From Oscillospiraceae bacterium (GTDB taxonomy: Bacteria > Bacillota > Clostridia > Oscillospirales > Ruminococcaceae): a DNA stretch of 64,000 bases. The notes beneath the pieces were generated by a model, which was given only the letters and a program-made list of their open reading frames with translations, was not told the origin of the DNA and did not search any database. Each line of letters begins with the position of its first letter. The first letter of the stretch is position 1. Made by a program: the position numbers and the translations under genes. This document shows, piece after piece, positions 1 through 64,000 of the stretch. The stretch is from assembly GCA_017466885.1 (NCBI GenBank), contig JAFTTH010000024.1, positions 39,434-103,433 of the forward strand, in the 5' to 3' direction.

Positions 1-450
1 CCCCGGACGAAGCTCACCGTTGATCCCTGAAAGCCGCCCCTGGCAGGCATAAAGGAGAGCGTTGACCAGGGTTCCGTCCGGGTTTCCGGGCGCAGGATGG
101 ACCACCATCCCCTTGGGTTTATCCACCACCAGCAGATGCTCGTCCTCATAAAGAATATGGATGGGGATATTCTGCGGTTCCAGCCGGTATTCCTTGGGAG
201 CAGGAATGGTCAGCGTCAGCTGTTCGCCTCCCCGAAGCTTATAGTTTTTTGGGAGAACCTTTCCGCCGGAGGAAGCGTTTCCCTCCTCCAAAATACGGGC
301 GGCGGCGCTTCGGGTCAAAGGAGGAGCATCCTGCTCGGCAAAAAGCTCGGCGGCATCCTCCCCCGAGAGCCATTTATCCAGTCGAAGACCGGCAGCCGAA
401 TCGGCCGGGGAGAGGGTCAGGGTCAGTGCGGAATATTCCGGCATCGGCAT
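1..450 (-). CDS. rluD: RluD-type 23S rRNA pseudouridine synthase, N-terminal part (cut by window edge)
   Basis: The first 150 codons of a large-subunit pseudouridine synthase are present; the 3' end lies outside the window. The visible part has an S4 RNA-binding domain at about residues 15-90 (TRSAAARILEEG) followed by the start of the synthase domain (LYEDEHLLVVDKPKGMVVHP, about residues 107-126). The catalytic RLDxxTSG motif is not reached. The start ATG at 450 follows an AAAGGCGG ribosome site; a second in-frame ATG at 444 is possible. It is the last visible gene of the ylm/division cluster, directly after lspA, as is common in Firmicutes. RluD modifies 23S helix 69 in characterised bacteria; the precise target here is inferred. 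Confidence 0.85.
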   Translation of the reverse strand, partial: MPMPEYSALTLTLSPADSAAGLRLDKWLSGEDAAELFAEQDAPPLTRSAAARILEEGNASSGGKVLPKNYKLRGGEQLTLTIPAPKEYRLEPQNIPIHILYEDEHLLVVDKPKGMVVHPAPGNPDGTLVNALLYACQGRLSGINGELRPG

Positions 451-487
451 CGCCGCCTTTCGTTCAGATTGAGAGCTTCCGGCAGAA

Positions 488-533
488 AAAAGGGGAAAAC
501 GCCGCAAGGTGATTGCGGAGGCGTTTTCCCTTT
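488..533 (-). terminator. Rho-independent terminator after lspA
   Basis: On the minus strand GGGAAAACGCC pairs with GGCGTTTTCCC, an inner CCGCAA/TTGCGG extends the stem with a small bulge, and a T-run follows. It lies between lspA and rluD, only about 40 bases before the rluD start, so it may cut rather than abolish transcription into rluD. Confidence 0.75.
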
Positions 534-547
534 GGGGATGGAATCAT

Positions 548-1075
548 TCACTCCTCCCCGCCCGATAAATCGGGGGGAGGGGCTTCAGTCTCCGCCTGAG
601 CGGCTTTTTTGGTGGCACGGTCCCGAAGCTCGGTGCGAATCACGTGCAATAGCAACAGTGCCGTGCCGATCACAACACAGCAGTCTGCCAAATTGAAAAT
701 AGCAAAGTTAATGATCCGGACATCCACATAGTCCACAACGAAACCGCGGAAAATCCGGTCAATTAAATTGCCGATCCCTCCCGCAACAATCAAAGTCAGG
801 GAGGTGGCCAACAACGGAGCCTTTACCCGTCCACTGCAAAGGTAGATAAGAAGCCCCAAAAGCACCACTGACGTTACACCGATCAGAAGCCACTTTTGCC
901 CCTGCATCGAGCCGAAGGCGGCGCCGAGATTTTGCAAATAGGTAATATGGAGAACACCGTTCCAGAGGGGAATGGTGTCTCCTACCTGCATTTGGGTATC
1001 AACAATGTATTTGATCCATTGGTCAGCACCGATCAGCACCAGCGCCGACACAAGACAAATGATAATGGCGAACAT
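548..1075 (-). CDS. lspA: Lipoprotein signal peptidase (signal peptidase II)
   Basis: A 175-aa polytopic membrane aspartyl protease that removes the signal peptide of diacylglyceryl-modified prolipoproteins. The family motifs are visible: NLGAAFG near residue 50, GNLIDRIFRGFVVDY near 101-115 with the first catalytic Asp, and FNLADCCVVIG near 127 with the second. Length is close to the usual 150-175 aa; an acidic tail of about 20 residues follows the last membrane segment. The ATG at 1075 has CGGAGG eight bases upstream. It sits between divIVA and rluD, the conserved Firmicutes order. Several lipoproteins encoded in this window are expected substrates. Confidence 0.95.
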   Translation of the reverse strand: MFAIIICLVSALVLIGADQWIKYIVDTQMQVGDTIPLWNGVLHITYLQNLGAAFGSMQGQKWLLIGVTSVVLLGLLIYLCSGRVKAPLLATSLTLIVAGGIGNLIDRIFRGFVVDYVDVRIINFAIFNLADCCVVIGTALLLLHVIRTELRDRATKKAAQAETEAPPPDLSGGEE

Positions 1076-1107
1076 GAATATCCTCCGAGGATTTCCTTCC
1101 GAAACGA

Positions 1108-1860
1108 TCAGCCGTCATCCCGGAGGTTATAGTTCTCTCCGAACTTCAGATCCCGGTAGCGAAGGCTGCGAAATGCCTCCTGAGCGGGCTTGACCGGCTC
1201 TTCTGCAATCTCTTCTTCCTCCGGCTGAGGGGCGGGAGCTTCTTCGACGATCTCCTCTTCCGGCTCCTGGACGGCAGGCTCATCAGCAACCGCTTCTTCC
1301 TCTGCGGGAGCGGCGACAACCTCTTCCTCCTCGGTAAAGGCCGGCTTGAAGGTGATGTTTTCCTTTTCGGCATTCTCCATCTCCTGCGGCAGACGGTTAA
1401 TCAGCTCAATATGGGCCGAGTAGAGGGAAATCAGCTGGTTTTTGAAGGAGGAAACCTCTCTCTTGATCCGGGCAAGGCGGGCTTCCTGCTGCTTAATGCT
1501 TTCTTCCGCGTTAGAGATCATTGTCTCTGATTTGATGGTGGCATCCCGGAGCATAAACTCCGACTTCTGGGTGGCTTCTTTGATCATGGTCTCCGCATTG
1601 GCGCGAGCCTCTTTGACAACGCTGTCTCCCAGCCGCTGGGCGCCGAGAAGGGCATTGCGGAGGTTATCCTCATCTTTGCGGTACTCCTCGATTTTTTCCG
1701 CCAGAATCTCCAGCTTCCGCTGCAGAGTGGCATTTTCACTCTCCATTGCGTCAATGGAAGCGGCAACCTGGAGAAGGAAGGCGTCAACCTCGTCAGCGCG
1801 GTAGCCGGCGCGGCCGCTCTTTTCAAACCGCTTATTTTTAATGTTTGCGGATGTCAGCAT
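1108..1860 (-). CDS. divIVA: DivIVA-family cell division/polar scaffold protein
   Basis: A 250-aa protein with the DivIVA N-terminal lipid-binding segment (residues 1-35, ending GYRADEVDAFL), a coiled coil at about 35-165 rich in heptads and Glu/Lys/Arg, and a long acidic Pro/Glu/Ala tail (about 170-235). DivIVA proteins bind curved membrane and recruit division, septum-placement or sporulation proteins. The acidic tail is longer than in Bacillus DivIVA and ends in a basic/aromatic segment (FRSLRYRDLKFGENY). The start at 1860 has GAGGTG upstream. It follows ylmH by 22 bases, in the standard sepF-ylmH-divIVA order. Confidence 0.93.
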   Translation of the reverse strand: MLTSANIKNKRFEKSGRAGYRADEVDAFLLQVAASIDAMESENATLQRKLEILAEKIEEYRKDEDNLRNALLGAQRLGDSVVKEARANAETMIKEATQKSEFMLRDATIKSETMISNAEESIKQQEARLARIKREVSSFKNQLISLYSAHIELINRLPQEMENAEKENITFKPAFTEEEEVVAAPAEEEAVADEPAVQEPEEEIVEEAPAPQPEEEEIAEEPVKPAQEAFRSLRYRDLKFGENYNLRDDG

Positions 1861-1882
1861 AATAAAAACACCTCATTATATA

Positions 1883-2644
1883 TTATATATATTTTTTAAT
1901 ACGAATGGATAAACGCCCCTTTTTTGTTTGGGGGCCGAGGATATCGAGGATAAACTTGCCGCATCCGCGGACGGAAATCTTATCACCGGCCTTAAGCCGG
2001 ACATCACAATCACAGACCACCACCGAGTTGACCGAAACCAACCCGCCTTCAATCAGAGAAACGGCTCCCGAGCGGCTCTTTGAGCAGAGAAACGCCACGG
2101 CGCAATCCAACCGTTCACTGGCAATGACCCCGCTTCTCTCCTCAAATTTCGGCTCCAGCAAGGAGAGCTTGGGAGTGCCGACCTCCGCGTGAACACCCTC
2201 TCTGCCAATCTGATCCAGCTCCCGGCAAATCTGCTCTGCCAGGTGAGAGAGAACGAAAACAGACCCTTCACCCTCGGCGATCAGAATATCCCCAACGCTT
2301 TCCCGGGTGATTTTCCGGCTCATCAGCGCGCCGAGGATATCCCGGTGGGAAAGGGTGGCGGACTTGCGCCAGGAAAGGTTAATGGCAGAAATGGGAAATT
2401 CCTCGGGAGCAGGCTCCATCCAATCGGGGAAAAAGCCCAGAACCCGCCGCTCGGCATCCTCATAGCCGCCGAAAAGCTGGGCGCCGGGCATCCGGGAAAG
2501 CATCGGCAGAAGAAGACTCAGCTGATGCTCGTCCAGAAACGCGGTGAACTTGGGAATGCCCCGGTCAGAGCAGATCCGTTCCGCGTCAGCGATCCGGGAG
2601 AGAAAAAGCTTGTCCTCCCGGGAAAGGGATGGGTCCTGGTGCAT
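1883..2644 (-). CDS. ylmH: YlmH-family S4-domain RNA-binding protein
   Basis: A 253-aa protein matching YlmH: an alpha/beta N-terminal region (SRIADAERICSDRGIPKFTAFLD) and a C-terminal S4 domain at about residues 175-235 (SKSRSGAVSLIEGGLVSVNS). Work in Bacillus links YlmH to binding stalled 50S subunits in ribosome-associated quality control; that role here is inferred. Its start codon overlaps the sepF stop in an ATGA arrangement, which indicates translational coupling. It is flanked by sepF and divIVA. Confidence 0.9.
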   Translation of the reverse strand: MHQDPSLSREDKLFLSRIADAERICSDRGIPKFTAFLDEHQLSLLLPMLSRMPGAQLFGGYEDAERRVLGFFPDWMEPAPEEFPISAINLSWRKSATLSHRDILGALMSRKITRESVGDILIAEGEGSVFVLSHLAEQICRELDQIGREGVHAEVGTPKLSLLEPKFEERSGVIASERLDCAVAFLCSKSRSGAVSLIEGGLVSVNSVVVCDCDVRLKAGDKISVRGCGKFILDILGPQTKKGRLSIRIKKYI

Positions 2645-3099
2645 CAGAAGTAGACACCGCTGCTTTCCAGCTCGTCCAGAAGGTCGCCCTGGAGATCAAC
2701 GTTATAAGGAGTGATGATAAAGGTCGAGGCGGCAACCCGCTTGATCTGACCGTTGTTGGCATAAGCCACACCGCTGAGGAAGTCCACCAGCCGGCGGGAA
2801 ACATCCTTATTGGTGGATTCCAGATTGAGAACCACCGTTCTCTTGGAGTTGAGATGGTCGGCGATCGAGCTTGCGTCCTCAAACCGCTCCGGCTTGACAA
2901 GAATGACCTGAAGCTGGGTGGTGGCGTGAATATTCACAACGCGGTTTTTCCGTCCGCCGGTATCCTCTGCGTAGCTGGCTTCTTCGTCAAAGGCCTTTTT
3001 GCGGAAGGGGAGCTCCTCCTGATCGTAACCGTTTTCGTTTTCCACGGGATCGGTTTCTTCAGCGCCGAGAACCTCTCTGATCTTGTTCATAAATCCCAT
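2644..3099 (-). CDS. sepF: SepF cell division protein
   Basis: A 151-aa cytoplasmic FtsZ anchor. It has a short amphipathic N-terminus (MGFMNKIREVLG) fitting the membrane-targeting helix, an acidic variable linker to about residue 50, and the SepF core at about 65-145 (VILVKPERFEDASSIADHL and VVLNLE, then VDFLSGVAYANNGQIKRV). Length matches the family. GGAGG precedes the ATG at 3099. Its stop overlaps the ylmH start; yggS lies directly upstream, the usual yggS-sepF-ylmH order. Confidence 0.95.
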   Translation of the reverse strand: MGFMNKIREVLGAEETDPVENENGYDQEELPFRKKAFDEEASYAEDTGGRKNRVVNIHATTQLQVILVKPERFEDASSIADHLNSKRTVVLNLESTNKDVSRRLVDFLSGVAYANNGQIKRVAASTFIITPYNVDLQGDLLDELESSGVYF

Positions 3100-3123
3100 C
3101 GTGCAGTACCTCCATTTATTTTA

Positions 3124-3849
3124 TTAGTAGATCCGTTCACCGAATAAAATTCTTCCCAGCCGCAGGACCGTCGAACCGTGTCGGACGGCGGAGAGAAAAT
3201 CGTGGGACATTCCCATCGATAAAACATCCATATCTATATTATCAATGTTTTTTGCCCGAATGTCAAGTAAAAGGGCGTGTGTTTTGTCAAAAAAGCTCTC
3301 GACAACTTTCTCATCCTCGCAATAAGGGGGGATGGTCATCAAGCCCCGGAGGTGGATCCCCGGAATTTCAGCCATCTGACGGATCAGCTCCTCCGCTGCG
3401 AAAGGGGCGATTCCGCCCTTGGATTCCTCCCCACCGATATTGATCTCACAGAGAATATCCGTTACAACGCCGGCGGCAACGCTCCGCTTTCCGATCTCCT
3501 CGGCCAACCGGAGAGAGTCTACCGACTCGATCATTTCCACCTTCCCGACGATATACTTGACCTTATTGGTCTGCAAACCGCCGATAAAATGAATATGAGA
3601 TCCGGCCCGGTAGCTTTCGTACTTGGAAAGCATCTCCTGGACCCGGTTTTCTCCCAGCAGGGTGATCCCCTTTTCAATGGCGAGATTGACCTTCTCGGGA
3701 GGGACTGTTTTGGTAACAGCCATCAGAGAAATCTCGGAGGGATCCCGTCCTGCCCGGATGGCTTCCTCGGCAATGGCATCCCGAATGGCATCGATCCGGT
3801 CGGGGAAGGGGATCCGGATGAAATCGTTAGTTAATGGGTTTATTATCAT
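3124..3849 (-). CDS. yggS: YggS/YlmE-family PLP-binding homeostasis protein
   Basis: A 241-aa TIM-barrel protein that binds pyridoxal phosphate and helps control vitamin B6 and amino-acid pools. The PLP lysine region is visible as LMAVTKTVPPE, followed by LGENRVQE, HFIGGLQTNK and, near the C-terminus, SMGMSHDF. I chose the ATG at 3849 because GGAAAGGA lies just upstream; an in-frame ATG at 3882 would add 11 residues inside the preceding gene. Even with this start the gene overlaps the HlyD-like gene by 23 bases. It is the first gene of the yggS-sepF-ylmH-divIVA group. Confidence 0.92.
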   Translation of the reverse strand: MIINPLTNDFIRIPFPDRIDAIRDAIAEEAIRAGRDPSEISLMAVTKTVPPEKVNLAIEKGITLLGENRVQEMLSKYESYRAGSHIHFIGGLQTNKVKYIVGKVEMIESVDSLRLAEEIGKRSVAAGVVTDILCEINIGGEESKGGIAPFAAEELIRQMAEIPGIHLRGLMTIPPYCEDEKVVESFFDKTHALLLDIRAKNIDNIDMDVLSMGMSHDFLSAVRHGSTVLRLGRILFGERIY

Positions 3850-5038
3850 AAAGATCCTTTCCTTCCACAACAACCTCATCATAAAGCTTCAGGCTACCCG
3901 AATCGGCACCCACCGAGCAGATGAAAAATTCGTCGTTTTCGTATAATATATCTACCTTGCGGAAGCGCAAGGCATTGCCCAGAATTACGAAAACACCGGT
4001 CTGACCGTCCTCAATTCGGAGGGCAGATTTATCGATCCGGAGTCCTTCATAGGAGGCGGTAATCACAGTCGCCTTTGCGGTGCGCATCCGGGCCGGCTCC
4101 TGCGCCATATAGCTACATTGGAATACCACCAGGAATTTGCCATCCTCCACCGGGCTGATCTGCTGAACCGTTCCGGTAATGGCTTTTCCCGAGGAAAAAC
4201 CGAAATCCAGGGTAATCTTCCGCCCCGGAGCAAAACGCTCCAGATGAGCTTCCTCAAAGGTTGCCGCATAATACCAATCGGTGGAATAAATCAGCCGACC
4301 CGAGGAGCGGGGAGAGGGAGCGGCATCCGTTTCCATCAAAGCCTTCAGCGATGATGGGGTCAGGGTGGAAATATCCGCTTTCGAAAGGACCTTTTCCAGT
4401 CCGTCCGACACCGAGGAATAATATCCCGGCTGGGGCGCAGAAAAGGTGCGGAGGGTGGAACCCAGTTGCTTTTTTATTGCATCTGCTTCCTTTTGGAGAG
4501 CAGAAACAGCCTCTGAAAAATCCTCTACCATTCCGGTGGCGATCTGCAGCCGGTTCATGGATAAAAGCAGATCGTCCCGGCTGTCAGCCAGGCCGGAGAG
4601 ATTTGCAGATTCTCCCATCTGCAGCAGAAGCTGCATCTGATTGCGGATCTGGGCTTCCAGCGTATCAGGCAGGGTGGTCTGAACGCCTCCCACCGATTGG
4701 GCCCGCTCCAGCAGGGCGATTTCCTCCTCGATCCGGGAAAGTCTTGCCCGCCGGGCAATGTCCTCCTCCGAACCGTAAACTGAGAGGTAGCTATCTCCCT
4801 TGGCCAGCTTTCCACCGTCCGCCACCAGGTAGCAGGCGATTCCCGAAAAATCAGCGGTCAGTTCCTCTTCCTGCCGGATAATAACACCCTCGCAGTTGAT
4901 GGAATCGTTATATGTATAATTGTGGGCCTCAATGGTGCGGTATGGCTGCCATACCACCGAAACGATCTGATACCCCACATAAAAAAGCAAAAAAAGGGAA
5001 AGCAGGGCTCCAACGATTTTTGTGGCAAAATTGTTCAC
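3827..5038 (-). CDS. HlyD-family-like single-pass membrane protein of the ylm cluster
   Basis: A 403-aa protein with an N-terminal membrane anchor (about residues 8-28, VGALLSLFLLFYVGYQ), a half-lipoyl-like strand region (NCEGVIIRQEEELTA and ACYLVADGGKLAKGDSYLSVYG), a coiled coil (about 95-190) and a C-terminal beta-rich part (FAPGRKITLDFGFSSG). This layout matches membrane-fusion or adaptor proteins of the HlyD type. No partner pump is encoded nearby. A gene of this kind often sits ahead of yggS-sepF in Clostridia, so a role with the division or cell-wall machinery is possible but unproven. The start is GTG at 5038 with AAAGGGGAAG upstream. Confidence 0.7.
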   Translation of the reverse strand: MNNFATKIVGALLSLFLLFYVGYQIVSVVWQPYRTIEAHNYTYNDSINCEGVIIRQEEELTADFSGIACYLVADGGKLAKGDSYLSVYGSEEDIARRARLSRIEEEIALLERAQSVGGVQTTLPDTLEAQIRNQMQLLLQMGESANLSGLADSRDDLLLSMNRLQIATGMVEDFSEAVSALQKEADAIKKQLGSTLRTFSAPQPGYYSSVSDGLEKVLSKADISTLTPSSLKALMETDAAPSPRSSGRLIYSTDWYYAATFEEAHLERFAPGRKITLDFGFSSGKAITGTVQQISPVEDGKFLVVFQCSYMAQEPARMRTAKATVITASYEGLRIDKSALRIEDGQTGVFVILGNALRFRKVDILYENDEFFICSVGADSGSLKLYDEVVVEGKDLYDNKPIN

Positions 5039-5089
5039 ACTGCTTCCCCTTTCTTTAGTTGAATGCTCTTCCTCCGAGGGACTCTTTTT

Positions 5090-5332
5090 TTACTCCTCGG
5101 TAAACTCCTCGTCCTCCTCCGAATAGGCAATCGGTCTGGAGGGTGTGATGGTGGAAATGGCGTGCTTGTAAACCATGCTCTGCTTTCCATCGCTGTCCAG
5201 GACGACGACATAACTGTCGAACCCTTTCACAACGCCCTTGAATTGGAACCCGTTGGTCAGATAGATGGTCAGCGGGACCCGTTCCTTCCGGGCTCGGTTG
5301 AGAAAGCTGTCCTGCAGGTTCAGGTTTTTCAT
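5090..5332 (-). CDS. hfq: RNA chaperone Hfq
   Basis: An 80-aa Sm-like protein that forms a hexamer and binds small RNAs and mRNAs. Sm1 is visible as [21 protein letters not shown] with the conserved Gln and Asn, followed by [18 protein letters not shown]; Sm2 has the YKHAIST motif. A short acidic tail ([10 protein letters not shown]) ends the protein. The ATG at 5332 is preceded by AGAAAGGAAAG; a longer reading frame upstream would place 26 unrelated residues before the conserved start. It lies directly after miaA, the order known from many bacteria. Confidence 0.95.
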
Positions 5333-5374
5333 GACTACCACTTTCCTTTCTGTTTTTCGGGGTCCGGAACCTCC

Positions 5375-5437
5375 GCGAAAAACCACGAAAAAAAGGGCTG
5401 CCGGACACACCGGCGGGGATCACGAAAACCCCCGCTT
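5375..5437 (-). other. Structured spacer between miaA and hfq
   Basis: On the minus strand GCGGGG pairs with CCCCGC across an 11-base loop, then GCCGG/CCGGC is followed by AGCCC and seven T residues. This could be a weak terminator or attenuator that lowers hfq transcription from the miaA side. No clear promoter was found in the remaining space. Confidence 0.35.
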
Positions 5438-6412
5438 TTACGGGAGGACCCGTTGTCCTTCATTATACCATACTTTCTTTTGATTTTCTATACGGGAAAG
5501 GGTAATTTTCAAAAAATATTCATAATGTTCATAATCATCCCGGAAAATGGGCTGGGCAGACTCCTCCCGGGCAAACCAGGTCAACTGACGCTTGGCATAG
5601 TTCCGGGTGGCCTGCTTGAGCCGGGCGGCAGAAGCCTCCAGGGGCTCCAGTCCGTCCAGGTAAGGATAAAGCTCTTTATGGCCAATGGCGTTTTTGGCCG
5701 TATTCGAAAGGGGAAGCTTCCGGGTGGCCTGCGCTTCCTCCAGCAACCCATTTTCCAGCATAATATCCACCCGCCGGTCGATGCGGTCGTAAAGGATCCC
5801 CCGGTCCCGGTAGGTCAGCAGAAAGAAACAGGGATCGTAAATCGGCGGTGCCGAAGCAGCTTCCTGCTGGCGGCTGCTCATAGGCTCTCCGGTGCTGATA
5901 CAGACCTCCAGCGCCCGCACCACCCGCACGATATTATTGGGATGAATCCGCGCTGCAGAGACGGGATCCAGCTCCTCCAGCCGCCGGTGAAGCGCCACGG
6001 CGCCTTCCTTTTTGGCGTATTCTCCCAGCTCTGCCCGAAGATCGGTATGCTCATCCTCCTGGCCGAACTGGATATTCTGCAGAAGAGAGCGGATGTAAAG
6101 CCCGGTGCCGCCGCAAAGGATGGGAATCATCCCGCGGGCATGAATATCGGCGATTGCCTCCCGGGCGAGGGCACAATAATCGGCAGTGCTGAAGCTGACG
6201 GAGAGGTCGATTCGGCTGATCAGATGATGGGGGATCCCTCCCATCTCCTCGGGCGTCGGCTTGGCGGAGGCGATGTCCATCCCCCGGTAAAGCTGCATTG
6301 AGTCGGCAGAAACGATCTCCGACCCGATTGCTTTGGCAATATCCACAGCAAGCTGTGTTTTTCCAGAGGCGGTTGGCCCGCCAATCACGATCAGGGGAAT
6401 CCGTCCGGACAT
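5438..6412 (-). CDS. miaA: tRNA dimethylallyltransferase
   Basis: A 324-aa enzyme that transfers a dimethylallyl group to N6 of A37 in tRNAs reading UNN codons. The P-loop GPTASGKT (residues 12-19), the substrate motif SADSMQLYRGMDIASAKP (about 37-54) and the HHLISRIDLS segment are typical, as is GGTGLYIRSLL (about 100). Length is standard. AAAGGAGG precedes the ATG at 6412. It is followed by hfq, a widely conserved pair, and preceded by an AAA ATPase gene. Confidence 0.95.
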   Translation of the reverse strand: MSGRIPLIVIGGPTASGKTQLAVDIAKAIGSEIVSADSMQLYRGMDIASAKPTPEEMGGIPHHLISRIDLSVSFSTADYCALAREAIADIHARGMIPILCGGTGLYIRSLLQNIQFGQEDEHTDLRAELGEYAKKEGAVALHRRLEELDPVSAARIHPNNIVRVVRALEVCISTGEPMSSRQQEAASAPPIYDPCFFLLTYRDRGILYDRIDRRVDIMLENGLLEEAQATRKLPLSNTAKNAIGHKELYPYLDGLEPLEASAARLKQATRNYAKRQLTWFAREESAQPIFRDDYEHYEYFLKITLSRIENQKKVWYNEGQRVLP

Positions 6413-6435
6413 ATCAGGTCAACCTCCTTTTGTTG

Positions 6436-7206
6436 TTATCGGGGAGGAAGCTCCCCGGTCAGATGCTTCAGATAAATTTCCGGCTCCTCCAAAAAGCTCC
6501 GGGTCAGTCGGTAATGCTCCGTTTGGGTATAGTGGCAGAGCCGGATTCCATCCTCTCCCAGCCAGAAAAGCTCTGAATGGGGACAGGCCATAAGAATGGG
6601 GGAGTGGGTTGCAATCAAAAATTGAGAGCCTTCTGCCGCCAATGTGCAGATCCGCTCCAGCAAGGCCAGAAGACGGGAAGGAGAGAGGGCGGCCTCCGGC
6701 TCATCCAAAATGTAAAGTCCGTTTCCGCCGAACCGTTCCACCACAAGGGTTAAAAAAGCCTCCCCGTGGGAAAGGGTGTGGAGAGATTTTCCGCCGTAGG
6801 ACATAGAAATAGGCGGCGCGGCGGCTGGAATCTCATCCAGCCGGTCAATGTAAGAGGTGGCGTTGTAAAAGCTTTCCGCCCGGAGAAAAAATCCGTCCCG
6901 GGGACGGCGATAGCCCCGCAAAAGGGTCAGATGCCGGTAAAAGCCCGAATGGGTCTCGGCGGTGGCAAAGGAAAAGTTTCGGCTTCCTCCCTCGGGGTTA
7001 AAGCCGGCCGCAACGGCAATTCCTTCAATCAGGGTGGATTTGCCCATTCCGTTTTCCCCGGCAAAGAAGGTGATGGGCGCAGAAAAGGTCAGGCCTTCTT
7101 TTGCAATCTGTTGCAGGGCGGGAATGGCAGAATAGTATTCCCCTTGGGGCAATGCCTCGCAGGATAATCCGGTAAGAAAGTGCCGGGAAAGGGTGGAATG
7201 CTCCAT
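6436..7206 (-). CDS. AAA-family ATPase of the ABC/RecF-like class
   Basis: A 256-aa soluble ATPase. Walker A is FFAGENGMGKST (about residues 47-58), an ABC-signature-like TLSHGEA lies near 143-149, Walker B is LYILDEPEAALSP (about 163-175) and a His switch is seen in IATHSPIL. This matches the compact stand-alone AAA_21-type ATPases with no fused nuclease or transport domain. The cellular role is unknown. It ends 23 bases before miaA and starts after the FemAB-like gene, so the genes may be co-transcribed. Confidence 0.8.
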   Translation of the reverse strand: MEHSTLSRHFLTGLSCEALPQGEYYSAIPALQQIAKEGLTFSAPITFFAGENGMGKSTLIEGIAVAAGFNPEGGSRNFSFATAETHSGFYRHLTLLRGYRRPRDGFFLRAESFYNATSYIDRLDEIPAAAPPISMSYGGKSLHTLSHGEAFLTLVVERFGGNGLYILDEPEAALSPSRLLALLERICTLAAEGSQFLIATHSPILMACPHSELFWLGEDGIRLCHYTQTEHYRLTRSFLEEPEIYLKHLTGELPPR

Positions 7207-7223
7207 TGTGCGGCTCGCCCCTT

Positions 7224-8285
7224 TCAGCTACGGCTCTGTCTGGACCGGCCCAGACGGAGCTTTGCGGCCTTGACCTTGGGCAGCAGTGAAACGAATCCGG
7301 TGTAAATTACCGGGTTGAAAACAAAATCCAGCTCCCCAACATACTCGGTGACTCCCACGCTTCTGCAGAAGCCTTCCTTGAACTTAAAAAGTCCGTTTTC
7401 TTTGGTCAGCTCGTAAACGCCGCCGAAATCGTAGATCTTCTTGCCCAGCTCCAGACCCCAGCGGATCATGCTGTCCTGCATGGCGTAATTGGGCATCAGA
7501 TTCCGTTTTTCGTTGGAGGAGGCGCCGTAAATATACCACATCTTTTCTCCGTAATTGAGAGCGATGGCGGCCGAAAGAGCCTCTCCCTCGTGCTCGGCAA
7601 CGTAAACCCGGAGCATCTCCCCGGGAAATGCCTCCAGCATCCGCTGGAAATATGCCAGGGGACGTCCTGCAATTTTATCCCGCAGCGCGGTCACACGGTT
7701 CAGCTCATAGAAGGTCTCAAGATCTGCCGGATCGCGGGAATACCGCACCGTAACACCCTTTCGCGCGGCGTAACGAATATTATACCGGGTCTTTTCACTA
7801 TAAGAGGAGAGAAGCTCCTCATAGCTTTTTCCGCCAATGGGAAGCACCATATTAAAGCGGGGCTGGATGGTATCGTGAGCATCCAACTGGTGCCCCCGCA
7901 CCCGGAAGCCGGCCTCCCGATACCGGGCAACGGCCTCCTCTGACCATTTGACCTCCGGATCCAGCCGCAATGCAAAGCAATGCCGCGCCTTCAAAGCGGG
8001 GGTTGCCTCCCGAATCAGCTGAAGAATCGCCTGGGTATCCTCCGGATCGCAAACCGGACCCTTGGGAGCGTAGGCGAGGGTCAGTCCTCCGCCGCAGGGC
8101 TTGAGAAGGAGGCTCATCGCACCGGTAATCTGCCCCTCCTTTTCGGTATAAACACACAGAGAACCCCACCCCTCCTTTACCTCTGCCCAGAGACGGTCCT
8201 GGGTAGCGGAGGCAAAAGGGGAGGTACGGATAAACGCATCATATCTTGCAACGTCCTCAGCATTCTGCAACGATAAAACGGGCAT
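7224..8285 (-). CDS. FemAB/FemX-family peptidoglycan bridge aminoacyltransferase
   Basis: A 353-aa protein with tandem GNAT-like folds as in Fem ligases, which add amino acids from aminoacyl-tRNA to the stem peptide of lipid II. Recognisable parts are TRYNIRYAARKGVTV (about 165-180), LAYFQRMLEAFPGEMLRVYVAEHEGEAL split over about 210-240, YGASSNEKRNLMPNYAMQD (about 262-280) and FGGVYE with a late FKEGFC motif. It has no membrane segment, consistent with a cytoplasmic enzyme. AAAGGAAG precedes the ATG at 8285. Which residue is added cannot be read from sequence. Confidence 0.85.
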   Translation of the reverse strand: MPVLSLQNAEDVARYDAFIRTSPFASATQDRLWAEVKEGWGSLCVYTEKEGQITGAMSLLLKPCGGGLTLAYAPKGPVCDPEDTQAILQLIREATPALKARHCFALRLDPEVKWSEEAVARYREAGFRVRGHQLDAHDTIQPRFNMVLPIGGKSYEELLSSYSEKTRYNIRYAARKGVTVRYSRDPADLETFYELNRVTALRDKIAGRPLAYFQRMLEAFPGEMLRVYVAEHEGEALSAAIALNYGEKMWYIYGASSNEKRNLMPNYAMQDSMIRWGLELGKKIYDFGGVYELTKENGLFKFKEGFCRSVGVTEYVGELDFVFNPVIYTGFVSLLPKVKAAKLRLGRSRQSRS

Positions 8286-8325
8286 AAAATAATCTTCCTT
8301 TCAGCAAAGAAAATCACGGTCAGTC

Positions 8326-9213
8326 TCAAGGCTCCAAATGTCCGGAGAGGGTAGAAAAAACGGTATCCAGGAGCTGGAGAAGCTTTCTGCAGGCAGATTT
8401 ATCCGGATCGGCAGGAGGACAAAACTCCACGCAATCGAAATACACCGTATTTTTCATCCCGCAAAACTGCTCCAGCAGAATGCGGGACTCATCCCATCCG
8501 ATCCCGTCGGGAACGGGGAGACCTGTGGCGGTGAAATGCTTCGCGTCCAGCACATCGGTGTCAAAAGAGATGTAAAGAGGGCGATCGCCCACCTGCTCAG
8601 CGACCTGCCGGGCAATCCCTTCCGGGTCTGAACGGATCTGCTGGGGGGAGATCAGATGAACTCCCTCCTTGCGGCAAATTTCCTGCTCGGGAGGATCAAT
8701 GCTTCTCCCTCCCAGCACGAAAATATTTTCCCCCTTCAGGGCATATTCGTGACAGATTCGGAGGGAGGGGTCGGAACAAAGCCCCATAGCCGAGGCGAGG
8801 GGAATACCGTGAATATTCCCGGTGACGGTGGTTTTGTCAGTATTGATATCGGTATGGGCGTCAATCCAGAGAACACAAAGCTCCGGGCCGTACCGACGCA
8901 GGCAGGCGGCAAGACTGCCGATGGCAAGGGAGTGATCCCCGCCGATCACAAAAGGGAACAGTCCCTCCTCAAAAGCGCCGGTCACCATTCGGTCGAGACT
9001 GCGGCAGGAGGCCATAACCTCCTCTGGATTATAAAGCACTCCGGTGCGCTGACGGGGCACCCGGGGGACATCAGCGGTCAGGGCTTGCCCCGTGACGCCT
9101 TGAAAATAGGCCTTCTCGGCAAGTCCCTCTGTCATTAAGGTGGCAAAGGCGTATTCCGTTCCGGGATTGGGACATCCCAGCATAGACGGTACACCGATGA
9201 GCTGCAGTTTCAT
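8326..9213 (-). CDS. rocF: Arginase-family ureohydrolase, probably arginase
   Basis: A 295-aa ureohydrolase with the binuclear manganese ligands in place: GGDHS (His94), DAHTD (Asp118, His120, Asp122), GNIHG (about 132-136) and SFDTDVLD (about 217-224). Arginase cleaves arginine to ornithine and urea. The spacing and TGLPVPDG segment fit arginase better than agmatinase, but agmatinase or formiminoglutamase cannot be excluded by eye. AAAGG lies before the ATG at 9213. It is probably the first gene of a minus-strand unit read from the promoter at 9304-9331. Confidence 0.8.
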   Translation of the reverse strand: MKLQLIGVPSMLGCPNPGTEYAFATLMTEGLAEKAYFQGVTGQALTADVPRVPRQRTGVLYNPEEVMASCRSLDRMVTGAFEEGLFPFVIGGDHSLAIGSLAACLRRYGPELCVLWIDAHTDINTDKTTVTGNIHGIPLASAMGLCSDPSLRICHEYALKGENIFVLGGRSIDPPEQEICRKEGVHLISPQQIRSDPEGIARQVAEQVGDRPLYISFDTDVLDAKHFTATGLPVPDGIGWDESRILLEQFCGMKNTVYFDCVEFCPPADPDKSACRKLLQLLDTVFSTLSGHLEP

Positions 9214-9303
9214 CCTTTTGTCCTTTCCTGTTTATGATAGGGTATGAATCGGAAATCACCGGAATAAAATGAAAAAGATCAGGCTCAAAATCATCCATTT
9301 TAT

Positions 9304-9331
9304 ATTATACCCGATATTTTCAAAAAAGCAA
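9304..9331 (-). promoter_or_regulatory. Sigma-A-type promoter for the arginase gene
   Basis: On the minus strand TTGCTT is followed after 16 bases by TATAAT, about 90 bases before the arginase start. Confidence 0.6.
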
Positions 9332-9358
9332 GGATAACAGAAGAAAGGAGCGGGGAAA

Positions 9359-10936
9359 ATGGGACTGAAAAAGGAAAGTGTTCTGTATCATTCCTCTGCC
9401 CTGGCCGGATCGGCGATCCTGCTGCAGGGAATGGGGTTTGTTTACCGGATCATCATCAGTCGGCTGGCCGGCGCAGAGGGAATGGGCATTTTTCAGCTGA
9501 TTATGCCGATTTATGCGGTCCTTTCCGCTCTTTGTCTCTCGGGGTTGACTATGGCTGTCTCTGCAAAAACAGCAGAATGCCGCGGCCGGGGAGATGGGGA
9601 AAGCTGTGCCGCCCTCCTTGGAATGGTATTTCGAATTTTTTCCGGGGCCCTTTTCCTCTGTGCGGTGCCGGTCGTTCTATGCTCCGGCTGGATTGCCCGG
9701 GCACTCATTGGACAAGAGGAGGTTCGTCCCGCCCTATTGCTGATGTTGCCCTGTCTTGCACTCACCGGAATCGAGAATATCCTGAAAAACTATTTTTTGG
9801 GGAAGGCGCAGCTGGTGCCACCAATCCTTTCTGAGCTTGCCGAGCAACTGATCCGAATCGTGGCGGTCACCCTTTTGCTCCTCCTTTCCCACCCGAAAAA
9901 TGCTGCCGAGGCGGGCTGCCTGATCATCCTGGGGATGGTCTGCAGCGAGGTTTTCAGCGCCATTTTTCTGATCTGTTGCTGTCGGAGAGAACAGAAAAGA
10001 AACACCTCATTGCCTTCCTGCCGGCCGGTGTTGCCCCGGGGGCTTCCCCTGGCCGGGAATATCCTTTCCGTGGCGGTGCCGGTCTCCCTTTCGGGAGCGC
10101 TGAACCAGCTGATCGGGTCGGCAAATCAGCTTTTTCTGCCCAGAGGGCTGGAGCAATCGGGAATGACGGCCGGAGAGGCTGTCTCTGCGGTGGGGGTTTT
10201 TTCGGGAATGACTCTGCCGCTGTTGATGTTGCCGGGAATCTTTATTTTTCCCCTCAATTCAGTTCTCTTGCCTCGCATTTCTGCCGATACGGCCGCCTCC
10301 AATCGGTCAGATATCCGCCGGAAGACGGGGAAAGCCATTCACGTGACCTCTCTGCTGGGAATGCCCTCCATCGCCTTCCTTTGCCTGACCGGGGAGAGTA
10401 TCAGCCGGATGATGTATGGCTCCGCAGATCCTGCAGAGGGACTCCTGCCTCTGTCCCTTGGGGCGTTAATGAGCTTTTATAATGCCGTGACCTGCGCGAT
10501 TCTCAATGGCCTGGGATATGCCAAGCGGGTATCGGCAATATGCGTGGCGGAGGGGTTGATCCAACTGCTCTGCACCCTCCTTGGTACACCCCACTGGGGG
10601 ATCAGCGCCTATGTGGCAGGGTTTGTGGTCAGCTCTGCCTTTGGCGGGGTGATCACAACGGTATGGGCGATCCAAAAAAGCGGAGTCCACCTGCGCGGAT
10701 GGAACTGGTTTATTTTGCCCGGGCTGGGATCGGCGGTAGGGATCCTTCTGTCCCGCCCGGCCTATCACCTGCTTCTTGCCCGGACGGAAAATGATCTGCT
10801 CCCGGTGGTTGTGGGAGGCGCTATTATGCTGATGGGATACGGAACAGTCCTCAGACTTGCGGGTATGCGTCCTATCCGCTATTTGAAAGGAATTTTAGAG
10901 GAAAAAGAAATGCCGGTCACAGGGGTTGCCCTATGA
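9359..10936 (+). CDS. SpoVB/Wzx-type polysaccharide flippase family protein
   Basis: A 525-aa integral membrane protein with about 14 hydrophobic segments, of the MOP flippase superfamily. The N-terminus (LAGSAILLQGMGFVYRIIISRLAGAEGMG, read over residues 15-43) matches stage V sporulation protein B and its paralogues, which are thought to move lipid-linked precursors during cortex or polysaccharide assembly. GAAAGGAGCGGGG precedes the ATG at 9359. It stands alone on the plus strand, divergent from arginase and convergent with the TIM-barrel gene. It may be a SpoVB paralogue serving another polysaccharide. Confidence 0.85.
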   Translation: MGLKKESVLYHSSALAGSAILLQGMGFVYRIIISRLAGAEGMGIFQLIMPIYAVLSALCLSGLTMAVSAKTAECRGRGDGESCAALLGMVFRIFSGALFLCAVPVVLCSGWIARALIGQEEVRPALLLMLPCLALTGIENILKNYFLGKAQLVPPILSELAEQLIRIVAVTLLLLLSHPKNAAEAGCLIILGMVCSEVFSAIFLICCCRREQKRNTSLPSCRPVLPRGLPLAGNILSVAVPVSLSGALNQLIGSANQLFLPRGLEQSGMTAGEAVSAVGVFSGMTLPLLMLPGIFIFPLNSVLLPRISADTAASNRSDIRRKTGKAIHVTSLLGMPSIAFLCLTGESISRMMYGSADPAEGLLPLSLGALMSFYNAVTCAILNGLGYAKRVSAICVAEGLIQLLCTLLGTPHWGISAYVAGFVVSSAFGGVITTVWAIQKSGVHLRGWNWFILPGLGSAVGILLSRPAYHLLLARTENDLLPVVVGGAIMLMGYGTVLRLAGMRPIRYLKGILEEKEMPVTGVAL

Positions 10937-10954
10937 CCGGAAGAACATTTTATT

Positions 10955-13021
10955 TTACAGCAAAATACACAGCATCCCCATTGCGGGAATCTCCTCCCGA
11001 AGGGTCAGCAAAAGCCGTCCGTCGGAAAGGTGAGTGGTATATTCCGCCTGACGGAATTGGTCTGCATCTGGGGGGAGCACTGTCAGTGTTTCGGGGAGCT
11101 CCAGACCGGGATCCAGCCGGAGGGTCAGCTCCCGGATCGGATCGAGATGGCTGTTTTGCACCGCGAGGACAAGCCGTCCATCCTGCCTTTTTCGGCAGAT
11201 AAGATGCAGGTCGGGATACCCCGGAGCGGTAACAGGTACCCCCACACCCAGCGTTTCCGCCGAGCGGGCCAACTGCTCCTGGCGGGCGTAGTTATGGACA
11301 AGCTGTCCACCCTTGGTGGCGAGGGTCATATCAAAGGAGTAAAGCAGCACCTGCTGATCTTTTTTATTCCGATACCGGATCACAGCGGGGAAGGGAATCC
11401 CATCCGCGCCCCGGAATTCGCTGAGAACCTCTGCCTCCGGCACTGCTTCCGCCCGATAATAGAGATTGGTGCCGTTGGTCAGAAGCCAGATGGTTTCACC
11501 GGTGTGTCTACCCGAGGTTTTGGGGCCAAGAAAACGCTCAAAACGGGCGTTTTCGGCGGGATGAATGGAGGTAATACCAATGTCAAAGCCGCGGGAAAGG
11601 AGATCTGAGGCAGCGGGAGCATCCAGAATCAGTCCCCGGTCAAGGAGTCGGTGGATCTGATCGTCGGTCAGCTTTTGGCCGTTTCCTCCGGTGAGGATGA
11701 CGGGACCGTCTGTCTTGCCGGCGCCCACCGGAACACCCATCCGCGCCGGAAAATACATCCCTGAGGGCTCATCCGGCCAGATAAAATCCTTGGGGGCTAC
11801 CCCCGGGGCAAAGGTCAGATTTCGAATATTATTCTCGCACCAAAGAGGGGAAAGTCCTACCGCTTCCGAGTCGTCAAAAAGCTCACTGATCCGGGCGTAG
11901 TTTTCCAAATGCTCCGCTGTAATGTTGGCGTAGCCCGGCTCGTGGGTAGCCCGGGCGCTGAAGGTGACCGGATAGGAAAGAATATCTCCGAAGCCCAGGG
12001 CCAGCAAGCCCTGCTGATACGCATTAAACATTGATGTGGGGCAGAAAAACCGGGTGTGGGGATAGGTATCGCCTTCGGCGAGGATCTCAATCTCCTTCCC
12101 GAGGAATTTATCCTTCTGCATTCGGGAAAACTCGGTCACTCTGGAGATATGGGTCAGATTTCCGCCGTGACGGTAGGGAGAACCAAACGTCCGGACAAAG
12201 GGGCGGGTATTTCCTGCAAGGGTATGTAAAAGCCGGGAGAGATCCACTCCCTCGCTGCTCCAATGGGTCATTGCGGTGGCAAGACCGATCCGTGCGGCGG
12301 GATTGACCCGATGAACTGCCTGCTCAATCCGTGCGGCAAGGGCAATCAGAGACTCTCCGGTGCAGTCGAACCATTGGGAACGGATCTCGTTGGGTGTCTC
12401 GGAGAAGACGGCTGCAACAATCTCCTCCCGGGTCATATTCCGTCCGGTGCGCCGGTTAAATTCGGCAATATGCAGAGGGCAGAAGCACCCCATAGTTACA
12501 TTGGGAGCGTGATAGTTCAGCCGGAAATCGTCGTCCAGCAAAATCAGGGGAGTTCCGCTTTCTGCGATGATCCCGAATACCTGCTCCATATAAGAAAGAA
12601 AATCCTCGTCCAGCGGGCAGTTGCAGCCATCGGTTTGCAGTCCCTCCGGGCCAGTCAGCTGCATGAAGGGGGAGTGGCTGGCGGAAATAGCACCGCCGTG
12701 ACCGATGGTTTCTCCAATCCAGTAGGCCGATTCGATTCCCTCCGCGGCAAACATTTCGGACACAGTCCGATACTGCTGACTCCAAACCCGGTAAAGCTCC
12801 AGGCTGGGAATATCGCAGCTTTCCTGGTGGGGATAGGCTTTCAGAATGCGGTCTGAGCCATATTGCAGAGGAACGTCAATGGGGGAGCGGCAGATATTAT
12901 CCAAAGGGGTAAAGAGGAATACCCGCTTGGCGTGCATCTGCTTGCAGATGCGGATATACTCCTGAAAATCGGCAGGATCGTCCGGCATCAGGGGGATGGT
13001 AAGAGAGCAGGAAAAGGACAT
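10955..13021 (-). CDS. Uncharacterised cytoplasmic TIM-barrel hydrolase-like protein
   Basis: A 688-aa protein without signal peptide. The first half looks like a glycoside-hydrolase TIM barrel: YIRICKQMHAKRVFLF near 20, an acidic stretch LILLDDDFRLNYH near 160, and ARIGLATAMTHW and EIEILAEGDTYPH further on. The second half resembles the Rossmann-like and beta domains found behind GH42-like barrels (DGPVILTGGNG, then a beta-rich tail). I could not assign a family. GGAGG overlapping the regulator's stop codon gives the start at 13021, and a longer frame to 13156 would lie inside the regulator. It is therefore coupled to the AraC-type regulator and probably acts on the substrate that the locus senses. 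Confidence 0.6.
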   Translation of the reverse strand: MSFSCSLTIPLMPDDPADFQEYIRICKQMHAKRVFLFTPLDNICRSPIDVPLQYGSDRILKAYPHQESCDIPSLELYRVWSQQYRTVSEMFAAEGIESAYWIGETIGHGGAISASHSPFMQLTGPEGLQTDGCNCPLDEDFLSYMEQVFGIIAESGTPLILLDDDFRLNYHAPNVTMGCFCPLHIAEFNRRTGRNMTREEIVAAVFSETPNEIRSQWFDCTGESLIALAARIEQAVHRVNPAARIGLATAMTHWSSEGVDLSRLLHTLAGNTRPFVRTFGSPYRHGGNLTHISRVTEFSRMQKDKFLGKEIEILAEGDTYPHTRFFCPTSMFNAYQQGLLALGFGDILSYPVTFSARATHEPGYANITAEHLENYARISELFDDSEAVGLSPLWCENNIRNLTFAPGVAPKDFIWPDEPSGMYFPARMGVPVGAGKTDGPVILTGGNGQKLTDDQIHRLLDRGLILDAPAASDLLSRGFDIGITSIHPAENARFERFLGPKTSGRHTGETIWLLTNGTNLYYRAEAVPEAEVLSEFRGADGIPFPAVIRYRNKKDQQVLLYSFDMTLATKGGQLVHNYARQEQLARSAETLGVGVPVTAPGYPDLHLICRKRQDGRLVLAVQNSHLDPIRELTLRLDPGLELPETLTVLPPDADQFRQAEYTTHLSDGRLLLTLREEIPAMGMLCILL

Positions 13022-13025
13022 ACAG

Positions 13026-15365
13026 TTAACCTCCAATATCTTCTTCGGCAACTTCTCCGCGGCTGATGGCGCGGTAATCTGCAGGGTTGCAGCCGGTGTA
13101 TTTTTTGAATACCCGGCGGAAGGAACGGTCATTTTCGAAGCCGGCCTGTTCCGCAACGGAAAGGATGGTATCCTCGGTATCGGTCAGAAGCTCCTTTGCC
13201 CGGTCGATCCGCTTCTGATTGACGTAATCCAGGAAGTTAAAGCCGGTAATGCTCTTGAACATCTTGGAAACAGAATATTCCGGAACAGAGAACCGGGAGG
13301 AAATCTCCTTTAGGGAGAGGTTATAATCAGTGAAATGTTCCCCAACGTAAGAGATAATATCGGTATAGATTTTGTTATTCTCGGTTTTGATCTGATTGTC
13401 AAACCCAAATTCGCAAATGGAGGAGAAAATCCGGCGAATAGCCGCCCAGCATTGCAGCTCGGAGAGGGAATCCAGCCGTTGCTCCAGCTCGGTCAGTTCA
13501 TCCATATCCTCCTGCCCCATCTTTTCCAGAATGCTTAAAGCAGTGCCCAAAAGGCGGTTGATGAGGTTTTTCTTCATAGAGGCGGAAAGCTGACGGATGG
13601 TGCAGTTTTCACGGATCACATCATCCAGGATCATATTGACCTCTTCAAGATTTCCCTTCAGGGCCTCATAGATCAGTTTGTTTTCCCAGTCGCTGGGATA
13701 GAAATAATACCGGTCAGCGGTGCTGTTATACTTGAGGAAGCCATCCATCAGATAGTTCTCGGTAAAGGTCTGCCAAACGAAGAATTTCTCCGCAATCTGG
13801 AAGGATACAGGAATACCGTTGACCCCCAGACGGGATTCACCCACTGAGCAGAAAAGAACGGTGGAATATTTTTCCGTCAGTTCTGCGCACAGGTTTTCGT
13901 AAATATTCCGGAGGGTATCCCGGCTCATTTCCTGCTTGCCCTTGATAATAACGGCATACTTCCCGGCAGAGATCTCCACATGCTGCCAAAGCTGGTAGTT
14001 GCTTCCGCTGATGGCCCGGGCGCTGCAGTTGACGATCTCACCCCAAAGCCGTTCCACACCCGTTTGTGTCAGAAGCCGGTCAAATCTGCTTTGCTCCGCA
14101 ACGCCGATCAAAATCACACAATAATAGTTTTCGCTGTCAAACTCCAGAAGGTTTTCCGAAAGAAGCCGGACGGTATCACCGGTAAGGGTAAAGGAGCTGG
14201 TCATTATGGAGGTCAGAAGCTTGTTCCAGACGGCCTTCTCATATTTTTTGGAGTACTCCTCGGCCTTGGCAACCTCTGTACTCCAGGTGGATAGGGTCGA
14301 TTCAATATACTGGTATTCGTCATTGGTGGGTTTTTCTGCGGAGGTGCGGTCCACCTCTTTGATCTTGGAAACGATCCGTCCCAGCGGTTTATAGTTGAAA
14401 TAAACGAACACCACCGAAAGCAGTCCGCCGATAATCAGCGCAAAAAGGGAGGAGGAGAGAATGAATTGATAGATCAGCTCTGCCATTTCGGTCATATAGC
14501 TGTTTTCATAGGTCAGAAAATACCGGAAGGGGGAGGTTTGGGAATCGATCTGGATCACGGGTGCACCACCCACCTGAGCAATGCCGTCGCTGTCATACTC
14601 TGTGGAAAGACAGATGTCTGCAGCATTGTGGTCTCCCAGGAGGATTTCATTGGTGGCGATATTACAAAGATAGAGCTCCTCATAATCGGCATCCACGAAG
14701 GAATCCCGAATCATCTGGGCAAGCTCCTCGGTATTCAGCTCCATCACAACGAAAAAGCCGCTGCCAGAGCCGTTGTAAAGGATCAGAGGTCGCGCCGAAG
14801 CGAGGCGAACGTAGGTATCATATGCCATATATTCATTATTTTCATAGAAGGGAATCAAAGCCTCATCATAAAAAGCTTTGGAATAGGAGTAGTCGTTCCG
14901 CTTGGAGGCAACGAAGGATTCCTCCAGGGAGTGACTGCCGGTTTTATTCACAACGATATCCGTTTGGGGGAAATACACGGTGATGTTATCGATAAACCGG
15001 TCAGCATTGCAGTAGCTATTGAGCTGAGAGGAGAGGGTCTTTAAATCCACCGAAAGATCTTCCGATGCAAAAATATAGGGTGATGAAATAAAGTTGATCC
15101 GCTCAAAAAGAGAAATGCTGACGGCAGTCTTCTCAGCGGCCTCCAGCTTGCTGTCCAGATACTGGCTGATCTTGAGGGAGGAGGAGATCAGCTTATTCCG
15201 GGACTCGGTGGTGGCAAATCCTGAGCCGAAGGAAAACAGCACCACACAGATCGTGGCCACGCTGCAGAAAACTACAGTAAGATATGAGACAGTCCATCGG
15301 TGCCCAATCTGGCGATGCTTTCCTCCGAATAGGATGGAAGGTTTCTTTTTCATCCCGCGTTTCAC
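13026..15365 (-). CDS. Membrane-anchored AraC-family transcriptional regulator (YesN-like architecture)
   Basis: A 779-aa regulator. A first membrane segment lies at about residues 25-48, a 240-residue extracytoplasmic sensor region follows, and a second membrane segment is near 295-325 (FALIIGGLLSVVFVYF). A long cytoplasmic linker then leads to a C-terminal double helix-turn-helix (about 675-770: LKEISSRFSVPEYSVSKMF, then AEQAGFENDRSFRRVFKKY). It carries no kinase or receiver domain, so it should sense and regulate in one chain. The start is uncertain: GTG at 15365 has AAAGG too close, and ATG at 15353 lacks a good site. Proteins of this type usually control neighbouring LplABC-type sugar transporters; here the shared box in three promoters supports this. 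Confidence 0.88.
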   Translation of the reverse strand: MKRGMKKKPSILFGGKHRQIGHRWTVSYLTVVFCSVATICVVLFSFGSGFATTESRNKLISSSLKISQYLDSKLEAAEKTAVSISLFERINFISSPYIFASEDLSVDLKTLSSQLNSYCNADRFIDNITVYFPQTDIVVNKTGSHSLEESFVASKRNDYSYSKAFYDEALIPFYENNEYMAYDTYVRLASARPLILYNGSGSGFFVVMELNTEELAQMIRDSFVDADYEELYLCNIATNEILLGDHNAADICLSTEYDSDGIAQVGGAPVIQIDSQTSPFRYFLTYENSYMTEMAELIYQFILSSSLFALIIGGLLSVVFVYFNYKPLGRIVSKIKEVDRTSAEKPTNDEYQYIESTLSTWSTEVAKAEEYSKKYEKAVWNKLLTSIMTSSFTLTGDTVRLLSENLLEFDSENYYCVILIGVAEQSRFDRLLTQTGVERLWGEIVNCSARAISGSNYQLWQHVEISAGKYAVIIKGKQEMSRDTLRNIYENLCAELTEKYSTVLFCSVGESRLGVNGIPVSFQIAEKFFVWQTFTENYLMDGFLKYNSTADRYYFYPSDWENKLIYEALKGNLEEVNMILDDVIRENCTIRQLSASMKKNLINRLLGTALSILEKMGQEDMDELTELEQRLDSLSELQCWAAIRRIFSSICEFGFDNQIKTENNKIYTDIISYVGEHFTDYNLSLKEISSRFSVPEYSVSKMFKSITGFNFLDYVNQKRIDRAKELLTDTEDTILSVAEQAGFENDRSFRRVFKKYTGCNPADYRAISRGEVAEEDIGG

Positions 15366-15386
15366 AACCTTTGCTTTGATGGTTAT

Positions 15387-15449
15387 ATTTTATTCAAAAT
15401 TTGCCCGTTCGGCAATATGACTTTTTTTGCCAGCCAACGGACGAAATTT
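15387..15449 (-). promoter_or_regulatory. Regulator promoter with GGCAAAAAA activator box
   Basis: On the minus strand the -35 is TTGCCG (15410-15415), the spacer is 17 bases and the -10 is TAAAAT (15387-15392). Upstream lies the box GTCCGTTGGCTGGCAAAAAA (15425-15444). The GGCA of the box begins 39 bases before the -10, the same distance as in the two plus-strand promoters at 15546 and 21395. Confidence 0.7.
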
Positions 15450-15493
15450 GAAAAATGGCTTAAAAAGGCGCTTTTTTTAAATTGCTATGCAAA

Positions 15494-15551
15494 AATTGTC
15501 CGCTCCGGCAAAAAAATGCCAGCAGACAAAGTATGAAAAAAGTGTTAAGAT
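15494..15551 (+). promoter_or_regulatory. Promoter of the secreted-protein gene with GTCCG...GGCAAAAAA box
   Basis: An extended -10 TGTTAAGAT (TAAGAT at 15546-15551) has no good -35. Centred well upstream is the box TTGTCCGCTCCGGCAAAAAA (15496-15515), whose GGCA starts 39 bases before the -10. The missing -35 and the fixed box suggest an activator-dependent promoter. Confidence 0.7.
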
Positions 15552-15603
15552 GGCCTTGCAGATCGATTTGCTCTGCGAAAAAAATCAAGGAGGATCTCCT
15601 ACC

Positions 15604-16665
15604 ATGAAAAAATTACTTACCCTGCTTATGGCTGTTGCAGTACTGGCAATGTCCTTTACTTTTACTGCAAGTGCCGCCGAAACAAAAGTAGGCATCAATG
15701 ATGCATCCAAATGGCATCCCTGCTTCCTGACTGAGGAAGAAGACCGTCTTTGGAAAACTCCTGACCAGTCTGTTACTGTTAATAATGACGGCAGCGTCAC
15801 CTTTGCCGGCATCGGCGGTGACCGCGAAAACTTTACCTATGGCTTCTCCGAGCCCATCAATTTCCCCGCAGAGGATCTTGTAATCGAGTTTACCATCAAC
15901 GAGGGCATGGAGCCTGAAATGCTCTTCGCATTTGCTTTTACTGATATTCCCAACTGGGCTTCCTGGTATAGCAATAACGACCATGTGGGCTTTGGATTTA
16001 ACGTCCGTCCCGTTGACCGTGCAGAGTTCCATACCTTCAATGCCCTTGAGTGGCCCACCACCAACGAAGGAGTGCTCTTCCCCCAGGACGACGGACATCC
16101 TGCTCATGCCGATAAGGATGAGAAAATGACCTACGTTTTCACCCACACCGATAAGGGAATGGCCCTGTATGTCAACGGAGTGGAGATCGAGGGCTTTGAG
16201 GATTCTTACAGCGAGTTCTATATGGACGTTGTTCTCCCCGAGGGCAAGAGCTATCTGTCTGTTTCCGGCCTGAACTATACCTTCGACCCTGAACTGGAGT
16301 CCAAGCTGACCATTCATACCGTTAAGACTATGCCTAAGGGTACTGCGCTGGGCGGTTCCGAGCAGCCGACTACCTCTGATGCTCCTGATGCTTCCGAGCC
16401 CTCTGACGAGACTCCCTCCACCGATGGACCTGCCATTGATGACGGAACCTCTGAAGAAGAAATCGGCGGTGCCGAGTCCTCCGCTCCTTCTACCGACGCT
16501 TCCGACGTTACCTCTGAGGATGCCTCCAGCGTTATCAATGCCGGTAACGGAGGAGAAGGCCCCAATGTTGGGTTGATTATTCTGATCGTTGTTCTGGCTG
16601 TGGTCGTGGTTGCGGCAGTTGTTGTGGTCGTAATCATCCTGATGAAGAAGAAAAAGGCTGAATAA
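15604..16665 (+). CDS. Secreted, C-terminally membrane-anchored beta-sandwich-like surface protein
   Basis: A 353-aa surface protein. Residues 1-23 form a signal peptide ending near ASA-AE. Residues 24-230 are beta-rich with aromatic patches (NWASWYSNNDHVGFGF, MALYVNGVEIEG), resembling a lectin or carbohydrate-binding sandwich, though no family could be named. A Ser/Thr/Pro/Asp/Glu linker (about 235-310) is followed by a very hydrophobic anchor and KKKK near the end. GGAGG precedes the ATG at 15604; the longer upstream frame is not needed. It is expressed from the boxed promoter and is followed after three bases by the SGNH gene. The likely role is substrate binding at the cell surface. Confidence 0.7.
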   Translation: MKKLLTLLMAVAVLAMSFTFTASAAETKVGINDASKWHPCFLTEEEDRLWKTPDQSVTVNNDGSVTFAGIGGDRENFTYGFSEPINFPAEDLVIEFTINEGMEPEMLFAFAFTDIPNWASWYSNNDHVGFGFNVRPVDRAEFHTFNALEWPTTNEGVLFPQDDGHPAHADKDEKMTYVFTHTDKGMALYVNGVEIEGFEDSYSEFYMDVVLPEGKSYLSVSGLNYTFDPELESKLTIHTVKTMPKGTALGGSEQPTTSDAPDASEPSDETPSTDGPAIDDGTSEEEIGGAESSAPSTDASDVTSEDASSVINAGNGGEGPNVGLIILIVVLAVVVVAAVVVVVIILMKKKKAE

Positions 16666-16668
16666 GAG

Positions 16669-17670
16669 ATGAATATCGTCTTTCTCGGTGGCTCGATCAC
16701 CTGGGGTGCCGGCGCAGACTCTTATGAAGAGTGCTGGGCCTATCGGGTCGAACAATACCTGCGAAACCGTTTTTACCGACCGATCGAAAGCTTTAATCTC
16801 GGCATTTCCGGCACTGGGTCTCGGCTGGGCGTTTTTCGCCTGGCCGACCAGGTACTTCCCTGCAGGCCGGATATCCTTATTTTCGAGTTTTCGGTCAACG
16901 ATTCGGGTCCTGCCAAGCAGAATGCCGATGATGTGATCGCCGATACGGAGTATATCTTCCGCACGGTGCTTCGGGAAAACCCCGGTGTGCGGATTCTGGT
17001 GCTTTCCAGCGCTATGCGGAACGGAGAGTCCTGTGTTTCCACCCATAAAAAGGTCGCCGACCATTACGGTGCCGGTCATATTGATATCCAGAGCTATTTT
17101 TCCTCTCTCGTTTCTGAAGGGGAATATACCTGGGATGATCTGTTGGTGGATGCGGTTCATCCCGCCACCAAGGGCCACGCCCTTTACGCAGATTATGTCA
17201 TCGACTGGATGGAGCGGAACCCCGACTTTTTTCTCAAGGATCTGACCCTGCCCGAGCCCATCCTTCCCAATCGGTACTTTTTCCCTGCGATCGTTGATCC
17301 GCAGCGGTTTGTGTGGACCGGCGACTGGGCGGATGAGCCCTATGAGGATGTCAAGCGGCATCCCGCGGCAAACGTCAACTCTGCCTGGACCACCCGTCAG
17401 CTGGGTGCAGAAGGAACGCTGACCTTCCGGGGCAGCACCTTCAGCATCTACCATTATGTGGGGCAGGATGGCGGAAAGCTTGAGGTTGTGGTGGATGACC
17501 GTCCCGCGGCGGTGCAGGATACTTACTATAATTGCGGTGGAGATTTCGTCTGCTTTTTCAATGTGACTGATCTGGAGTACGGCGTACATACCGTCCGTCT
17601 GCGGAATATTGAGAAAGCCCCCGGAGCGGGAGCTGGAAGAATCTCCATTGCCGGATTCCTTATCAATTAG
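16669..17670 (+). CDS. SGNH/GDSL-family esterase with C-terminal beta domain
   Basis: A 333-aa protein with all SGNH blocks visible: GGSIT with nucleophile Ser9, Gly near 48 (GISGTGS), FSVND with Asn77, and DAVH with Asp161 and His164. Residues from about 210 onwards form a second, beta-rich part (FTWTG-like WTGDWADEPYED, then FRGSTFSIYHYVG) like an accessory sandwich domain. It has no signal peptide and so is expected in the cytoplasm, where it could remove acetyl or other acyl groups from imported substrate. Its ATG is three bases after the previous stop and has only a weak ribosome site, which points to translational coupling. Confidence 0.82.
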   Translation: MNIVFLGGSITWGAGADSYEECWAYRVEQYLRNRFYRPIESFNLGISGTGSRLGVFRLADQVLPCRPDILIFEFSVNDSGPAKQNADDVIADTEYIFRTVLRENPGVRILVLSSAMRNGESCVSTHKKVADHYGAGHIDIQSYFSSLVSEGEYTWDDLLVDAVHPATKGHALYADYVIDWMERNPDFFLKDLTLPEPILPNRYFFPAIVDPQRFVWTGDWADEPYEDVKRHPAANVNSAWTTRQLGAEGTLTFRGSTFSIYHYVGQDGGKLEVVVDDRPAAVQDTYYNCGGDFVCFFNVTDLEYGVHTVRLRNIEKAPGAGAGRISIAGFLIN

Positions 17671-17848
17671 GGGAACGGTTTGTTTGTAAACTATATCATA
17701 GCATAAGTATTCAAATCTTGTAAATCCTTTTTTCTAACCCTTGTACCAATTCCGCTCTGGCGGATTGAGATGCAAATCTCCGCTTTGTCTGCGGCGGAGT
17801 GGCGGGGGATCTCGCCAAAAATCTGCAGACAGGAAAGAAAGAGTACAA
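17671..17848 (+). other. Structured leader before the repeat-containing surface protein
   Basis: This 178-base gap has no gene. Several inverted repeats can be drawn: CCGC/GCGG at 17752-17763, GAGAT/ATCTC near 17767-17780, and GTCTGC (17787-17792) with GCAGAC (17825-17830) enclosing a GGCG/CGCC stem. The last one ends just before the AGGAAAG ribosome site. No convincing promoter or GGCAAAAAA box was found, so transcription may come from upstream or from an unrecognised promoter. Confidence 0.4.
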
Positions 17849-20089
17849 ATGAAAAAGGTTCTCTCCATCGTCATCGCTTTGGCAATGATCGTTGGTACTG
17901 TTTCTGCTTTGGGCATTTTTGCTCACGCAGAAGATGCGGCTTCTGCCAGCATTACTGCAGCAGATTTGACCGCCAACGATTATAACAACGCCACCGCGAC
18001 TGATACTGCAGAAGGCATCAAGCTGCAGGGAACAAATGTCAAGTACACCTACTCCCAGAAGATCCCCGTCAATACCGAGGGCTTTGAGATGGTGCTGGAT
18101 GCGGATGCCTTTCCCGCCGATGGCTGGATGGTTATCGGCTTGAGCGATACTCTGCCCATTCAGGGCTGGGGCGCTCATCAGACCAACGCGATCGTTATGG
18201 TTGTTCGCGTGGATACCACCGACGGTTGGACTGCTCTGTCCGGCCTTTCCTACGGTGGCGAGAGTAACTACCCCGTCCATAGCCTGCAGACCACAATGCC
18301 CTTTACTTTGACTGCCGGTCAGGAGGTTGCCATTGAGGCTAAGGTTGTCGGCGAGACTTATGAGATCTACTTCAACGGCACCAAGGTTGCCACCCATAGC
18401 TTTGCTGCGGATGCTTTTGCTTGGCTGGACGATGCGCTTGCCGAGGGTGCAATGCTCTCCTGGTCCTTCTATAGCGCTTCCAACGGTGACTATGATGTGA
18501 CCGTCAAATCCATCAATGGCAAAAAGGGTGGTATGATCGGTGCCGATCAGTTTACCGCCAACGCTGAACACAATAATTCTACCGCCACAAACACTGAAGA
18601 AGGCGTTAGACTGCAAGGAAACCGCGTGCGTCATACCTTCTCCCAGAAGATTCCCGTCAACACCGAGGGCTTCAAAATGGTTATGGATGCAGATGCCTTC
18701 CCTGCAGATGGATGGATGATCGTCAGCCTGAGCGATACCGCTCCTATCATCGGTTGGGGCGCTCATCAGACCAATGCGATCGTTATGGTTGTTCGCGTAG
18801 ATACCACCGACGGTTGGACTGCTCTGTCCGGCCTTTCCTACGGTGGCGAGAGCAACTACCCCGTCCACAGCCTGCAGTCTACTATGCCCTTTACTTTGAC
18901 TGCCGGTCAGGAGGTTGCCATTGAGGTTAAGGTTGTTGACGAAACCTATGAGGTCTACTACAATAACACATTGGTTGCCACCCATAGCTTTGCTGCGGAT
19001 GCTTTTGCCTGGCTGGACGATGCGCTTGCCGAGGGTGCAATGCTCTCCTGGGCGTTCTATAGCGCTTCCGGAGCGGCTGATGCCAATTATGATGTGACCG
19101 TCAAATCCATCAACGGCGTTGCTTGCGGCGGCGTTGCCGATGACAACACCGGCGATGACAACACCGGCGATGACGATACCGGCGATGACAATACCGGCGA
19201 TGACAACACCGGCGATGACAATACCGGCGATGACAATACCGGTGACGACAATACCGGTGACGACAATACTGGTGATGACAACACCGGCGACGAGGCTACC
19301 GGTCTCTTCGCCCCCTCCACCAGCGCGGATGCTGCCGGACAGACTGTTGTTGAGAATGATGATGGTACCGCTACCCTGACCGGTACTGCTGTTCGCGTGA
19401 TCTACAATGAGAAGATCGACATCAACAAGGATGGCTTCAAGTTCGAGTTCTCTGCCGATATGCCCGATTCTGCGTTCCTGATGGTCAGCCTGACCAAGGC
19501 CGGTGCCATCCGTCAGTGGCAGAACTTCTCCGGCGATGATGCCCGCAGCGGTATTATCAATATCTTCAAAAACACCACCGCTGATGGCTGGAGCATCCAG
19601 TCCAGCCTCTCCTACGATCAGGCTCCCGGTTGGGCTGTTCACAGCACCAAGCCGATTGTTGGCGATCATGATCTGACCGAGAAGCACACCTTCGAGATCC
19701 GCTATGAGGATAAAAAATACGTTCTCTATATGGACGGAAAAGCCCTCACCATCGGTACCAGAGAAGTGCTTGCGGCTCATAAGGCTGATCCTTCCCTTGA
19801 CCCTGAGGTTGGCGGAAACTTCGGCTGGCTCCCCGGCGAATTTGCCGAGGGTGCAGTCCTCTCCATTGCGATGTATGACAATGCCAACAGCGGTGAGGAG
19901 ATGGAACTGAACATCGACTACATCGGTGCTGCTACCGGCGCTGCCGATGATAACAATAATGACGACAATAAGGCTCCCGATACCGGTGACAACAACGCTG
20001 TCTCTGCGATTGCTTTGACTGCTGTTGTTTGCGCCATTGTTGCGGGCGGTGTTGTGGTCTTCCGCAGAAAGAGAAGCACTCAGCACTAA
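17849..20089 (+). CDS. Large surface protein with tandem repeat domains and a cell-wall sorting-like C-terminus
   Basis: A 746-aa exported protein. A signal peptide (about 1-27) precedes two tandem domains of 196 residues that are nearly identical in their central part. An Asp/Asn/Thr/Gly linker of eleven 5-residue units (DDNTG) follows, then a third, diverged copy of the same fold (about 490-695). The end is APDTGD followed by a hydrophobic segment and RRKRSTQH, which resembles the NPxTG-type sortase signals of Clostridia. AGGAAAG precedes the ATG at 17849. Domain character (aromatic and beta-rich, SYGGESNYPVHSLQ) suggests a carbohydrate-binding or laminin-G-like fold; this is inference. It probably displays substrate-binding modules on the cell wall. 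Confidence 0.75.
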   Translation: MKKVLSIVIALAMIVGTVSALGIFAHAEDAASASITAADLTANDYNNATATDTAEGIKLQGTNVKYTYSQKIPVNTEGFEMVLDADAFPADGWMVIGLSDTLPIQGWGAHQTNAIVMVVRVDTTDGWTALSGLSYGGESNYPVHSLQTTMPFTLTAGQEVAIEAKVVGETYEIYFNGTKVATHSFAADAFAWLDDALAEGAMLSWSFYSASNGDYDVTVKSINGKKGGMIGADQFTANAEHNNSTATNTEEGVRLQGNRVRHTFSQKIPVNTEGFKMVMDADAFPADGWMIVSLSDTAPIIGWGAHQTNAIVMVVRVDTTDGWTALSGLSYGGESNYPVHSLQSTMPFTLTAGQEVAIEVKVVDETYEVYYNNTLVATHSFAADAFAWLDDALAEGAMLSWAFYSASGAADANYDVTVKSINGVACGGVADDNTGDDNTGDDDTGDDNTGDDNTGDDNTGDDNTGDDNTGDDNTGDDNTGDEATGLFAPSTSADAAGQTVVENDDGTATLTGTAVRVIYNEKIDINKDGFKFEFSADMPDSAFLMVSLTKAGAIRQWQNFSGDDARSGIINIFKNTTADGWSIQSSLSYDQAPGWAVHSTKPIVGDHDLTEKHTFEIRYEDKKYVLYMDGKALTIGTREVLAAHKADPSLDPEVGGNFGWLPGEFAEGAVLSIAMYDNANSGEEMELNIDYIGAATGAADDNNNDDNKAPDTGDNNAVSAIALTAVVCAIVAGGVVVFRRKRSTQH
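17950..19130 (+). repeat. Two tandem 588-bp coding repeats
   Basis: The DNA starting at 18181 recurs at 18769, an offset of 588 bases (196 codons). Over about 165 bases the copies differ at roughly ten positions, including matches at most wobble sites, which indicates recent duplication or gene conversion rather than old domain similarity. Confidence 0.85.
19139..19303 (+). repeat. 15-bp tandem repeat coding for a DDNTG linker
   Basis: Eleven 15-base units (consensus GATGACAACACCGGC, with variants in the third and last units) encode ten DDxTG units and one DEATG. It links the second and third domains of the surface protein. Such repeats can vary in copy number between strains. Confidence 0.9.
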
Positions 20090-20107
20090 TCTGAACTGAT
20101 CCCCGGA

Positions 20108-20150
20108 GGGAGGAGCGGTCCCTGGCCGCTCCTCGCCTCCCGTCCCTTTT
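20108..20150 (+). terminator. Terminator-like hairpin after the surface-protein gene
   Basis: GAGGAGCGG (20110-20118) pairs with CCGCTCCTC (20126-20134); after a C-rich stretch there are four T residues and AATAA. It is only 21 bases before the next start, leaving no room for a promoter, so partial read-through is likely. Confidence 0.55.
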
Positions 20151-20170
20151 AATAAGGAAAGGTGAGCACG

Positions 20171-21343
20171 ATGGAAAATTCCAAAATTGCGCGATTTTCT
20201 GCCGGCTGTTCCGCCGCAAAGCTGACTCCCACCCGGGATGTTTTTCTGGGCGGCTATGCCGATAAGGATGATGAGATCAATCTCTGTGTTTATCCCGATC
20301 ATATCCTCGGGGATGTTTACGTCCGTACCCTGGTGCTGGAAGGGGAGGGGCAGAGAGCGCTCTTCGTCTGCGTGGATGCCTGTGTAATCAACGAGGGAAG
20401 GAATGTCTATGACGGTTTCCGTCAGGATCTTGCTCTTGCCGCAAATACACAGCGGGATCGCGTTTTTATTATCAATACCCATAACCACCAGTCCCATAAA
20501 TACCTGCAGGAGCCCGAAACGGAGATTATTCTTCAATCAGTGCGGGATGCGGTTGCCGATCTGGAGCCCTGTACCGGGGAATACCTGATCTGCAGGGGCG
20601 GTCCCGGCGTCTGCCGCAGACCGCGGTACGGTGTTGCACCCGATCTTCCATATGACAATACCGTAACCCTTCTGAAACTGCTCCGGGAATCGGGGGAGGA
20701 GAAGGCGTTTATTATCAACTACCCGCTCCATAATACCGGATTTGGAAACGGAACGATTCCTAACTGGAAGTATATGTCTCCCGAACTGATGGGATTTGCT
20801 TTGATGAAGCTGGAGCAGATGGGCCGCACCCCCTTCTTCTTTGACGGGTTTTACGGCGCCTCGGGTCCGAACTTCTCGGGTTCTCCCACCGCCGATCACG
20901 ATACCATCCGAAAAACAGGTGAGGACTTCGCTCTGTGGCTTGCCGCAAGGGAAGGATATCAGCCGGTGGAAGGGAAAGGGGTATCCTTCCTTCATTGGGT
21001 CAGGCGGATCCCGGTCAACCCGGTCTATGGCCCCGATGCCGGTGAGAACATGGAATTTTTCGGTTGTTGCTTTGGTAAGTTGGCCTTTTTGGGGGTCAAC
21101 TGTGAACCCTTTTCTGAGTTGGGCGCGGAGATTCGTAAAACATCTGCTTTTGAGCCCACCCTGTTTCTTGGCAATGCCAATGGATTTTTGGGATATATCC
21201 CCGTTTCCTCCGCTTTTGATGATGAGCGGGAACTGGAATGCAAACTGAATAAAACCCCCTTTACCAAAGGGATTGCAGAGCAGTTTACCGATCTCTGCCG
21301 GCAATTTTTGTCCGCTCTTGCGGATGTGGAGGAAAACTCATAA
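20171..21343 (+). CDS. Neutral ceramidase-like family hydrolase, cytoplasmic
   Basis: A 390-aa protein without signal peptide. The first 110 residues fit the neutral/alkaline ceramidase N-terminal fold (FSAGCSAAKLTP, DVYVRTLVLEGEG, VCVDACVI), with the metal-binding THxH seen as THNHQ at 103-107. The place where true ceramidases have GDVSPN reads GASGPN here, so the known nucleophile Ser is not conserved in register. Substrate is therefore unknown. AAAGGTG supports ATG 20171 over the GTG at 20162. A related domain is present in the lipoprotein at 25064-28015. It lies just before the transporter promoter and may process imported substrate. Confidence 0.65.
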   Translation: MENSKIARFSAGCSAAKLTPTRDVFLGGYADKDDEINLCVYPDHILGDVYVRTLVLEGEGQRALFVCVDACVINEGRNVYDGFRQDLALAANTQRDRVFIINTHNHQSHKYLQEPETEIILQSVRDAVADLEPCTGEYLICRGGPGVCRRPRYGVAPDLPYDNTVTLLKLLRESGEEKAFIINYPLHNTGFGNGTIPNWKYMSPELMGFALMKLEQMGRTPFFFDGFYGASGPNFSGSPTADHDTIRKTGEDFALWLAAREGYQPVEGKGVSFLHWVRRIPVNPVYGPDAGENMEFFGCCFGKLAFLGVNCEPFSELGAEIRKTSAFEPTLFLGNANGFLGYIPVSSAFDDERELECKLNKTPFTKGIAEQFTDLCRQFLSALADVEENS

Positions 21344-21344
21344 A

Positions 21345-21400
21345 TTGTCCGCCCCGGCAAAAAATAGCACCTTTTCTTTTTTGCCGGATCATGGTAGGAT
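21345..21400 (+). promoter_or_regulatory. Transporter promoter with GTCCG...GGCAAAAAA box
   Basis: The box TTGTCCGCCCCGGCAAAAAA (21345-21364) is nearly identical to that at 15496 and its GGCA starts 39 bases before an extended -10 TGGTAGGAT (TAGGAT 21395-21400). There is no good -35. The predicted transcript start, near 21407, excludes little leader for the GTG at 21415 and favours the later start codon of the permease. Confidence 0.7.
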
Positions 21401-21465
21401 GACTGCGGAATGGGGTGTCCGGTCCGGATGCCGCGCTCTACCCTAAAATGAATGGTGTGTGTTTC

Positions 21466-22425
21466 ATGTCGCGAAAAGCAAAAGAATTAGCTCCACCCAT
21501 TGTCCCAAAACAGCCGTGGTATAAGCAGCTTTGGAGAGACCGATATCTCTATATGATGCTTCTCCCGGTTATGGCTTTGGTCTTTATCTTTATGTATGTC
21601 CCGATGGGGGGCATCCTGATGGCTTTTCAGGAATACTCCATCGGTGGCCCGATCCTTCCTTGGGATCCGGGTGTGAAATGGGTCGGATTCGAGCATTTTA
21701 TCCGATTCTTTGAGTCGGAATTTTTTGGACGGATCATCTGGAATACCGTCCGAAACTCTCTTCTGACCTTTGTGCTGGGCTTTTGGGTGCCCATTGTGTT
21801 TGCCCTTCTTCTCAATGAGATCGGCAATAAATACTTCAAAAAGGTTGTCCAGACGGTCAGCTATATGCCCCACTTCATCTCTACCGTTGTTGTGGCGGGC
21901 ATTTTGCTGGGCATTCTGGATTATGATGACGGTATCGTCAACCAGATGGTTGAGATGCTTGGCCTTGACCGGATCAACTTCTTCAATGAACCGGTCTACT
22001 TTCCGTTCATTGTTGTTATTTCAGGCGTGTGGCAGTCCTTTGGCTGGAATAGTATCCTTTACCTTGCTGCAATCGCCGGAATCGACCAGTCTCTTTATGA
22101 GGCAGCCCGTTTGGACGGCGCTTCCCGTCTGCAGCAGATCTGGCATATCACCCTCCCCGGAATTACTCCCACCATCGTTATTATTCTCGTGTTTGCGCTG
22201 GGCGGAATCCTCGGCGGCGATATGGAAAAGATTCTCCTGCTTTATAACCCCGGAATCTATGAAACAGCGGATATCATCCAAACCTATACATATCGGGAAG
22301 GAATTTACGGCTTCCAGTATAGTTACAGTACCGCTGTCAGCCTCTTCGTTTCGGTTCTGAACTTCGCCCTGGTATTCGGTGCGAATAAGGTGTCAAACAA
22401 ACTGACCGATTACGGTCTGTGGTAA
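21466..22425 (+). CDS. ABC transporter permease, LplB/YtcP class (first permease)
   Basis: A membrane subunit of a carbohydrate or oligosaccharide importer, 319 aa from the ATG at 21466 (ATG 21448 and GTG 21415 are alternatives; none has a strong ribosome site). Six membrane segments are expected: the first is LYMMLLPVMALVFIFMYVP. The EAA loop that contacts the ATPase reads YEAARLDGASRLQQIWHITL near the last third. The region MAFQEYSIGGPI after the first segment is typical of LplB. It is followed by the second permease and the binding protein; no ATPase is encoded in the operon. Confidence 0.88.
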   Translation: MSRKAKELAPPIVPKQPWYKQLWRDRYLYMMLLPVMALVFIFMYVPMGGILMAFQEYSIGGPILPWDPGVKWVGFEHFIRFFESEFFGRIIWNTVRNSLLTFVLGFWVPIVFALLLNEIGNKYFKKVVQTVSYMPHFISTVVVAGILLGILDYDDGIVNQMVEMLGLDRINFFNEPVYFPFIVVISGVWQSFGWNSILYLAAIAGIDQSLYEAARLDGASRLQQIWHITLPGITPTIVIILVFALGGILGGDMEKILLLYNPGIYETADIIQTYTYREGIYGFQYSYSTAVSLFVSVLNFALVFGANKVSNKLTDYGLW

Positions 22426-22462
22426 GCTTTGACAAAGATCCAAAACGGAAAGGAGTAAAAAA

Positions 22463-23383
22463 ATGTTGCTTGCAAAACAAAAACATCACGCATTTAAGAA
22501 AACACCGGGACAAATCTTTGCGGATGTGATCATTTATATTATTGTTGGACTGGCGGGCGTTGTCACATTGCTTCCTATGGTGTATATTCTCGCTATGTCC
22601 CTCAGCGACCCGGGAGCTGTTCTCCGTCAGGAGGTCTTCCTGATCCCTGTCGGCTTTACTCTGGATGCCTTTAAGACCATCGTTCAGCTGGAGGGGATCG
22701 GCAGAGCCTATTTGAATACGGGGATTTACCTTGTGTCCATCGTGGTGCTGTCCGACCTTGCCACCGTTTTGGCGGCATATCCTCTCTGTGTCCGGCGTCT
22801 GTTCGGACGGAAATTCTGGACTGTCTTTCTGATCATCCCGATGTTCTTTGGGGGTGGACTGATCCCCAGCTTTGTTTTGATGGTCAACCTGGGCCTCTAT
22901 AATAGCTATTGGGCGATCATCATTCCCTCCATTGTTTCTCTGTGGAATATCGTTCTGGTCCGAACCTATTTCCGGACACTGCCTTATTCCCTTTTCGAAA
23001 GTGCCTATATTGACGGTGCAAACGACCTGCAAACCCTCTTTAAGATTGTCGTTCCTCTGGCAAAGCCGATCGTCGCCGTTATCACCCTGTATACGGCGGT
23101 CGGCGTTTGGAATAGCTGGTTCAATGCCCGGTTGTACCTTGCGGATGAGGAGCTTTATCCTTTGCAGTATTATCTTGCCCAGCTCCTTGTTTTTAAGCCT
23201 ACCGGAATTGAGGATAAGATTGACGTAATCGATAAGGGTGCTGAACTGATCAATGAGTATATGCAGGCATCCCAGCTCAAATACGCAATGATCATCTTTG
23301 TCACAGGGCCAATTCTCTGCATCTATCCCTTCCTGCAGAAATACTTCATTAAGGGCGCACTGATCGGTTCCCTGAAAGAGTAG
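22463..23383 (+). CDS. ABC transporter permease, LplC/YtcP class (second permease)
   Basis: A 306-aa membrane subunit with six hydrophobic segments and the EAA loop FESAYIDGANDLQTLFKIVV (about residues 183-202). The start region (PGQIFADVIIYIIVGLAGVVTLLP) and SDPGAVLRQEVFLIP are typical for LplC-type subunits. AAAGGAG precedes the ATG at 22463. It forms the membrane channel together with the preceding gene product, and the pair lies directly before the binding lipoprotein. Confidence 0.9.
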   Translation: MLLAKQKHHAFKKTPGQIFADVIIYIIVGLAGVVTLLPMVYILAMSLSDPGAVLRQEVFLIPVGFTLDAFKTIVQLEGIGRAYLNTGIYLVSIVVLSDLATVLAAYPLCVRRLFGRKFWTVFLIIPMFFGGGLIPSFVLMVNLGLYNSYWAIIIPSIVSLWNIVLVRTYFRTLPYSLFESAYIDGANDLQTLFKIVVPLAKPIVAVITLYTAVGVWNSWFNARLYLADEELYPLQYYLAQLLVFKPTGIEDKIDVIDKGAELINEYMQASQLKYAMIIFVTGPILCIYPFLQKYFIKGALIGSLKE

Positions 23384-23423
23384 TCGACGAAAAATAAAAA
23401 TACAAATTAAGGAGATTATCAGG

Positions 23424-25028
23424 ATGAAAAAACGTATTGCGGCAATTTCTCTTTGCGGAATCCTTTCTTTGAGTATGCTTTTTACCGCCTGTAACGGTTC
23501 TGAAGGAACCGAAAGCACGGGGGATTCCTCCCGTCCGACCATCAAGATCCTGACCGTCCAGCGGGCGGACAGCAACTATCCCATCGAGGAGGAATCGGTT
23601 GTAACCAAAGCCATTGAGGAGAAATCCGGTTTTAATATGGATATTGAAGCCATTGAAGAAACAAACTATGGCGACATTATGAATACCCGTTTGGCGGCCG
23701 GACTGAACCTGCCTGATATTATGTTCACCGGCTATTCCAACTCCCTGAAGCCGGCACAGAACGGCCTCTACCTGCCCATCAACGATTTGATTGAAGAGCA
23801 CGCTCCCAACCTGAAAAGCGTTCTTTATGGCGAGTTCGACGCAGTCCGCAGGATGAACATTGCTCCGGATGGAAAGCTTTATTGGGTTCCCGGTATTGAC
23901 CAGGCTCAGTACCAGGGTCAGCCGATTTCTGCAGTGCACGGTGTTGGCATCCGGAAGGATTGGCTGGATAAGTGCAGCCTGGATGTTCCCACCACCACAG
24001 AAGAGCTCTACCAGGCTCTGAAAGCCTTCCAGGAGAACGATTGCAACGGAAATGGCAAAAAGGATGAGGTTTTCGTTTCCTGGTTTGGCTTCCAGGATGT
24101 TATGCTTGCATGGTTTGGCGTTCCGCAGGCGTCGATCACCATTGCGGAGGATGGCAAGGCCAAGTATATCTGGAATTATGAACACGCCTATGACTTTACT
24201 GCATATATGAGAAAGCTTTATTCGGAAAAGCTTTTGGATCAGCAGATCTTCAACCTGACCGGCGAGAATATTCTCAAGCGCGTTACCGTTAACCGCGCCG
24301 CGGCGATCTGCTACTGGGCGGATTGCTCCGGCTTCGATGCGCAGACCGGCGATCCCAATGCAAAGTATGTGACCATGCCTCCTCTCCGCACCGATGTCGG
24401 CACTGCCGGAGCAATGAAGCTCAGAAGCAGCGGAAATACCGGTGCAAACTTCGCCATCACCAAAGCCTGCAATACCGATGAGAAGAAGATCAATGCCATC
24501 AAGTTTATGGATTGGTTCTATTCTCAGGAGGCCCGGGATATGGTGGTTTGGGGCGTTGAGGGCGTTCACTGTGTCAAGAATGAGGATGGAACTTATTCCG
24601 AGCATCCCGATTTCAAAGCAAGACAGGAAAGCGATGCTACCACCGTTCTGGACGATGTTTATGATTGGGTTCCCTGCCTGCCCTTTATGCGCATTTCCGA
24701 CTGGGAGGCCAACAATATAAAACACGAGGGCGATGAGGATGCGATGGCACGTGCACAGGAGTCTCTGACCATCTCCCTTTGGGAGGAGAGCGTTTACGCC
24801 ACGACCGACATTGCCCTTCCCACCGATGAAGAAGAGAAGCTTGCCACCCAGTATGCCAACGAGATGGGTACCTATGCCATCGAGTCCATTACCAAGTTCA
24901 TCAACGGTCGCGATGAATTGAATAAAACCACCTGGGCGGCTTTCCAAAATAAGCTGTTCAATGATTTCCACCTCCAGGATCGTTTGGATATTTATGAGGA
25001 ACAGTATCGGCGGTATCAGGAAGGTTGA
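23424..25028 (+). CDS. Extracellular solute-binding lipoprotein of the LplA/YtcQ class
   Basis: A 534-aa lipoprotein: signal peptide with lipobox LFTAC (Cys near residue 23), a Ser/Thr/Gly tether, and a two-lobed family-1 solute-binding fold (NTRLAAGLNLPDIMFTGY, VGIRKDWLDKCSLDVPTTTEEL, AVTKACN-like ITKACNTDEKKINAIKFMDW). The length and the GNTGANFAITKACN region match the long LplA-type proteins that bind oligosaccharides. AAGGAG precedes the ATG. It is the third gene of the transporter operon and would deliver substrate to the two permeases. Confidence 0.9.
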   Translation: MKKRIAAISLCGILSLSMLFTACNGSEGTESTGDSSRPTIKILTVQRADSNYPIEEESVVTKAIEEKSGFNMDIEAIEETNYGDIMNTRLAAGLNLPDIMFTGYSNSLKPAQNGLYLPINDLIEEHAPNLKSVLYGEFDAVRRMNIAPDGKLYWVPGIDQAQYQGQPISAVHGVGIRKDWLDKCSLDVPTTTEELYQALKAFQENDCNGNGKKDEVFVSWFGFQDVMLAWFGVPQASITIAEDGKAKYIWNYEHAYDFTAYMRKLYSEKLLDQQIFNLTGENILKRVTVNRAAAICYWADCSGFDAQTGDPNAKYVTMPPLRTDVGTAGAMKLRSSGNTGANFAITKACNTDEKKINAIKFMDWFYSQEARDMVVWGVEGVHCVKNEDGTYSEHPDFKARQESDATTVLDDVYDWVPCLPFMRISDWEANNIKHEGDEDAMARAQESLTISLWEESVYATTDIALPTDEEEKLATQYANEMGTYAIESITKFINGRDELNKTTWAAFQNKLFNDFHLQDRLDIYEEQYRRYQEG

Positions 25029-25063
25029 TTTGACTCTGAGTCTCGTTCTTGAGGAGTAACATG

Positions 25064-28015
25064 ATGAAAAAACGGATTTTGTGCGGTCTTTTGGCTGCTG
25101 CAATGCTCTTATCCTTCGCCTCCTGCACCGGAGGCGAAGGGACCACTTCAGATGTCAATTCCAACGGAAACGCATCTTCCGGGGATACCACCGCTTCATC
25201 CGGTTCAGAGGAAAGTGTCGGCGTGCTTGACAAAACGATATCTGATGATGTAACCCCCACCGGAACGGTCTACTATGTTTCCGCAAACGGGGATGATAAA
25301 AACGCCGGTACCAGTGAGGATAAGCCCTTCAAAACCTTGGCGAATCTTGCCTCTGTCGGATTGAAAAAGGGAGACGCGATCCTTTTTGAGCGGGGTGGGG
25401 AATACGCGGTGAACGCTTCCCTTTCCGCCGTAGGCACAGCGGAAGAACCGATTATCATTGGAGTTTATGGCTCTTCCGGTGCGCGCCCGGTCATCAGCGA
25501 AACCGGTCTTACCGTCAAGTCTGCCGGCGGATATCTCATTTCCGGTCTGGACTTCCGAAAGAGTAACTTCGGAATCCTTCTCCTTGGCGGGGAGGGTGAT
25601 CCTCAGCCGATCCGGATCACCGGATGCTCCTTTACTGACTTGAAGGAAGACCTTTCCGCCGCCCTTTCCGGTAGTGCAGTCTCCGTTAAGGGAGACTACG
25701 GTTACGTGGGGACGGGAATTGCCCTTGCCCCTTCTGCTTCAGGTGCATTGGAAAACGTGGCGATTGATTCCTGCACCTTCTATGATCTTCCCCAGGCTAT
25801 TACCGTGATTCCCGTCAAGGATGGCAAGTATGCCGCAGGCAATATCCTTTCCAAACTGTGGATCAAGAACTGTCAGATTGCGGATGCCTATGGAATCGGC
25901 GGAATTACGCTGACTAACGCGGATCAGGTCGCGATTTCCGGTGTTACCATCACAGGGACCGGATCTTACGGCGGCGATAAAACCGATTCTGCCGCTCTCC
26001 GGATCGCAGCTTGCAGCAATGTGACCGTTTCCGGCTCGAAAATTACCGCTACCGCCGCTTACGGTAAAAACTACCGGGGTACCGCGGTCCTTTTAGAGGG
26101 TAAGAATGAAAAGCTGACCTTCACCGGCTGCCGGATTGCCGATAACCTGGGTGCCGCTATCCGAACTGAGGAAACCAGCGGTTTTTCTTCCGGCTCCTCT
26201 GAGGCAACCTTTAAGGATTGCGCTCTGGTGAATAACAATACCGGCTTGATCGGTTCCAATGCCGCCTTCTCGGTGACGGGTAAAATTACCGTCACCGGCG
26301 GTCAGATTGCTCTGAATAACGATGCCCAGAAAACCGATGGCCCCACCGTTTCCGCGGAAACCGCTATTTATAGCCTTTCGGGGAAAACGATTCAGGGAAA
26401 GCTTCCGGCAGATGCCGTTATTTCCCGGGCAAAGCTGGGAATCGGCAGAGCAAAGGTCACCCCCGAGGAGAAAGCCTTCATTTGGGGTTACGACGGCAGT
26501 ATCGATCCTTCCTCCCAATCCTGGTGCGATCCTGCAACCGATATTTTGGATGATACCTGGGTCAAGGTTATGGTCTTTGAGGATACCCAAACCAAGGTTC
26601 GTGCCCTCTTTATGATCTTTGATGCCTGCACGATTAGTGAAGACACTCAGGTTTACGAAGAAGGTTGGTTTGCACATTGGGCGGAATTGGCCGGAGTTGC
26701 AAAGGATAATTTATTTGCTTATACGACTCATGACCATCAGGCAATGGAGCCCACAACCTATACCGAAAAATATCTAAAGAGAATCGATCAAGCAATCAAG
26801 GATGCATTGAAAAATATGCAGACGGTTAACCTCGGCGTTGCTGTGAGCGCAGACGATATTTCTACCAGCCGCCGTCCCAACCTTGCCATAGGCAAGCGGT
26901 TTGCCTTTGATAATAGTCTGACCCTTGTCAACGTTACTTCCACTGCCACCGGTAAGCCGGTGACCTACCTGACTAATATTGCCATCCATAATACTTTCCT
27001 TGGAAATGGTCAGCCGCAGAATCATAAGTATAATACCTCTGAATTGACCGGAAACGCGATGTCCTATATTGAAAAGAAGATGGGTGGCTCCTTCACCTCT
27101 GTTTTCATCAACGGCGCTTACGGTGATGCCGGTCCCAACGTAAATGGCAAGCACAACGGCACTTACAAGGCGATGGTCGCCCGGGCAGAGGAATTTGGCG
27201 CAAAATGCCTTAAGCTTCTGCAGAATATCCCTGTATCTGCCAGCGGTGAAGTTGTTGTGGGTCGGGAAGGCCAGCGGTTAAATTACCGCCCCAAAGAGGA
27301 GGTCGTTGTTTCTGCCTGTGCAGTAGGAGAGCTTGCTTTATTGGGCGTTTCCAATGAGATCCATTCGGGTATTGGCGCCAGCATTAAGGAGGAATCTCCT
27401 TTTGCCTGGACCATCACAACAGCAGGCTGGGGAGGCAAAAGCGGCGGTTCCTATATGCCCACCAATGCCGCGATGCAGGATGGCTATGGCGGATACGGTA
27501 CAGAACAAGGAAATGGGAATAGCTATCGTGTCGGCATCGAAGATATCGTCCGGGATTTGGCCAAAGCGACCCTTTCGAAGATGAAGGGGGAGGACGGCGA
27601 CGCTGTGTTTGAGATCAAGTCGGTTATGGGCGCAAAATCCACCCAGTCCCAAACCCCCTTGGCCTTTGATAAGGATCCCAACACCGGTTGGTCCTGCACT
27701 GATCTGGCCGGCGGCTGGCTCCAGTGCGATCTGGGCCAAACCAAGCTGATTACCGGTGTTTCGCTGGATTTCGGAAACTTCCTCCGGTATGATGCCCCCA
27801 CCTCCTTTGAGGTGCTGGTCAGCGATTCCAAGCTGTTTGAGACCTATGAGGTCCTGGGTACAGTCACCGATAATACCGCCTGCGGAATGAAGCTTTCCGG
27901 CTCTGTTAAGGGGCGGTATGTCCGTGTGCGGATCACCGGAATCAATCCCGAGAAAAATACGACCAAGATCTATGAGATCCTTGTCCATGGAAAAACGCAT
28001 AACATAACTGTTTGA
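25064..28015 (+). CDS. Large lipoprotein: beta-helix, ceramidase-like domain and F5/8 type C domain
   Basis: A 983-aa lipoprotein (lipobox FASC, Cys near residue 21). Residues about 70-440 form a right-handed parallel beta-helix like pectate lyases (TVYYVSANGDDKNAGTSEDK opens it). About 455-790 resembles the ceramidase-like fold of the 20171 gene product: RALFMIFDACTI, THDHQ for the metal site, and GDAGPN where ceramidases have GDVSPN. The C-terminus from about 845 is a discoidin-like F5/8C domain (DKDPNTGWSC, GWLQCDLGQTKLITGVSLDF). GAGGAG favours ATG 25064 over 25061. It ends the transporter operon and probably makes the first cut on the bound substrate outside the cell. Confidence 0.75.
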   Translation: MKKRILCGLLAAAMLLSFASCTGGEGTTSDVNSNGNASSGDTTASSGSEESVGVLDKTISDDVTPTGTVYYVSANGDDKNAGTSEDKPFKTLANLASVGLKKGDAILFERGGEYAVNASLSAVGTAEEPIIIGVYGSSGARPVISETGLTVKSAGGYLISGLDFRKSNFGILLLGGEGDPQPIRITGCSFTDLKEDLSAALSGSAVSVKGDYGYVGTGIALAPSASGALENVAIDSCTFYDLPQAITVIPVKDGKYAAGNILSKLWIKNCQIADAYGIGGITLTNADQVAISGVTITGTGSYGGDKTDSAALRIAACSNVTVSGSKITATAAYGKNYRGTAVLLEGKNEKLTFTGCRIADNLGAAIRTEETSGFSSGSSEATFKDCALVNNNTGLIGSNAAFSVTGKITVTGGQIALNNDAQKTDGPTVSAETAIYSLSGKTIQGKLPADAVISRAKLGIGRAKVTPEEKAFIWGYDGSIDPSSQSWCDPATDILDDTWVKVMVFEDTQTKVRALFMIFDACTISEDTQVYEEGWFAHWAELAGVAKDNLFAYTTHDHQAMEPTTYTEKYLKRIDQAIKDALKNMQTVNLGVAVSADDISTSRRPNLAIGKRFAFDNSLTLVNVTSTATGKPVTYLTNIAIHNTFLGNGQPQNHKYNTSELTGNAMSYIEKKMGGSFTSVFINGAYGDAGPNVNGKHNGTYKAMVARAEEFGAKCLKLLQNIPVSASGEVVVGREGQRLNYRPKEEVVVSACAVGELALLGVSNEIHSGIGASIKEESPFAWTITTAGWGGKSGGSYMPTNAAMQDGYGGYGTEQGNGNSYRVGIEDIVRDLAKATLSKMKGEDGDAVFEIKSVMGAKSTQSQTPLAFDKDPNTGWSCTDLAGGWLQCDLGQTKLITGVSLDFGNFLRYDAPTSFEVLVSDSKLFETYEVLGTVTDNTACGMKLSGSVKGRYVRVRITGINPEKNTTKIYEILVHGKTHNITV

Positions 28016-28026
28016 CAATGCGGAGT

Positions 28027-28067
28027 GCCGCCTGCGCCCAATCGCTTTTCGGCGCAGGCGGCTTTTT
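28027..28067 (+). terminator. Strong rho-independent terminator
   Basis: A perfect 12-bp stem GCCGCCTGCGCC/GGCGCAGGCGGC with a 12-base loop is followed by TTTTT. The next gene starts 29 bases later, and no promoter was recognised in between. Confidence 0.9.
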
Positions 28068-28095
28068 CAAAGAGGAAAGAAAGGAAACTGAAATT

Positions 28096-31000
28096 ATGAC
28101 ACGGGAAGAAAAATTGATTTCAGCTTTTCGAAATATGGGAAAAAGGGGAATGGGATACCATCCCTCCTTGCCCTTTTGGTCCTGGAATGACCGACTCTCT
28201 CCCGAGGAGATCTCCCGTCAGATCGAGGAGATGGCTGATGCACATATGGGCGGATTCTTTATGCATGCCCGGGAGGGGCTGGAAAGCGTCTATATGGGGG
28301 AGGAGTGGTTTGCGGCCGTGAAGGCTGCCGTGGAAACGGCAAAAAAGCGGCGGATGCGCGCTTTTATTTACGATGAGGACCGTTGGCCCTCCGGAGCAGC
28401 GGGAGGACTCGTTACCGCCGGGGGAGATGCCTACCGGATGAAGGCTCTGGTCATTTGTCCGGAGAAAGGGGAGGAACAGACCTTTGACTGGACTTCTTGG
28501 GTCACATTCCGGGACGGACGGATTCTTTCCCTCTCGGACACAGCAACCCCCGCAGCGAAGCAGATTGGCTTCCGCGTGCAGATTTATGATAAATGCGAAT
28601 GGTTTAATAACGATACCTACTCGGATAATATGAACCCGGAGGCGGTCCGCCGCTTTCTGGATGTTGTTTACGAAAAATACACAGAGCATTGCGGAGATGA
28701 TTTTGGTAAAACGGTTGCCGGTGTGTTCAGCGATGAGCCAAATGTCTGCAACGGTCGCTCTGTTTTCTCTTTTGTCAATGGCTTTTTGCCCTGGACGGAT
28801 CGCTTCCCGGAGGAGTTCCTTTGTCGCCGGGGATATGCGTTGCCACCGTTGCTGCCTTATCTTTATTATGATGGAGAGCGATCCTTCAAGGTGCGCCACG
28901 ATTACTGGAGAACGGTAGCGGAGCTTTTCAGTGAAAGCTATGTCCAGCAGATCTCCCGGTGGTGCGAGGAACGAAATCTTGCATTTACCGGCCATTTCCT
29001 CTATGAAAACGATCTGGGGACGGCTACCCGCTGCAGCGGGGGTGTGATGCGCAATTACCGGTATCAACATATCCCGGGGGTGGACCTTCTGACAGACCGC
29101 ACCGATGAATACCTTACCATCAAACAGTGCACCTCGGTGGCGGCGCAGTTGGGAAGAGAGGAGGTCATCTCAGAGATGTACGGCTGTACCGGCTGGACCT
29201 CCGACTTTGATCTGCAAAAACGGCTGGGGGATTGGCAGGCTCTGATGGGAATCAATCTCCGCTCTCAGCACCTTGCCCTTTACTCCCTGAGGGGTTGCCG
29301 CAAGCGGGATTTTCCGCCCAGTACCAATTACCAAACCCCATCCTTCATCCATAATGCCCTCCTGGAGGACTACTTTTCCCGTCTTTATTACCTGCTGGAT
29401 AAAAGCAAGCCCTGCCGGGAGCTTTTGATCCTCCATCCCCAGTCGACTGCCTGGGGAATGCTGGGCTGTGCTCCTGAGGGCCCCACCGTTACCCGCAAAA
29501 ATAAAGTGCGACTGGGCAAGGTGGATCGGTATACCGACCGGGTGGATGAATACGGCCTTCAATTGAACCGGTTGCTCCGCCGCCTTTATTCCAACGGGAT
29601 TGATTTTGATCTGGGCGATGAAACGGTGATGGCAGAGCTTGGCTCGGTGGACGGACGCCGCTTAACGGTAGGAGCCTGCCGATATAAGTATCTTCTTCTC
29701 CCCCGATTGGAAACAATTCTCCCCGAAACGGCTGAATTGATCCGACGCTTTATTGCTGCCGGCGGTAAGGTGCTGGGACTCCTGCCCAAGCCTACCCGAA
29801 TCGACGGTGAAATAGCAAACCTTTCCTTCCTGGAAGGAAAACAGATCTGTTGGTGTGGCGGTGAGGATGAATTGATTGACCGCCTTTCCCGCCTGGAACG
29901 CCCTTCCGGTCTGATTTCGGCCGAGACAGACGGCGCCCTTCAATATATCCTCCGGAGGATGGGAAGGAAAACCCTCCTTTTTGTCATCAATCCCTCCAGG
30001 GAAACCGGCGCCGGAGGCACCTTCTGCCTGCAAGGCAGATCGGTCCGTTCCTTTGACTGTATGACCGGGAGTACCCACTTGATTCCTGTGGAACAAAAGG
30101 GGGAGGGTGTTTCCTTCCGGATCTCTCTTGCTCCGGGGGAGTCGGTGGTGCTGTTGTCGGGTGGAGATCGTGAAGAAGTGCCTCTTACCCGTCCCGAGCA
30201 GATGACGGCAGTGCAAAAGCTGACAGAATGGAACTATTCTCTGGAACAAAACTGCTATCTTTTCGACCGCTTCAGTGCCGATTGCGATGGAATCCATTTC
30301 CCCGAAAATGACCTTTGGCAGATTCAGCGTAAAGTGCGGGAGCATCTGGGGATGCGGCAGGTATATTATAACGGTCTGCCCCAGCGTTACCGTTGGGCGG
30401 ACCAGCCTCACCCCAAGGATGGCACCCCTCTGACCCTGCAGACCTCCTTCCGGGTGGAAACACTCCCGGAGGGTGAGCTATTCCTTGTTCTGGAGCGGGG
30501 GGAGGAGTTCTCGGTGTCCTTAAACGGTATTCCGGCGGGGAAGCCGGAGGGGTATTTCCTCGACCGGAGCTTTTCGAAGATCCCCCTCCGGGGAATCCGG
30601 CAAGGACGGAATACCCTTGTAATTTCCTGCGCGTATGCCAACCATTTTGAACTGGAGGACTGCTTCCTTTTGGGGCAGTTTGGGGCAGATCTCCAGCGCC
30701 GGCTGACAGAGCTCCCAAAAAGTCTTACCCCGGGAGATTGGTGCCGCCAGGGTCTGTTCCACTTTGCCGGAACGGTGCGTTGCTCCGGCGTGTTTTCCCT
30801 TCGGGAGGAAAAGCGGACCTTCCTTTCCGTTCCGCGGCTGGATGGCGCTGTCGCGCGCATCTCCGTTAACGGAGTACCCTGCGGATACGTTCTTTCCAAG
30901 GAGCCGGAGGAGATTGAGGTCACCGGGCTTGTCCGTCAAGGGGAAAATACCCTGGAAATTGAGCTGGTCAGCACCCTGCGGAATCTCCTCGGCCCCTTCC

Positions 31001-31131
31001 ACCTTACGGGGGAAGATCCCGATTGGACCGACTGGATGGCCTTCCGCCCCGAGGGGCACGCCTACTCTCCCGACTATCGGGTCACTCCCTTTGGAATCAC
31101 CGATGCTGTGTGGATCCGGCAGGAATTCTGA
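28096..31131 (+). CDS. GH106-like glycoside hydrolase
   Basis: A 1011-aa protein without signal peptide. The N-terminus is characteristic of the alpha-L-rhamnosidase-like GH106 group: PFWSWNDRLSPEEISRQIEEM, GGFFMHAREGLES, and YDEDRWPSGAAGG (about residues 20-110). A TIM-barrel-like part to about 560 is followed by a Rossmann-like section (about 560-700) and beta-sandwich domains with FRVETLPEGELFLVLERGEE and NTLEIELVSTLRN at the C-terminus. The start ATG at 28096 has AAAGGAAA upstream. The family name rests on the N-terminal signature; exact sugar specificity is unknown. It is likely to act on imported fragments in the cytoplasm. Confidence 0.78.
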   Translation: MTREEKLISAFRNMGKRGMGYHPSLPFWSWNDRLSPEEISRQIEEMADAHMGGFFMHAREGLESVYMGEEWFAAVKAAVETAKKRRMRAFIYDEDRWPSGAAGGLVTAGGDAYRMKALVICPEKGEEQTFDWTSWVTFRDGRILSLSDTATPAAKQIGFRVQIYDKCEWFNNDTYSDNMNPEAVRRFLDVVYEKYTEHCGDDFGKTVAGVFSDEPNVCNGRSVFSFVNGFLPWTDRFPEEFLCRRGYALPPLLPYLYYDGERSFKVRHDYWRTVAELFSESYVQQISRWCEERNLAFTGHFLYENDLGTATRCSGGVMRNYRYQHIPGVDLLTDRTDEYLTIKQCTSVAAQLGREEVISEMYGCTGWTSDFDLQKRLGDWQALMGINLRSQHLALYSLRGCRKRDFPPSTNYQTPSFIHNALLEDYFSRLYYLLDKSKPCRELLILHPQSTAWGMLGCAPEGPTVTRKNKVRLGKVDRYTDRVDEYGLQLNRLLRRLYSNGIDFDLGDETVMAELGSVDGRRLTVGACRYKYLLLPRLETILPETAELIRRFIAAGGKVLGLLPKPTRIDGEIANLSFLEGKQICWCGGEDELIDRLSRLERPSGLISAETDGALQYILRRMGRKTLLFVINPSRETGAGGTFCLQGRSVRSFDCMTGSTHLIPVEQKGEGVSFRISLAPGESVVLLSGGDREEVPLTRPEQMTAVQKLTEWNYSLEQNCYLFDRFSADCDGIHFPENDLWQIQRKVREHLGMRQVYYNGLPQRYRWADQPHPKDGTPLTLQTSFRVETLPEGELFLVLERGEEFSVSLNGIPAGKPEGYFLDRSFSKIPLRGIRQGRNTLVISCAYANHFELEDCFLLGQFGADLQRRLTELPKSLTPGDWCRQGLFHFAGTVRCSGVFSLREEKRTFLSVPRLDGAVARISVNGVPCGYVLSKEPEEIEVTGLVRQGENTLEIELVSTLRNLLGPFHLTGEDPDWTDWMAFRPEGHAYSPDYRVTPFGITDAVWIRQEF

Positions 31132-31141
31132 CAAAAGAAAA

Positions 31142-31169
31142 CGGCTCTCCGGGTCATTCCGGGGAGCCG
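31142..31169. terminator. Bidirectional terminator between the GH106-like gene and luxS
   Basis: CGGCTCTCCGG pairs with CCGGGGAGCCG around a 6-base loop with one G-T pair. The minus-strand T-tract (TTTTCTTTTG) is better, so it mainly ends the luxS transcript. Confidence 0.75.
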
Positions 31170-31186
31170 CTCTTGTTTCATTGGGT

Positions 31187-31639
31187 TTAATACCGCATAT
31201 TCTCAACCGTCAGACCGGCGAGAACCTTGCAATATTCTGCCGCGGTCCTTTTTGCGGCAGGGAGATTGTGAAACTGATAGTTTCCGCATTCCTTGGAGGT
31301 ATTTCCGGGAATATCGCCCTCAAAAGCGGCCACAAACCGGAAGCTCTCCCGGATCAGCTCCAGCACCTGTCCGTCATCCAAACCCTCGGTAATGAGGTAG
31401 AATCCGGTCAGACAGCCCATCGGTCCAACGTAAATCACGTGATCGGAGAGGGCGCTATTCCGGGCATATGTGGCGAACAGATGCTCAATGGTGTGCGCCT
31501 CAGCGCCATCCAGATAGTTACCGCTGTTGGGGCGCTTCATCCGCACATCGTAGGTGTCGGCTGTGCCGTCCCGCCGGGAAAGATACACACCCGGCAGAAG
31601 TACGTCGTGATCCACGCAAAAGCTCGCAATCTTTTTCAT
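31187..31639 (-). CDS. luxS: S-ribosylhomocysteine lyase
   Basis: A 150-aa metalloenzyme that cleaves S-ribosylhomocysteine to homocysteine and DPD, the precursor of autoinducer-2. The metal motif HTIEH (about residues 48-52) and the GPMGCLTGFY segment with the active-site Cys (about 75-84) are present, plus the third ligand region KECGNYQFHNL. Length matches the family. Its ATG overlaps the stop of the upstream pseudouridine synthase gene (ATGA), and it is the last gene of the ilvE-rluA-luxS unit. Confidence 0.95.
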   Translation of the reverse strand: MKKIASFCVDHDVLLPGVYLSRRDGTADTYDVRMKRPNSGNYLDGAEAHTIEHLFATYARNSALSDHVIYVGPMGCLTGFYLITEGLDDGQVLELIRESFRFVAAFEGDIPGNTSKECGNYQFHNLPAAKRTAAEYCKVLAGLTVENMRY

Positions 31640-32547
31640 CGTTTTTCCTCCGTTCCGGCTTCAGGGGTGGGGATGGGAATCCCACATTGTTGAAGCGCAG
31701 CAATAAAATCCTGGGGGAGAGGTGCCTGCACCGTTACACAGCTACCGTCCTCTACCCGGGAAAAGGTCACCTGCTCGCAATGGAGCGCCTGACGGGTCAG
31801 CAGATCGGTCCGCCCGCCGTACCGGAGATCTCCCTCCAAAGGGTGCCCGATGTGAGACATATGCACCCGGATCTGATGGGTGCGCCCCGTTTCCAGCCAA
31901 AGCCGGAGAAGGGTGCAGCCTCCGCCAACCCCCAGTGCGCGGTAGTGGGTCACCGCCGACTGGCCAAGCGGGGAGACCATCCGCAGAATGTCAAAATCAT
32001 CCCTCCGGGCAATGGGGGCATCCACCGTCCCGGATGGGGGCGTGATTCCGCAAACCAAAGCAAGGTAGCTTTTCTGAACCTTGCCGTTGAGGAGGGAGGC
32101 GGCATGCTGATGCTTTGCCACCACGCAGGCCCCCGAGGTATCCCGATCCAGCCGGTTGACCGGACGGAATACCGCCGGCTCATTCCGTTCCTCCATTATC
32201 CAGGCGTAATGATTGCCCAGGGTATTTTCCTGGTTCTTTTTGGCAGGATGGACCGGCATATCAGCAGGTTTTGCGAACACAAGAACATCTGCGTCCTCGT
32301 AAAGGACGGGGACGCAGAGATCGGTTGCAAGAATGGTTGATTCAAGGCTACGGAAGTTGACTCCCAAAAGATCGCCCTCAGAGAGCCGGTCAACGGTGCG
32401 GATGTGTTCCCCGTTGAGGGTCAATCCGTCCGGATAATGCTTGAGCTTGACCAGCACCCGGGAGGAGTAACCGCAGATCCGGCGGAGGAAGGTCTCCACC
32501 GTCATTCCGGCCTGCTCCGGGCCAATCCGGTATCGGAAGGGGCGCAT
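31636..32547 (-). CDS. RluA-family pseudouridine synthase
   Basis: A 303-aa stand-alone pseudouridine synthase with an S4-like N-terminal region (SSRVLVKLKHYPDGLTLNGEH, about 29-49) and the catalytic motif NRLDRDTSG near residues 128-136, with ARSHQ-like GRTHQIRVHM further on. It should modify rRNA or tRNA; the site is unknown. It overlaps ilvE upstream by an ATGA junction and luxS downstream in the same way, so all three genes are translationally linked. Confidence 0.9.
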   Translation of the reverse strand: MRPFRYRIGPEQAGMTVETFLRRICGYSSRVLVKLKHYPDGLTLNGEHIRTVDRLSEGDLLGVNFRSLESTILATDLCVPVLYEDADVLVFAKPADMPVHPAKKNQENTLGNHYAWIMEERNEPAVFRPVNRLDRDTSGACVVAKHQHAASLLNGKVQKSYLALVCGITPPSGTVDAPIARRDDFDILRMVSPLGQSAVTHYRALGVGGGCTLLRLWLETGRTHQIRVHMSHIGHPLEGDLRYGGRTDLLTRQALHCEQVTFSRVEDGSCVTVQAPLPQDFIAALQQCGIPIPTPEAGTEEKR

Positions 32548-33614
32548 CAGACCCGGACGACCCAGCCGAAGGGATCAGCGGCGCGACCCCACTGAATATC
32601 GGTCATCGCATCGTAAAGCTTCTGGGAGATGGGCCCGATTTCGTTATTATTGATCTCCATGATCATATCGCCCCACTTCAGGTGGCCCACAGGGGAGATA
32701 ACGGCGGCAGTACCGGTGCCGAAGACTTCCTTCAGCTGGCCGTTTTGATACGCCTCGGCAACCTCTTCAATGGAAAGGCGGCGCTCTGAAACCTTCAGTC
32801 CCCAGCTCTTGAGCAACTCAATGGAGGATTTCCGGGTGATACCGGGCAGAATGCTTCCGCCCAGCGCAGGGGTGACAATCTCATCCCCGATGACGAAGAA
32901 GACGTTCATAGTGCCGACCTCTTCGATATACTTTTTCTCAACACCATCCAGCCAGAGCACCTGAGTATACCCCTGCTTCTTGGCAATCTCCTGCGCCTTG
33001 AGGGAGGAGGCGTAGTTGCCGGCGCACTTGGTAAAACCGGTGCCGCCCTTAACCGCCCGGACGTATTCCTTCTCAACATAAATCTTGACCGGGTTGAGGC
33101 CTTCCTTATAGTAGGCACCAACCGGAGAGGCGATTACGATAAACAGATAATGATCTGCCGCGCGAACGCCCAGATGAGGATCGGTGGAGATGATAAAGGG
33201 ACGCAGATAAAGGGATGTATCCTTCTCAGTGGGGACCCAATCCTTTTCCACATCAACGAATTTCCGAAGTGCCTCGGTGCAGAAATCAACGTCCAGCTGG
33301 GGGATGCAGATCCGCTCGTTGGAGAGATTCATCCGGCGGAAGTTCTCCTGGGGACGGAAAAGCTGGATAGAACCGTCAGCAGTGCGGTAAGCCTTCATTC
33401 CCTCGAAGACCTCCTGACCGTAATGCAGGCACATTGCGGCGGGATCCAGCGCCAAAGGTGCATAGGGGACGATCCGCATATCGTGCCAGCCTTCGCCCGA
33501 ATCGTAGTTCATCACCAGCATATGATCGGTGAAGATATTTCCGAATCCGAGGGTGGACTGATCCTGGGGTTTTGCTTTCAGCTGTTTTGCAAGCTCAATT
33601 TTGATTTCCTGCAT
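32547..33614 (-). CDS. ilvE: Branched-chain amino acid aminotransferase
   Basis: A 355-aa PLP-dependent class IV aminotransferase of the long eukaryote/Gram-positive type. Visible signatures are FGNIFTDHMLVMNYD near 25, GQEVFEGMKAYR (about 70), RMNLSNERICIPQLD, the PLP-lysine area GGTGFTKCAGNYASSL (about 190) and EVGTMNVFFV. It makes or degrades leucine, isoleucine and valine. GGGAG eight bases upstream picks ATG 33614 over 33632. It is the first gene of the operon with rluA and luxS. Confidence 0.93.
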   Translation of the reverse strand: MQEIKIELAKQLKAKPQDQSTLGFGNIFTDHMLVMNYDSGEGWHDMRIVPYAPLALDPAAMCLHYGQEVFEGMKAYRTADGSIQLFRPQENFRRMNLSNERICIPQLDVDFCTEALRKFVDVEKDWVPTEKDTSLYLRPFIISTDPHLGVRAADHYLFIVIASPVGAYYKEGLNPVKIYVEKEYVRAVKGGTGFTKCAGNYASSLKAQEIAKKQGYTQVLWLDGVEKKYIEEVGTMNVFFVIGDEIVTPALGGSILPGITRKSSIELLKSWGLKVSERRLSIEEVAEAYQNGQLKEVFGTGTAAVISPVGHLKWGDMIMEINNNEIGPISQKLYDAMTDIQWGRAADPFGWVVRV

Positions 33615-33651
33615 AATAAAGACTCCCATCAAAAAGATTATAATTCATTAT

Positions 33652-33680
33652 ATTATAGCATGCGAAAATTTCTTTTTCAA
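33652..33680 (-). promoter_or_regulatory. Promoter of ilvE-rluA-luxS
   Basis: Minus strand: TTGAAA, 17-base spacer, TATAAT preceded by TG (extended -10). About 40 bases before the ilvE start. Confidence 0.85.
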
Positions 33681-33764
33681 TACTCCCCATCCCCGAAACG
33701 GGAGATTTTTTGCAAAAAATCTCCTTCTTTCCTGCAGAAGGCGAAAAACATCGAGGAAAAAACC

Positions 33765-33793
33765 TTTACAAACATTCAATCTTATGATATAAT
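33765..33793 (+). promoter_or_regulatory. Promoter of the 92-aa conserved protein gene
   Basis: TTTACA, 17-base spacer, TATAAT with an upstream TG. The predicted start near 33800 gives a leader of about 90 bases. Confidence 0.85.
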
Positions 33794-33888
33794 TGAAATA
33801 TTCGAAAGATATTTACCGGGACAATTACCGGTATTCCGCGGCTCGCAGGTGGGCCGTCAGTAATGATTCGGAAAAGGAGCGGAATGGA

Positions 33889-34167
33889 ATGGAAAGCTTT
33901 TTGATGTATAAGGGCAAGCCCCTCGTCCGGTGCGGCAATATGATTTATTACGGCAGCATGCAGGATGAATACGTTGTAATGATGCGGATCGTTTCCACCA
34001 AGGAAGAGTTTGGGATGAAGGTTTGCGATAAAGTCTCGGTGCAGCTGATGAGCACCAAGCCCGGCCTCAGCCCCAAGGATATGATCCTGAAAAAGAGCGA
34101 TAAAGAAGGCCTCTATAACGCCATTGATATCGCAAGCATCTGGCTGGAGCGCGTTCTGGCAAACTAA
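33889..34167 (+). CDS. Small conserved-looking protein of unknown function
   Basis: A 92-aa soluble protein (MESFLMYKGKPLVRCGNMI at its start, ending ASIWLERVLAN). It appears well built and of normal codon use, with a beta-rich first half (YYGSMQDEYVVMMRIVST) and a likely helix at the end. I do not recognise a named family. AAGGAG nine bases before the ATG selects this start over an earlier in-frame ATG at 33793 that would fall inside the promoter. It is a single-gene unit with its own promoter and terminator, which indicates a real gene. Confidence 0.75.
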   Translation: MESFLMYKGKPLVRCGNMIYYGSMQDEYVVMMRIVSTKEEFGMKVCDKVSVQLMSTKPGLSPKDMILKKSDKEGLYNAIDIASIWLERVLAN

Positions 34168-34174
34168 AAAAGCA

Positions 34175-34217
34175 ATCACCCTTCTTCAACGGCTGATAAC
34201 CGCTGAGGAAGGGTGAT
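34175..34217. terminator. Bidirectional terminator between convergent genes
   Basis: ATCACCCTTCTTCA pairs with TGAGGAAGGGTGAT with an inner CGG/CCG stem. T-tracts are present on both strands. Confidence 0.88.
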
Positions 34218-34219
34218 TT

Positions 34220-37200
34220 TTATATGGTCACAATAACATCATACTCGCCCGGCAGGAGCGGAACGGCATCCATTGTGATCCCATTGACTGTCATTCCTTT
34301 TTGCACCCCCCGGCAAACGGTGATCCGAAGCTCGGCACCTTTCAGGGAAAAGATGGCAGAATATCCCGGCCATTCGTCGGGGAGACAGGGGGAGATACGG
34401 ATCAGCTTGCCCCGGCGGCGAATCCCCAGAAGATGCTCCGTTGCGGTGCGGTAGTACCAGCCGGCGGCCCCGGTATAAAGGCTCCACCCGCCCCGACCGT
34501 AAACCTCGGGGTTGGTGTAAATATCCCCCGCCATAAAATAAGGCTCCCGCTGGTAATTCTCTGCCGCGGCGGAGAAGGTTAGCCGTTTGGCGGGATTGAG
34601 AATGGAAAGCAGCCGATATCCCTCGTTGGCCCGGCCCTCCATCAGAAGCGCCAGCGCCAACCATACCACCCCGTGGGTGTACTGCCCGCCGTTTTCCCGG
34701 ATCCCCTCCGGGTAGGCCTTTACATACCCCGGCTTCCGGATTCCCTTCCCAAAGGGAGGGGTAAAAAGCCGGATAATGGCATTTTCATCGTCTACAAGCT
34801 CCCGAAGTGCGGTGTCCAGCGCAATCTTTCGCCGCTGGGGATCTCCCATCCCGGAAATGACGGCAAAGCTCTGGGGAAGCGCATCAATGGCACACTCCTG
34901 CTCCAGCTCGCTTCCCATAGCGGCACCGTTGTCATAAAAAGCGCGCAGATACCGGTCGTTGGAAAAGCAGTGGGTCTCCACCGCGTCGAAAAGCTCTGCC
35001 GATGCGGCTGCAAACTGTGTTGCGGTGTCAATGTCTCCCCGGGCAGAGGAAATAGCCGAAAAATCCCGGAAGATCATCCCTGCAAACTGAGAAAGCCAAA
35101 CACTTTCCCCCTGCATTTGAGTTCCTACGGAGGAAAAGCCGTCGTTCCAGTCGCCGCTTCCGATCAGACACAATCCGTGCGTTCCGCGGGTGTTTGCCCG
35201 GGCCATTGCCCGAACACAGTGAAGATACAGACTTTCCTTCCCCGTGGAAATGGAGGGAGAAAAATACCGGTCGTGTTCTTCGGGGGAAAGGGGGTCCCCC
35301 TCCACAAAGGGGAGACGGATATCTAAAATCGCCTCATCCCCGGTGACCCGGATATATTCCAAAACAGCATAGGGCAGCCATAGCAGATCATCGCTGTACC
35401 GGGTGCGAACCCCGTAGATCCCGCTGTTTTCCCGGGAGGGAATCCGATGCCACCAATGGAGCACGTCCCCCTCGGAAAATTGCTTTGCCGCCGCACGGAA
35501 GATCTGCCGTTTTGCGGTAATCGGGTCGATCAGCAAAAGTCCTATGGCATCCTGTAGCTGATCCCGGAAGCCGTAGGCGCCGCCGTTCTGGTAAAACCCT
35601 GTCCGGGCCGAAATGCGACATTGCTTGATCTGTACCGGAAGCCAGGTGTTGAGCAGCTGGTTGAGAAAAAAGTCGGGCGTTTCCACCCGAAGCTTCCCTT
35701 CAAAGAGGGGACGGTGCGGTAGCTTGGCGCGGCTCAAGTACTCCGCCGCTCCTTCATTCCCACCAAAGGATAGGGTAAACCGTACCCGCTCCTCCTGTCC
35801 CGGAGAAAGGGTCAGTTTTTTGAAGATTGCTCCGCAGTTATCGGGTTGCGGACAGACAGAGGGAGTATCCCAGTCACCTGAGAGAAGAGCCGCCCGGTCG
35901 CAGCAGCAGGAGTCGGCGCCGCCATCCGCCTGCATCAGCAGAATAGAGGGAAAATGGGAAAAGGGGTTGCGCAGATAAAGACCGCCGTCCTTCCATTTGC
36001 CGCAAACCTGGTTGCGGCGCCTGGAATCATTCCCAATGACCGGCAGAATAGAATAGCAAAGGGTGCACGCAATGGCGCTGTCTCCGGTGTTTTTCAGGCG
36101 GATGACCATTTCCTTGACCATCCCCGCCGACGGAACGTGAACGGTGGTGGTGGCGGTGATTGAACCGGCCGCTCCGCCGTATTCGGCGCGCCGGGAAAGC
36201 CAAACTGCCCTTGCGCCGTCCGTCAGATCATAGATCCGGTCGGTACGGAGAAGAAGCCGTTCACTTCCCACATCCCGATAAGGGTCGTTGGACCAGGGGG
36301 TCAGCTTGCATTCGTGCGAATTGACCGCAAAGGTAAACCCCGGAGATCGGTCAGAAAGAAGCGTTCCGAAGGTTGGATTTGCCAAAACGGTGCAAAAAGG
36401 AACATTTGGGGCTTCCCGGATCTCTACGCACCCCTCCCGGAAAACACAGCCTCCCACCGCCTGCCCCTCCGGTACAGGAACGCTTTCCCTTGTCCATCGG
36501 GGACGTCCCTTGGAGCAAAGTCCCTGAAAGGAGAGGGGCTTGACCGGATAAATCGCCGCAGGACAAAAGGGCTTGACCGGCATTTTTCTTCCACCCCCCT
36601 GTTTGGGGGCGAGGTGGCAGGAAAAAGCCCGGATTAGGGAAATCAGTTCCTCCTGGCAAAGGGCGGTATGAATTAGGTGGATCCCGCCGCGTTCACCGGT
36701 CATTTCCCCCGATCCGGCGGCAGAAAGCTCCTCGTTGAGCGCCGAAAGAAGGGGAGCACCGTATTCGTTTTCCTCTGAATAGAGGATGGCAAGATCGAAA
36801 ATAATCCCATTTTTCCGGAGCAAAGCCTGCGTCCGGATATAGCCGGCGGCACGGAGCAATTCGTGGTGGGAGGAAAGCTCTACCGTGACCAGAGGCAGAT
36901 CTCCCGAGATCCCAAGCCGCCAAAGCCCCGAAACACCCAGCCGATTCCGGCTTTTGGCTTGAAGCCCTTCTTTACTGTCCCGCCCGCCGTAAAGGATCAG
37001 AGGAAGAAGTAGGGCGGCAAGACGGGCTTCCATACTTTCTCCGGCGGTGGCCGCCCGGCAGGTCAGCCGCCCGAAGGGATTCCCCTGACGGCGAAGGCTG
37101 ATTAGCCGGTTCACTGCTTCGGCCTTGCTTTCTCCCACCGCCAGCAATAACGTAGTGCCCCATTCTCCCCGGGGAGGAAGGTCAATCGGTGTCCGGATGG

Positions 37201-40200
37201 CCAAACAGCAGTCGGTTACGCCGCTTCCCTTCCGAAAGGGAACCCCGCCGGCAGACCGCAGGGAAGCAACTCCCTCGGGACGGCGCAGAAGATTTCCCCG
37301 GAAGGCCTCATATTCCATCGGCGCAGGCTCCAAAAAGCCTACCGCCAAAACAACGCTTCGTTCGCCCTCCCGGGTGCGCCGCCGGATCACCGCCGCGTGG
37401 CAGCTTTTTTCGTATTCTGCCTCCAGAAATAAGCGGTTGAAGGCAGGGTGTGCCCGGGTGGCGGCATCGGAGGAAAGGGTGGGCTCAAGGTAGACCAAAA
37501 GCTGTGCAGAAACCCGGCGGGAGGAGTGGTTCCGGAGCAAAAATTCCCGGGCAGAGGCAGGATAACCCTCATATACTCCAACCCGCATTCCGGCGGAAAG
37601 GGGCCCCTCCGAAGCGAAATATCCCACGTGATCCTCCCCGAACTCCACCCGGTAGTCAGGCGATGCTTCGTAGAAAGGAAGCTGTGTTAAGGGCAAAACC
37701 TTGTCACCGGAGAAAATGAGTCCCAAAACCCCAACACCGTTTTCCAAAAGATCGGTGGAGCGGTAGGTGACATTCAGCCCGCGGTAGGTGATATATCCTC
37801 CACCGGTATCGGTCAGAATCTCCGAAAGCTCCCCACCGGAAAGCAGATGAACCCGAGGTGCCTGGGGAAAGATCAGATCGAACTCCTCCCCTTCGGAACC
37901 CTTCCGACGGGGCCGGATCTCCCGGGTCAGCTCCCGTTTGTCCCGGAAAAAGGGTGTGGTAAGAGGGATCTTTTCCTCCAGAAGGGTGGCGGCGGAAAGC
38001 ATCTGCCGATCCCGCATAAACCGCCGGACAAATATATCATTCTGCAGAGTGTTGCAGATAGAAAGAAAGCTCATTCCCAAATGGTGGGCCATATAACTGC
38101 GGATCACGGTGCTTCGATGTCCCGAAAGACGTTCCTGGGTCATATCCAGCGCTTCGTAAAAGCCGTACCGTCCCATCATTCCGGAACGGGTTAGCTCCTG
38201 CAGAGCAGCCATCCCTTTTTTGGGAGCAAAGGGGAGAATCAAAAAGGAGGAATAGGGGGAGATAACAGTATCGTTCTCCAGCCCTTGCTTGATTCCCAAA
38301 AGGGGGACACCGTGAGCCTTATATTGATAGTTCAGCTCCCGATCGAAGGCATAATATCCGCTCTCTGAAATGCCGAAGGGAACGCCCTTTTTCCGGCAGG
38401 TGCGTTTTTGGCAAAGGATGGCAAACCGCACCCCCTCGTAAAGGAGGGAGCCCTCCGGCGCGGGAAGAAGCAGATGGGGCATCAGGTACTCAAAGATGCT
38501 TCCCGACCAGGAGATGGGCCCCGAAAAACTTCCGCAACGTCCGCTGCTGCGGGAAAGAGCGGCCCAGTGCTTTCCCTCTACTGCCCGTGTAGCCACGGCA
38601 ACATAGCTTAAAAGCCGTGCTTCGCTCATCAGAAAATCGTAATGGGAGCGGGAGCGCTCTCCTGTTTTTCCGTTGATACCAATGGAAAAGAGTGCTTTTT
38701 CTTCATCATAAAAGATAGATAGATCGGTCTGCCCGGCAAGAGCTTTGACCCGTTCCATTAACTGAGGAATCCTGTCATCCTCACCGCGATAATCAAAAAG
38801 CCCCTCCTTCAGCGCAATCAGACAACCCACGAGGTTTCCGCTGTCCACCGAAGAAACATAATAAGGCGGCAGAACGCGAAGGGTTTTGGTGCTGTACCAG
38901 TTGTATAGGTTGCCTTTGTATTTTTCCATCCGTTCCAGTGTGGAAAGGGTGGAGGAAACCCGGTTGCAAAGCTCCTCTGCGGTCAGAAAACCCAGATCAG
39001 CCGCCCCAAGTAAGGTCAATAGATAAAATCCGATGTTGGTAGGGGAGGTCCGTCGGGCAAGAGCAAAGGCGGGGGCTTCCTGAAGGTTATCGGGCGGGAG
39101 AAAGGAATCTGCCTCGGTAACGGTATCATCAAAATATCCCCAGATTGCCGCGGCATAAGAGGTCAGCCGTTCCTTTCCTAGGGAGGAAGGGGGAGCGTGC
39201 AGCGGTGGACGCGCCTGTCCGGAAAAGGCGGCAAAGGGGATCGCCGCCCAAAAGAGCAGAGAAAACCCCCGAAGAAAAAGAAAAGGGGACAAAAAGAAAA
39301 GGAGTACCCCCATAATTGCGGGGAGAAGAAAAAAACGCAAAGGATTGCCGCCCTTTTCCGAGTCAGCGGCAGTAGTCCATTCCAGAAGCTTTTTCTTCCG
39401 GAGCATCCTCCAGATTGCCCGGGAAATAGCATCCAGGGATAGAGTTGCCCGCGCCCCCAGCATTAAAAGCTCGGTAACTGCCCGGCAGATTCCCTCTGCC
39501 GCCGGCATCATACTACCGGAAAAGGTTCGCCGGAGAAGGGCGCCCGGCCCAAGGGTAAAGAGAGCACAGAATGCGGAAAAAAGGGAAGGAAAGATCACCG
39601 AAAGGAGTGCTGTTCCGGCGAGAAGTCCCGCTTCTGACACTGGGCAGAAAGCTGCAACCCCTCCGCAAATCACCACACTCAAGGGGGTAATGCTTCGCCG
39701 GAGATTATCCATCAACTGAAAGCGGGAGAGAGAGGAGAGAGGATTTTTCTCTCTCCCCTTTGGGGTGGGGACGAAACTTCCCAGCCATGGGATGTTTTGC
39801 CAATCCCCCCGGATCCACCGGTGGAGACGCAAAAGCCAGCTTTTGGGGGAAAGGGGAAAGCCTTCACAGCAAAACGCCCCGCTGACAAACCCCGTCCGCA
39901 GATATCCACCCTCCAGAATATCGTGGCTGAGCACCCGCCCTTCGGGGAAGCGGGAGAAAAGGAGGGCGGAGAAGGTCTTGCGGTGAATCAGTCCTTTCCC
40001 GGCAAAGATGCTCTCCCCGAAAAGATTCTGATAAAGCTCACCGCACCCGCTGTCATAAGGGGCGGTGCCGCCGTTTCCTGCCATCAGCTGAGAGAAAACA
40101 CTCCGCCGTGCGGCAGAAAGCTTGACCTCTGTTTGGGGCACGAGGATCCCATACCCTTGGGTAACAACTCCCCGTTCCGGGTCAATCACAGGTCGGTTCA

Positions 40201-41680
40201 GAGGGTGGATCGCCCCACCAATCAGGGCGGGGATGGCGTCAAAGGAGGGGAGAGTATCGGCATCCAGCGCCGCAAGATACTCCACTTCAGAAAGAAACTG
40301 CCGGTCACCTACCACCGTCAGGAAGGAAACATCTTCTCCCGCCATCAGCCGGACAAGATCCTCAATGGCGCCCCGTTTTCGTTCCCGTCCCGAAAAACGT
40401 GTCTGCGTTTCAGAATATTCCCGCCGGCGGACAGCCAGGTAGAATCGGTCGCCATATTGGGCGTTCAGCCGGCGGATCAGGGCGGAAAGAGCGGTGATCC
40501 GGGGCTTATCCTCCGGCATTTCAGGCAATTCCGCCTCCTTAGGATCCACCAAAAGGCAGATCCGGATATTCTCACCGGTGTTGGAGGAAAGAAGACTCCG
40601 CAACCGCAGAGAAATCCGATCCAGCTCCCGTGCGGGAGGAAGAAGATCGCTGAGAACGATCAGCGTTTTTGGGCAGTGATCCGCATCCGTTTTTTGACGG
40701 AACAGAGGAAGGGGTATCAGTCCCCTGGCAAGAAAGAACTCAATCAGCGGCTTAAAAATCTCCCACAGGGGAAAATACAAAAGAAGGGGAGAAGCAGAGC
40801 GAAAAACGATTCCCAAAACGAAGCAGACTGCCGCCGGTAAAATAAACAGCAACGGTCGGTAGAGCGCCGCCCGCCGCCGGTTTCGCCCCAAAAAAGAGAG
40901 GGGACGGATCCCCGGAGGAGTGTCCCGAAAAAGCCAGTACCCCACGTGCCGTTGCTCGGGACGGTCGCCCCCTTCCGCAGCCTCCAGCAACCGAAAGCAG
41001 ACCTCCCCCTCACTCATACCGTTTTCTTTGGCCAGCCGGGAAACGCTGTATCGGTAAAAGGAGCGGGTGGCATCCTCCGACTGGGGATACGCCCCGTCGG
41101 GATCCTGGCGGAGAGCCTGCTCGGTCAGGGAATATTCCTCCAAAAGAGCGTGAAAATTCAGGTCTGCGATCTCCCAAAGAGCCCGCACTCCAAAGGAGAT
41201 ATCCCCCAGGGCATTCTTTGAGGGAAGAGCGGCCTCCAGGGCGCAAAACCGGAGAACCAGCGGGAGCGCCTCAAACTCCGGAACGGTCAGAGCCTGTACC
41301 TGCTGACAGCCCTCCAGCACGGCCGCAATGTTTTCCCGGGAGGGGAGAGCACCCTCCTCAAACATAGATTTCGCGGCCGAATAGAGTCGGGCCAAGAGCC
41401 GGGAAGGAGGGAGGGATTTCTTTCGGCGCAGTGCCTGCCGGCAAGCCTCCCCCTCTCTGCAGAGCAGATAATAATTATCGCAAAGCCAGCGGGCCCCTTC
41501 GCTCTTTTCTTCCAGGGCAGATACAGACCGGTATTCTGCCCGAAGCTCCCTCTTCATCCTGGCAAGTCCTCTGATAGTCATAGGATAGACCGGTTTCTTT
41601 TGCGGATGAGAAAACTGTTCCGCGGCGCGTTGCGCAAGAATGCTTTGTTCCTCGTTTTGGAGCGATTCCGTCTGTTGCAT
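34220..41680 (-). CDS. Giant cyclic beta-1,2-glucan synthase-like protein (GT84 + glucoamylase-like + GH94-like)
   Basis: A 2486-aa membrane protein with the domain order of NdvB/ChvB/Cgs. An N-terminal region (1-270) is followed by a membrane hairpin (about 275-330), a GT84 glycosyltransferase domain (about 335-690) with DAD at 473-475, HD at 586-587 and RWIRGDW at 621-627, then more membrane segments (about 665-840). A glucoamylase-like (DUF3131-type) domain starts near 880 (RTSPTNIGFYLLTLLGAADLG shortened: SPTNIGFYLL). Two beta-sandwich units and a C-terminal GH94-like phosphorylase domain (FRDQLQDA; GSGDWNDG with the catalytic Asp) complete it. AGGAA favours ATG 41680 over 41710. Such enzymes elongate, cyclise and trim beta-1,2-glucans. 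The product here is inferred. Confidence 0.88.
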   Translation of the reverse strand: MQQTESLQNEEQSILAQRAAEQFSHPQKKPVYPMTIRGLARMKRELRAEYRSVSALEEKSEGARWLCDNYYLLCREGEACRQALRRKKSLPPSRLLARLYSAAKSMFEEGALPSRENIAAVLEGCQQVQALTVPEFEALPLVLRFCALEAALPSKNALGDISFGVRALWEIADLNFHALLEEYSLTEQALRQDPDGAYPQSEDATRSFYRYSVSRLAKENGMSEGEVCFRLLEAAEGGDRPEQRHVGYWLFRDTPPGIRPLSFLGRNRRRAALYRPLLFILPAAVCFVLGIVFRSASPLLLYFPLWEIFKPLIEFFLARGLIPLPLFRQKTDADHCPKTLIVLSDLLPPARELDRISLRLRSLLSSNTGENIRICLLVDPKEAELPEMPEDKPRITALSALIRRLNAQYGDRFYLAVRRREYSETQTRFSGRERKRGAIEDLVRLMAGEDVSFLTVVGDRQFLSEVEYLAALDADTLPSFDAIPALIGGAIHPLNRPVIDPERGVVTQGYGILVPQTEVKLSAARRSVFSQLMAGNGGTAPYDSGCGELYQNLFGESIFAGKGLIHRKTFSALLFSRFPEGRVLSHDILEGGYLRTGFVSGAFCCEGFPLSPKSWLLRLHRWIRGDWQNIPWLGSFVPTPKGREKNPLSSLSRFQLMDNLRRSITPLSVVICGGVAAFCPVSEAGLLAGTALLSVIFPSLFSAFCALFTLGPGALLRRTFSGSMMPAAEGICRAVTELLMLGARATLSLDAISRAIWRMLRKKKLLEWTTAADSEKGGNPLRFFLLPAIMGVLLFFLSPFLFLRGFSLLFWAAIPFAAFSGQARPPLHAPPSSLGKERLTSYAAAIWGYFDDTVTEADSFLPPDNLQEAPAFALARRTSPTNIGFYLLTLLGAADLGFLTAEELCNRVSSTLSTLERMEKYKGNLYNWYSTKTLRVLPPYYVSSVDSGNLVGCLIALKEGLFDYRGEDDRIPQLMERVKALAGQTDLSIFYDEEKALFSIGINGKTGERSRSHYDFLMSEARLLSYVAVATRAVEGKHWAALSRSSGRCGSFSGPISWSGSIFEYLMPHLLLPAPEGSLLYEGVRFAILCQKRTCRKKGVPFGISESGYYAFDRELNYQYKAHGVPLLGIKQGLENDTVISPYSSFLILPFAPKKGMAALQELTRSGMMGRYGFYEALDMTQERLSGHRSTVIRSYMAHHLGMSFLSICNTLQNDIFVRRFMRDRQMLSAATLLEEKIPLTTPFFRDKRELTREIRPRRKGSEGEEFDLIFPQAPRVHLLSGGELSEILTDTGGGYITYRGLNVTYRSTDLLENGVGVLGLIFSGDKVLPLTQLPFYEASPDYRVEFGEDHVGYFASEGPLSAGMRVGVYEGYPASAREFLLRNHSSRRVSAQLLVYLEPTLSSDAATRAHPAFNRLFLEAEYEKSCHAAVIRRRTREGERSVVLAVGFLEPAPMEYEAFRGNLLRRPEGVASLRSAGGVPFRKGSGVTDCCLAIRTPIDLPPRGEWGTTLLLAVGESKAEAVNRLISLRRQGNPFGRLTCRAATAGESMEARLAALLLPLILYGGRDSKEGLQAKSRNRLGVSGLWRLGISGDLPLVTVELSSHHELLRAAGYIRTQALLRKNGIIFDLAILYSEENEYGAPLLSALNEELSAAGSGEMTGERGGIHLIHTALCQEELISLIRAFSCHLAPKQGGGRKMPVKPFCPAAIYPVKPLSFQGLCSKGRPRWTRESVPVPEGQAVGGCVFREGCVEIREAPNVPFCTVLANPTFGTLLSDRSPGFTFAVNSHECKLTPWSNDPYRDVGSERLLLRTDRIYDLTDGARAVWLSRRAEYGGAAGSITATTTVHVPSAGMVKEMVIRLKNTGDSAIACTLCYSILPVIGNDSRRRNQVCGKWKDGGLYLRNPFSHFPSILLMQADGGADSCCCDRAALLSGDWDTPSVCPQPDNCGAIFKKLTLSPGQEERVRFTLSFGGNEGAAEYLSRAKLPHRPLFEGKLRVETPDFFLNQLLNTWLPVQIKQCRISARTGFYQNGGAYGFRDQLQDAIGLLLIDPITAKRQIFRAAAKQFSEGDVLHWWHRIPSRENSGIYGVRTRYSDDLLWLPYAVLEYIRVTGDEAILDIRLPFVEGDPLSPEEHDRYFSPSISTGKESLYLHCVRAMARANTRGTHGLCLIGSGDWNDGFSSVGTQMQGESVWLSQFAGMIFRDFSAISSARGDIDTATQFAAASAELFDAVETHCFSNDRYLRAFYDNGAAMGSELEQECAIDALPQSFAVISGMGDPQRRKIALDTALRELVDDENAIIRLFTPPFGKGIRKPGYVKAYPEGIRENGGQYTHGVVWLALALLMEGRANEGYRLLSILNPAKRLTFSAAAENYQREPYFMAGDIYTNPEVYGRGGWSLYTGAAGWYYRTATEHLLGIRRRGKLIRISPCLPDEWPGYSAIFSLKGAELRITVCRGVQKGMTVNGITMDAVPLLPGEYDVIVTI

Positions 41681-41771
41681 AGGAATTCCTGCCTTTCGAT
41701 GGAAATACAATGGTAGTATAACCTGACAAAAATCCCCTATTCGTTTCCTGTTATCCCTTGAAAATAAGAAA

Positions 41772-41797
41772 AGACCGCGGAGGATTCTCCGCGGTCT
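41772..41797 (-). terminator. Terminator of ychF
   Basis: AGACCGCGGAG/CTCCGCGGTCT perfect 11-bp stem, 4-base loop, then TTTTCTTATTTT on the minus strand. Confidence 0.9.
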
Positions 41798-41809
41798 CTG
41801 TGTCTTTTA

Positions 41810-42904
41810 TTATACGTTAAAACGGAACAGGATAACATCCCCATCCTGGACCTCGTATTCCTTTCCCTCCAGCCGGCAAAGGCCCTTTTCCTTGGCCGCC
41901 GCAAGGCTGCCGCAGGCAACGAGATCCTCATAAGAGACGATCTCCGCCCGGATAAAGCCCCGCTCAAAGTCGGAGTGGATCTTCCCGGCGGCGCCCGGAG
42001 CAAGAGTCCCCTTGGTGATGGTCCAGGCCCGGACCTCCGGTTCACCGGCAGTCAGATAAGAGATCAGCCCCAGCAAATGATAGCATTCCCGGATCATCCG
42101 GTCCAGACCCGACTGCTGCAACCCCAGCTCCTCCAGGAACATCAGCTTATCCTCGGGGGACATATCGGAGATTTCCTCCTCCAGCCGGGCGCAGATGGGC
42201 AGAACGCCCGCACCCTCCGAGGCGGCCAGCTTTGCCACCGCCTGATAATGGGGATTTGCATCCAGTCCGGCGGAAAAATCACCGTCCGAAAGGTTAGCGG
42301 CATAAATAATGGGCTTTGCAGAAAGGAGAGGAATCTCCTTGAGAATCAGTTGTTCTTCCTCGGTGGCGGAGAAGCCACGGGCAGAAAGGCCCTGCTCCAA
42401 GTGCTCCTTCAGCCGCTCCAGAAATTCGGCCTCGGCGGCGTATTTCTTATCGCCTTTGGCCAGCTTTTTGGCCTTATCGATCCGGCGGTCCAGAATATCA
42501 ATGTCGGAGAAGATCAGCTCCAGGTTGATGGTCTCAATATCCCGCAGGGGGTTGAGCTCACCGTCCACGTGAACAATATCCGCATCCTCAAAGCACCGCA
42601 CCACGTGAACGATGGCATCTACCTCGCGAATGTTGCTGAGGAATTTATTTCCCAGTCCCTCACCTTTGGAGGCCCCCTTGACCAGCCCCGCGATATCCAC
42701 AAACTCGATCACAGCCGGAGTCCGCTTCTTCGCCGAATACATTTTCTCCAGAACATCCAGCCGTTCATCAGGGACAGCCACAACCCCCACATTGGGTTCA
42801 ATGGTGCAGAAGGGATAGTTGGCCGACTGGGCGCCGGCGTTGGTAATGGCGTTAAAAAGGGTGCTTTTGCCGACATTCGGCAAGCCTACGATACCTAATT
42901 TCAT
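41810..42904 (-). CDS. ychF: Ribosome-binding ATPase YchF (OLA1 family)
   Basis: A 364-aa Obg-related P-loop protein that prefers ATP. Motifs: GLPNVGKST (residues 6-14), switch region with [28 protein letters not shown] split at about 60-85, NLSD in place of the GTP-specific NKxD (about 203), and a C-terminal TGS domain ([20 protein letters not shown], last 20 residues). Length is the family standard. AAGGAG lies before the ATG at 42904. It is monocistronic with its own promoter and terminator. Confidence 0.96.
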
Positions 42905-42976
42905 TGTCTTTTCTATCTCCTTAAAAATCCTTCAAAAACAAATATCTCTTTTTGCCCGGATAAACACAACACGACT

Positions 42977-43005
42977 ATTCTACCATAATTTTTCTCTTTT
43001 TTCAA
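42977..43005 (-). promoter_or_regulatory. Promoter of ychF
   Basis: Minus strand: TTGAAA, 17-base spacer, TAGAAT with TG one base before it. Confidence 0.8.
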
Positions 43006-43069
43006 TAGGGATAGAAGATATTTCCGCCGTCCATCAATTTACAAAAATAAGATATTATCATAATATCAG

Positions 43070-43098
43070 TTGACAAATCCACAATTTTCCAGTATAAT
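43070..43098 (+). promoter_or_regulatory. Perfect-consensus sigma-A promoter at the start of the AT-rich island
   Basis: TTGACA, 17-base spacer, TATAAT: both hexamers match consensus exactly. It reads into the small frame at 43159 and the gene at 43269. Confidence 0.88.
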
Positions 43099-43158
43099 AT
43101 TGACAAGAAGAAATCGCTTCCGCCAACACGCTTTTCGATTTGAATGGGGGAAAGGGTT

Positions 43159-43248
43159 ATGATGAAGGGGAAAACGCACCGTTTCGGCAGAAGGACTGCT
43201 GAATTTGGTGTGTTCTTTTTTAGTGGGAAACGAACGACTCAAGAATAG
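43159..43248 (+). CDS. Possible 29-aa peptide between promoter and first island gene
   Basis: An ATG at 43159 follows GGGGGAAAGGG closely and opens a 29-codon frame (starts MMKGKTHRFGRRTAEFGVFF, ends TTQE). It is basic and lies 60 bases behind the perfect promoter. It could be a leader peptide or a chance frame; there is no other support. Confidence 0.25.
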   Translation: MMKGKTHRFGRRTAEFGVFFFSGKRTTQE

Positions 43249-43268
43249 AAACGAGGGAAATTTTCTGA

Positions 43269-43808
43269 ATGTGTCGCAAGTGCAATATTGAGAAACGTGT
43301 AGAAGAAATGAAGAAGGATCCGAATTTCTCCTCGACAAAAGAGTGCCGAGTGGAACCGGCAGACGCCGAGACGGCGTTGCGATACCTGCAGGCTTTGATC
43401 GGACAACCCTTTCAACATGGGCATAAGTTTGATGATTGCGAACTGTTTATGCTGAGATTCGGAGAAATAGAAGATCCTACGCGTATGGTATGTCGTTTGA
43501 ATATTCACGTTTTATCCGAAATAAAGGTAATATCTCATAAAGAAAAGCTAATTTATCACTATGATAGCTGGACCTCATATGATTGTTTTCGTGAGAATAT
43601 CAAGCCCTTGATTGGATTATGCGTAAAGAATGTTCGTATTATGAAAAATAATCGGCTAAGGCTGAATTTAGGGGATTATTTCATTGATGTTATGCCGGGT
43701 GAAGAGGGAGATGAGTGTTGGAGATTTTTCGATCGCTATGATGCAAAAAATCCGCATTTGGTTGTTAGCAACAATGAAATAGAGCTTGTATATTTAACTC
43801 TCGCATAA
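43269..43808 (+). CDS. Hypothetical protein in the AT-rich island
   Basis: A 179-aa soluble protein of unknown function. It has CxxC near the N-terminus (MCRKCNIEK), a mixed alpha/beta body (ALRYLQALIGQPFQHGHKF, LYHYDSW-like IYHYDSWTSYDCF) and ends with NEIELVYLTLA. Codon use is AT-rich compared with the rest of the window. GAGGG lies 11 bases before the chosen ATG; an internal ATG at 43308 is an alternative start that would drop the CxxC. It is the first substantial gene behind the promoter at 43070. No family was recognised. Confidence 0.6.
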   Translation: MCRKCNIEKRVEEMKKDPNFSSTKECRVEPADAETALRYLQALIGQPFQHGHKFDDCELFMLRFGEIEDPTRMVCRLNIHVLSEIKVISHKEKLIYHYDSWTSYDCFRENIKPLIGLCVKNVRIMKNNRLRLNLGDYFIDVMPGEEGDECWRFFDRYDAKNPHLVVSNNEIELVYLTLA

Positions 43809-43823
43809 TCCGGAGGTTGTTTT

Positions 43824-43946
43824 ATGAAAAAAGGGATTGTAGGTGTATCTGCGAGTATTGTTGCAGTTGTTGTTTTTGTGCTCGTCGCTTGTATGTTGTT
43901 TCCATTCGGAAAGCTGTCAAACAAGCCGCCAAATAGCACAATATAA
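43824..43946 (+). CDS. Small single-pass membrane protein (40 aa)
   Basis: A 40-codon frame with GGAGG eight bases before the ATG. The peptide has a lysine start (MKKG), one hydrophobic segment (IVGVSASIVAVVVFVLVACM) and a short polar end (GKLSNKPPNSTI). It begins 15 bases after the stop of the preceding gene, so co-expression is likely. A lipoprotein reading (LVAC) is possible but the cysteine is rather far from the start for so short a protein. Function unknown. Confidence 0.5.
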   Translation: MKKGIVGVSASIVAVVVFVLVACMLFPFGKLSNKPPNSTI

Positions 43947-43976
43947 ATACAGTTATTCTTCTTGGGGGACCTTAGT

Positions 43977-44198
43977 ATGATTACTGTCTTGATGATTATC
44001 AACGCTGTTGCTTCTGTTTTTCTGGTTTTGTTCATTGTGTTTTGCGTTTATGAAAATTTTGCTGGTGAGGATGCGGCAAAAAAATTATTAAAAAAACTTC
44101 GGATACCATTAAGCGTTAAACAAGTGTCGGTTATTGGTTTTATGTGCCTTCCGATAATGCTTATTACAGAGATATTAATAGCAGAGATGATGAAGTGA
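43977..44198 (+). CDS. Small two-pass membrane protein (73 aa)
   Basis: A 73-aa protein with two hydrophobic segments (about 4-27, VLMIINAVASVFLVLFIVF, and about 52-68, VIGFMCLPIMLITEILIAEM) joined by a basic amphipathic stretch (AAKKLLKKLRIPLSVKQ). GGGGG eight bases before the ATG at 43977 supports the start. It follows the 40-aa membrane peptide by 30 bases. A toxin-like, holin-like or accessory membrane role cannot be told apart by sequence. Confidence 0.5.
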   Translation: MITVLMIINAVASVFLVLFIVFCVYENFAGEDAAKKLLKKLRIPLSVKQVSVIGFMCLPIMLITEILIAEMMK

Positions 44199-44202
44199 CA
44201 GT

Positions 44203-44310
44203 ACGGTTGCCAAGATCGAGGAGAAGAAAAAAACAGAGGATGATACCGTGTCTTAGTCGTTAGAGGATATTAAAGAAAGCTGTCAAACCAGCCGTGTCAG
44301 CGGTCGATGA
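44203..44310 (+). pseudogene. Decayed reading frame with one internal stop
   Basis: One frame reads TVAKIEEKKKTEDDTVS, a TAG at 44254, then SLEDIKESCQTSRVSGR and a TGA. It looks like the charged C-terminal tail of a lost protein. A 20-base stretch at 44275-44294 repeats, with one mismatch, the sequence at 43909-43928 inside the 40-aa gene. There is no start codon or ribosome site, so only a remnant is proposed. Confidence 0.25.
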
Positions 44311-44367
44311 TAGAATGAATAAAGCCCATTCCCTGGGGGTTCCGAAAATATGAAGGGAGATTTATCG

Positions 44368-45015
44368 ATGTTTAAAGTCAACTGGCCTTCAAGTTATGCT
44401 GTTTGTGAATATAATCGTACACGCGTGCTCTCTGAAACACCTGCTTTTTCGTGTGAGTTTCGACCGGGCTTGTATGCCTTAACAGGCCCGATGGAAAGGG
44501 GTGGATGGGGATTTGCATATGCAATATCATCTCGCCGCCACAAAGAAACTATAACTGATGGCACACCAAGCTTTGCTTTGGATGACGTTTCCTATTCGCT
44601 TGAGGAGATACGCCGCCAAGCCCATCCCTTGGGTGTCCCCCGGGGATTGATTGCACGACGCCGTTTTGCCCAGTCGCAGATTCGGGATAAGTCTTTGATT
44701 TCCGTTTTTGACTTGACGCAGGCGCGGATCAACCGTCCCATTTGGCAAGCAGGAAATGAGGTGTGGAGAATCACTACCGCCATTGGCATAGATCAGGGGA
44801 AACGGATCTTTTGTTTCCCTTGGCTTTCTGCAAAACATGTAGAGATATTGAGGCCATCATTGGAATTTATTTCTGAAGAAATGAAAAAACGGGGCACCTA
44901 TTGTTTTCTGCCTATGGCAGCGAGTCCAAATGCAGATTTACCCGTTGATGGGATCATTGATTTTTCAAACGATGCAGTTTGTCGGCTGGAAGTCCCCGCA
45001 CCGGGACGCCCCTAA
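44368..45015 (+). CDS. Degenerate ABC-ATPase-like protein without a normal P-loop
   Basis: A 215-aa protein whose order of elements follows an ABC ATPase: FRPGLYALTGPMERGGWGF (about 31-49) stands where Walker A is expected but lacks GKS/T. The part AGNEVWRITTAIGI (about 130-143) resembles the helix after the ABC signature, GKRIFCFPWLSAKHVEILRP looks like Walker B plus D-loop without the Asp-Glu pair, and KKRGTYCFLPM resembles the following strand. Nucleotide binding is therefore doubtful. GGGAG eight bases before ATG 44368 selects this start over 44350. It is the last gene of the AT-rich island. Function unknown. Confidence 0.5.
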   Translation: MFKVNWPSSYAVCEYNRTRVLSETPAFSCEFRPGLYALTGPMERGGWGFAYAISSRRHKETITDGTPSFALDDVSYSLEEIRRQAHPLGVPRGLIARRRFAQSQIRDKSLISVFDLTQARINRPIWQAGNEVWRITTAIGIDQGKRIFCFPWLSAKHVEILRPSLEFISEEMKKRGTYCFLPMAASPNADLPVDGIIDFSNDAVCRLEVPAPGRP

Positions 45016-45065
45016 CCCTCAAACCGCCCCTGATGCGTTTTCCCCTCCCATTTTCCCATCATCCC

Positions 45066-45101
45066 ATGCCTCCCAGGTCATATTTGTGGCCGGGGAGGCA
45101 T
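45066..45101 (+). terminator. Terminator at the end of the AT-rich island
   Basis: ATGCCTCCC pairs with GGGAGGCAT across an 18-base loop and is followed by TTATTTCTTT. Apart from this hairpin and the promoter at 45213, the gap 45016-45281 shows no gene. Confidence 0.6.
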
Positions 45102-45212
45102 TTATTTCTTTGGAGGATGTGAAAATCTCCCTGCGGAATATACAATATCACACCATATTTTTCTCTCTGGCGTAAGAGAAAGTGGAAAGTTAAACGAAAG
45201 GTGCGGGAAAGA

Positions 45213-45241
45213 TTGATTTTTCAACTATTTTGTGGTAAAAT
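45213..45241 (+). promoter_or_regulatory. Promoter of the family-5 binding lipoprotein gene
   Basis: TTGATT, 17-base spacer, TAAAAT with TG one base before the -10. Confidence 0.75.
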
Positions 45242-45281
45242 AAAACCTATACGTGTGTTTTTGATGGGAAGGAGGGGGAAT

Positions 45282-46841
45282 GTGAGGTCTTTTTTTCGCG
45301 CGCTTGCAGCCGTTTTGGCAATCAGCCTCGGGCTCACCGGCTGTGGATATAGCCTGGCAGAGCTGGATGGGCAAAGCCTTTTGGGCGTTGCCTTTTCCTC
45401 CAAGGATCCCGAAAATACCTCCTCCGCTCCGACAGAGGAGGGGGAGGATACCCCTTTTTACCTGCCGATTGTGGAGAGTGATCCCCTCAATCCTTATACG
45501 CTTGAAACTGCCATCAATCTTTCTCTTTCCGGCTTGATTTATGATACCCTCTTTGTGGTAGAGGAGGATTTTTCGGTCACGCCCTCTGCGGCTGTCAAGG
45601 CTGAGGAGAAGGGAACCCTTTGGACCGTTACCCTCAAGGAGGGCCTCCGCTTTTCAGATGGCTCGGAGATGACCCTGGCGGATGTGAACTATTCTTTGAA
45701 AACCGCAATGTCCTCCGGGAATTTCTCCTCCCGATACCGGAATATCCGGAAAACTGAGGTGAAGGATAATACCCTCCGCATTACCCTGAGAAATGCCGAC
45801 CACTATTTTGACCGTCTGCTGGATTTTCCCATCATTAAAAATAAATCGGCAAAAGAGAATATCCCGGTGGGAAGCGGAATGTATTCAGTGAAGGTCAAGC
45901 AGGTAACAGAGCTGCATAAAACCTACTATCTGGAGGTAAATGAAAACCATCCGTCGGCAGAGGTGCTGCCCCTTCAGCAGATTCAGCTGGTTGCTTCCCA
46001 GGATGAGGAAACGATTATTGATAGCGTCCGTTTGGGAGATATCAGCTTCTTTTCCACCGATGCCGGAAACCTTGCCATCTCCAATATCACCGCCGTCAGT
46101 ACCCGCTCCACTCTAAATCATATGGTCTATTTGGGGCTGAATCTGAAAAATGAGCTGTTTGCCTCGGCAGAATTTCGCAGAGCGCTGAATCTGATTCTGG
46201 ACCGGGATGAGATCCTTACCCGGGTTTACGGGGAAGGGGAGGCCTCCCACCTTCCGGTCCACCCCGCCTTTTTGGAGCAGATCGGATACACACCCGCCCA
46301 GCCTACGGGGGAGATCGAAACCCTCCTTGCCCGGGCAGGACTGATCCAAAAGAATAAGGATGGCATTTACCTCTGGCAGGACCGTCCGCTGGAGCTGACC
46401 ATCCTGGTCAATCAGGATAACCCGGACCGCGTGACTGCCGCCAGGATGATCGCCCGCCAGTTGACCTCTGCGGGAATCGGCGCGAAAATTTTAGAGTTGC
46501 CTTTTTCCCAGTATCGTGATAAAATAAACTGGAGACAGTATGATCTGTACCTTGGAGAGATGAAGATGAGCACCTCTCCTAACCTGTCTGCTTTTTTGGA
46601 GCAGGGGGGCGCCGCCTACTGTGATTATGAGGGCGCTTCGATCCTCCTCTCAGCTTTTCAGGGCTTTTCTGCCGGAACCCTTTCGGCGGAAACGCTGGAT
46701 GCCCGCTTCTCGGGGGATTGCCCCTTCCTGCCGGTTTTGTTCCGGAGCGGATTGGTGGCTTATTCCCGGAAGATCCGGACCTTCCCGGGGGGCTCTCTGA
46801 CCTCTCCCTATTCAAAGTTCTGTCAGTGGGAGCTGGCCTGA
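45282..46841 (+). CDS. Family-5 (peptide/nickel type) extracellular solute-binding lipoprotein
   Basis: A 519-aa lipoprotein with lipobox LTGC (Cys near 21) and the SBP family-5 fold: LETAINLSLSGLIYDTLF, VTLKEGLRFSDGSEMTLADVNYSL split around 110-140, and FRRALNLILDRDEI-like EFRRALNLILDRDEILTRV near 310-330. These proteins bind peptides or similar solutes. I chose GTG 45282 because AAGGAGG lies six bases upstream; ATG 45264 and 45201 would put the signal peptide behind a charged extension. No permease or ATPase gene is nearby, so the partner transporter is encoded elsewhere. Confidence 0.85.
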   Translation: MRSFFRALAAVLAISLGLTGCGYSLAELDGQSLLGVAFSSKDPENTSSAPTEEGEDTPFYLPIVESDPLNPYTLETAINLSLSGLIYDTLFVVEEDFSVTPSAAVKAEEKGTLWTVTLKEGLRFSDGSEMTLADVNYSLKTAMSSGNFSSRYRNIRKTEVKDNTLRITLRNADHYFDRLLDFPIIKNKSAKENIPVGSGMYSVKVKQVTELHKTYYLEVNENHPSAEVLPLQQIQLVASQDEETIIDSVRLGDISFFSTDAGNLAISNITAVSTRSTLNHMVYLGLNLKNELFASAEFRRALNLILDRDEILTRVYGEGEASHLPVHPAFLEQIGYTPAQPTGEIETLLARAGLIQKNKDGIYLWQDRPLELTILVNQDNPDRVTAARMIARQLTSAGIGAKILELPFSQYRDKINWRQYDLYLGEMKMSTSPNLSAFLEQGGAAYCDYEGASILLSAFQGFSAGTLSAETLDARFSGDCPFLPVLFRSGLVAYSRKIRTFPGGSLTSPYSKFCQWELA

Positions 46842-46943
46842 TCTGGATTCATCCGGCCTTAGCCGGTGAAATATTCGTTGCGGGATCCCGTCGCATCCTG
46901 CAGCGTGGTAAGACCTAATGTCGACGGAGAAAAGAGGTATGCT

Positions 46944-47297
46944 GTGATCAGATTCGAAAATCATCTTGGCTTCATTGATATTTCTCAGGAATTCTTTGCC
47001 AATCTTGTGGGAACAGTGGCTTCCAGCTGCTTCGGTGTTGCAGGGATGGCCAGCAGTGGCGCTGTCCAGGGAATCCGTTCTCTGATTATGCGCAAGGATC
47101 TGCCGGACCAGGGTGTCCGCGTCCGTGGCGTGGGGGATAAGCTGGTCATTGACCTCCACATCATCGTGACCTACGGTGTCAATATCTCTGCGATCGTCAA
47201 AAGTATTGTTCATAAAGTCCGTTATACCGTGGAGGACGCTACCGGCCTTTCGGTTGCGAAAGTAAACGTCTTTGTTGACGGAATGAAGACCGAATAA
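46944..47297 (+). CDS. yloU: Asp23/Gls24-family protein (YloU)
   Basis: A 117-aa Asp23-family protein linked to the cell envelope in Gram-positives. The core is recognisable: GFIDISQEFFANLVGTVASS, GVAGMASSG, and VRGVGDKLVIDLHIIVTYGVNI with the late VEDATGLSVAKVNVFVDGM. GTG 46944 has AAAGAGGT six bases upstream; an in-frame ATG at 46866 would add 26 residues without family support. It is followed by yloV, the conserved pair of Firmicutes. Confidence 0.9.
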   Translation: MIRFENHLGFIDISQEFFANLVGTVASSCFGVAGMASSGAVQGIRSLIMRKDLPDQGVRVRGVGDKLVIDLHIIVTYGVNISAIVKSIVHKVRYTVEDATGLSVAKVNVFVDGMKTE

Positions 47298-47349
47298 AAC
47301 CTGTTCGTCCCTTGCGGACAATGGGAAACAATAAGGAGCGATTGAAACA

Positions 47350-49020
47350 GTGATACAGGGTAAAACACTGCGGGATGCCATCATCTCCGGTGCAAATAAC
47401 ATTTCCACCCAGAAAATCGCGGTGGATGAGCTGAACGTTTTCCCCGTGCCGGATGGTGATACCGGTACCAATATGTCCATGACCATCAACGCCGCGGCAA
47501 GAGAGCTTGCTCTCCTGCCGGATAATACCCCCATTGGGGAGGTCGCGGGAACGGCTGCATCTGCGTTGCTGCGGGGCGCCAGAGGAAACTCGGGCGTTAT
47601 CCTCTCGTTGCTCTTCCGGGGATTTTCCAAGGCGCTGAAGGGAAAAACCGAGGCGGACGGTGCTGATATTGCTGAGGCCCTCTCCAAGGGTGTTGCAGCG
47701 GCTTACAAAGCAGTTATGAAGCCCACCGAGGGTACCATCCTCACCGTTGCCCGGGAGGCCGGAGAGAAGGCTGTTGAGGTTTCTGCCCAGAATAAAAACG
47801 AGGTAGAGATCTTTGAACTGATCTGCCAGCAGGCCAATGAGACCCTCAACCGTACCCCTGAAATGCTTCCGGTGTTGAAAAAAGCCGGTGTTGTGGATGC
47901 GGGCGGTAAAGGCTTCTGCGTGATCTTCGAGGGAATGCTCTCGGTCATCCGGGATGGAAAAATGATCCCCGCTCCCGACCAGCGTACTGCTGCGGCGCAG
48001 CCCTCGGGCAATGCCGCCGGAAATATGAGCAGAAACGCTGCCGGCCAGGTGGACGAGGAGATCACCTTCACCTACTGTACCGAGTTTATCGTCCTCAAGC
48101 AACCTGAAATCCAGGCCAATTCGGTTAAGCTCCGGGCATATCTGGAGTCCATCGGCGATTGCGTTGTGGTGGTGGATGATGAGAGCATCATCAAAGTCCA
48201 TGTCCATACCGATAATCCCGGCAAAGCCATTAGCGGCGGCTTGAAAAACGGTATGCTGACCAACATCAAGATCGAAAATATGCGACTCCAGCATGAGGAT
48301 CAGAAGGCTTCTGTGGCGGCGCAGGCGGCCAAGGAGAAGTATGTTCCTGTGGATGAGTCGGTCAAATACGGTTTTGTGTCTGTCTGCGCGGGAGACGGTG
48401 TTGCCCAGCTGTTCACCGACCTTGGTGTCAATGCCATTGTCAGCGGCGGCCAGACCATGAACCCCTCTACTGACGATATTCTTCATGCCATCCATTCCGT
48501 CCCTGCGAAGACGGTGATCGTTCTCCCCAATAATAAAAATATCATTATGGCAGCGGAGCAGGCCATCAACCTTGCCGATCGGCGGGTGATCGTTCTCCCC
48601 ACCAAAACCATTCCTCAGGGTCTTGCGGCAATGTTTGCTTTTAATGAAATGACTACTCCGGAGGAAAATCAGCGCGAGATGTGCCGTGCCGCAGAGCGTG
48701 TCGGAACCGGTCAGTTGACCTTTGCCGCCCGCGATTCGGAGTATGACGGCTACCAGATCAAGAAGGATGAGATCCTTGCCCTGGAAAACGGCAAGGTTGC
48801 CTTCGTGGAGAAGGACCTTGTCAAGGCCGGTGTTAAGCTGATCCGGAACCTTGTGAAGAAGGATTCCTCCTTTGTGACCATCATCACCGGTGCTGATGCA
48901 ACCGAGGCTCAGGCAAATCAGATCGTGGAAGCAGTCCGTCCCAAGCTGGGCCAGGAGATTGATATTACTGTTGTGGATGGCGGCCAGCCGGTCTATTATT
49001 TCATCATTTATGTAGAATAA
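47350..49020 (+). CDS. yloV: DAK2-domain kinase YloV (FakA-like)
   Basis: A 556-aa protein with an N-terminal DAK2/DhaL nucleotide-binding domain (about 1-200: NVFPVPDGDTGTNMSMT with the metal-binding Asp residues, and RGARGNSGVILSLLFRGF), a middle region and a C-terminal DegV-like part. This is the layout of the fatty-acid kinase FakA, which phosphorylates fatty acids bound to FakB proteins; that activity is inferred. The start is GTG 47350 with AAGGAG 11 bases before it. It follows yloU and ends at a strong terminator. Confidence 0.9.
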   Translation: MIQGKTLRDAIISGANNISTQKIAVDELNVFPVPDGDTGTNMSMTINAAARELALLPDNTPIGEVAGTAASALLRGARGNSGVILSLLFRGFSKALKGKTEADGADIAEALSKGVAAAYKAVMKPTEGTILTVAREAGEKAVEVSAQNKNEVEIFELICQQANETLNRTPEMLPVLKKAGVVDAGGKGFCVIFEGMLSVIRDGKMIPAPDQRTAAAQPSGNAAGNMSRNAAGQVDEEITFTYCTEFIVLKQPEIQANSVKLRAYLESIGDCVVVVDDESIIKVHVHTDNPGKAISGGLKNGMLTNIKIENMRLQHEDQKASVAAQAAKEKYVPVDESVKYGFVSVCAGDGVAQLFTDLGVNAIVSGGQTMNPSTDDILHAIHSVPAKTVIVLPNNKNIIMAAEQAINLADRRVIVLPTKTIPQGLAAMFAFNEMTTPEENQREMCRAAERVGTGQLTFAARDSEYDGYQIKKDEILALENGKVAFVEKDLVKAGVKLIRNLVKKDSSFVTIITGADATEAQANQIVEAVRPKLGQEIDITVVDGGQPVYYFIIYVE

Positions 49021-49033
49021 CGATCTGTCCCAA

Positions 49034-49068
49034 AGCAACCGGAGGGTGCTGCTTCCGGTTGCTTTTTT
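49034..49068 (+). terminator. Terminator of yloU-yloV
   Basis: AGCAACCGGA/TCCGGTTGCT 10-bp perfect stem, 10-base loop, five T residues. Confidence 0.92.
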
Positions 49069-49105
49069 CTGCCGACAGTGTTGATCGACCAAAAGGAGGA
49101 TCAGA

Positions 49106-49570
49106 ATGGTCGAACGGTTTGAGCGATTTTCTTTAACCATATCCGAAATCTCTCGTCTTTGGCATAAAATCGCGGCGGACGAGATGGAAAAATACGGTCT
49201 CAAAGGCCCTCACGCCATCTATCTGACGACAATGTACCGCCTCAATGAGGGAGTTACCGCGCCCCGCCTTTGCGAGCTTTGCGGCAAGGATAAAGCGGAC
49301 GTTTCCCGGATGATGACAATGATGGAGAAAAAGGGCCTCGTCCGGAAGGAAGGAGAGTTCCGGAATCGGTATCGGGGAGTGTTCCTTCTGACAGATGCCG
49401 GAAAGAATGCCGCCGAGCAGGTCTGCTCCCGGGCAAGTCTCGCGGTTGAGCTGGCGGGGCAGGAGCTTTCGGATGAAACGAGAGAGATCTTTTACAGTGC
49501 CCTGGAATCCATTACCGAAAATCTTCGGAGGATCAGCAGAGAGGGCCTTCCCGAATCTTCAGAGCAATGA
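49106..49570 (+). CDS. MarR-family transcriptional regulator
   Basis: A 154-aa winged helix-turn-helix protein. The DNA-binding part is seen at about 40-110: YRLNEGVTAPRLCELCGKDKADVSRMM as recognition region, then EKKGLVRKEG and a wing with RNRYRGVFLLTDAGK. Helices at both ends should form the dimer interface. AAAAGGAGG precedes the ATG at 49106. It forms a single-gene unit between two terminators; its ligand and targets are not indicated by neighbours. Confidence 0.88.
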   Translation: MVERFERFSLTISEISRLWHKIAADEMEKYGLKGPHAIYLTTMYRLNEGVTAPRLCELCGKDKADVSRMMTMMEKKGLVRKEGEFRNRYRGVFLLTDAGKNAAEQVCSRASLAVELAGQELSDETREIFYSALESITENLRRISREGLPESSEQ

Positions 49571-49573
49571 AAA

Positions 49574-49604
49574 AACCGACCGGTTTCTCACCGGTCGGTT
49601 TTTT
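49574..49604. terminator. Bidirectional terminator between the MarR gene and the ECF operon
   Basis: AACCGACCGG/CCGGTCGGTT with a 7-base loop and T- or A-runs on both sides. Confidence 0.92.
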
Positions 49605-49614
49605 CGTCTGCCCT

Positions 49615-50331
49615 TCAGTTTCCGGGGCAGGCTTTTTTCTTTTTTGGGAAAAGTCCGTATTTTGTTTGCAATCGGCCGAGAATCCTTCCAAGAAACCAGG
49701 ATGGAATGAGGAATATCACGTTGGAAATAGCGTATTTGACCGTCACCGTCATAGAAAGAAGGACGGTGGAAAAATATCGGGATAGATTCAGCGCGTTATC
49801 CATCCAAAGAACAGACCAAAGATCCATCACCATAGAATAAACAAATCCCGCCACAAAGCCGTAAATTAGCAGCAAAACCATATGCCGGCGAAGGGGATTG
49901 GCAAGGATTCCGGCCAGGAAGCCCACCAGACCCCAGGAAATCATCTGAAATGGAGTCCAAAGTCCTTGGCCAAAGTAGAAATTAGAGATCAACGCCGTCA
50001 TAGACCCAACGATAAACCCGGCTTCCTTCCCTAAATAGATTGCAACAATAATAATTACTGCGGCTGAAGGTTTGATAGAGGGAATCCAGACGAACATCAC
50101 CCGACTCAAGGCGGAAAGTGCGCTGAGCACGGCTAAAACAACCAGCTCCTGCACCGCCCGACGCTTCTGCTCAAATCGCACCACCAACGGCAGGAAAGAA
50201 AGAATTGCTACCGATAACGCGATCCATGCGTAGGAACGGTCGGGAAAAAGGAGCACTCCTCCGGCAATCACCCCCGGAATCAGCACCAAAATGCAGAGAT
50301 AGGGCAGGAGCCCAAGCAGCTTATCCTTCAT
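49615..50331 (-). CDS. ECF transporter substrate-binding (S) component, probably for a cobalamin-type compound
   Basis: A 238-aa protein with about seven hydrophobic segments and a polar C-terminus (RLQTKYGLFPKKKK). The central motif VAIYLGKEAGFIVGSM and FGQGLWTPFQM (about 133-143) match the group of S components predicted to carry cobalamin or its precursors. It captures the vitamin and hands it to the energising module. It overlaps the fused ATPase gene by 11 bases and is the last gene of the riboswitch-controlled operon. The cobalamin assignment rests on the riboswitch plus this motif. Confidence 0.82.
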   Translation of the reverse strand: MKDKLLGLLPYLCILVLIPGVIAGGVLLFPDRSYAWIALSVAILSFLPLVVRFEQKRRAVQELVVLAVLSALSALSRVMFVWIPSIKPSAAVIIIVAIYLGKEAGFIVGSMTALISNFYFGQGLWTPFQMISWGLVGFLAGILANPLRRHMVLLLIYGFVAGFVYSMVMDLWSVLWMDNALNLSRYFSTVLLSMTVTVKYAISNVIFLIPSWFLGRILGRLQTKYGLFPKKKKACPGN

Positions 50332-52012
50332 TTTGGGCCTCCTTTACTCCGTTCTCCCGGCAAAGACGGACCACATCTCCGCAGGTGACAGCATTTTGGT
50401 AGATCCCTCGGGAAATTCGGTTGGCGGCGGTAGTGTAAAAGTTGTTTCCGGTGAAAAAGAGGGAAGGAGGATCGGAGGAAAGAAGCTCTCCGTCAAAGAA
50501 TAACGCACAGCGGTCGGCGTATTCCGCCGCAAATTCCACATCGTGTGTCACGATCAGGAGGGTGATCCCCTCTTTTTTCAGTGCCTGAAGGATTTGCGCA
50601 AGAGCAGTTTTTGCACCGGCATCGATCCCCTTGGTGGGTTCATCCATCAGCAGAATTTTCGGCTCCAGAAGAAGCATTTTAGCAATGGCGGCCTTTTGCT
50701 GCTCACCGCCGCTCAAATCATAGGGATGGCTGGAGAGCTTGTGGGAGATCCCAAGCAACTGGGTGACCCGGAGAATCCGCGCCTCCCATTCTGACCGGGG
50801 AAACTTCGCCAAACGGCAAAGCTCCTCCAGATCTTCCCGAAGGGTCTCCTGAATGAAAAGGGTTTGCGGATCCTGGGGGAGAAGGGCAAGATTTTTCCGA
50901 TAGAGGCTGTTTCCACCGTAATCGGTGGATTTCTTCCCCCGGATGAAAATGTTTCCCCGGTAGGGCTTGCTTAAGCCGGCAATCAGATTCAAGAGGGTGG
51001 TTTTTCCGGTGCCGTTTCCACCGAGAATGCAGAAAATTTCCCCTTCATATACCTTCAAACTCGCTCCGCGCACAACATCGGGCAGCTCCTTCCGATACCG
51101 GAACCACGCCTCCCGCACCTCCAGCGCGACCTTTTCCGAGTGACGGTAGGGAGGAATCTCCAGCGAATCGATTCGATTGGAGTAGTTTTGTTTCAAAAAC
51201 TGCCGTCCATCCCGGACGGTAAGGGGACAATCGTCTTCCCGCCCCAAAGCCTGAAAGATCCGGACGGCGCTGGGAAGTCCCGCCAGCAAGGGATGCTCCG
51301 CAGGAAGATGGGCAAGACCCCGGCCGATCTTATCAGGAGGGGAAAAGAGGGTGATCTGACCTTGGTCCATCACCATCACCCGGTCAGCAATGGGAAAAAC
51401 CTCCTCCAGCCGGTGCTCTACCAGCAGAATGGTCAGACCAAGCTCCCGGTTGAGCTTTCGCAGAGTGGCGATAAAATCAGCAGCCGCAATGGGGTCCAGT
51501 TGAGAGGTCGGCTCATCCAGTAGCAGGACGGAAGGCTGTGCAGCCATTACGGAGGCAAGATTCAGCATCTGTTTTTGCCCCCCCGAAAGAGAGGCGGTAT
51601 CCTTCCGAAACCACTCCTGGATCCCGAAAAAGCTGGCCATTTCCGCAACTCGCCGGCGGATCACCTCGGTGGGAAGTCCCAGGTTTTCCAGACCGAAGGA
51701 AAGCTCGTGCCAAACCTTATCGGTGGCAATCTGATGCTCCGGATTCTGCAGAACAAATCCAACCTCTCGGGCAGCCGTGCGGTCATCCAACTGCTGAAGG
51801 GGAGTGCCGGCAAATAAAATTTCCCCTGAAAGGGTGCCGTGGGGGGCAAGCTCCCGTTTTAACAGGCGGAGCAATGTCGTTTTCCCGCAGCCGGACGCTC
51901 CGCAGATAACAATAAACTCCCCCTCCTCCACCGAGAAGGAAAGATCACGCAGCGTTGGCGTTTCCACACCGGGATAAGTAAAATTCAAATGCTCGATATG
52001 AAGAATTTCCAT
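50321..52012 (-). CDS. Fused ECF ABC ATPase (A1 and A2 in one chain)
   Basis: A 563-aa protein with two ABC domains. The first has GASGCGKTT (about 37-45), LSGGQKQ (about 141-147) and LLLDEPTSQLD. The second, from about residue 300, has GGNGTGKTT, LSGGEQQ and LLMDEPTKGID. Both halves keep the residues for ATP binding and hydrolysis. In many transporters EcfA1 and EcfA2 are separate; here they are joined. AAGGAG precedes the ATG at 52012. It overlaps the T gene upstream by 28 bases and the S gene downstream. Confidence 0.93.
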   Translation of the reverse strand: MEILHIEHLNFTYPGVETPTLRDLSFSVEEGEFIVICGASGCGKTTLLRLLKRELAPHGTLSGEILFAGTPLQQLDDRTAAREVGFVLQNPEHQIATDKVWHELSFGLENLGLPTEVIRRRVAEMASFFGIQEWFRKDTASLSGGQKQMLNLASVMAAQPSVLLLDEPTSQLDPIAAADFIATLRKLNRELGLTILLVEHRLEEVFPIADRVMVMDQGQITLFSPPDKIGRGLAHLPAEHPLLAGLPSAVRIFQALGREDDCPLTVRDGRQFLKQNYSNRIDSLEIPPYRHSEKVALEVREAWFRYRKELPDVVRGASLKVYEGEIFCILGGNGTGKTTLLNLIAGLSKPYRGNIFIRGKKSTDYGGNSLYRKNLALLPQDPQTLFIQETLREDLEELCRLAKFPRSEWEARILRVTQLLGISHKLSSHPYDLSGGEQQKAAIAKMLLLEPKILLMDEPTKGIDAGAKTALAQILQALKKEGITLLIVTHDVEFAAEYADRCALFFDGELLSSDPPSLFFTGNNFYTTAANRISRGIYQNAVTCGDVVRLCRENGVKEAQNEG

Positions 52013-52905
52013 TTCAACTTCTCCTTGATCTCATAAACAAAAGGGGTAAAGCAGAGAAAACTATAACAAAAATAGGATATCACAGATAAAAAGGAGGGTG
52101 GGGCAGGCTGGATGGCTGGAAAAAAAGAAATATCCAGCGCGCCGACTCCCATCGCCACCAGAGAAATGGCAACCAACAGAACCGTCATTCCAATCAAAAG
52201 GCCATCCCGCAGAGTGAAATGGAATATGCCAAAATGGCCTCTCTTGCCGCTTCCGTAGCCCCGGGCTTTCATGGAATCGGCCGTTTGTATTGCGTGCTCC
52301 AGCGACCAGACGAGGATTGAGCTGAAGACCCGGATCTCCGCCCGAAACCGGTCGGAAAAACGTTTTGCAGAGTAGATGCCCATTCCTTTTTGCGCGGCAC
52401 GGACCTTTTGATACTGCTTTTGAAACAGAGGAATAAACCGCAGAGCGGCGGTCAGAATCAGGGAAATCTGCGGCAGGATCCTCCCGAAAAGGAAGAGAAA
52501 CTTATCCTCAGTCAAAATCAGGCTATAGCATCGAAACCAGCAGAATACGGCAATCAGCGTTACGGCAATCAAAACACCGTAAAGGAGGGATTCCAGCGTG
52601 TATGGTTTGCCGTTTAGATGGAAAAGAGGAGTGGCGCCGTTATAGTTAAAAAGGGGATTGACAGCCGCAATCAGGAGAGATAAGGGGAGGAGATACCCAA
52701 TGCTCCCCCAAAAGACGCCGGGACGCTGAAGGGATGCGGAAAAAAGCAGTCCGCCCAAAGCGGAGATCAGCGCAATGCCGGGGTTCAAACTAAACATCGC
52801 AATCAAAAGCACCCCGAGAAAATAGCAAAGCAATGCCGCCGGATGAAAGGACGCAAATGCGAATCCGGCGGACGGTGCCGGAAGTGTCAGCTCCTGATCC
52901 TCCAC
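51985..52905 (-). CDS. ECF transporter transmembrane (T) component
   Basis: A 306-aa membrane protein with about five to six hydrophobic segments and the coupling-helix motifs of EcfT: the cytoplasmic stretch with YQKVRAAQKGMGIYSAKRF and SLEHAIQTADSMKARGYG (the second being the Ala-Arg-Gly type motif). The start is GTG 52905 with AAAGGAGGG, placed directly behind the riboswitch terminator; a longer frame to 52980 would run through that terminator and lacks support. It links the ATPase to the S component and is the first gene of the operon. Confidence 0.88.
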   Translation of the reverse strand: MEDQELTLPAPSAGFAFASFHPAALLCYFLGVLLIAMFSLNPGIALISALGGLLFSASLQRPGVFWGSIGYLLPLSLLIAAVNPLFNYNGATPLFHLNGKPYTLESLLYGVLIAVTLIAVFCWFRCYSLILTEDKFLFLFGRILPQISLILTAALRFIPLFQKQYQKVRAAQKGMGIYSAKRFSDRFRAEIRVFSSILVWSLEHAIQTADSMKARGYGSGKRGHFGIFHFTLRDGLLIGMTVLLVAISLVAMGVGALDISFFPAIQPAPPSFLSVISYFCYSFLCFTPFVYEIKEKLKWKFFISSI

Positions 52906-52933
52906 AAAAATCCCTCCTTTTTTGAAAAATAAA

Positions 52934-52955
52934 AAGGCTGTCCTTCGACAGCCTT
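52934..52955 (-). terminator. Riboswitch-linked terminator before the ECF operon
   Basis: AAGGCTGTC/GACAGCCTT, 4-base loop, followed by TTTTTATTTTT on the minus strand, between the cobalamin riboswitch and the T gene. Probable expression platform: closed when the ligand is bound. Confidence 0.88.
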
Positions 52956-53044
52956 CTTCCATCACAAACACCCCGCGCAAAAAAATGCACAGGGAAAACG
53001 GCAGTATTGCCGGTCAGACATCCTTTAGGCGTCGAAAGGAAAAG

Positions 53045-53212
53045 CTGTCTGCAGATCGTGGCAGATATTCTGGCTCGGCTTCCTCCTACTGACCCGCCTT
53101 CCCGGAGCAAGCTCCAGTGGCATCTTTGGGTGTTCGTCCACCATACAGCAGCGGGACTGCTGCGGATTCTCACCGCATTCCCTTTTAAGCATACCCTTCG
53201 GTATGCACCGCG
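53045..53212 (-). promoter_or_regulatory. Cobalamin riboswitch
   Basis: On the minus strand the conserved blocks appear in order: AAAAGGGAA, GGTGAGAATCCGC, GCAGTCCCGCTGCTGTA, a GACGAA segment, GCCACTG, CCGGGAAGGC, and finally GAAGCCGAGCCAGAATATCT with GCC after it, which corresponds to the AAGCCRGGAGACCTGCC block in a diverged form. The order and spacing fit the cobalamin (B12) aptamer. It is followed by an untranslated stretch and the terminator at 52934, so control is at transcription of the transporter genes. Confidence 0.9.
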
Positions 53213-53233
53213 ATCCTGTTTGATTGTATCGTT

Positions 53234-53262
53234 ATTCTATCATAGGAAAATATTCTTGTCAA
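53234..53262 (-). promoter_or_regulatory. Promoter of the riboswitch-controlled ECF operon
   Basis: Minus strand: TTGACA, 17-base spacer, TAGAAT with extended TG. Confidence 0.87.
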
Positions 53263-53270
53263 GAAAGAAA

Positions 53271-53298
53271 GCGGGGAAACGAATACCGTGTTCCCCGC
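53271..53298 (-). terminator. Terminator of the homocysteine methyltransferase-family gene
   Basis: GCGGGGAA/TTCCCCGC with a 12-base loop, followed on the minus strand by TTTCTTTCTT. The tract adjoins the -35 of the next promoter. Confidence 0.8.
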
Positions 53299-53305
53299 AG
53301 GTTGG

Positions 53306-54526
53306 TCAGTAGATCAAAGCGCCGTAATCTGCGGCAATACGCTCCAGCTCTTCCCGGGGAATAGAACACTCCGAGTCAAGGGCGGCAAGACCGTTATAAT
53401 ACCGAAGAGCCTCCCGGAGTAGCTCGGTCCGATCAGAGGAAAAGAGGACCGGCAGACGGGCCATATGGCTATTGAGGGAGAATAAATGGCCATCCCCCTC
53501 CGATTCCAGCCGGATCCGAAGGAGACCGCACCCCGAATCCTCTGCATCGATCAGTTCTTCGGACATATCCGTCTGGCAGAGGATGGGCTCCGATACCTCA
53601 ATCTCATCATCTACAAAGAAGATTTCCCGTTCGTTGGCCAGAATGGCTTTTTCCTGAGGGATGGGAAGCCATTCGCCGGAGAAATCCTTTGCCCGCCGGG
53701 CGATGGCCGCAAGATGCGCCGGTGTTGTGCCGCAGCAGCCGCCAACGATCCGCACACCCGCCTCCATCAGCTTTCCAATGCACTCTGCCATTTTCTCGGG
53801 GGTTAGATCGTATCCGCTTCCCGAAGCATCCGGAACGCCGGCGTTTGGCTTGGCAATCACAGGAATTTTTGCATAAGGAAGGATGGTTTCCAGCACCGGA
53901 AGCAAGGCTTCAGGCCCGAAGGAGCAGTTTGCGCCAAAGGCGGAAACGCCCATTCCCTGCAGAATGATCAGCCCGGAAAGAAGGGAGCAGCCCATCAGAG
54001 TGCTTCCCCGCTCGTTGACTGTCATCGTCACAAAAACGGGAAGTCCGGCCTCCTTTGCCGCCAGGACACCTGCACGGCATTCGGCCAGGGTCATCTGTGT
54101 TTCCAAAATGATCAGATCGGCGCCGGCTTCCTTCAGGGCATTTACCTGTTGAGAATAAATATCCACCAGCTCGTCAAATTCGGTTTCTCCGAAGGGGAGG
54201 GGCATCAAACCGGTGGGGGAAAGATCTCCTGCCACAAGAATATCCTGCCCGACCGCTTCCCGGGAAAGTTGGAACAGCTGCCGGTTCAGTTGGGCGGTTT
54301 GATCGGCAAAGCCGTAATGAGAAAGCTTTGCCCGGTTTGCACCGAAGGTCGGCGCATAAACACAGTTGCTTCCAGCCTTGGCAAACTCCTTTTGCAGGGT
54401 CTGAATGGCCTCGGGATGCTGAATGATCCAATCCTCCACGCAAACACCCTGAGGCATTCCTGCGGCATAAAGATTGGTGCCGGTTGCACCGTCCAATACA
54501 AGGGGAAGGGGGAAGGAAAATTTCAT
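53306..54526 (-). CDS. Homocysteine S-methyltransferase-family protein with extra C-terminal part
   Basis: A 406-aa protein. Residues 1-290 form the homocysteine-binding barrel of MetH/BHMT type: LVLDGATGTNLY at the start, GANCSFGP (about 200) and GGCCGTTPAH (about 272-281) with the zinc cysteines. The last 110 residues (LRIRLESEGDGHLFSLNSHM, then LPVLFSSDRTELLREALRYY) resemble the first strands of the pterin-binding barrel that follows in MetH, but the rest of MetH is absent. It may be one part of a split, B12-linked methionine synthase. It lies directly upstream of the cobalamin riboswitch operon on the same strand. Confidence 0.8.
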   Translation of the reverse strand: MKFSFPLPLVLDGATGTNLYAAGMPQGVCVEDWIIQHPEAIQTLQKEFAKAGSNCVYAPTFGANRAKLSHYGFADQTAQLNRQLFQLSREAVGQDILVAGDLSPTGLMPLPFGETEFDELVDIYSQQVNALKEAGADLIILETQMTLAECRAGVLAAKEAGLPVFVTMTVNERGSTLMGCSLLSGLIILQGMGVSAFGANCSFGPEALLPVLETILPYAKIPVIAKPNAGVPDASGSGYDLTPEKMAECIGKLMEAGVRIVGGCCGTTPAHLAAIARRAKDFSGEWLPIPQEKAILANEREIFFVDDEIEVSEPILCQTDMSEELIDAEDSGCGLLRIRLESEGDGHLFSLNSHMARLPVLFSSDRTELLREALRYYNGLAALDSECSIPREELERIAADYGALIY

Positions 54527-54553
54527 TTCATCTACCTCATTTACCCAAAGGGG

Positions 54554-56254
54554 TCACATCTGTTCCGGACAATCGATTTTCAGCATCGTCAGAAGGTTTG
54601 CGATGACCGTCTTGGTGGCGACGCAAAGCTCTGCACGGGCCTTGGTCAGCTCAGGAGCCTCGCCCAGCACCCGGCAACGGTCGTAGAATTTATGGTAAAG
54701 GGTGGCAAGGGTAATTGCGTACTTGGTGATTCGGGAAGGATCGTAAAGCCGGGCGGAGTCTGCAATCTCAGAGGGGAAGGCGGCAATATGCCGGATCAGC
54801 TCGTGCTCTGCCGGATCGGTCAGCACAGCCGGAATGGCGGCGCCGTCCCCAAATGTAACTCCCTCCGCCGCAAGGCGCTGAATAATATGGCAGATCCGCG
54901 CGTGAGCGTACTGAACGTAATAAACCGGGTTCTGGGAGGATTCCTCCACCGCCAGTCCCAAATCAAAATCCATCTGAGTGTTAGGCTCCCGGAGGTTGAA
55001 GAAGAATCGGGCGGCATCCAGCGGAACCTCGTCCAGAAGATCGGCAAGGGTGATGGATTTTCCCGTCCGCTTGCTGACCTTCACAAGCTCGCCGTCCCGC
55101 ATCAGCTTGACCAGCTGCATCAGCACAATATCCAGCTTGGAGCCATCCAGCCCCACAGCGTCCATTGCGCCCTTCAGCCGGGCAACGTGGCCGTGGTGAT
55201 CGGCGCCCCAAACGTTAATGACCCGGTCAAAGCCGCGCACAGCAAATTTATTGTAATGATAGGCAATATCTGCCGCGAAATAGGTGGGATGCCCGTTGGC
55301 ACGAATCAGGACCTCGTCCTTTTCGCCACCGTAAGCGGTGGCTTTATAGAAGAGGGCGCCCTCCTTTTCGTAGGTCAGACCGGCGGCGGAAAGCTTGTCC
55401 ACCACAGCGCGGACCGCACCGCTTTCGTGCAGGGTGCTCTCGCTGAACCAAACGTCATACTCAATGCGATACCGCCCAAGGTCGGTCCGCAGTCCCTCAA
55501 TATTCCGGGGTAGAGCATAGGCCACGAGGGCTTTTTTACGCTCCTCCGGAGATGCATTTACATATTTATCCCCTTCAATGGCGGCAAACTCCTCCGCCCG
55601 GGTGATAATATCAGCGCCGTGGTAACCGTCCTCAGGGAAGGGAACGGCCTCCTCACCCAGATATTTCTGCAGATAACGTGCCTCCAGGGAGCAGCCGAAT
55701 TTTTCGATCTGATTGCCGGCATCGTTGATATAAAACTCCCGGGTCACCTCGTAACCAGCCCGATCCAGGACAGCGGCAAGGCAGTCACCCAGCGCTCCAC
55801 CGCGGGCATTTCCGATGTGCATTGGGCCGGTGGGGTTGGCGGAAACGAATTCCACCATTACCTTTTGACCGTTGCCATAGTCGCTTTTTCCATAATCAGC
55901 ACCGCAGGAAAGAACAGCATTTACAACTCCTGCATACCACTCCTCCGAAAGGAAAAAGTTGAGAAATCCCGGGCCTGCGATCTCCGCGTGGCGGAAAGAG
56001 GACCCCTCCAGGGAAAGATGGGCCAGAAGCGTCTCTGCAATCTTGCGGGGTGCTAGCCGGAAGGCTCGGGCAGAAACCATAGCGGCGTTGGTGGAAAGAT
56101 CGCCGTGCGCCCGGTCGGCGGGCACCTCAACGGTGAAATCGGGGAGCGCAACCTCGGGAAGCGCTCCTGTGGCAATGGCATCCGCCGCCGCCTTGCGGAC
56201 GATGGCAGAAAGCTCGTCAAAGCTCTGTTTGGTCGGATCAGGATAATGATTCAT
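54554..56254 (-). CDS. argS: Arginyl-tRNA synthetase
   Basis: A 566-aa class I synthetase charging tRNA-Arg. The N-terminal additional domain (about 1-110, PADRAHGDLSTNAAM) is followed by the HIGH-type motif as PTGPMHIGNARGG (about 128-140), a KMSK-type region as VSKRTGKSITLADLL, and an anticodon-binding helical domain to the end. The frame continues to 56380, but the family start is MNHYPDPTKQ at 56254, with GGAGTG upstream. It overlaps the end of the DUF1934 gene by 17 bases, the ywiB-argS order known in Bacillus. Confidence 0.95.
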   Translation of the reverse strand: MNHYPDPTKQSFDELSAIVRKAAADAIATGALPEVALPDFTVEVPADRAHGDLSTNAAMVSARAFRLAPRKIAETLLAHLSLEGSSFRHAEIAGPGFLNFFLSEEWYAGVVNAVLSCGADYGKSDYGNGQKVMVEFVSANPTGPMHIGNARGGALGDCLAAVLDRAGYEVTREFYINDAGNQIEKFGCSLEARYLQKYLGEEAVPFPEDGYHGADIITRAEEFAAIEGDKYVNASPEERKKALVAYALPRNIEGLRTDLGRYRIEYDVWFSESTLHESGAVRAVVDKLSAAGLTYEKEGALFYKATAYGGEKDEVLIRANGHPTYFAADIAYHYNKFAVRGFDRVINVWGADHHGHVARLKGAMDAVGLDGSKLDIVLMQLVKLMRDGELVKVSKRTGKSITLADLLDEVPLDAARFFFNLREPNTQMDFDLGLAVEESSQNPVYYVQYAHARICHIIQRLAAEGVTFGDGAAIPAVLTDPAEHELIRHIAAFPSEIADSARLYDPSRITKYAITLATLYHKFYDRCRVLGEAPELTKARAELCVATKTVIANLLTMLKIDCPEQM

Positions 56255-56690
56255 GGGTCGTTTCGCACTCCTTAACGTTGATGTGTAACTCATTGATGCT
56301 GGCAAGGGAAGCGTTGATGTCCAGCGTGTATTTGAGATGAAGCTCTCCTCCGGAGGGGGAGAGGGTGGAGAGAATCTCATTGGTATCCACGCCGATCATC
56401 ATATCACCGTAAACGGTGGCATAATGGCAAAGATGGCGTTTTCCTTTTTCCAGGATCAGTTGGGTATTGGCTTCGCCCTTCCGCTCCATAATGACCTGCC
56501 GCTGGCCCTCCACCGTTAAAGTGGTGGTGTGTCCGGCGAAGCCGCTTGCCTCCGATTCCTGATAGGTCAGGAGGATCTGCTTGTCCCGGGTGGTGAGGGT
56601 GCCCACCGTCATCAGCTCGACCTCGTCCCGCTCGGAGTCGGGAGAGAGCGCCTGAATGCCCTTAATGGTAATAAAAACGTCTCGCTTCAA
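56238..56690 (-). CDS. ywiB: DUF1934/YwiB-family beta-barrel protein
   Basis: A 150-aa protein fitting DUF1934: it starts with VFITIKGIQ, contains LLTYQESEASGFAGHTTTLT and LHLKYTLDINASLASINELH near the end. The fold is a calycin-like barrel, role unknown. It starts at 56690, just behind murI, and overlaps argS. In several Firmicutes it always travels with argS. Confidence 0.85.
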   Translation of the reverse strand: MKRDVFITIKGIQALSPDSERDEVELMTVGTLTTRDKQILLTYQESEASGFAGHTTTLTVEGQRQVIMERKGEANTQLILEKGKRHLCHYATVYGDMMIGVDTNEILSTLSPSGGELHLKYTLDINASLASINELHINVKECETTHESLS

Positions 56691-56691
56691 T

Positions 56692-57525
56692 TTAACGGGT
56701 TCCTTTCAGTGCCGCAGGATTCTCCGGGTCGATCTTTACAACGTCCGACCGTACCTCCCGCCGCAAAAATTGCGCCGCAACGGTGGAAAAGCCTTCCGGA
56801 TTATCACTTACGTAATATTTTTCGCTTCCTTCGCCCTCCTCCCGGAGCATATTGCTTCGGGTCAGAAGGTTGGCCGCGTATTTGGCGGTTTCATAGCCGG
56901 GATCGATGAGGGTTACATCGCTTCCCACGTGAGCAGCAATAATATCCCGGATCAGAGGATAGTGGGTACAGCCGAGAATGAGAGTATCAATATCCTCGTT
57001 TGCAAAGGTGGAAAGATATTGCTCCGCCACCAGATGAGTGATCTGATTATCCGGCTGAATATAACCGTTTTCCACCAGTGGAACGAAAAGAGGGCAATCT
57101 CTTCCGATCACCTTTGCCTCAGGACGGATGCTTCGGATGGCCTTGCCGTAAGCACCGCTCCTCACCGTTGCGGGAGTGCCGATCACGCCGATCCGTCCGG
57201 TGGCGGAAAGTGCGGCGGCAGCCTGGGCAGCAGGGAGAAGCACACCGGTGCAGGGGCGGTCCATCCCCTTGGAGAGGGAATCTCCCATCACCGCACTGAC
57301 AGTTCCGCAGGCAGCGATGATCATTTTAACGTCCATCGAGGCCAGCAGGTCAATATCCTGACGGGCATACTTAAGGATGGTTTCCCGGCTTCGGGTTCCG
57401 TAAGGCACCCGGCCGGTATCTCCGAAATAGATGATATTTTCCTTGGGAAGCAGAAGGGAAAGCTCTTTGACAACAGTCAGTCCGCCCAGACCTGAATCGA
57501 AAACACCGATGCTTCTGTTATCCAT
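56692..57525 (-). CDS. murI: Glutamate racemase
   Basis: A 277-aa cofactor-independent racemase making D-glutamate for peptidoglycan. Asp10 lies in VFDSGLGG, the first catalytic Cys73 in AACGTVSA and the second Cys in LGCTHYPL (about 184). The residue after Cys73 is Gly where Escherichia MurI has Asn, a variant also known in Clostridia. YFGDTGRVPYG near 33-43 is typical. AAAGGA precedes the ATG. It lies behind ddl in a cell-wall precursor run. Confidence 0.94.
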   Translation of the reverse strand: MDNRSIGVFDSGLGGLTVVKELSLLLPKENIIYFGDTGRVPYGTRSRETILKYARQDIDLLASMDVKMIIAACGTVSAVMGDSLSKGMDRPCTGVLLPAAQAAAALSATGRIGVIGTPATVRSGAYGKAIRSIRPEAKVIGRDCPLFVPLVENGYIQPDNQITHLVAEQYLSTFANEDIDTLILGCTHYPLIRDIIAAHVGSDVTLIDPGYETAKYAANLLTRSNMLREEGEGSEKYYVSDNPEGFSTVAAQFLRREVRSDVVKIDPENPAALKGTR

Positions 57526-57547
57526 GGGAATCGTCCTTTCTTTCCGG

Positions 57548-58603
57548 TCAGTTTTTATTTCCGGAGCCCCGGAGGGAGGTGGCGATCAGCTTCTCCAAAA
57601 GCTGGGGATAGGGAATGCCGGAAGCCTCAAAAAGCTTGGGATACATACTAATGGAGGTAAACCCGGGAAGGGTGTTGATCTCATTGAGGATGATCGAACC
57701 GTCCGCCCGGGCAAAAAAGTCCACCCGGGAAAGTCCCCGGCACTCCAGCCGACGGAAGGCGGCCAAAGCAGTCCTGCGAATCAGCTCTGCCTGATCCTGA
57801 GGGATCCGCGCCGGGATATAGAGAAGGGATTCCGCATTTTGGTATTTGGCATTGTAATCGTAAAAGCTATTGGCGGGTACGATCTCACCTACTACCGATG
57901 CGGTCAGTTCCTCACCGTCCAGCACGGCGCACTCCACCTCTGCTCCGATGATTGCCTCCTCCAAAAGGAGCTTATCATCCTCGGCAAAAGCTGCCTCCAG
58001 AGCGACGGCAAGCTTACCCTCCTCCGAAACCTTGGAGACTCCCACCGATGAGCCGGCATTCGCAGGCTTAACAAACAGGGGAAATCCAATCTTGCGAGCC
58101 TTTTCCAGCGCCTGGGAGAAGGGCTCTGACTTCCGGACCGCGGCGTACCGCGCCATGGGAATCCCGGCGGAAGCCAGCATAATATGGGTCATCTCTTTAT
58201 CCATGCAGATGGCAGAGGAGAGGATCCCGCACCCCACGTAAGGGATTCCGGAAAGCTGGAAAAGTCCCTGGATTGATCCGTCCTCTCCGTTTTTACCGTG
58301 AAGAACGGGGAAAAGCAGGTCAATGGGAAGGATCTCGCCGTCCGAAAAAAGGAGTCCGTGATCGGAGGGGTTATGGCTGATATGGGCGGAGCGGTTATTC
58401 CGGTCCAAAAGCCACTGTCCCGACTCCATCTGCTCAGGAGTCCCTGAAAACAGGAAGGAGTCTCCGTTCCGGGCAATGCCCAGCCGGACAACATCAAAAC
58501 GCTCCGGGTCAATGTTGCGGCAGATGGAAGCGGCAGAAACGCAGGAAACCTCGTGCTCGGAAGATGCACCGCCGAAAATTACACAGATAGTTGGTTTTTT
58601 CAT
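57548..58603 (-). CDS. ddl: D-alanine--D-alanine ligase
   Basis: A 351-aa ATP-grasp ligase. Visible: VIFGGASSEHEVSCVSA (residues 8-24), LLFPVLHGKNGEDGSIQGLF (about 107-126), KPANAGSSVGVSKV (about 180), and the metal motif ILNEINTLPGFTSISMYP near the C-terminus. It joins two D-alanines for lipid II. The ATG at 58603 has a poor ribosome site. It leads an operon with murI, ywiB-like and argS from the promoter at 58709-58737. Confidence 0.95.
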   Translation of the reverse strand: MKKPTICVIFGGASSEHEVSCVSAASICRNIDPERFDVVRLGIARNGDSFLFSGTPEQMESGQWLLDRNNRSAHISHNPSDHGLLFSDGEILPIDLLFPVLHGKNGEDGSIQGLFQLSGIPYVGCGILSSAICMDKEMTHIMLASAGIPMARYAAVRKSEPFSQALEKARKIGFPLFVKPANAGSSVGVSKVSEEGKLAVALEAAFAEDDKLLLEEAIIGAEVECAVLDGEELTASVVGEIVPANSFYDYNAKYQNAESLLYIPARIPQDQAELIRRTALAAFRRLECRGLSRVDFFARADGSIILNEINTLPGFTSISMYPKLFEASGIPYPQLLEKLIATSLRGSGNKN

Positions 58604-58708
58604 AACGTGTCAAGCTCTGCCGGGGGCAGATCCTTTCCAATGAAGATAGATCGATTCCGGGTGACCCCGAAAACCATCAAAAGAATACATAAAAACGCAC
58701 ACTACATT

Positions 58709-58737
58709 ATTATAGCATACCCGGGCCGTCAACGCAA
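58709..58737 (-). promoter_or_regulatory. Promoter of ddl-murI-ywiB-argS
   Basis: Minus strand: TTGCGT, 17-base spacer, TATAAT preceded by TG. The leader of about 100 bases has a CTGCC/GGCAG hairpin near 58612-58630. Confidence 0.75.
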
Positions 58738-58764
58738 ATGTTTCTTGATAAAAATATTCCTGTT

Positions 58765-59010
58765 CTACTCGTCCAAAGGCAGGTCAACGAGGATGCTATC
58801 CTTGCCGAATACCCGGATCTGCTCCCAGGGGATGGAAATATCCTCCTCCCGCCCCAAAATTCCCATCATTTTGTGTTTTCCCGGCAGGATCAAAGCGGTG
58901 ATAATAGCGGTTTTTGTGTCCACCATCAGATCGCTGACTGTACCCACCCGTTTTCCGTCGTTGATGTTAATCACCGTCCGATTGTAAAGCTCACCGGCAC
59001 TGCAAAGCAT
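58765..59010 (-). CDS. YlmC/YmxH-family PRC-barrel sporulation-type protein
   Basis: An 81-aa PRC-barrel protein: LYNRTVININDGKRVGTVSDL at the start, then KTAIITALILPG and EDISIPWEQIRVFGKDSILV. YlmC/YmxH proteins are small, found in spore formers, with unclear function. ATG 59010 has GGAGG seven bases before it; the frame to 59049 adds 13 residues without a ribosome site. It is divergent from the FAD oxidoreductase gene. Confidence 0.9.
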   Translation of the reverse strand: MLCSAGELYNRTVININDGKRVGTVSDLMVDTKTAIITALILPGKHKMMGILGREEDISIPWEQIRVFGKDSILVDLPLDE

Positions 59011-59089
59011 ATCAGTCCCTCCTGTTATCATAGATATATGGCATATCAATCTTATTCAGGAATAATCTGTTTTAGAAGGGGAGAAAAGA

Positions 59090-60286
59090 ATGAGGATCAT
59101 TGTGGTTGGGGGAGGCTTCGGGGGATGCGCGGCGGCTTTGGCAGCGGCGAAGGAGGGGGCAGAGGTGATTCTGCTGGAGCGAACCGATCTTCTTTTGGGA
59201 ACAGGGCTTGCCGGCGGAATCATTCGGAATCATTACCGGAAGGATGGACTGGAGCTCTGCGCCCAAATGGGAGCGGGGGAGCTTTTGGAGTGTTGCGACC
59301 GGACTGCAGTGATCCGGGATAAGAGCTTTCCCGGTCACCCCAATGCCACCTTTTTCCATCCTGCCTCCTGCGAAAAGGAGGTGCGGTCGCTTCTGGAGCG
59401 GGCGGGAGTCCGGATTCTGTGGCAGACCCGCGCAGACGGTGCAAAAAAAGAGCAGACGCCGGGCGGGATTCGGCTGACCGCTATCCTTACCAAAGAGGAG
59501 ACCTTTTCAGCGGACGGCTGGATCGATGCCACCGGGACGGCAGGCCCTCCCACCCTTTGCTCCAAATATGGCAACGGATGCGTCTGCTGTGTGCTCCGCT
59601 GTCCGGCCTTTGGGGGAAGAGTCAGCCTGTGCAGTCTTGCGGGAATCAAGGAGCGTCCCTGCCTGCGGGATGACGGAACGGCGGGAGCTTTCAGCGGTTC
59701 TCTGAAAATTGCCGCATCCAGCATCTCTCCCGAACTTCGAGAGCGGTTGGAGGAGGAAGGCGTCCTCTGGATGCCCCGGCAGAAAGAGGGACAGGTGAGG
59801 GAGAAGGTCTGCGCCCAGTATGCCCTTCCCGAATATGCCCGGGGTTTGGTCCTTTTATGGAATGGGGACGGTAAGCTGATGACCTCCCATCTGCCCCTGG
59901 AGGAGCTTCGCAGCTATCCGGGGCTGGAGGAATGCATCTATGCCGACCCCGGAGCCGGCGGAAAGGGAAACTCGGTACGTCTGTTGGCAATTCCCCCTCT
60001 GGAGGATGACCTGCGGGTCTGCGGAACGGAAAACCTCTGGTGCGCCGGAGAAAAGGTGGGGGGATTGATTGGACACACCGAAGCAGTCCTGACCGGGACT
60101 CTGGCAGGGCGAAACGCCGTTAAAACGTTGCGGGGAGAAAATTCCGCTGATCCCGATCCGGAGCATATCGCCCTCCGGGCGGTACGGTATGCCGCCCGCA
60201 GAAGCCGTTCCTCCCGTCCAATGATGGGAAGCTACACCCTTGCAACCCCAAATCTGCCCCGGCTTTTGGAATCGGCCGAAGGGTAA
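59090..60286 (+). CDS. FAD-dependent oxidoreductase
   Basis: A 398-aa flavoprotein with an N-terminal Rossmann motif VVGGGFGGCAAALAAAKEGA (about 5-24) followed by ILLERTDLLLG, and the late flavin-binding parts WIDATGTAGPP (about 144-154) and LWCAGEKVGGLIGHTEAVL (about 317-335). It matches the FAD_oxidored group. Several Cys residues (NGCVCCVLRCP, about 162-172) might bind metal or a cluster, but no standard spacing is evident. AAGGGGAG precedes the ATG. Substrate unknown; no operon partner. Confidence 0.82.
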   Translation: MRIIVVGGGFGGCAAALAAAKEGAEVILLERTDLLLGTGLAGGIIRNHYRKDGLELCAQMGAGELLECCDRTAVIRDKSFPGHPNATFFHPASCEKEVRSLLERAGVRILWQTRADGAKKEQTPGGIRLTAILTKEETFSADGWIDATGTAGPPTLCSKYGNGCVCCVLRCPAFGGRVSLCSLAGIKERPCLRDDGTAGAFSGSLKIAASSISPELRERLEEEGVLWMPRQKEGQVREKVCAQYALPEYARGLVLLWNGDGKLMTSHLPLEELRSYPGLEECIYADPGAGGKGNSVRLLAIPPLEDDLRVCGTENLWCAGEKVGGLIGHTEAVLTGTLAGRNAVKTLRGENSADPDPEHIALRAVRYAARRSRSSRPMMGSYTLATPNLPRLLESAEG

Positions 60287-60322
60287 TTCGACCGCGATAT
60301 TTCGCCTCATATCTGCAAAAAA

Positions 60323-60357
60323 AGAGAGCAAATCGGTAACGCACCGAAATGCTCTCT
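60323..60357. terminator. Bidirectional terminator between convergent genes
   Basis: AGAGAGCA/TGCTCTCT with an inner CGGT/ACCG stem; T-tracts of five (plus) and seven (minus). Confidence 0.9.
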
Positions 60358-60399
60358 TTTTCCATAACATTTTGTTTCCGGATTAGAAAGGGAATTTCT

Positions 60400-61452
60400 T
60401 TAGAAAATCTCTGCTTCCTTCCGGAAAGCATCCAGCTCATCCTCGCCGGATACAAACTTGACGGTAATGGAGTTGGTGGCAATCTCGCCGGGATTCAGAT
60501 ACTTCAGCACGCCGGTTTCTCTGGCATCCACCTGACCCTCGACCCAGGCATTTGCCGGCTCAAGACCCAGAACGTAATCCCCTTCGCCCATCATCTTCCA
60601 CTGGATCATCCGATCCACTGAGGAACCTTCTTCAAAGCAGATGAATGCACCCACAGCCTTCTTGTCGTTATAAACACCGGCACCGCTCATTCCGGCGGAG
60701 TTTTTCTTCAGCATATGGTAGTAGCACATTTCTTCAATATTGGCCACAGGAACCTCCAGCTGATTCCGGCGGTCGTAACCGGACTGGGCAAAGTCACTCC
60801 GTGCCTTGGTGCTCTCACTGGGGATAAAGACACGGGCATCCTCGTCAATCAGGGGGTAGCCCAGGTTGAAATGATACAGATGCATATACGGCAGGGTGCG
60901 GCAGCTGAGGTTTTCAATGGTATCGTTCAGGGAGATGGTGTTATCCCGGAAGGAGATCTTGATCTGGCGGGTCACCAGGAAGTTCTCTCCGTTCAGAACG
61001 CCAAGGCGGAGTTTTCCTTCCAGCAGAGCATAGGGAGTGCCATCCTCATTTTTGCAGATTTTGGCAGAGAACTGTTCGGCGGGAATGTTCGCGATCCGGC
61101 CGTGGATGCCGCACATTGTTCCATTGATCTCGCAGCCGGAGCCGATATTGCTCAGTCCGCAGGTGGTCAGGAAGCCGGCACCGAAGGAACGGAGCCACTC
61201 CGCGCCACGCTCATCATAATACTGGGGAGCAACATAACCGGTGGGGGAGCAGTAGTTCATATTGATTCCCTTAAAGGTTACCCGGCCGATATCCATTGCC
61301 CGGTCGGCAAGTACCGTCACGCACAGTCCGGCGCCGTTATCAATATCCACCGCGCGAAGGCCGTCTGCCCGGCCGCCTACCATACGGTACTCCTTCACAT
61401 CAAAAAGCTGGGAAAGATGACCGCAGTATTTTTTCTCGTTCTGAAAGCTCAT
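60400..61452 (-). CDS. DUF4432 aldose-epimerase-like protein
   Basis: A 350-aa protein of the galactose-mutarotase-like fold. DUF4432 signatures are seen: GRADGLRAVDIDNGAGL, VLADRAMDIGRV (about 45-56), GLSNIGSGCEINGTMCGIHGRI split at about 100-125, and LYHFNLGYPL with the catalytic-type His. The family has members acting on sugar anomers, but substrate is not known. AAAGGAG precedes the ATG. It has its own promoter at 61523-61551. Confidence 0.85.
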   Translation of the reverse strand: MSFQNEKKYCGHLSQLFDVKEYRMVGGRADGLRAVDIDNGAGLCVTVLADRAMDIGRVTFKGINMNYCSPTGYVAPQYYDERGAEWLRSFGAGFLTTCGLSNIGSGCEINGTMCGIHGRIANIPAEQFSAKICKNEDGTPYALLEGKLRLGVLNGENFLVTRQIKISFRDNTISLNDTIENLSCRTLPYMHLYHFNLGYPLIDEDARVFIPSESTKARSDFAQSGYDRRNQLEVPVANIEEMCYYHMLKKNSAGMSGAGVYNDKKAVGAFICFEEGSSVDRMIQWKMMGEGDYVLGLEPANAWVEGQVDARETGVLKYLNPGEIATNSITVKFVSGEDELDAFRKEAEIF

Positions 61453-61522
61453 TGTCCATTCTCCTTTGTGTTATTGTCAGCAGTTGCCCGCTTTGTGCCG
61501 TTGTTAAATGATCGCTTGCTTC

Positions 61523-61551
61523 ATTATAGCATACCTTTTCAGCCATTACAA
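61523..61551 (-). promoter_or_regulatory. Promoter of the DUF4432 gene
   Basis: Minus strand: TTGTAA, 17-base spacer, TATAAT preceded by TG. Confidence 0.8.
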
Positions 61552-61576
61552 GTCATTTTCTCCGGTGAAATTATCC

Positions 61577-61605
61577 TTGCATAATTGTAATTTTTTCGAT
61601 ATAAT
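61577..61605 (+). promoter_or_regulatory. Promoter of the sigma/anti-sigma pair
   Basis: TTGCAT, 17-base spacer, TATAAT; leader of about 85 bases to the ATG at 61697. It looks like a housekeeping promoter rather than an autoregulated one. Confidence 0.8.
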
Positions 61606-61696
61606 CCTATTAAAACCACATTTAAAAAAATTTTTTTTTCGTCGATGCAATAAAATGGCTTTGCCCAGCATTGATAGTATGACAGGAGAAATCCAA

Positions 61697-62281
61697 ATGC
61701 TTTTTTTCGGACGAACAGTTACCCCGATACAATCTACCACCCCTTCCCGACGGGAGGAGAAAAAGCAGATTGAGCAGCTGATTGCCGGTGTTGCTTCCGG
61801 AAGCCGCGAGGCAATGGAGCAGCTTTATCTGCGGGTTCACGGACCGGTATATGGATTCGTCCTGTCCATCACCAAAAATCCGCAGGATGCGGAGGATGTG
61901 GTTTCAGATCTATTTATCAGGCTTTATGATGTTGCATCGAACTACCAACCGGAAGGCAAACCAATGGCGTGGCTTTTTTCCATTGCAAGGAATCTTGCTC
62001 TGATGAAGCTCCGGTCAAGCAAGCGGAATACCCACCTGACTGCAGAGGAATGGGAAGCCTTCCCCTATGAGGGTGAGCGGGTTACCCCCGAGGAACGGTT
62101 GCTTTTGGCAGAGGCCATGACCGGACTTTCGGAGGAGGAGCGCCAGATTCTGATGCTCCACGCCGCGGCCGGGTTCAAGCACCGGGAGATCGCTTCTCTC
62201 CTGGAGCTCCCCCTTCCCACCGTTTTATCCAAGTACCATCGAGCCATCAAAAAGCTATCCCGAAAATTTGAGGAGGAGTGA
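61697..62281 (+). CDS. ECF-type RNA polymerase sigma factor
   Basis: A 194-aa sigma-70-family factor with region 2 at about 30-100 (LYLRVHGPVYGFVLSITKNP, DAEDVVSDLFIRLYD, AWLFSIARNLALMKLR) and region 4 at about 135-190 (LSEEERQILMLHAAAGFKHREIA as helix-turn-helix start, then LPTVLSKYHRAIKKL). No region 3 is present, as for ECF factors. AGGAG eight bases upstream selects ATG 61697; upstream in-frame ATGs at 61655 and 61679 lack good sites. The anti-sigma gene starts four bases after its stop. Confidence 0.9.
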   Translation: MLFFGRTVTPIQSTTPSRREEKKQIEQLIAGVASGSREAMEQLYLRVHGPVYGFVLSITKNPQDAEDVVSDLFIRLYDVASNYQPEGKPMAWLFSIARNLALMKLRSSKRNTHLTAEEWEAFPYEGERVTPEERLLLAEAMTGLSEEERQILMLHAAAGFKHREIASLLELPLPTVLSKYHRAIKKLSRKFEEE

Positions 62282-62285
62282 GAAT

Positions 62286-63764
62286 ATGAAACGGAATGAC
62301 CTTGAAAACAAATTGCGCTCAGCCGTCTCTCATGCCGCTCCCGATCAACTGGATCGCATCCTCCTTGCCTGCGGTAAGAAAGGCAGGGTCGTTGATATGA
62401 CTTCATTGCAAACTACACAGAAAAAACAGAAAAAAACATTCCCCGTTGCTTTTGTCTCTGCCGCAGCCTCTGTTGCGATTGCTGTGGGCGTGATTTTCGG
62501 TGCGGTGTTTATGGTGCAGAATCAACAAGATACCTCTGTTGTTTATTTTGATGTGAATCCCAGCATCCGGTTGGAGGTCAACCGGGATCAGGATGTTACC
62601 TCCGCAACGGCGCTGAACGCCGAGGGAACCACCGTTTTGGGCCAGATGAAGCTGGAGGGTGTTGATTTGGATGTTGCGGTCAATGCAATCGTCGGCTCGA
62701 TGCTGACAGAGGGCTTCCTCAGCGCAGAGAAAAATGCAATCCTCGTTTCGGTTGAGGATAAGGATACAAAAAAGGCAACCGATTTGGAGAATAAAATCTC
62801 CGGAAAGATCCGGGCGATCCTTTCGGAAGAAAAGCTGGATGGTTCGGTGCTTACCCAAAAGGTGGATAAAGAAGATCGGGTGGAGGAACTGGCCGATCAG
62901 TACCACATCTCGGAAGGGAAGGCCGCACTGATCCTCCATTCCATCGCGCAGGATAGTACCCTGACACCCGAGGTGCTGGCCGGCCTTTCGGTCCACGAGA
63001 TCGCTATCCTTCTCAACTCCGACCGTCTTGTCAACGATTCTCTTCAGGCGGAGGGCAAGCCCAGCGAGTCCCGCTATATCGGGAAGGATGCCGCCAAAGC
63101 TGCCGCCTGCGCCCATGCCGGACTTGAGGGAACAGCAGTCTTTTTTGAAGAATGCGAGTTTGATTTTGACGATGGTAAAATGGTCTACGAGGTAGAGTTT
63201 TTCCACGCCGGAAAAGAATATGAATATGAAATCGACGCCTTGACCGGTGCGGTTGTGAAGGCGAAAACCGATCTGGAAGATCGACCGGCTTCGGGGCAAC
63301 CGGAGCAGGAGGGGCCGGTCACCCGCCAGGCTGCTTTAGAACAGGCCTACGCCCACGCCGGAGTGAAGAGTGAGGATGTTACCCTCCTCCATTGTCGGCT
63401 GGAGAATGAGAAGGGCAAGGCGGAGGAATATTCCATCAAGTTTATCAGCGGCGGCTATCGGTACGAATATGAGATCAACGCCACCACCGGAGCTGTGGAG
63501 GATTTTGAACGGGAAAGACTCCACACAGCGTCTGCTCCCGCCTCGGGAAAGAATATCATCACCCGGGATGAGGCAGTAGCCAAGGCATTTGAAAAGGCCG
63601 GTGTTTCCGGGCAGGAGGTTAGAGAACTGGAGGTTGAGCTGGAGGATGACGATTCTGTTACCAAATATGAGATCAGCTTCCAGGTCGATTCCAACGAGTA
63701 TGAAATCGAGGTAAAGGGGTCGGATGGCTCCATCCTCTCCTTTGAGAAGGAACTGGACGATTAA
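62286..63764 (+). CDS. RsgI-like anti-sigma factor with PepSY-like repeats
   Basis: A 492-aa single-pass membrane protein. Residues 1-50 are cytoplasmic and should hold the sigma factor; a membrane segment follows at about 52-75 (FVSAAASVAIAVGVIFGAVF). The outer part opens with VVYFDVNPSIRLEVNRDQDV, the typical RsgI middle-domain motif, and ends with three PepSY-like units (about 265-335, 345-415 and 430-490) with repeated KxYEYEIDAxTG-type strands. GGAGG lies before the ATG at 62286. Signal input probably passes through the extracellular part to release the sigma factor. Confidence 0.85.
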   Translation: MKRNDLENKLRSAVSHAAPDQLDRILLACGKKGRVVDMTSLQTTQKKQKKTFPVAFVSAAASVAIAVGVIFGAVFMVQNQQDTSVVYFDVNPSIRLEVNRDQDVTSATALNAEGTTVLGQMKLEGVDLDVAVNAIVGSMLTEGFLSAEKNAILVSVEDKDTKKATDLENKISGKIRAILSEEKLDGSVLTQKVDKEDRVEELADQYHISEGKAALILHSIAQDSTLTPEVLAGLSVHEIAILLNSDRLVNDSLQAEGKPSESRYIGKDAAKAAACAHAGLEGTAVFFEECEFDFDDGKMVYEVEFFHAGKEYEYEIDALTGAVVKAKTDLEDRPASGQPEQEGPVTRQAALEQAYAHAGVKSEDVTLLHCRLENEKGKAEEYSIKFISGGYRYEYEINATTGAVEDFERERLHTASAPASGKNIITRDEAVAKAFEKAGVSGQEVRELEVELEDDDSVTKYEISFQVDSNEYEIEVKGSDGSILSFEKELDD

Positions 63765-63783
63765 CCGGAATATAAGAAAAAAG

Positions 63784-63816
63784 AATCGGCATCGCAGATT
63801 ACCTGTGGTGCCGATT
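63784..63816 (+). terminator. Terminator of the sigma/anti-sigma operon
   Basis: AATCGGCA/TGCCGATT with a 17-base loop that can pair further inside (CAG/CTG), followed by TTTAT. Confidence 0.8.
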
Positions 63817-63861
63817 TTTATATTATCAATCTTTCTTGCGGCAAAAAACCCACCCAGAGGA

Positions 63862-64000
63862 TAGCGTGATGCTCTTAACGGAGCATTCACGCTAAACGAT
63901 GTTTGCCCTCACGGGCAAATGATGTTGCCTGCGGCAGTGATGTTCACTGCGTGAATGATGTTGTGCCTTCGGCACAGTGGGCAAACATCACATCATTGCG
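63862..64000. repeat. Array of short hairpins separated by GATG, cut by the window end
   Basis: Five hairpins follow one another: TAGCGTGATGCTC/GAGCATTCACGCTA (63862-63894, one bulge), TTTGCCC/GGGCAAA (63902-63919), TGCC/GGCA (63926-63936), TTCAC/GTGAA (63943-63955) and TGTGCC/GGCACA (63962-63976). GATG occurs before each of the last four, at 63898, 63921, 63939 and 63957. GATGTTTGCCC at 63898-63908 can also pair with GGGCAAACATC at 63979-63989, which would close the whole group. No protein is encoded here. Confidence 0.75.

What the first reader, a model, noticed from the sequence alone, without database searches (positions are those of the whole stretch)
15387..21400. Three promoters share one operator-like box at exactly 39 bases from the -10
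The box GTCCG(Y)...GGCAAAAAA occurs on the minus strand before the AraC-type regulator gene (GGCA start at 15431), and on the plus strand before the secreted-protein gene (15507) and the permease gene (21356). In all three the GGCA lies 39 bases before the -10 hexamer (TAAAAT, TAAGAT, TAGGAT). The two plus-strand promoters have extended -10s and no -35, as expected for activated promoters. This predicts a regulon with autoregulation by the encoded membrane AraC protein.
Basis: partly seen in the sequence, partly recalled or inferred. Interest (0 to 1): 0.8.

Follow-up and report, generated by a model that had tools for sequence, protein, structure and literature searches.

The report
Membrane regulator's shared operator box
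Two neighbouring gene clusters that likely serve sugar uptake and breakdown carry the same 23-base DNA box at the same distance (39 bases) from their predicted promoter cores, and the box is likely the landing site of a predicted membrane-anchored AraC-type regulator encoded next door, which would make this a tidy local switch of a familiar kind.

Summary
Boxes A (15493-15515) and B (21342-21364) are one 23-mer with a single C/T difference; the 20-base core occurs nowhere else in the 1.82 Mb held genome at up to 1 mismatch. GGCA lies 39 bases before an extended -10 at both; about 2 of 20000 shuffles match that. The minus-strand box M is weaker: its GTCCG-GGCA gap is 6, not 4. Promoter A has a 4/6 -35, so 'no -35' fits only B. 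The regulator has two predicted TM helices and an AraC HTH; a protein search found no close relative, so footprinting was impossible. Most likely the box is the operator of this local activator; autoregulation is possible. Of 22 comparable loci, 7 had a box pair to test, and 0 of 9 pairs shared a -10 offset, so a general 39-base rule is not supported. New member of a known kind.

The parts
13026..15353 (-). AraC-type regulator, 775 aa from ATG 15353 (GTG 15365 also possible): predicted TM at about 26-44 and 302-320 (numbered from the GTG), ectodomain between, AraC HTH about 665-767
   Evidence: PF12833 E 4.7e-20, PF00165 E 2.6e-7; HTH range; two hydropathy peaks
15387..15392 (-). Promoter M -10 TAAAAT (regulator gene); TTGCCG -35-like with 17-base spacer
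15391..15473 (+). Module 1 of the duplicated divergent region
   Evidence: aligns directly with module 2, score 27 against shuffle mean 10.5, 0 of 1000
15400..15414 (+). Arm s1 TTTGCCCGTTCGGCA, inverted partner of box M, overlapping the M -35
   Evidence: 24 of 1000 shuffles
15428..15442 (-). Box M GTCCGTTGGCTGGCA; GGCA starts at 15431, 39 bases before the M -10
15486..15557 (+). Module 2 of the duplicated divergent region
15493..15515 (+). Box A AAATTGTCCGCTCCGGCAAAAAA; GGCA at 15507
15517..15530 (-). Inverted arm behind box A (minus strand TTTGTCTGCTGGCA)
   Evidence: 2 of 1000 shuffles
15546..15551 (+). Promoter A -10 TAAGAT with TGn
15604..16665 (+). Predicted secreted, membrane-anchored protein (353 aa), first gene of cluster A
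   Evidence: signal-peptide-like start and C-terminal hydrophobic run read from translation
16669..17670 (+). GDSL-like acylhydrolase
   Evidence: PF13472 E 1.5e-19; PDB 6hfz E 5.6e-21
17849..20089 (+). Large predicted secreted repeat protein (746 aa)
20162..21343 (+). Protein with weak Ceramidase_alk similarity, 16.3 bits, below the 32.1 cut-off
21342..21364 (+). Box B AAATTGTCCGCCCCGGCAAAAAA; GGCA at 21356; its first two bases overlap the stop codon of the gene before
21377..21387 (-). Inverted arm behind box B (TTTTTTGCCGG on +), perfect 11-base inverted repeat with CCGGCAAAAAA
21395..21400 (+). Promoter B -10 TAGGAT with TGn
21466..25028 (+). Two permeases and solute-binding protein of a sugar-type ABC transporter
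   Evidence: PF00528 twice, PF01547
25049..31131 (+). Beta-helix protein with F5/8 type C domain, then a GH106-like (alpha-L-rhamnosidase) protein

Best explanation
Boxes A and B are the same 23-base sequence, each 39 bases (from its GGCA) before a predicted extended -10, and they are likely one operator that the adjacent, predicted membrane-bound AraC-type regulator would bind to switch on the two gene clusters. Shown: the boxes, their uniqueness in the held genome, the spacing, the AraC HTH, and the duplicated module in the divergent region. Inferred: when the ectodomain meets an extracellular signal, one C-terminal DNA-binding domain would sit on the distal box (about -62 to -43 of the predicted start) and a second on the poorer inverted arm nearer the -35, recruiting RNA polymerase to promoters with weak -35s. 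The regulator gene would be controlled from module 1, where arm s1 overlaps its own -35 and box M lies upstream. The genes controlled look like a set for a rhamnose-containing, perhaps acylated glycan (predicted).
For: Exact 23-mer pair, 0 expected; unique in the genome at up to 1 mismatch, the two weaker hits lying in long open frames; shared extended -10 offset in 0.0001 of shuffles; between box and -10, A and B differ in sequence while the length is kept (read directly); AraC HTH and two hydropathy peaks; among 39 window ORFs scanned with Pfam (not every ORF was scanned) the only other transcription-initiation protein found is a sigma-70 protein at 61508-62281 beside an RsgI-like protein, 40 kb away; cluster content of transporter, GDSL and GH106-like proteins. 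Precedent: in Caldicellulosiruptor bescii all four single-component AraC-family regulators of sugar use had sites upstream of mapped promoters and were read as activators (PMC8579813, sections 7 and 19 and passages).
Against: No binding or start-site data. No ortholog was found to footprint. Box M differs by 2 bases in its internal gap. The inverted arm lies at three different distances (6, 13, 22 bases between GGCA and TGCC), with 2, 24 and 53 of 1000 shuffles as good for A, M and B; of the 12 box tests only A survives correction. AraC-type sites in C. bescii are described as tandem direct repeats; direct second copies here were not significant (6 tests, 61 to 991 of 1000 shuffles). The 39-base rule was not seen elsewhere (0 of 9 box pairs in 7 of 22 loci).
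Confidence: 0.68

Rival explanations
1. The box is bound by a different protein, for example a dyad-binding regulator encoded elsewhere; the AraC protein controls something else.
For: The box itself is a weak dyad (TTGnCnG/CnGnCAA, read from the sequence) and inverted arms follow it. The own genome has 6 further places matching this regulator (7 matches with itself).
Against: The core is confined to this locus, as for a cognate local regulator; no other HTH regulator gene was found in the locus.
Confidence: 0.17
2. Only A and B are real operators; box M is a by-product of duplication of the divergent region, and the regulator gene is not autoregulated, or is repressed rather than activated. 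(Compatible with the best explanation for A and B.)
For: Modules 1 and 2 align as direct copies (0 of 1000 shuffles) and also inverted (2 of 1000); in the direct alignment A pairs with s1, not with M. M has a 4/6 -35 and a 5/6 -10, so it may need no activation; s1 overlaps the M -35.
Against: M keeps GTCCG, GGCAAAAAAA and the 39-base distance.
Confidence: 0.4
3. The 39-base spacing is coincidence or common descent of the promoters, not a mechanical constraint.
For: A and M lie in related modules; 3 of 28 GGCAAAA sites have -10-like hexamers at 31 as well as 3 of 28 at 39; A and B share a plain -10 offset in about 1 of 100 shuffles; none of 9 box pairs from other loci shared an offset.
Against: B shows no evident likeness to A between box and -10, yet keeps 39 (read directly); extended -10 at the same offset in 0.0001 of shuffles.
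Confidence: 0.2
4. The B box with its perfect 11-base inverted repeat is a terminator-like hairpin of the gene before it rather than an operator.
For: CCGGCAAAAAA and TTTTTTGCCGG flank 12 bases just after the stop codon at 21343; 3 of 500 shuffles as good.
Against: No T run follows the right arm; the simple terminator scan did not list it; the same box at A is not behind a gene end.
Confidence: 0.06

Closest known systems
AraC-family single-component activators of sugar-use loci in Caldicellulosiruptor bescii (PecR2, HemR and others; PMC8579813, sections 7 and 19 and passages)
   Same: AraC-type regulator beside CUT1 transporter and glycan genes; predicted site upstream of the promoter of local operons
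   Different: There the motifs are tandem direct repeats with large spacers; here the second arm, if any, is inverted and at variable distance. Whether those regulators are membrane proteins was not checked
AggR-dependent promoters (PMC6392122, passages)
   Same: AraC-family activator whose single site keeps a fixed distance to the -10; an extended -10 consensus was used to list them
   Different: AggR sites lie 21-22 bases from the -10 and overlap the -35; here 35 bases separate GGCA, and 30 the end of the shared box, from the -10, too far to cover the -35 with one subunit
YesS of Bacillus subtilis and AryK of Staphylococcus (membrane AraC regulators; description recalled)
   Same: Membrane regulator with C-terminal AraC HTH; YesS is recalled to control rhamnogalacturonan genes with a like transporter
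   Different: The AryK model matches only around the HTH, 60.6 bits against a cut-off of 850; YesS itself was not compared

Membership tests
AraC/XylS family | AraC-type double HTH domain | tested here: met
   PF12833 72.1 bits (cut-off 33.6), PF00165 31.0 (26.6); PDB AraC-type chains, best 8.6e-15
Membrane AraC regulators | Two TM helices around an extracellular sensor | tested here: inconclusive
   Two hydropathy peaks above 1.4, at 26 and 302; prediction only. Ectodomain fold not resolved: AlphaFold mean pLDDT 48.3
AryK equivalog | Full-length model score above cut-off | tested here: not met
   60.6 of 850 bits
AggR-type promoter | Single site 21-22 bases from the -10 | tested here: not met
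   35 bases from GGCA, 30 from the end of the shared box
Tandem-direct-repeat AraC operator | Second direct copy of the box near the first | tested here: inconclusive
   Six direct tests, 61 to 991 of 1000 shuffles as good; the best is an 8-base TTGTCCGC at 21308-21315, 37 bases upstream of the one in box B, inside the gene before it
AraC-activated promoter | Regulator-dependent transcription | not testable with these tools
   needs an experiment

The most novel reading that the evidence does not exclude
A membrane-tethered AraC regulator works on dyad operators built of two inverted half-sites whose distal arm is locked at 39 bases from the -10 while the proximal arm floats (6, 13, 22 bases away), and its divergent control region arose by tandem duplication of one bidirectional module whose two copies then specialised, one firing left and one firing right.
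Probability: 0.25. Interest if true: 0.5.

Novelty: new member of a known kind. Interest (0 to 1): 0.32.

Why it matters
If true it gives a cognate operator to an orphan membrane AraC regulator, one of a class common in Clostridia and little characterised (recalled), and a clear, testable promoter geometry. The duplicated module also offers a small worked example of how a divergent control region can arise.

Tried and rejected
Phylogenetic footprinting failed. The protein search scored 7991 candidates and gave 11 hits: the protein itself (100%), 2 distant AraC-type proteins of like length, and 8 longer proteins (868-888 aa) that also carry kinase and receiver domains. A genome-contig scan with the whole regulator found 23 pattern matches and no relative; one with its last 120 residues gave 34 loci at 26-43% identity, judged too distant to share a box and not scanned for it. 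Of 61 genomes (own plus 60 relatives) 55 have a match; the best-scoring one outside the own genome is 25% identical.

Box search in 396 genomes of the family (19-base core, up to 2 mismatches): 120 have a match, scattered with many variants; the list of places was cut. Among the listed rows the one exact match outside the own genome (G359) lies inside a 425-aa open frame. I read the rest as background from this pattern alone and did not check them one by one, nor total the reversed-pattern control.

General '39 rule': 22 loci around AraC-type open frames of over 740 aa, picked's listing (which was cut; TM helices not checked), were fetched (9 of the 10 stretches, all 13). 15 of 22 had no intergenic box pair at score 14 or more; the other 7 had 9 such pairs, 0 of which shared a -10 offset, while the window's A/B pair (score 21) did. 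Only the best two pairs of each locus were tested, and some pairs (L066, L071) look like dispersed repeats. An earlier version of the script took false antisense ORFs in the window as genes and so reported the wrong strand there; one search tests both strands.

Structure: the regulator model has mean pLDDT 48.3 and is usable only near the HTH, so no fold search was run. Rejected: a 15487 start for the secreted protein, which would put box A in coding sequence; ATG 15604 has AGGAGG before it and begins a signal-peptide-like stretch.

Full report
What is there. The window lies on contig C16 of a 1,818,806-base, 84%-complete genome in 56 contigs. At 13026-15353 (minus) is a regulator with two hydropathy peaks (26 and 302) and a C-terminal AraC HTH. 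Divergent from it runs cluster A (15604 onward: predicted secreted anchored protein, GDSL acylhydrolase, large predicted secreted repeat protein, a protein of unknown function), followed after a 122-base gap by cluster B (21466 onward: two permeases, binding protein, beta-helix protein with F5/8 domain, GH106-like protein). That these are operons is inferred from strand and spacing. The regulator is encoded beside cluster A, not between the clusters.

The observation. Boxes A and B are AAATTGTCCGCYCCGGCAAAAAA, identical but for Y; expected 0.00 at up to 3 mismatches in 100 shuffles of the window. In the genome the 20-base core at up to 3 mismatches gives 4 hits: A, B, and two (2 and 3 mismatches) inside open frames of 379 and 353 codons. 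The looser GTCCGN(2-8)GGCAAAA gives 9 genome hits against 5 for the reversed control; 3 are A, B and M, and the other 6 lie in open frames of 353 to 730 codons. A second loose pattern, TTGYCYGNTN(1-4)GGCA, gives 11 hits against 4 for the control; 2 are A and arm s1; of the 9 others 6 were examined and lie in open frames of 186 to 444 codons, and 3 got no locus and were not examined. Open-frame length is only a rough sign of coding: box A itself lies in a 394-codon frame that runs back from the gene.

Spacing. GGCA to -10 is 39 at A, B and M. Shuffling each downstream stretch gives all three sharing a -10-like offset in 0.00035-0.0007 of trials, A and B sharing one in 0.008-0.016, and A and B sharing an extended -10 offset in 0.0001. 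Against this, 3 of 28 GGCAAAA sites in the window have a -10-like hexamer at 39 and 3 of 28 at 31, so plain -10 matches are common; the extended -10s are what stand out.

The duplicated module. A direct repeat of 37 bases (73%) links 15433-15469 with 15518-15554; its ungapped score of 17 was reached by 0 of 500 shuffles of 15366-15603 and by 1 of 500 of 15387-15560. With gaps, 15391-15473 aligns with 15486-15557 at score 27 (shuffle mean 10.5, 0 of 1000), and the same two stretches align inverted at 21 (mean 11.0, 2 of 1000). Ungapped inverted repeats in the region as a whole are not unusual (380 and 396 of 500 shuffles as good), so the dyad claim rests on the gapped alignments. In the direct alignment box A pairs with arm s1 of module 1; in the inverted one box A pairs with box M across two 2-base gaps. 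So A and M are related through the ancestry of the region as well as, perhaps, through function. In module 2 the + strand -10 reads TTAAGATGG; in module 1 the same place reads TTAAAAAGG. The M -10 lies at the left edge of module 1. This looks like one bidirectional module that was doubled, each copy keeping one working direction (inference).

Inverted arms. Behind each box, within 39 bases, lies an inverted partner: A 2 of 1000 shuffles, M 24, B 53. Upstream of the boxes the inverted tests gave 1000, 926 and 135 of 1000 for A, M and B. For B a separate whole-region test of inverted repeats gave 3 of 500. Twelve box tests were made, so only A stands on its own. None of the six direct tests was significant (A 110 and 519, B 958 and 61, M 251 and 991 of 1000, downstream and upstream). 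A published view is that AraC-family proteins read direct repeats, which a flexible linker between dimer and DNA-binding domains allows (PMC9723621, passages); AraC binding to inverted half-sites is recalled, not looked up.

Who binds. The site is confined to this locus; the AraC protein is the only HTH one-component regulator found among 39 window ORFs scanned with Pfam (some ORFs were not scanned); and the geometry, two 5-base blocks (TTGTC and GGCAA) with centres 11 bases apart, fits one AraC-type monomer reading two successive major grooves (geometry recalled from MarA). Box M, with blocks 2 bases further apart, fits less well. The box (GGCA at about -51 of the predicted start) lies further upstream than AggR sites, which sit 21-22 bases from the -10, 22 being best (PMC6392122, passages). 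So a second subunit nearer the -35 is expected; the inverted arms are candidates.

What it senses. A GH106-like protein (66 bits, but matched over 205-419 of 1039 residues only), a GDSL acylhydrolase nearest PDB 6hfz, and a beta-helix protein whose residues 63-154 resemble the starts of lacto-N-biosidase and related chains suggest a rhamnose-bearing, perhaps acylated glycan. This is weak; the substrate is open.

Other loci. In 22 fetched loci with long AraC-type proteins, 7 had intergenic box pairs at score 14 or more and 0 of 9 pairs shared a -10 offset. L079 and L075 do have repeated boxes in front of separate genes, so the general plan may recur with other letters and other spacing.

Literature. 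In the listings (one search returned none) I saw no title on this regulator or box; the regulator has no name to search by, so this says little. The closest were PMC8579813 (sections 7 and 19 and passages), PMC6392122 (passages) and PMC9723621 (passages). PMC10766802 was seen in passages only.

Verdict. A real, local operator-like box before two clusters with equal promoter geometry, likely read by the neighbouring membrane AraC activator; autoregulation possible; the three-promoter rule is weaker than it looked because two of the three are cousins by duplication.

Noticed in passing
34220-41710 (minus): 2496-aa protein with GH94 catalytic and supersandwich domains and a glucoamylase-like domain, of the cyclic beta-glucan synthase kind (kind recalled).
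   Followed up: no
61508-63764 (+): Sigma-70 protein next to an RsgI_M/PepSY protein, a SigI/RsgI-like pair.
   Followed up: no
about 19138-19300: In-frame Asp-Asn-Thr-Gly-Asp repeat run in the large secreted protein 17849-20089, after two similar domains.
   Followed up: no
L079 (G025:C86) 2279-2296 and 9522-9539 minus: Box GCAGTCYTGTCCTGAAAA repeated in front of two genes of another AraC-type locus, each ahead of a TGn -10-like site, with unlike spacing.
   Followed up: partly
L075 (G017:C10) intergenic 6312-6784, 7568-7933 and 16026-16252: A long near-identical stretch shared by the first and third region and a 23-base box shared (inverted) by the second and third, in a further AraC-type locus.
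   Followed up: partly
21308-21317: A further TTGTCCGCTC lies in the last codons of the gene before box B, 37 bases upstream of the box's TTGTCCGC.
   Followed up: partly
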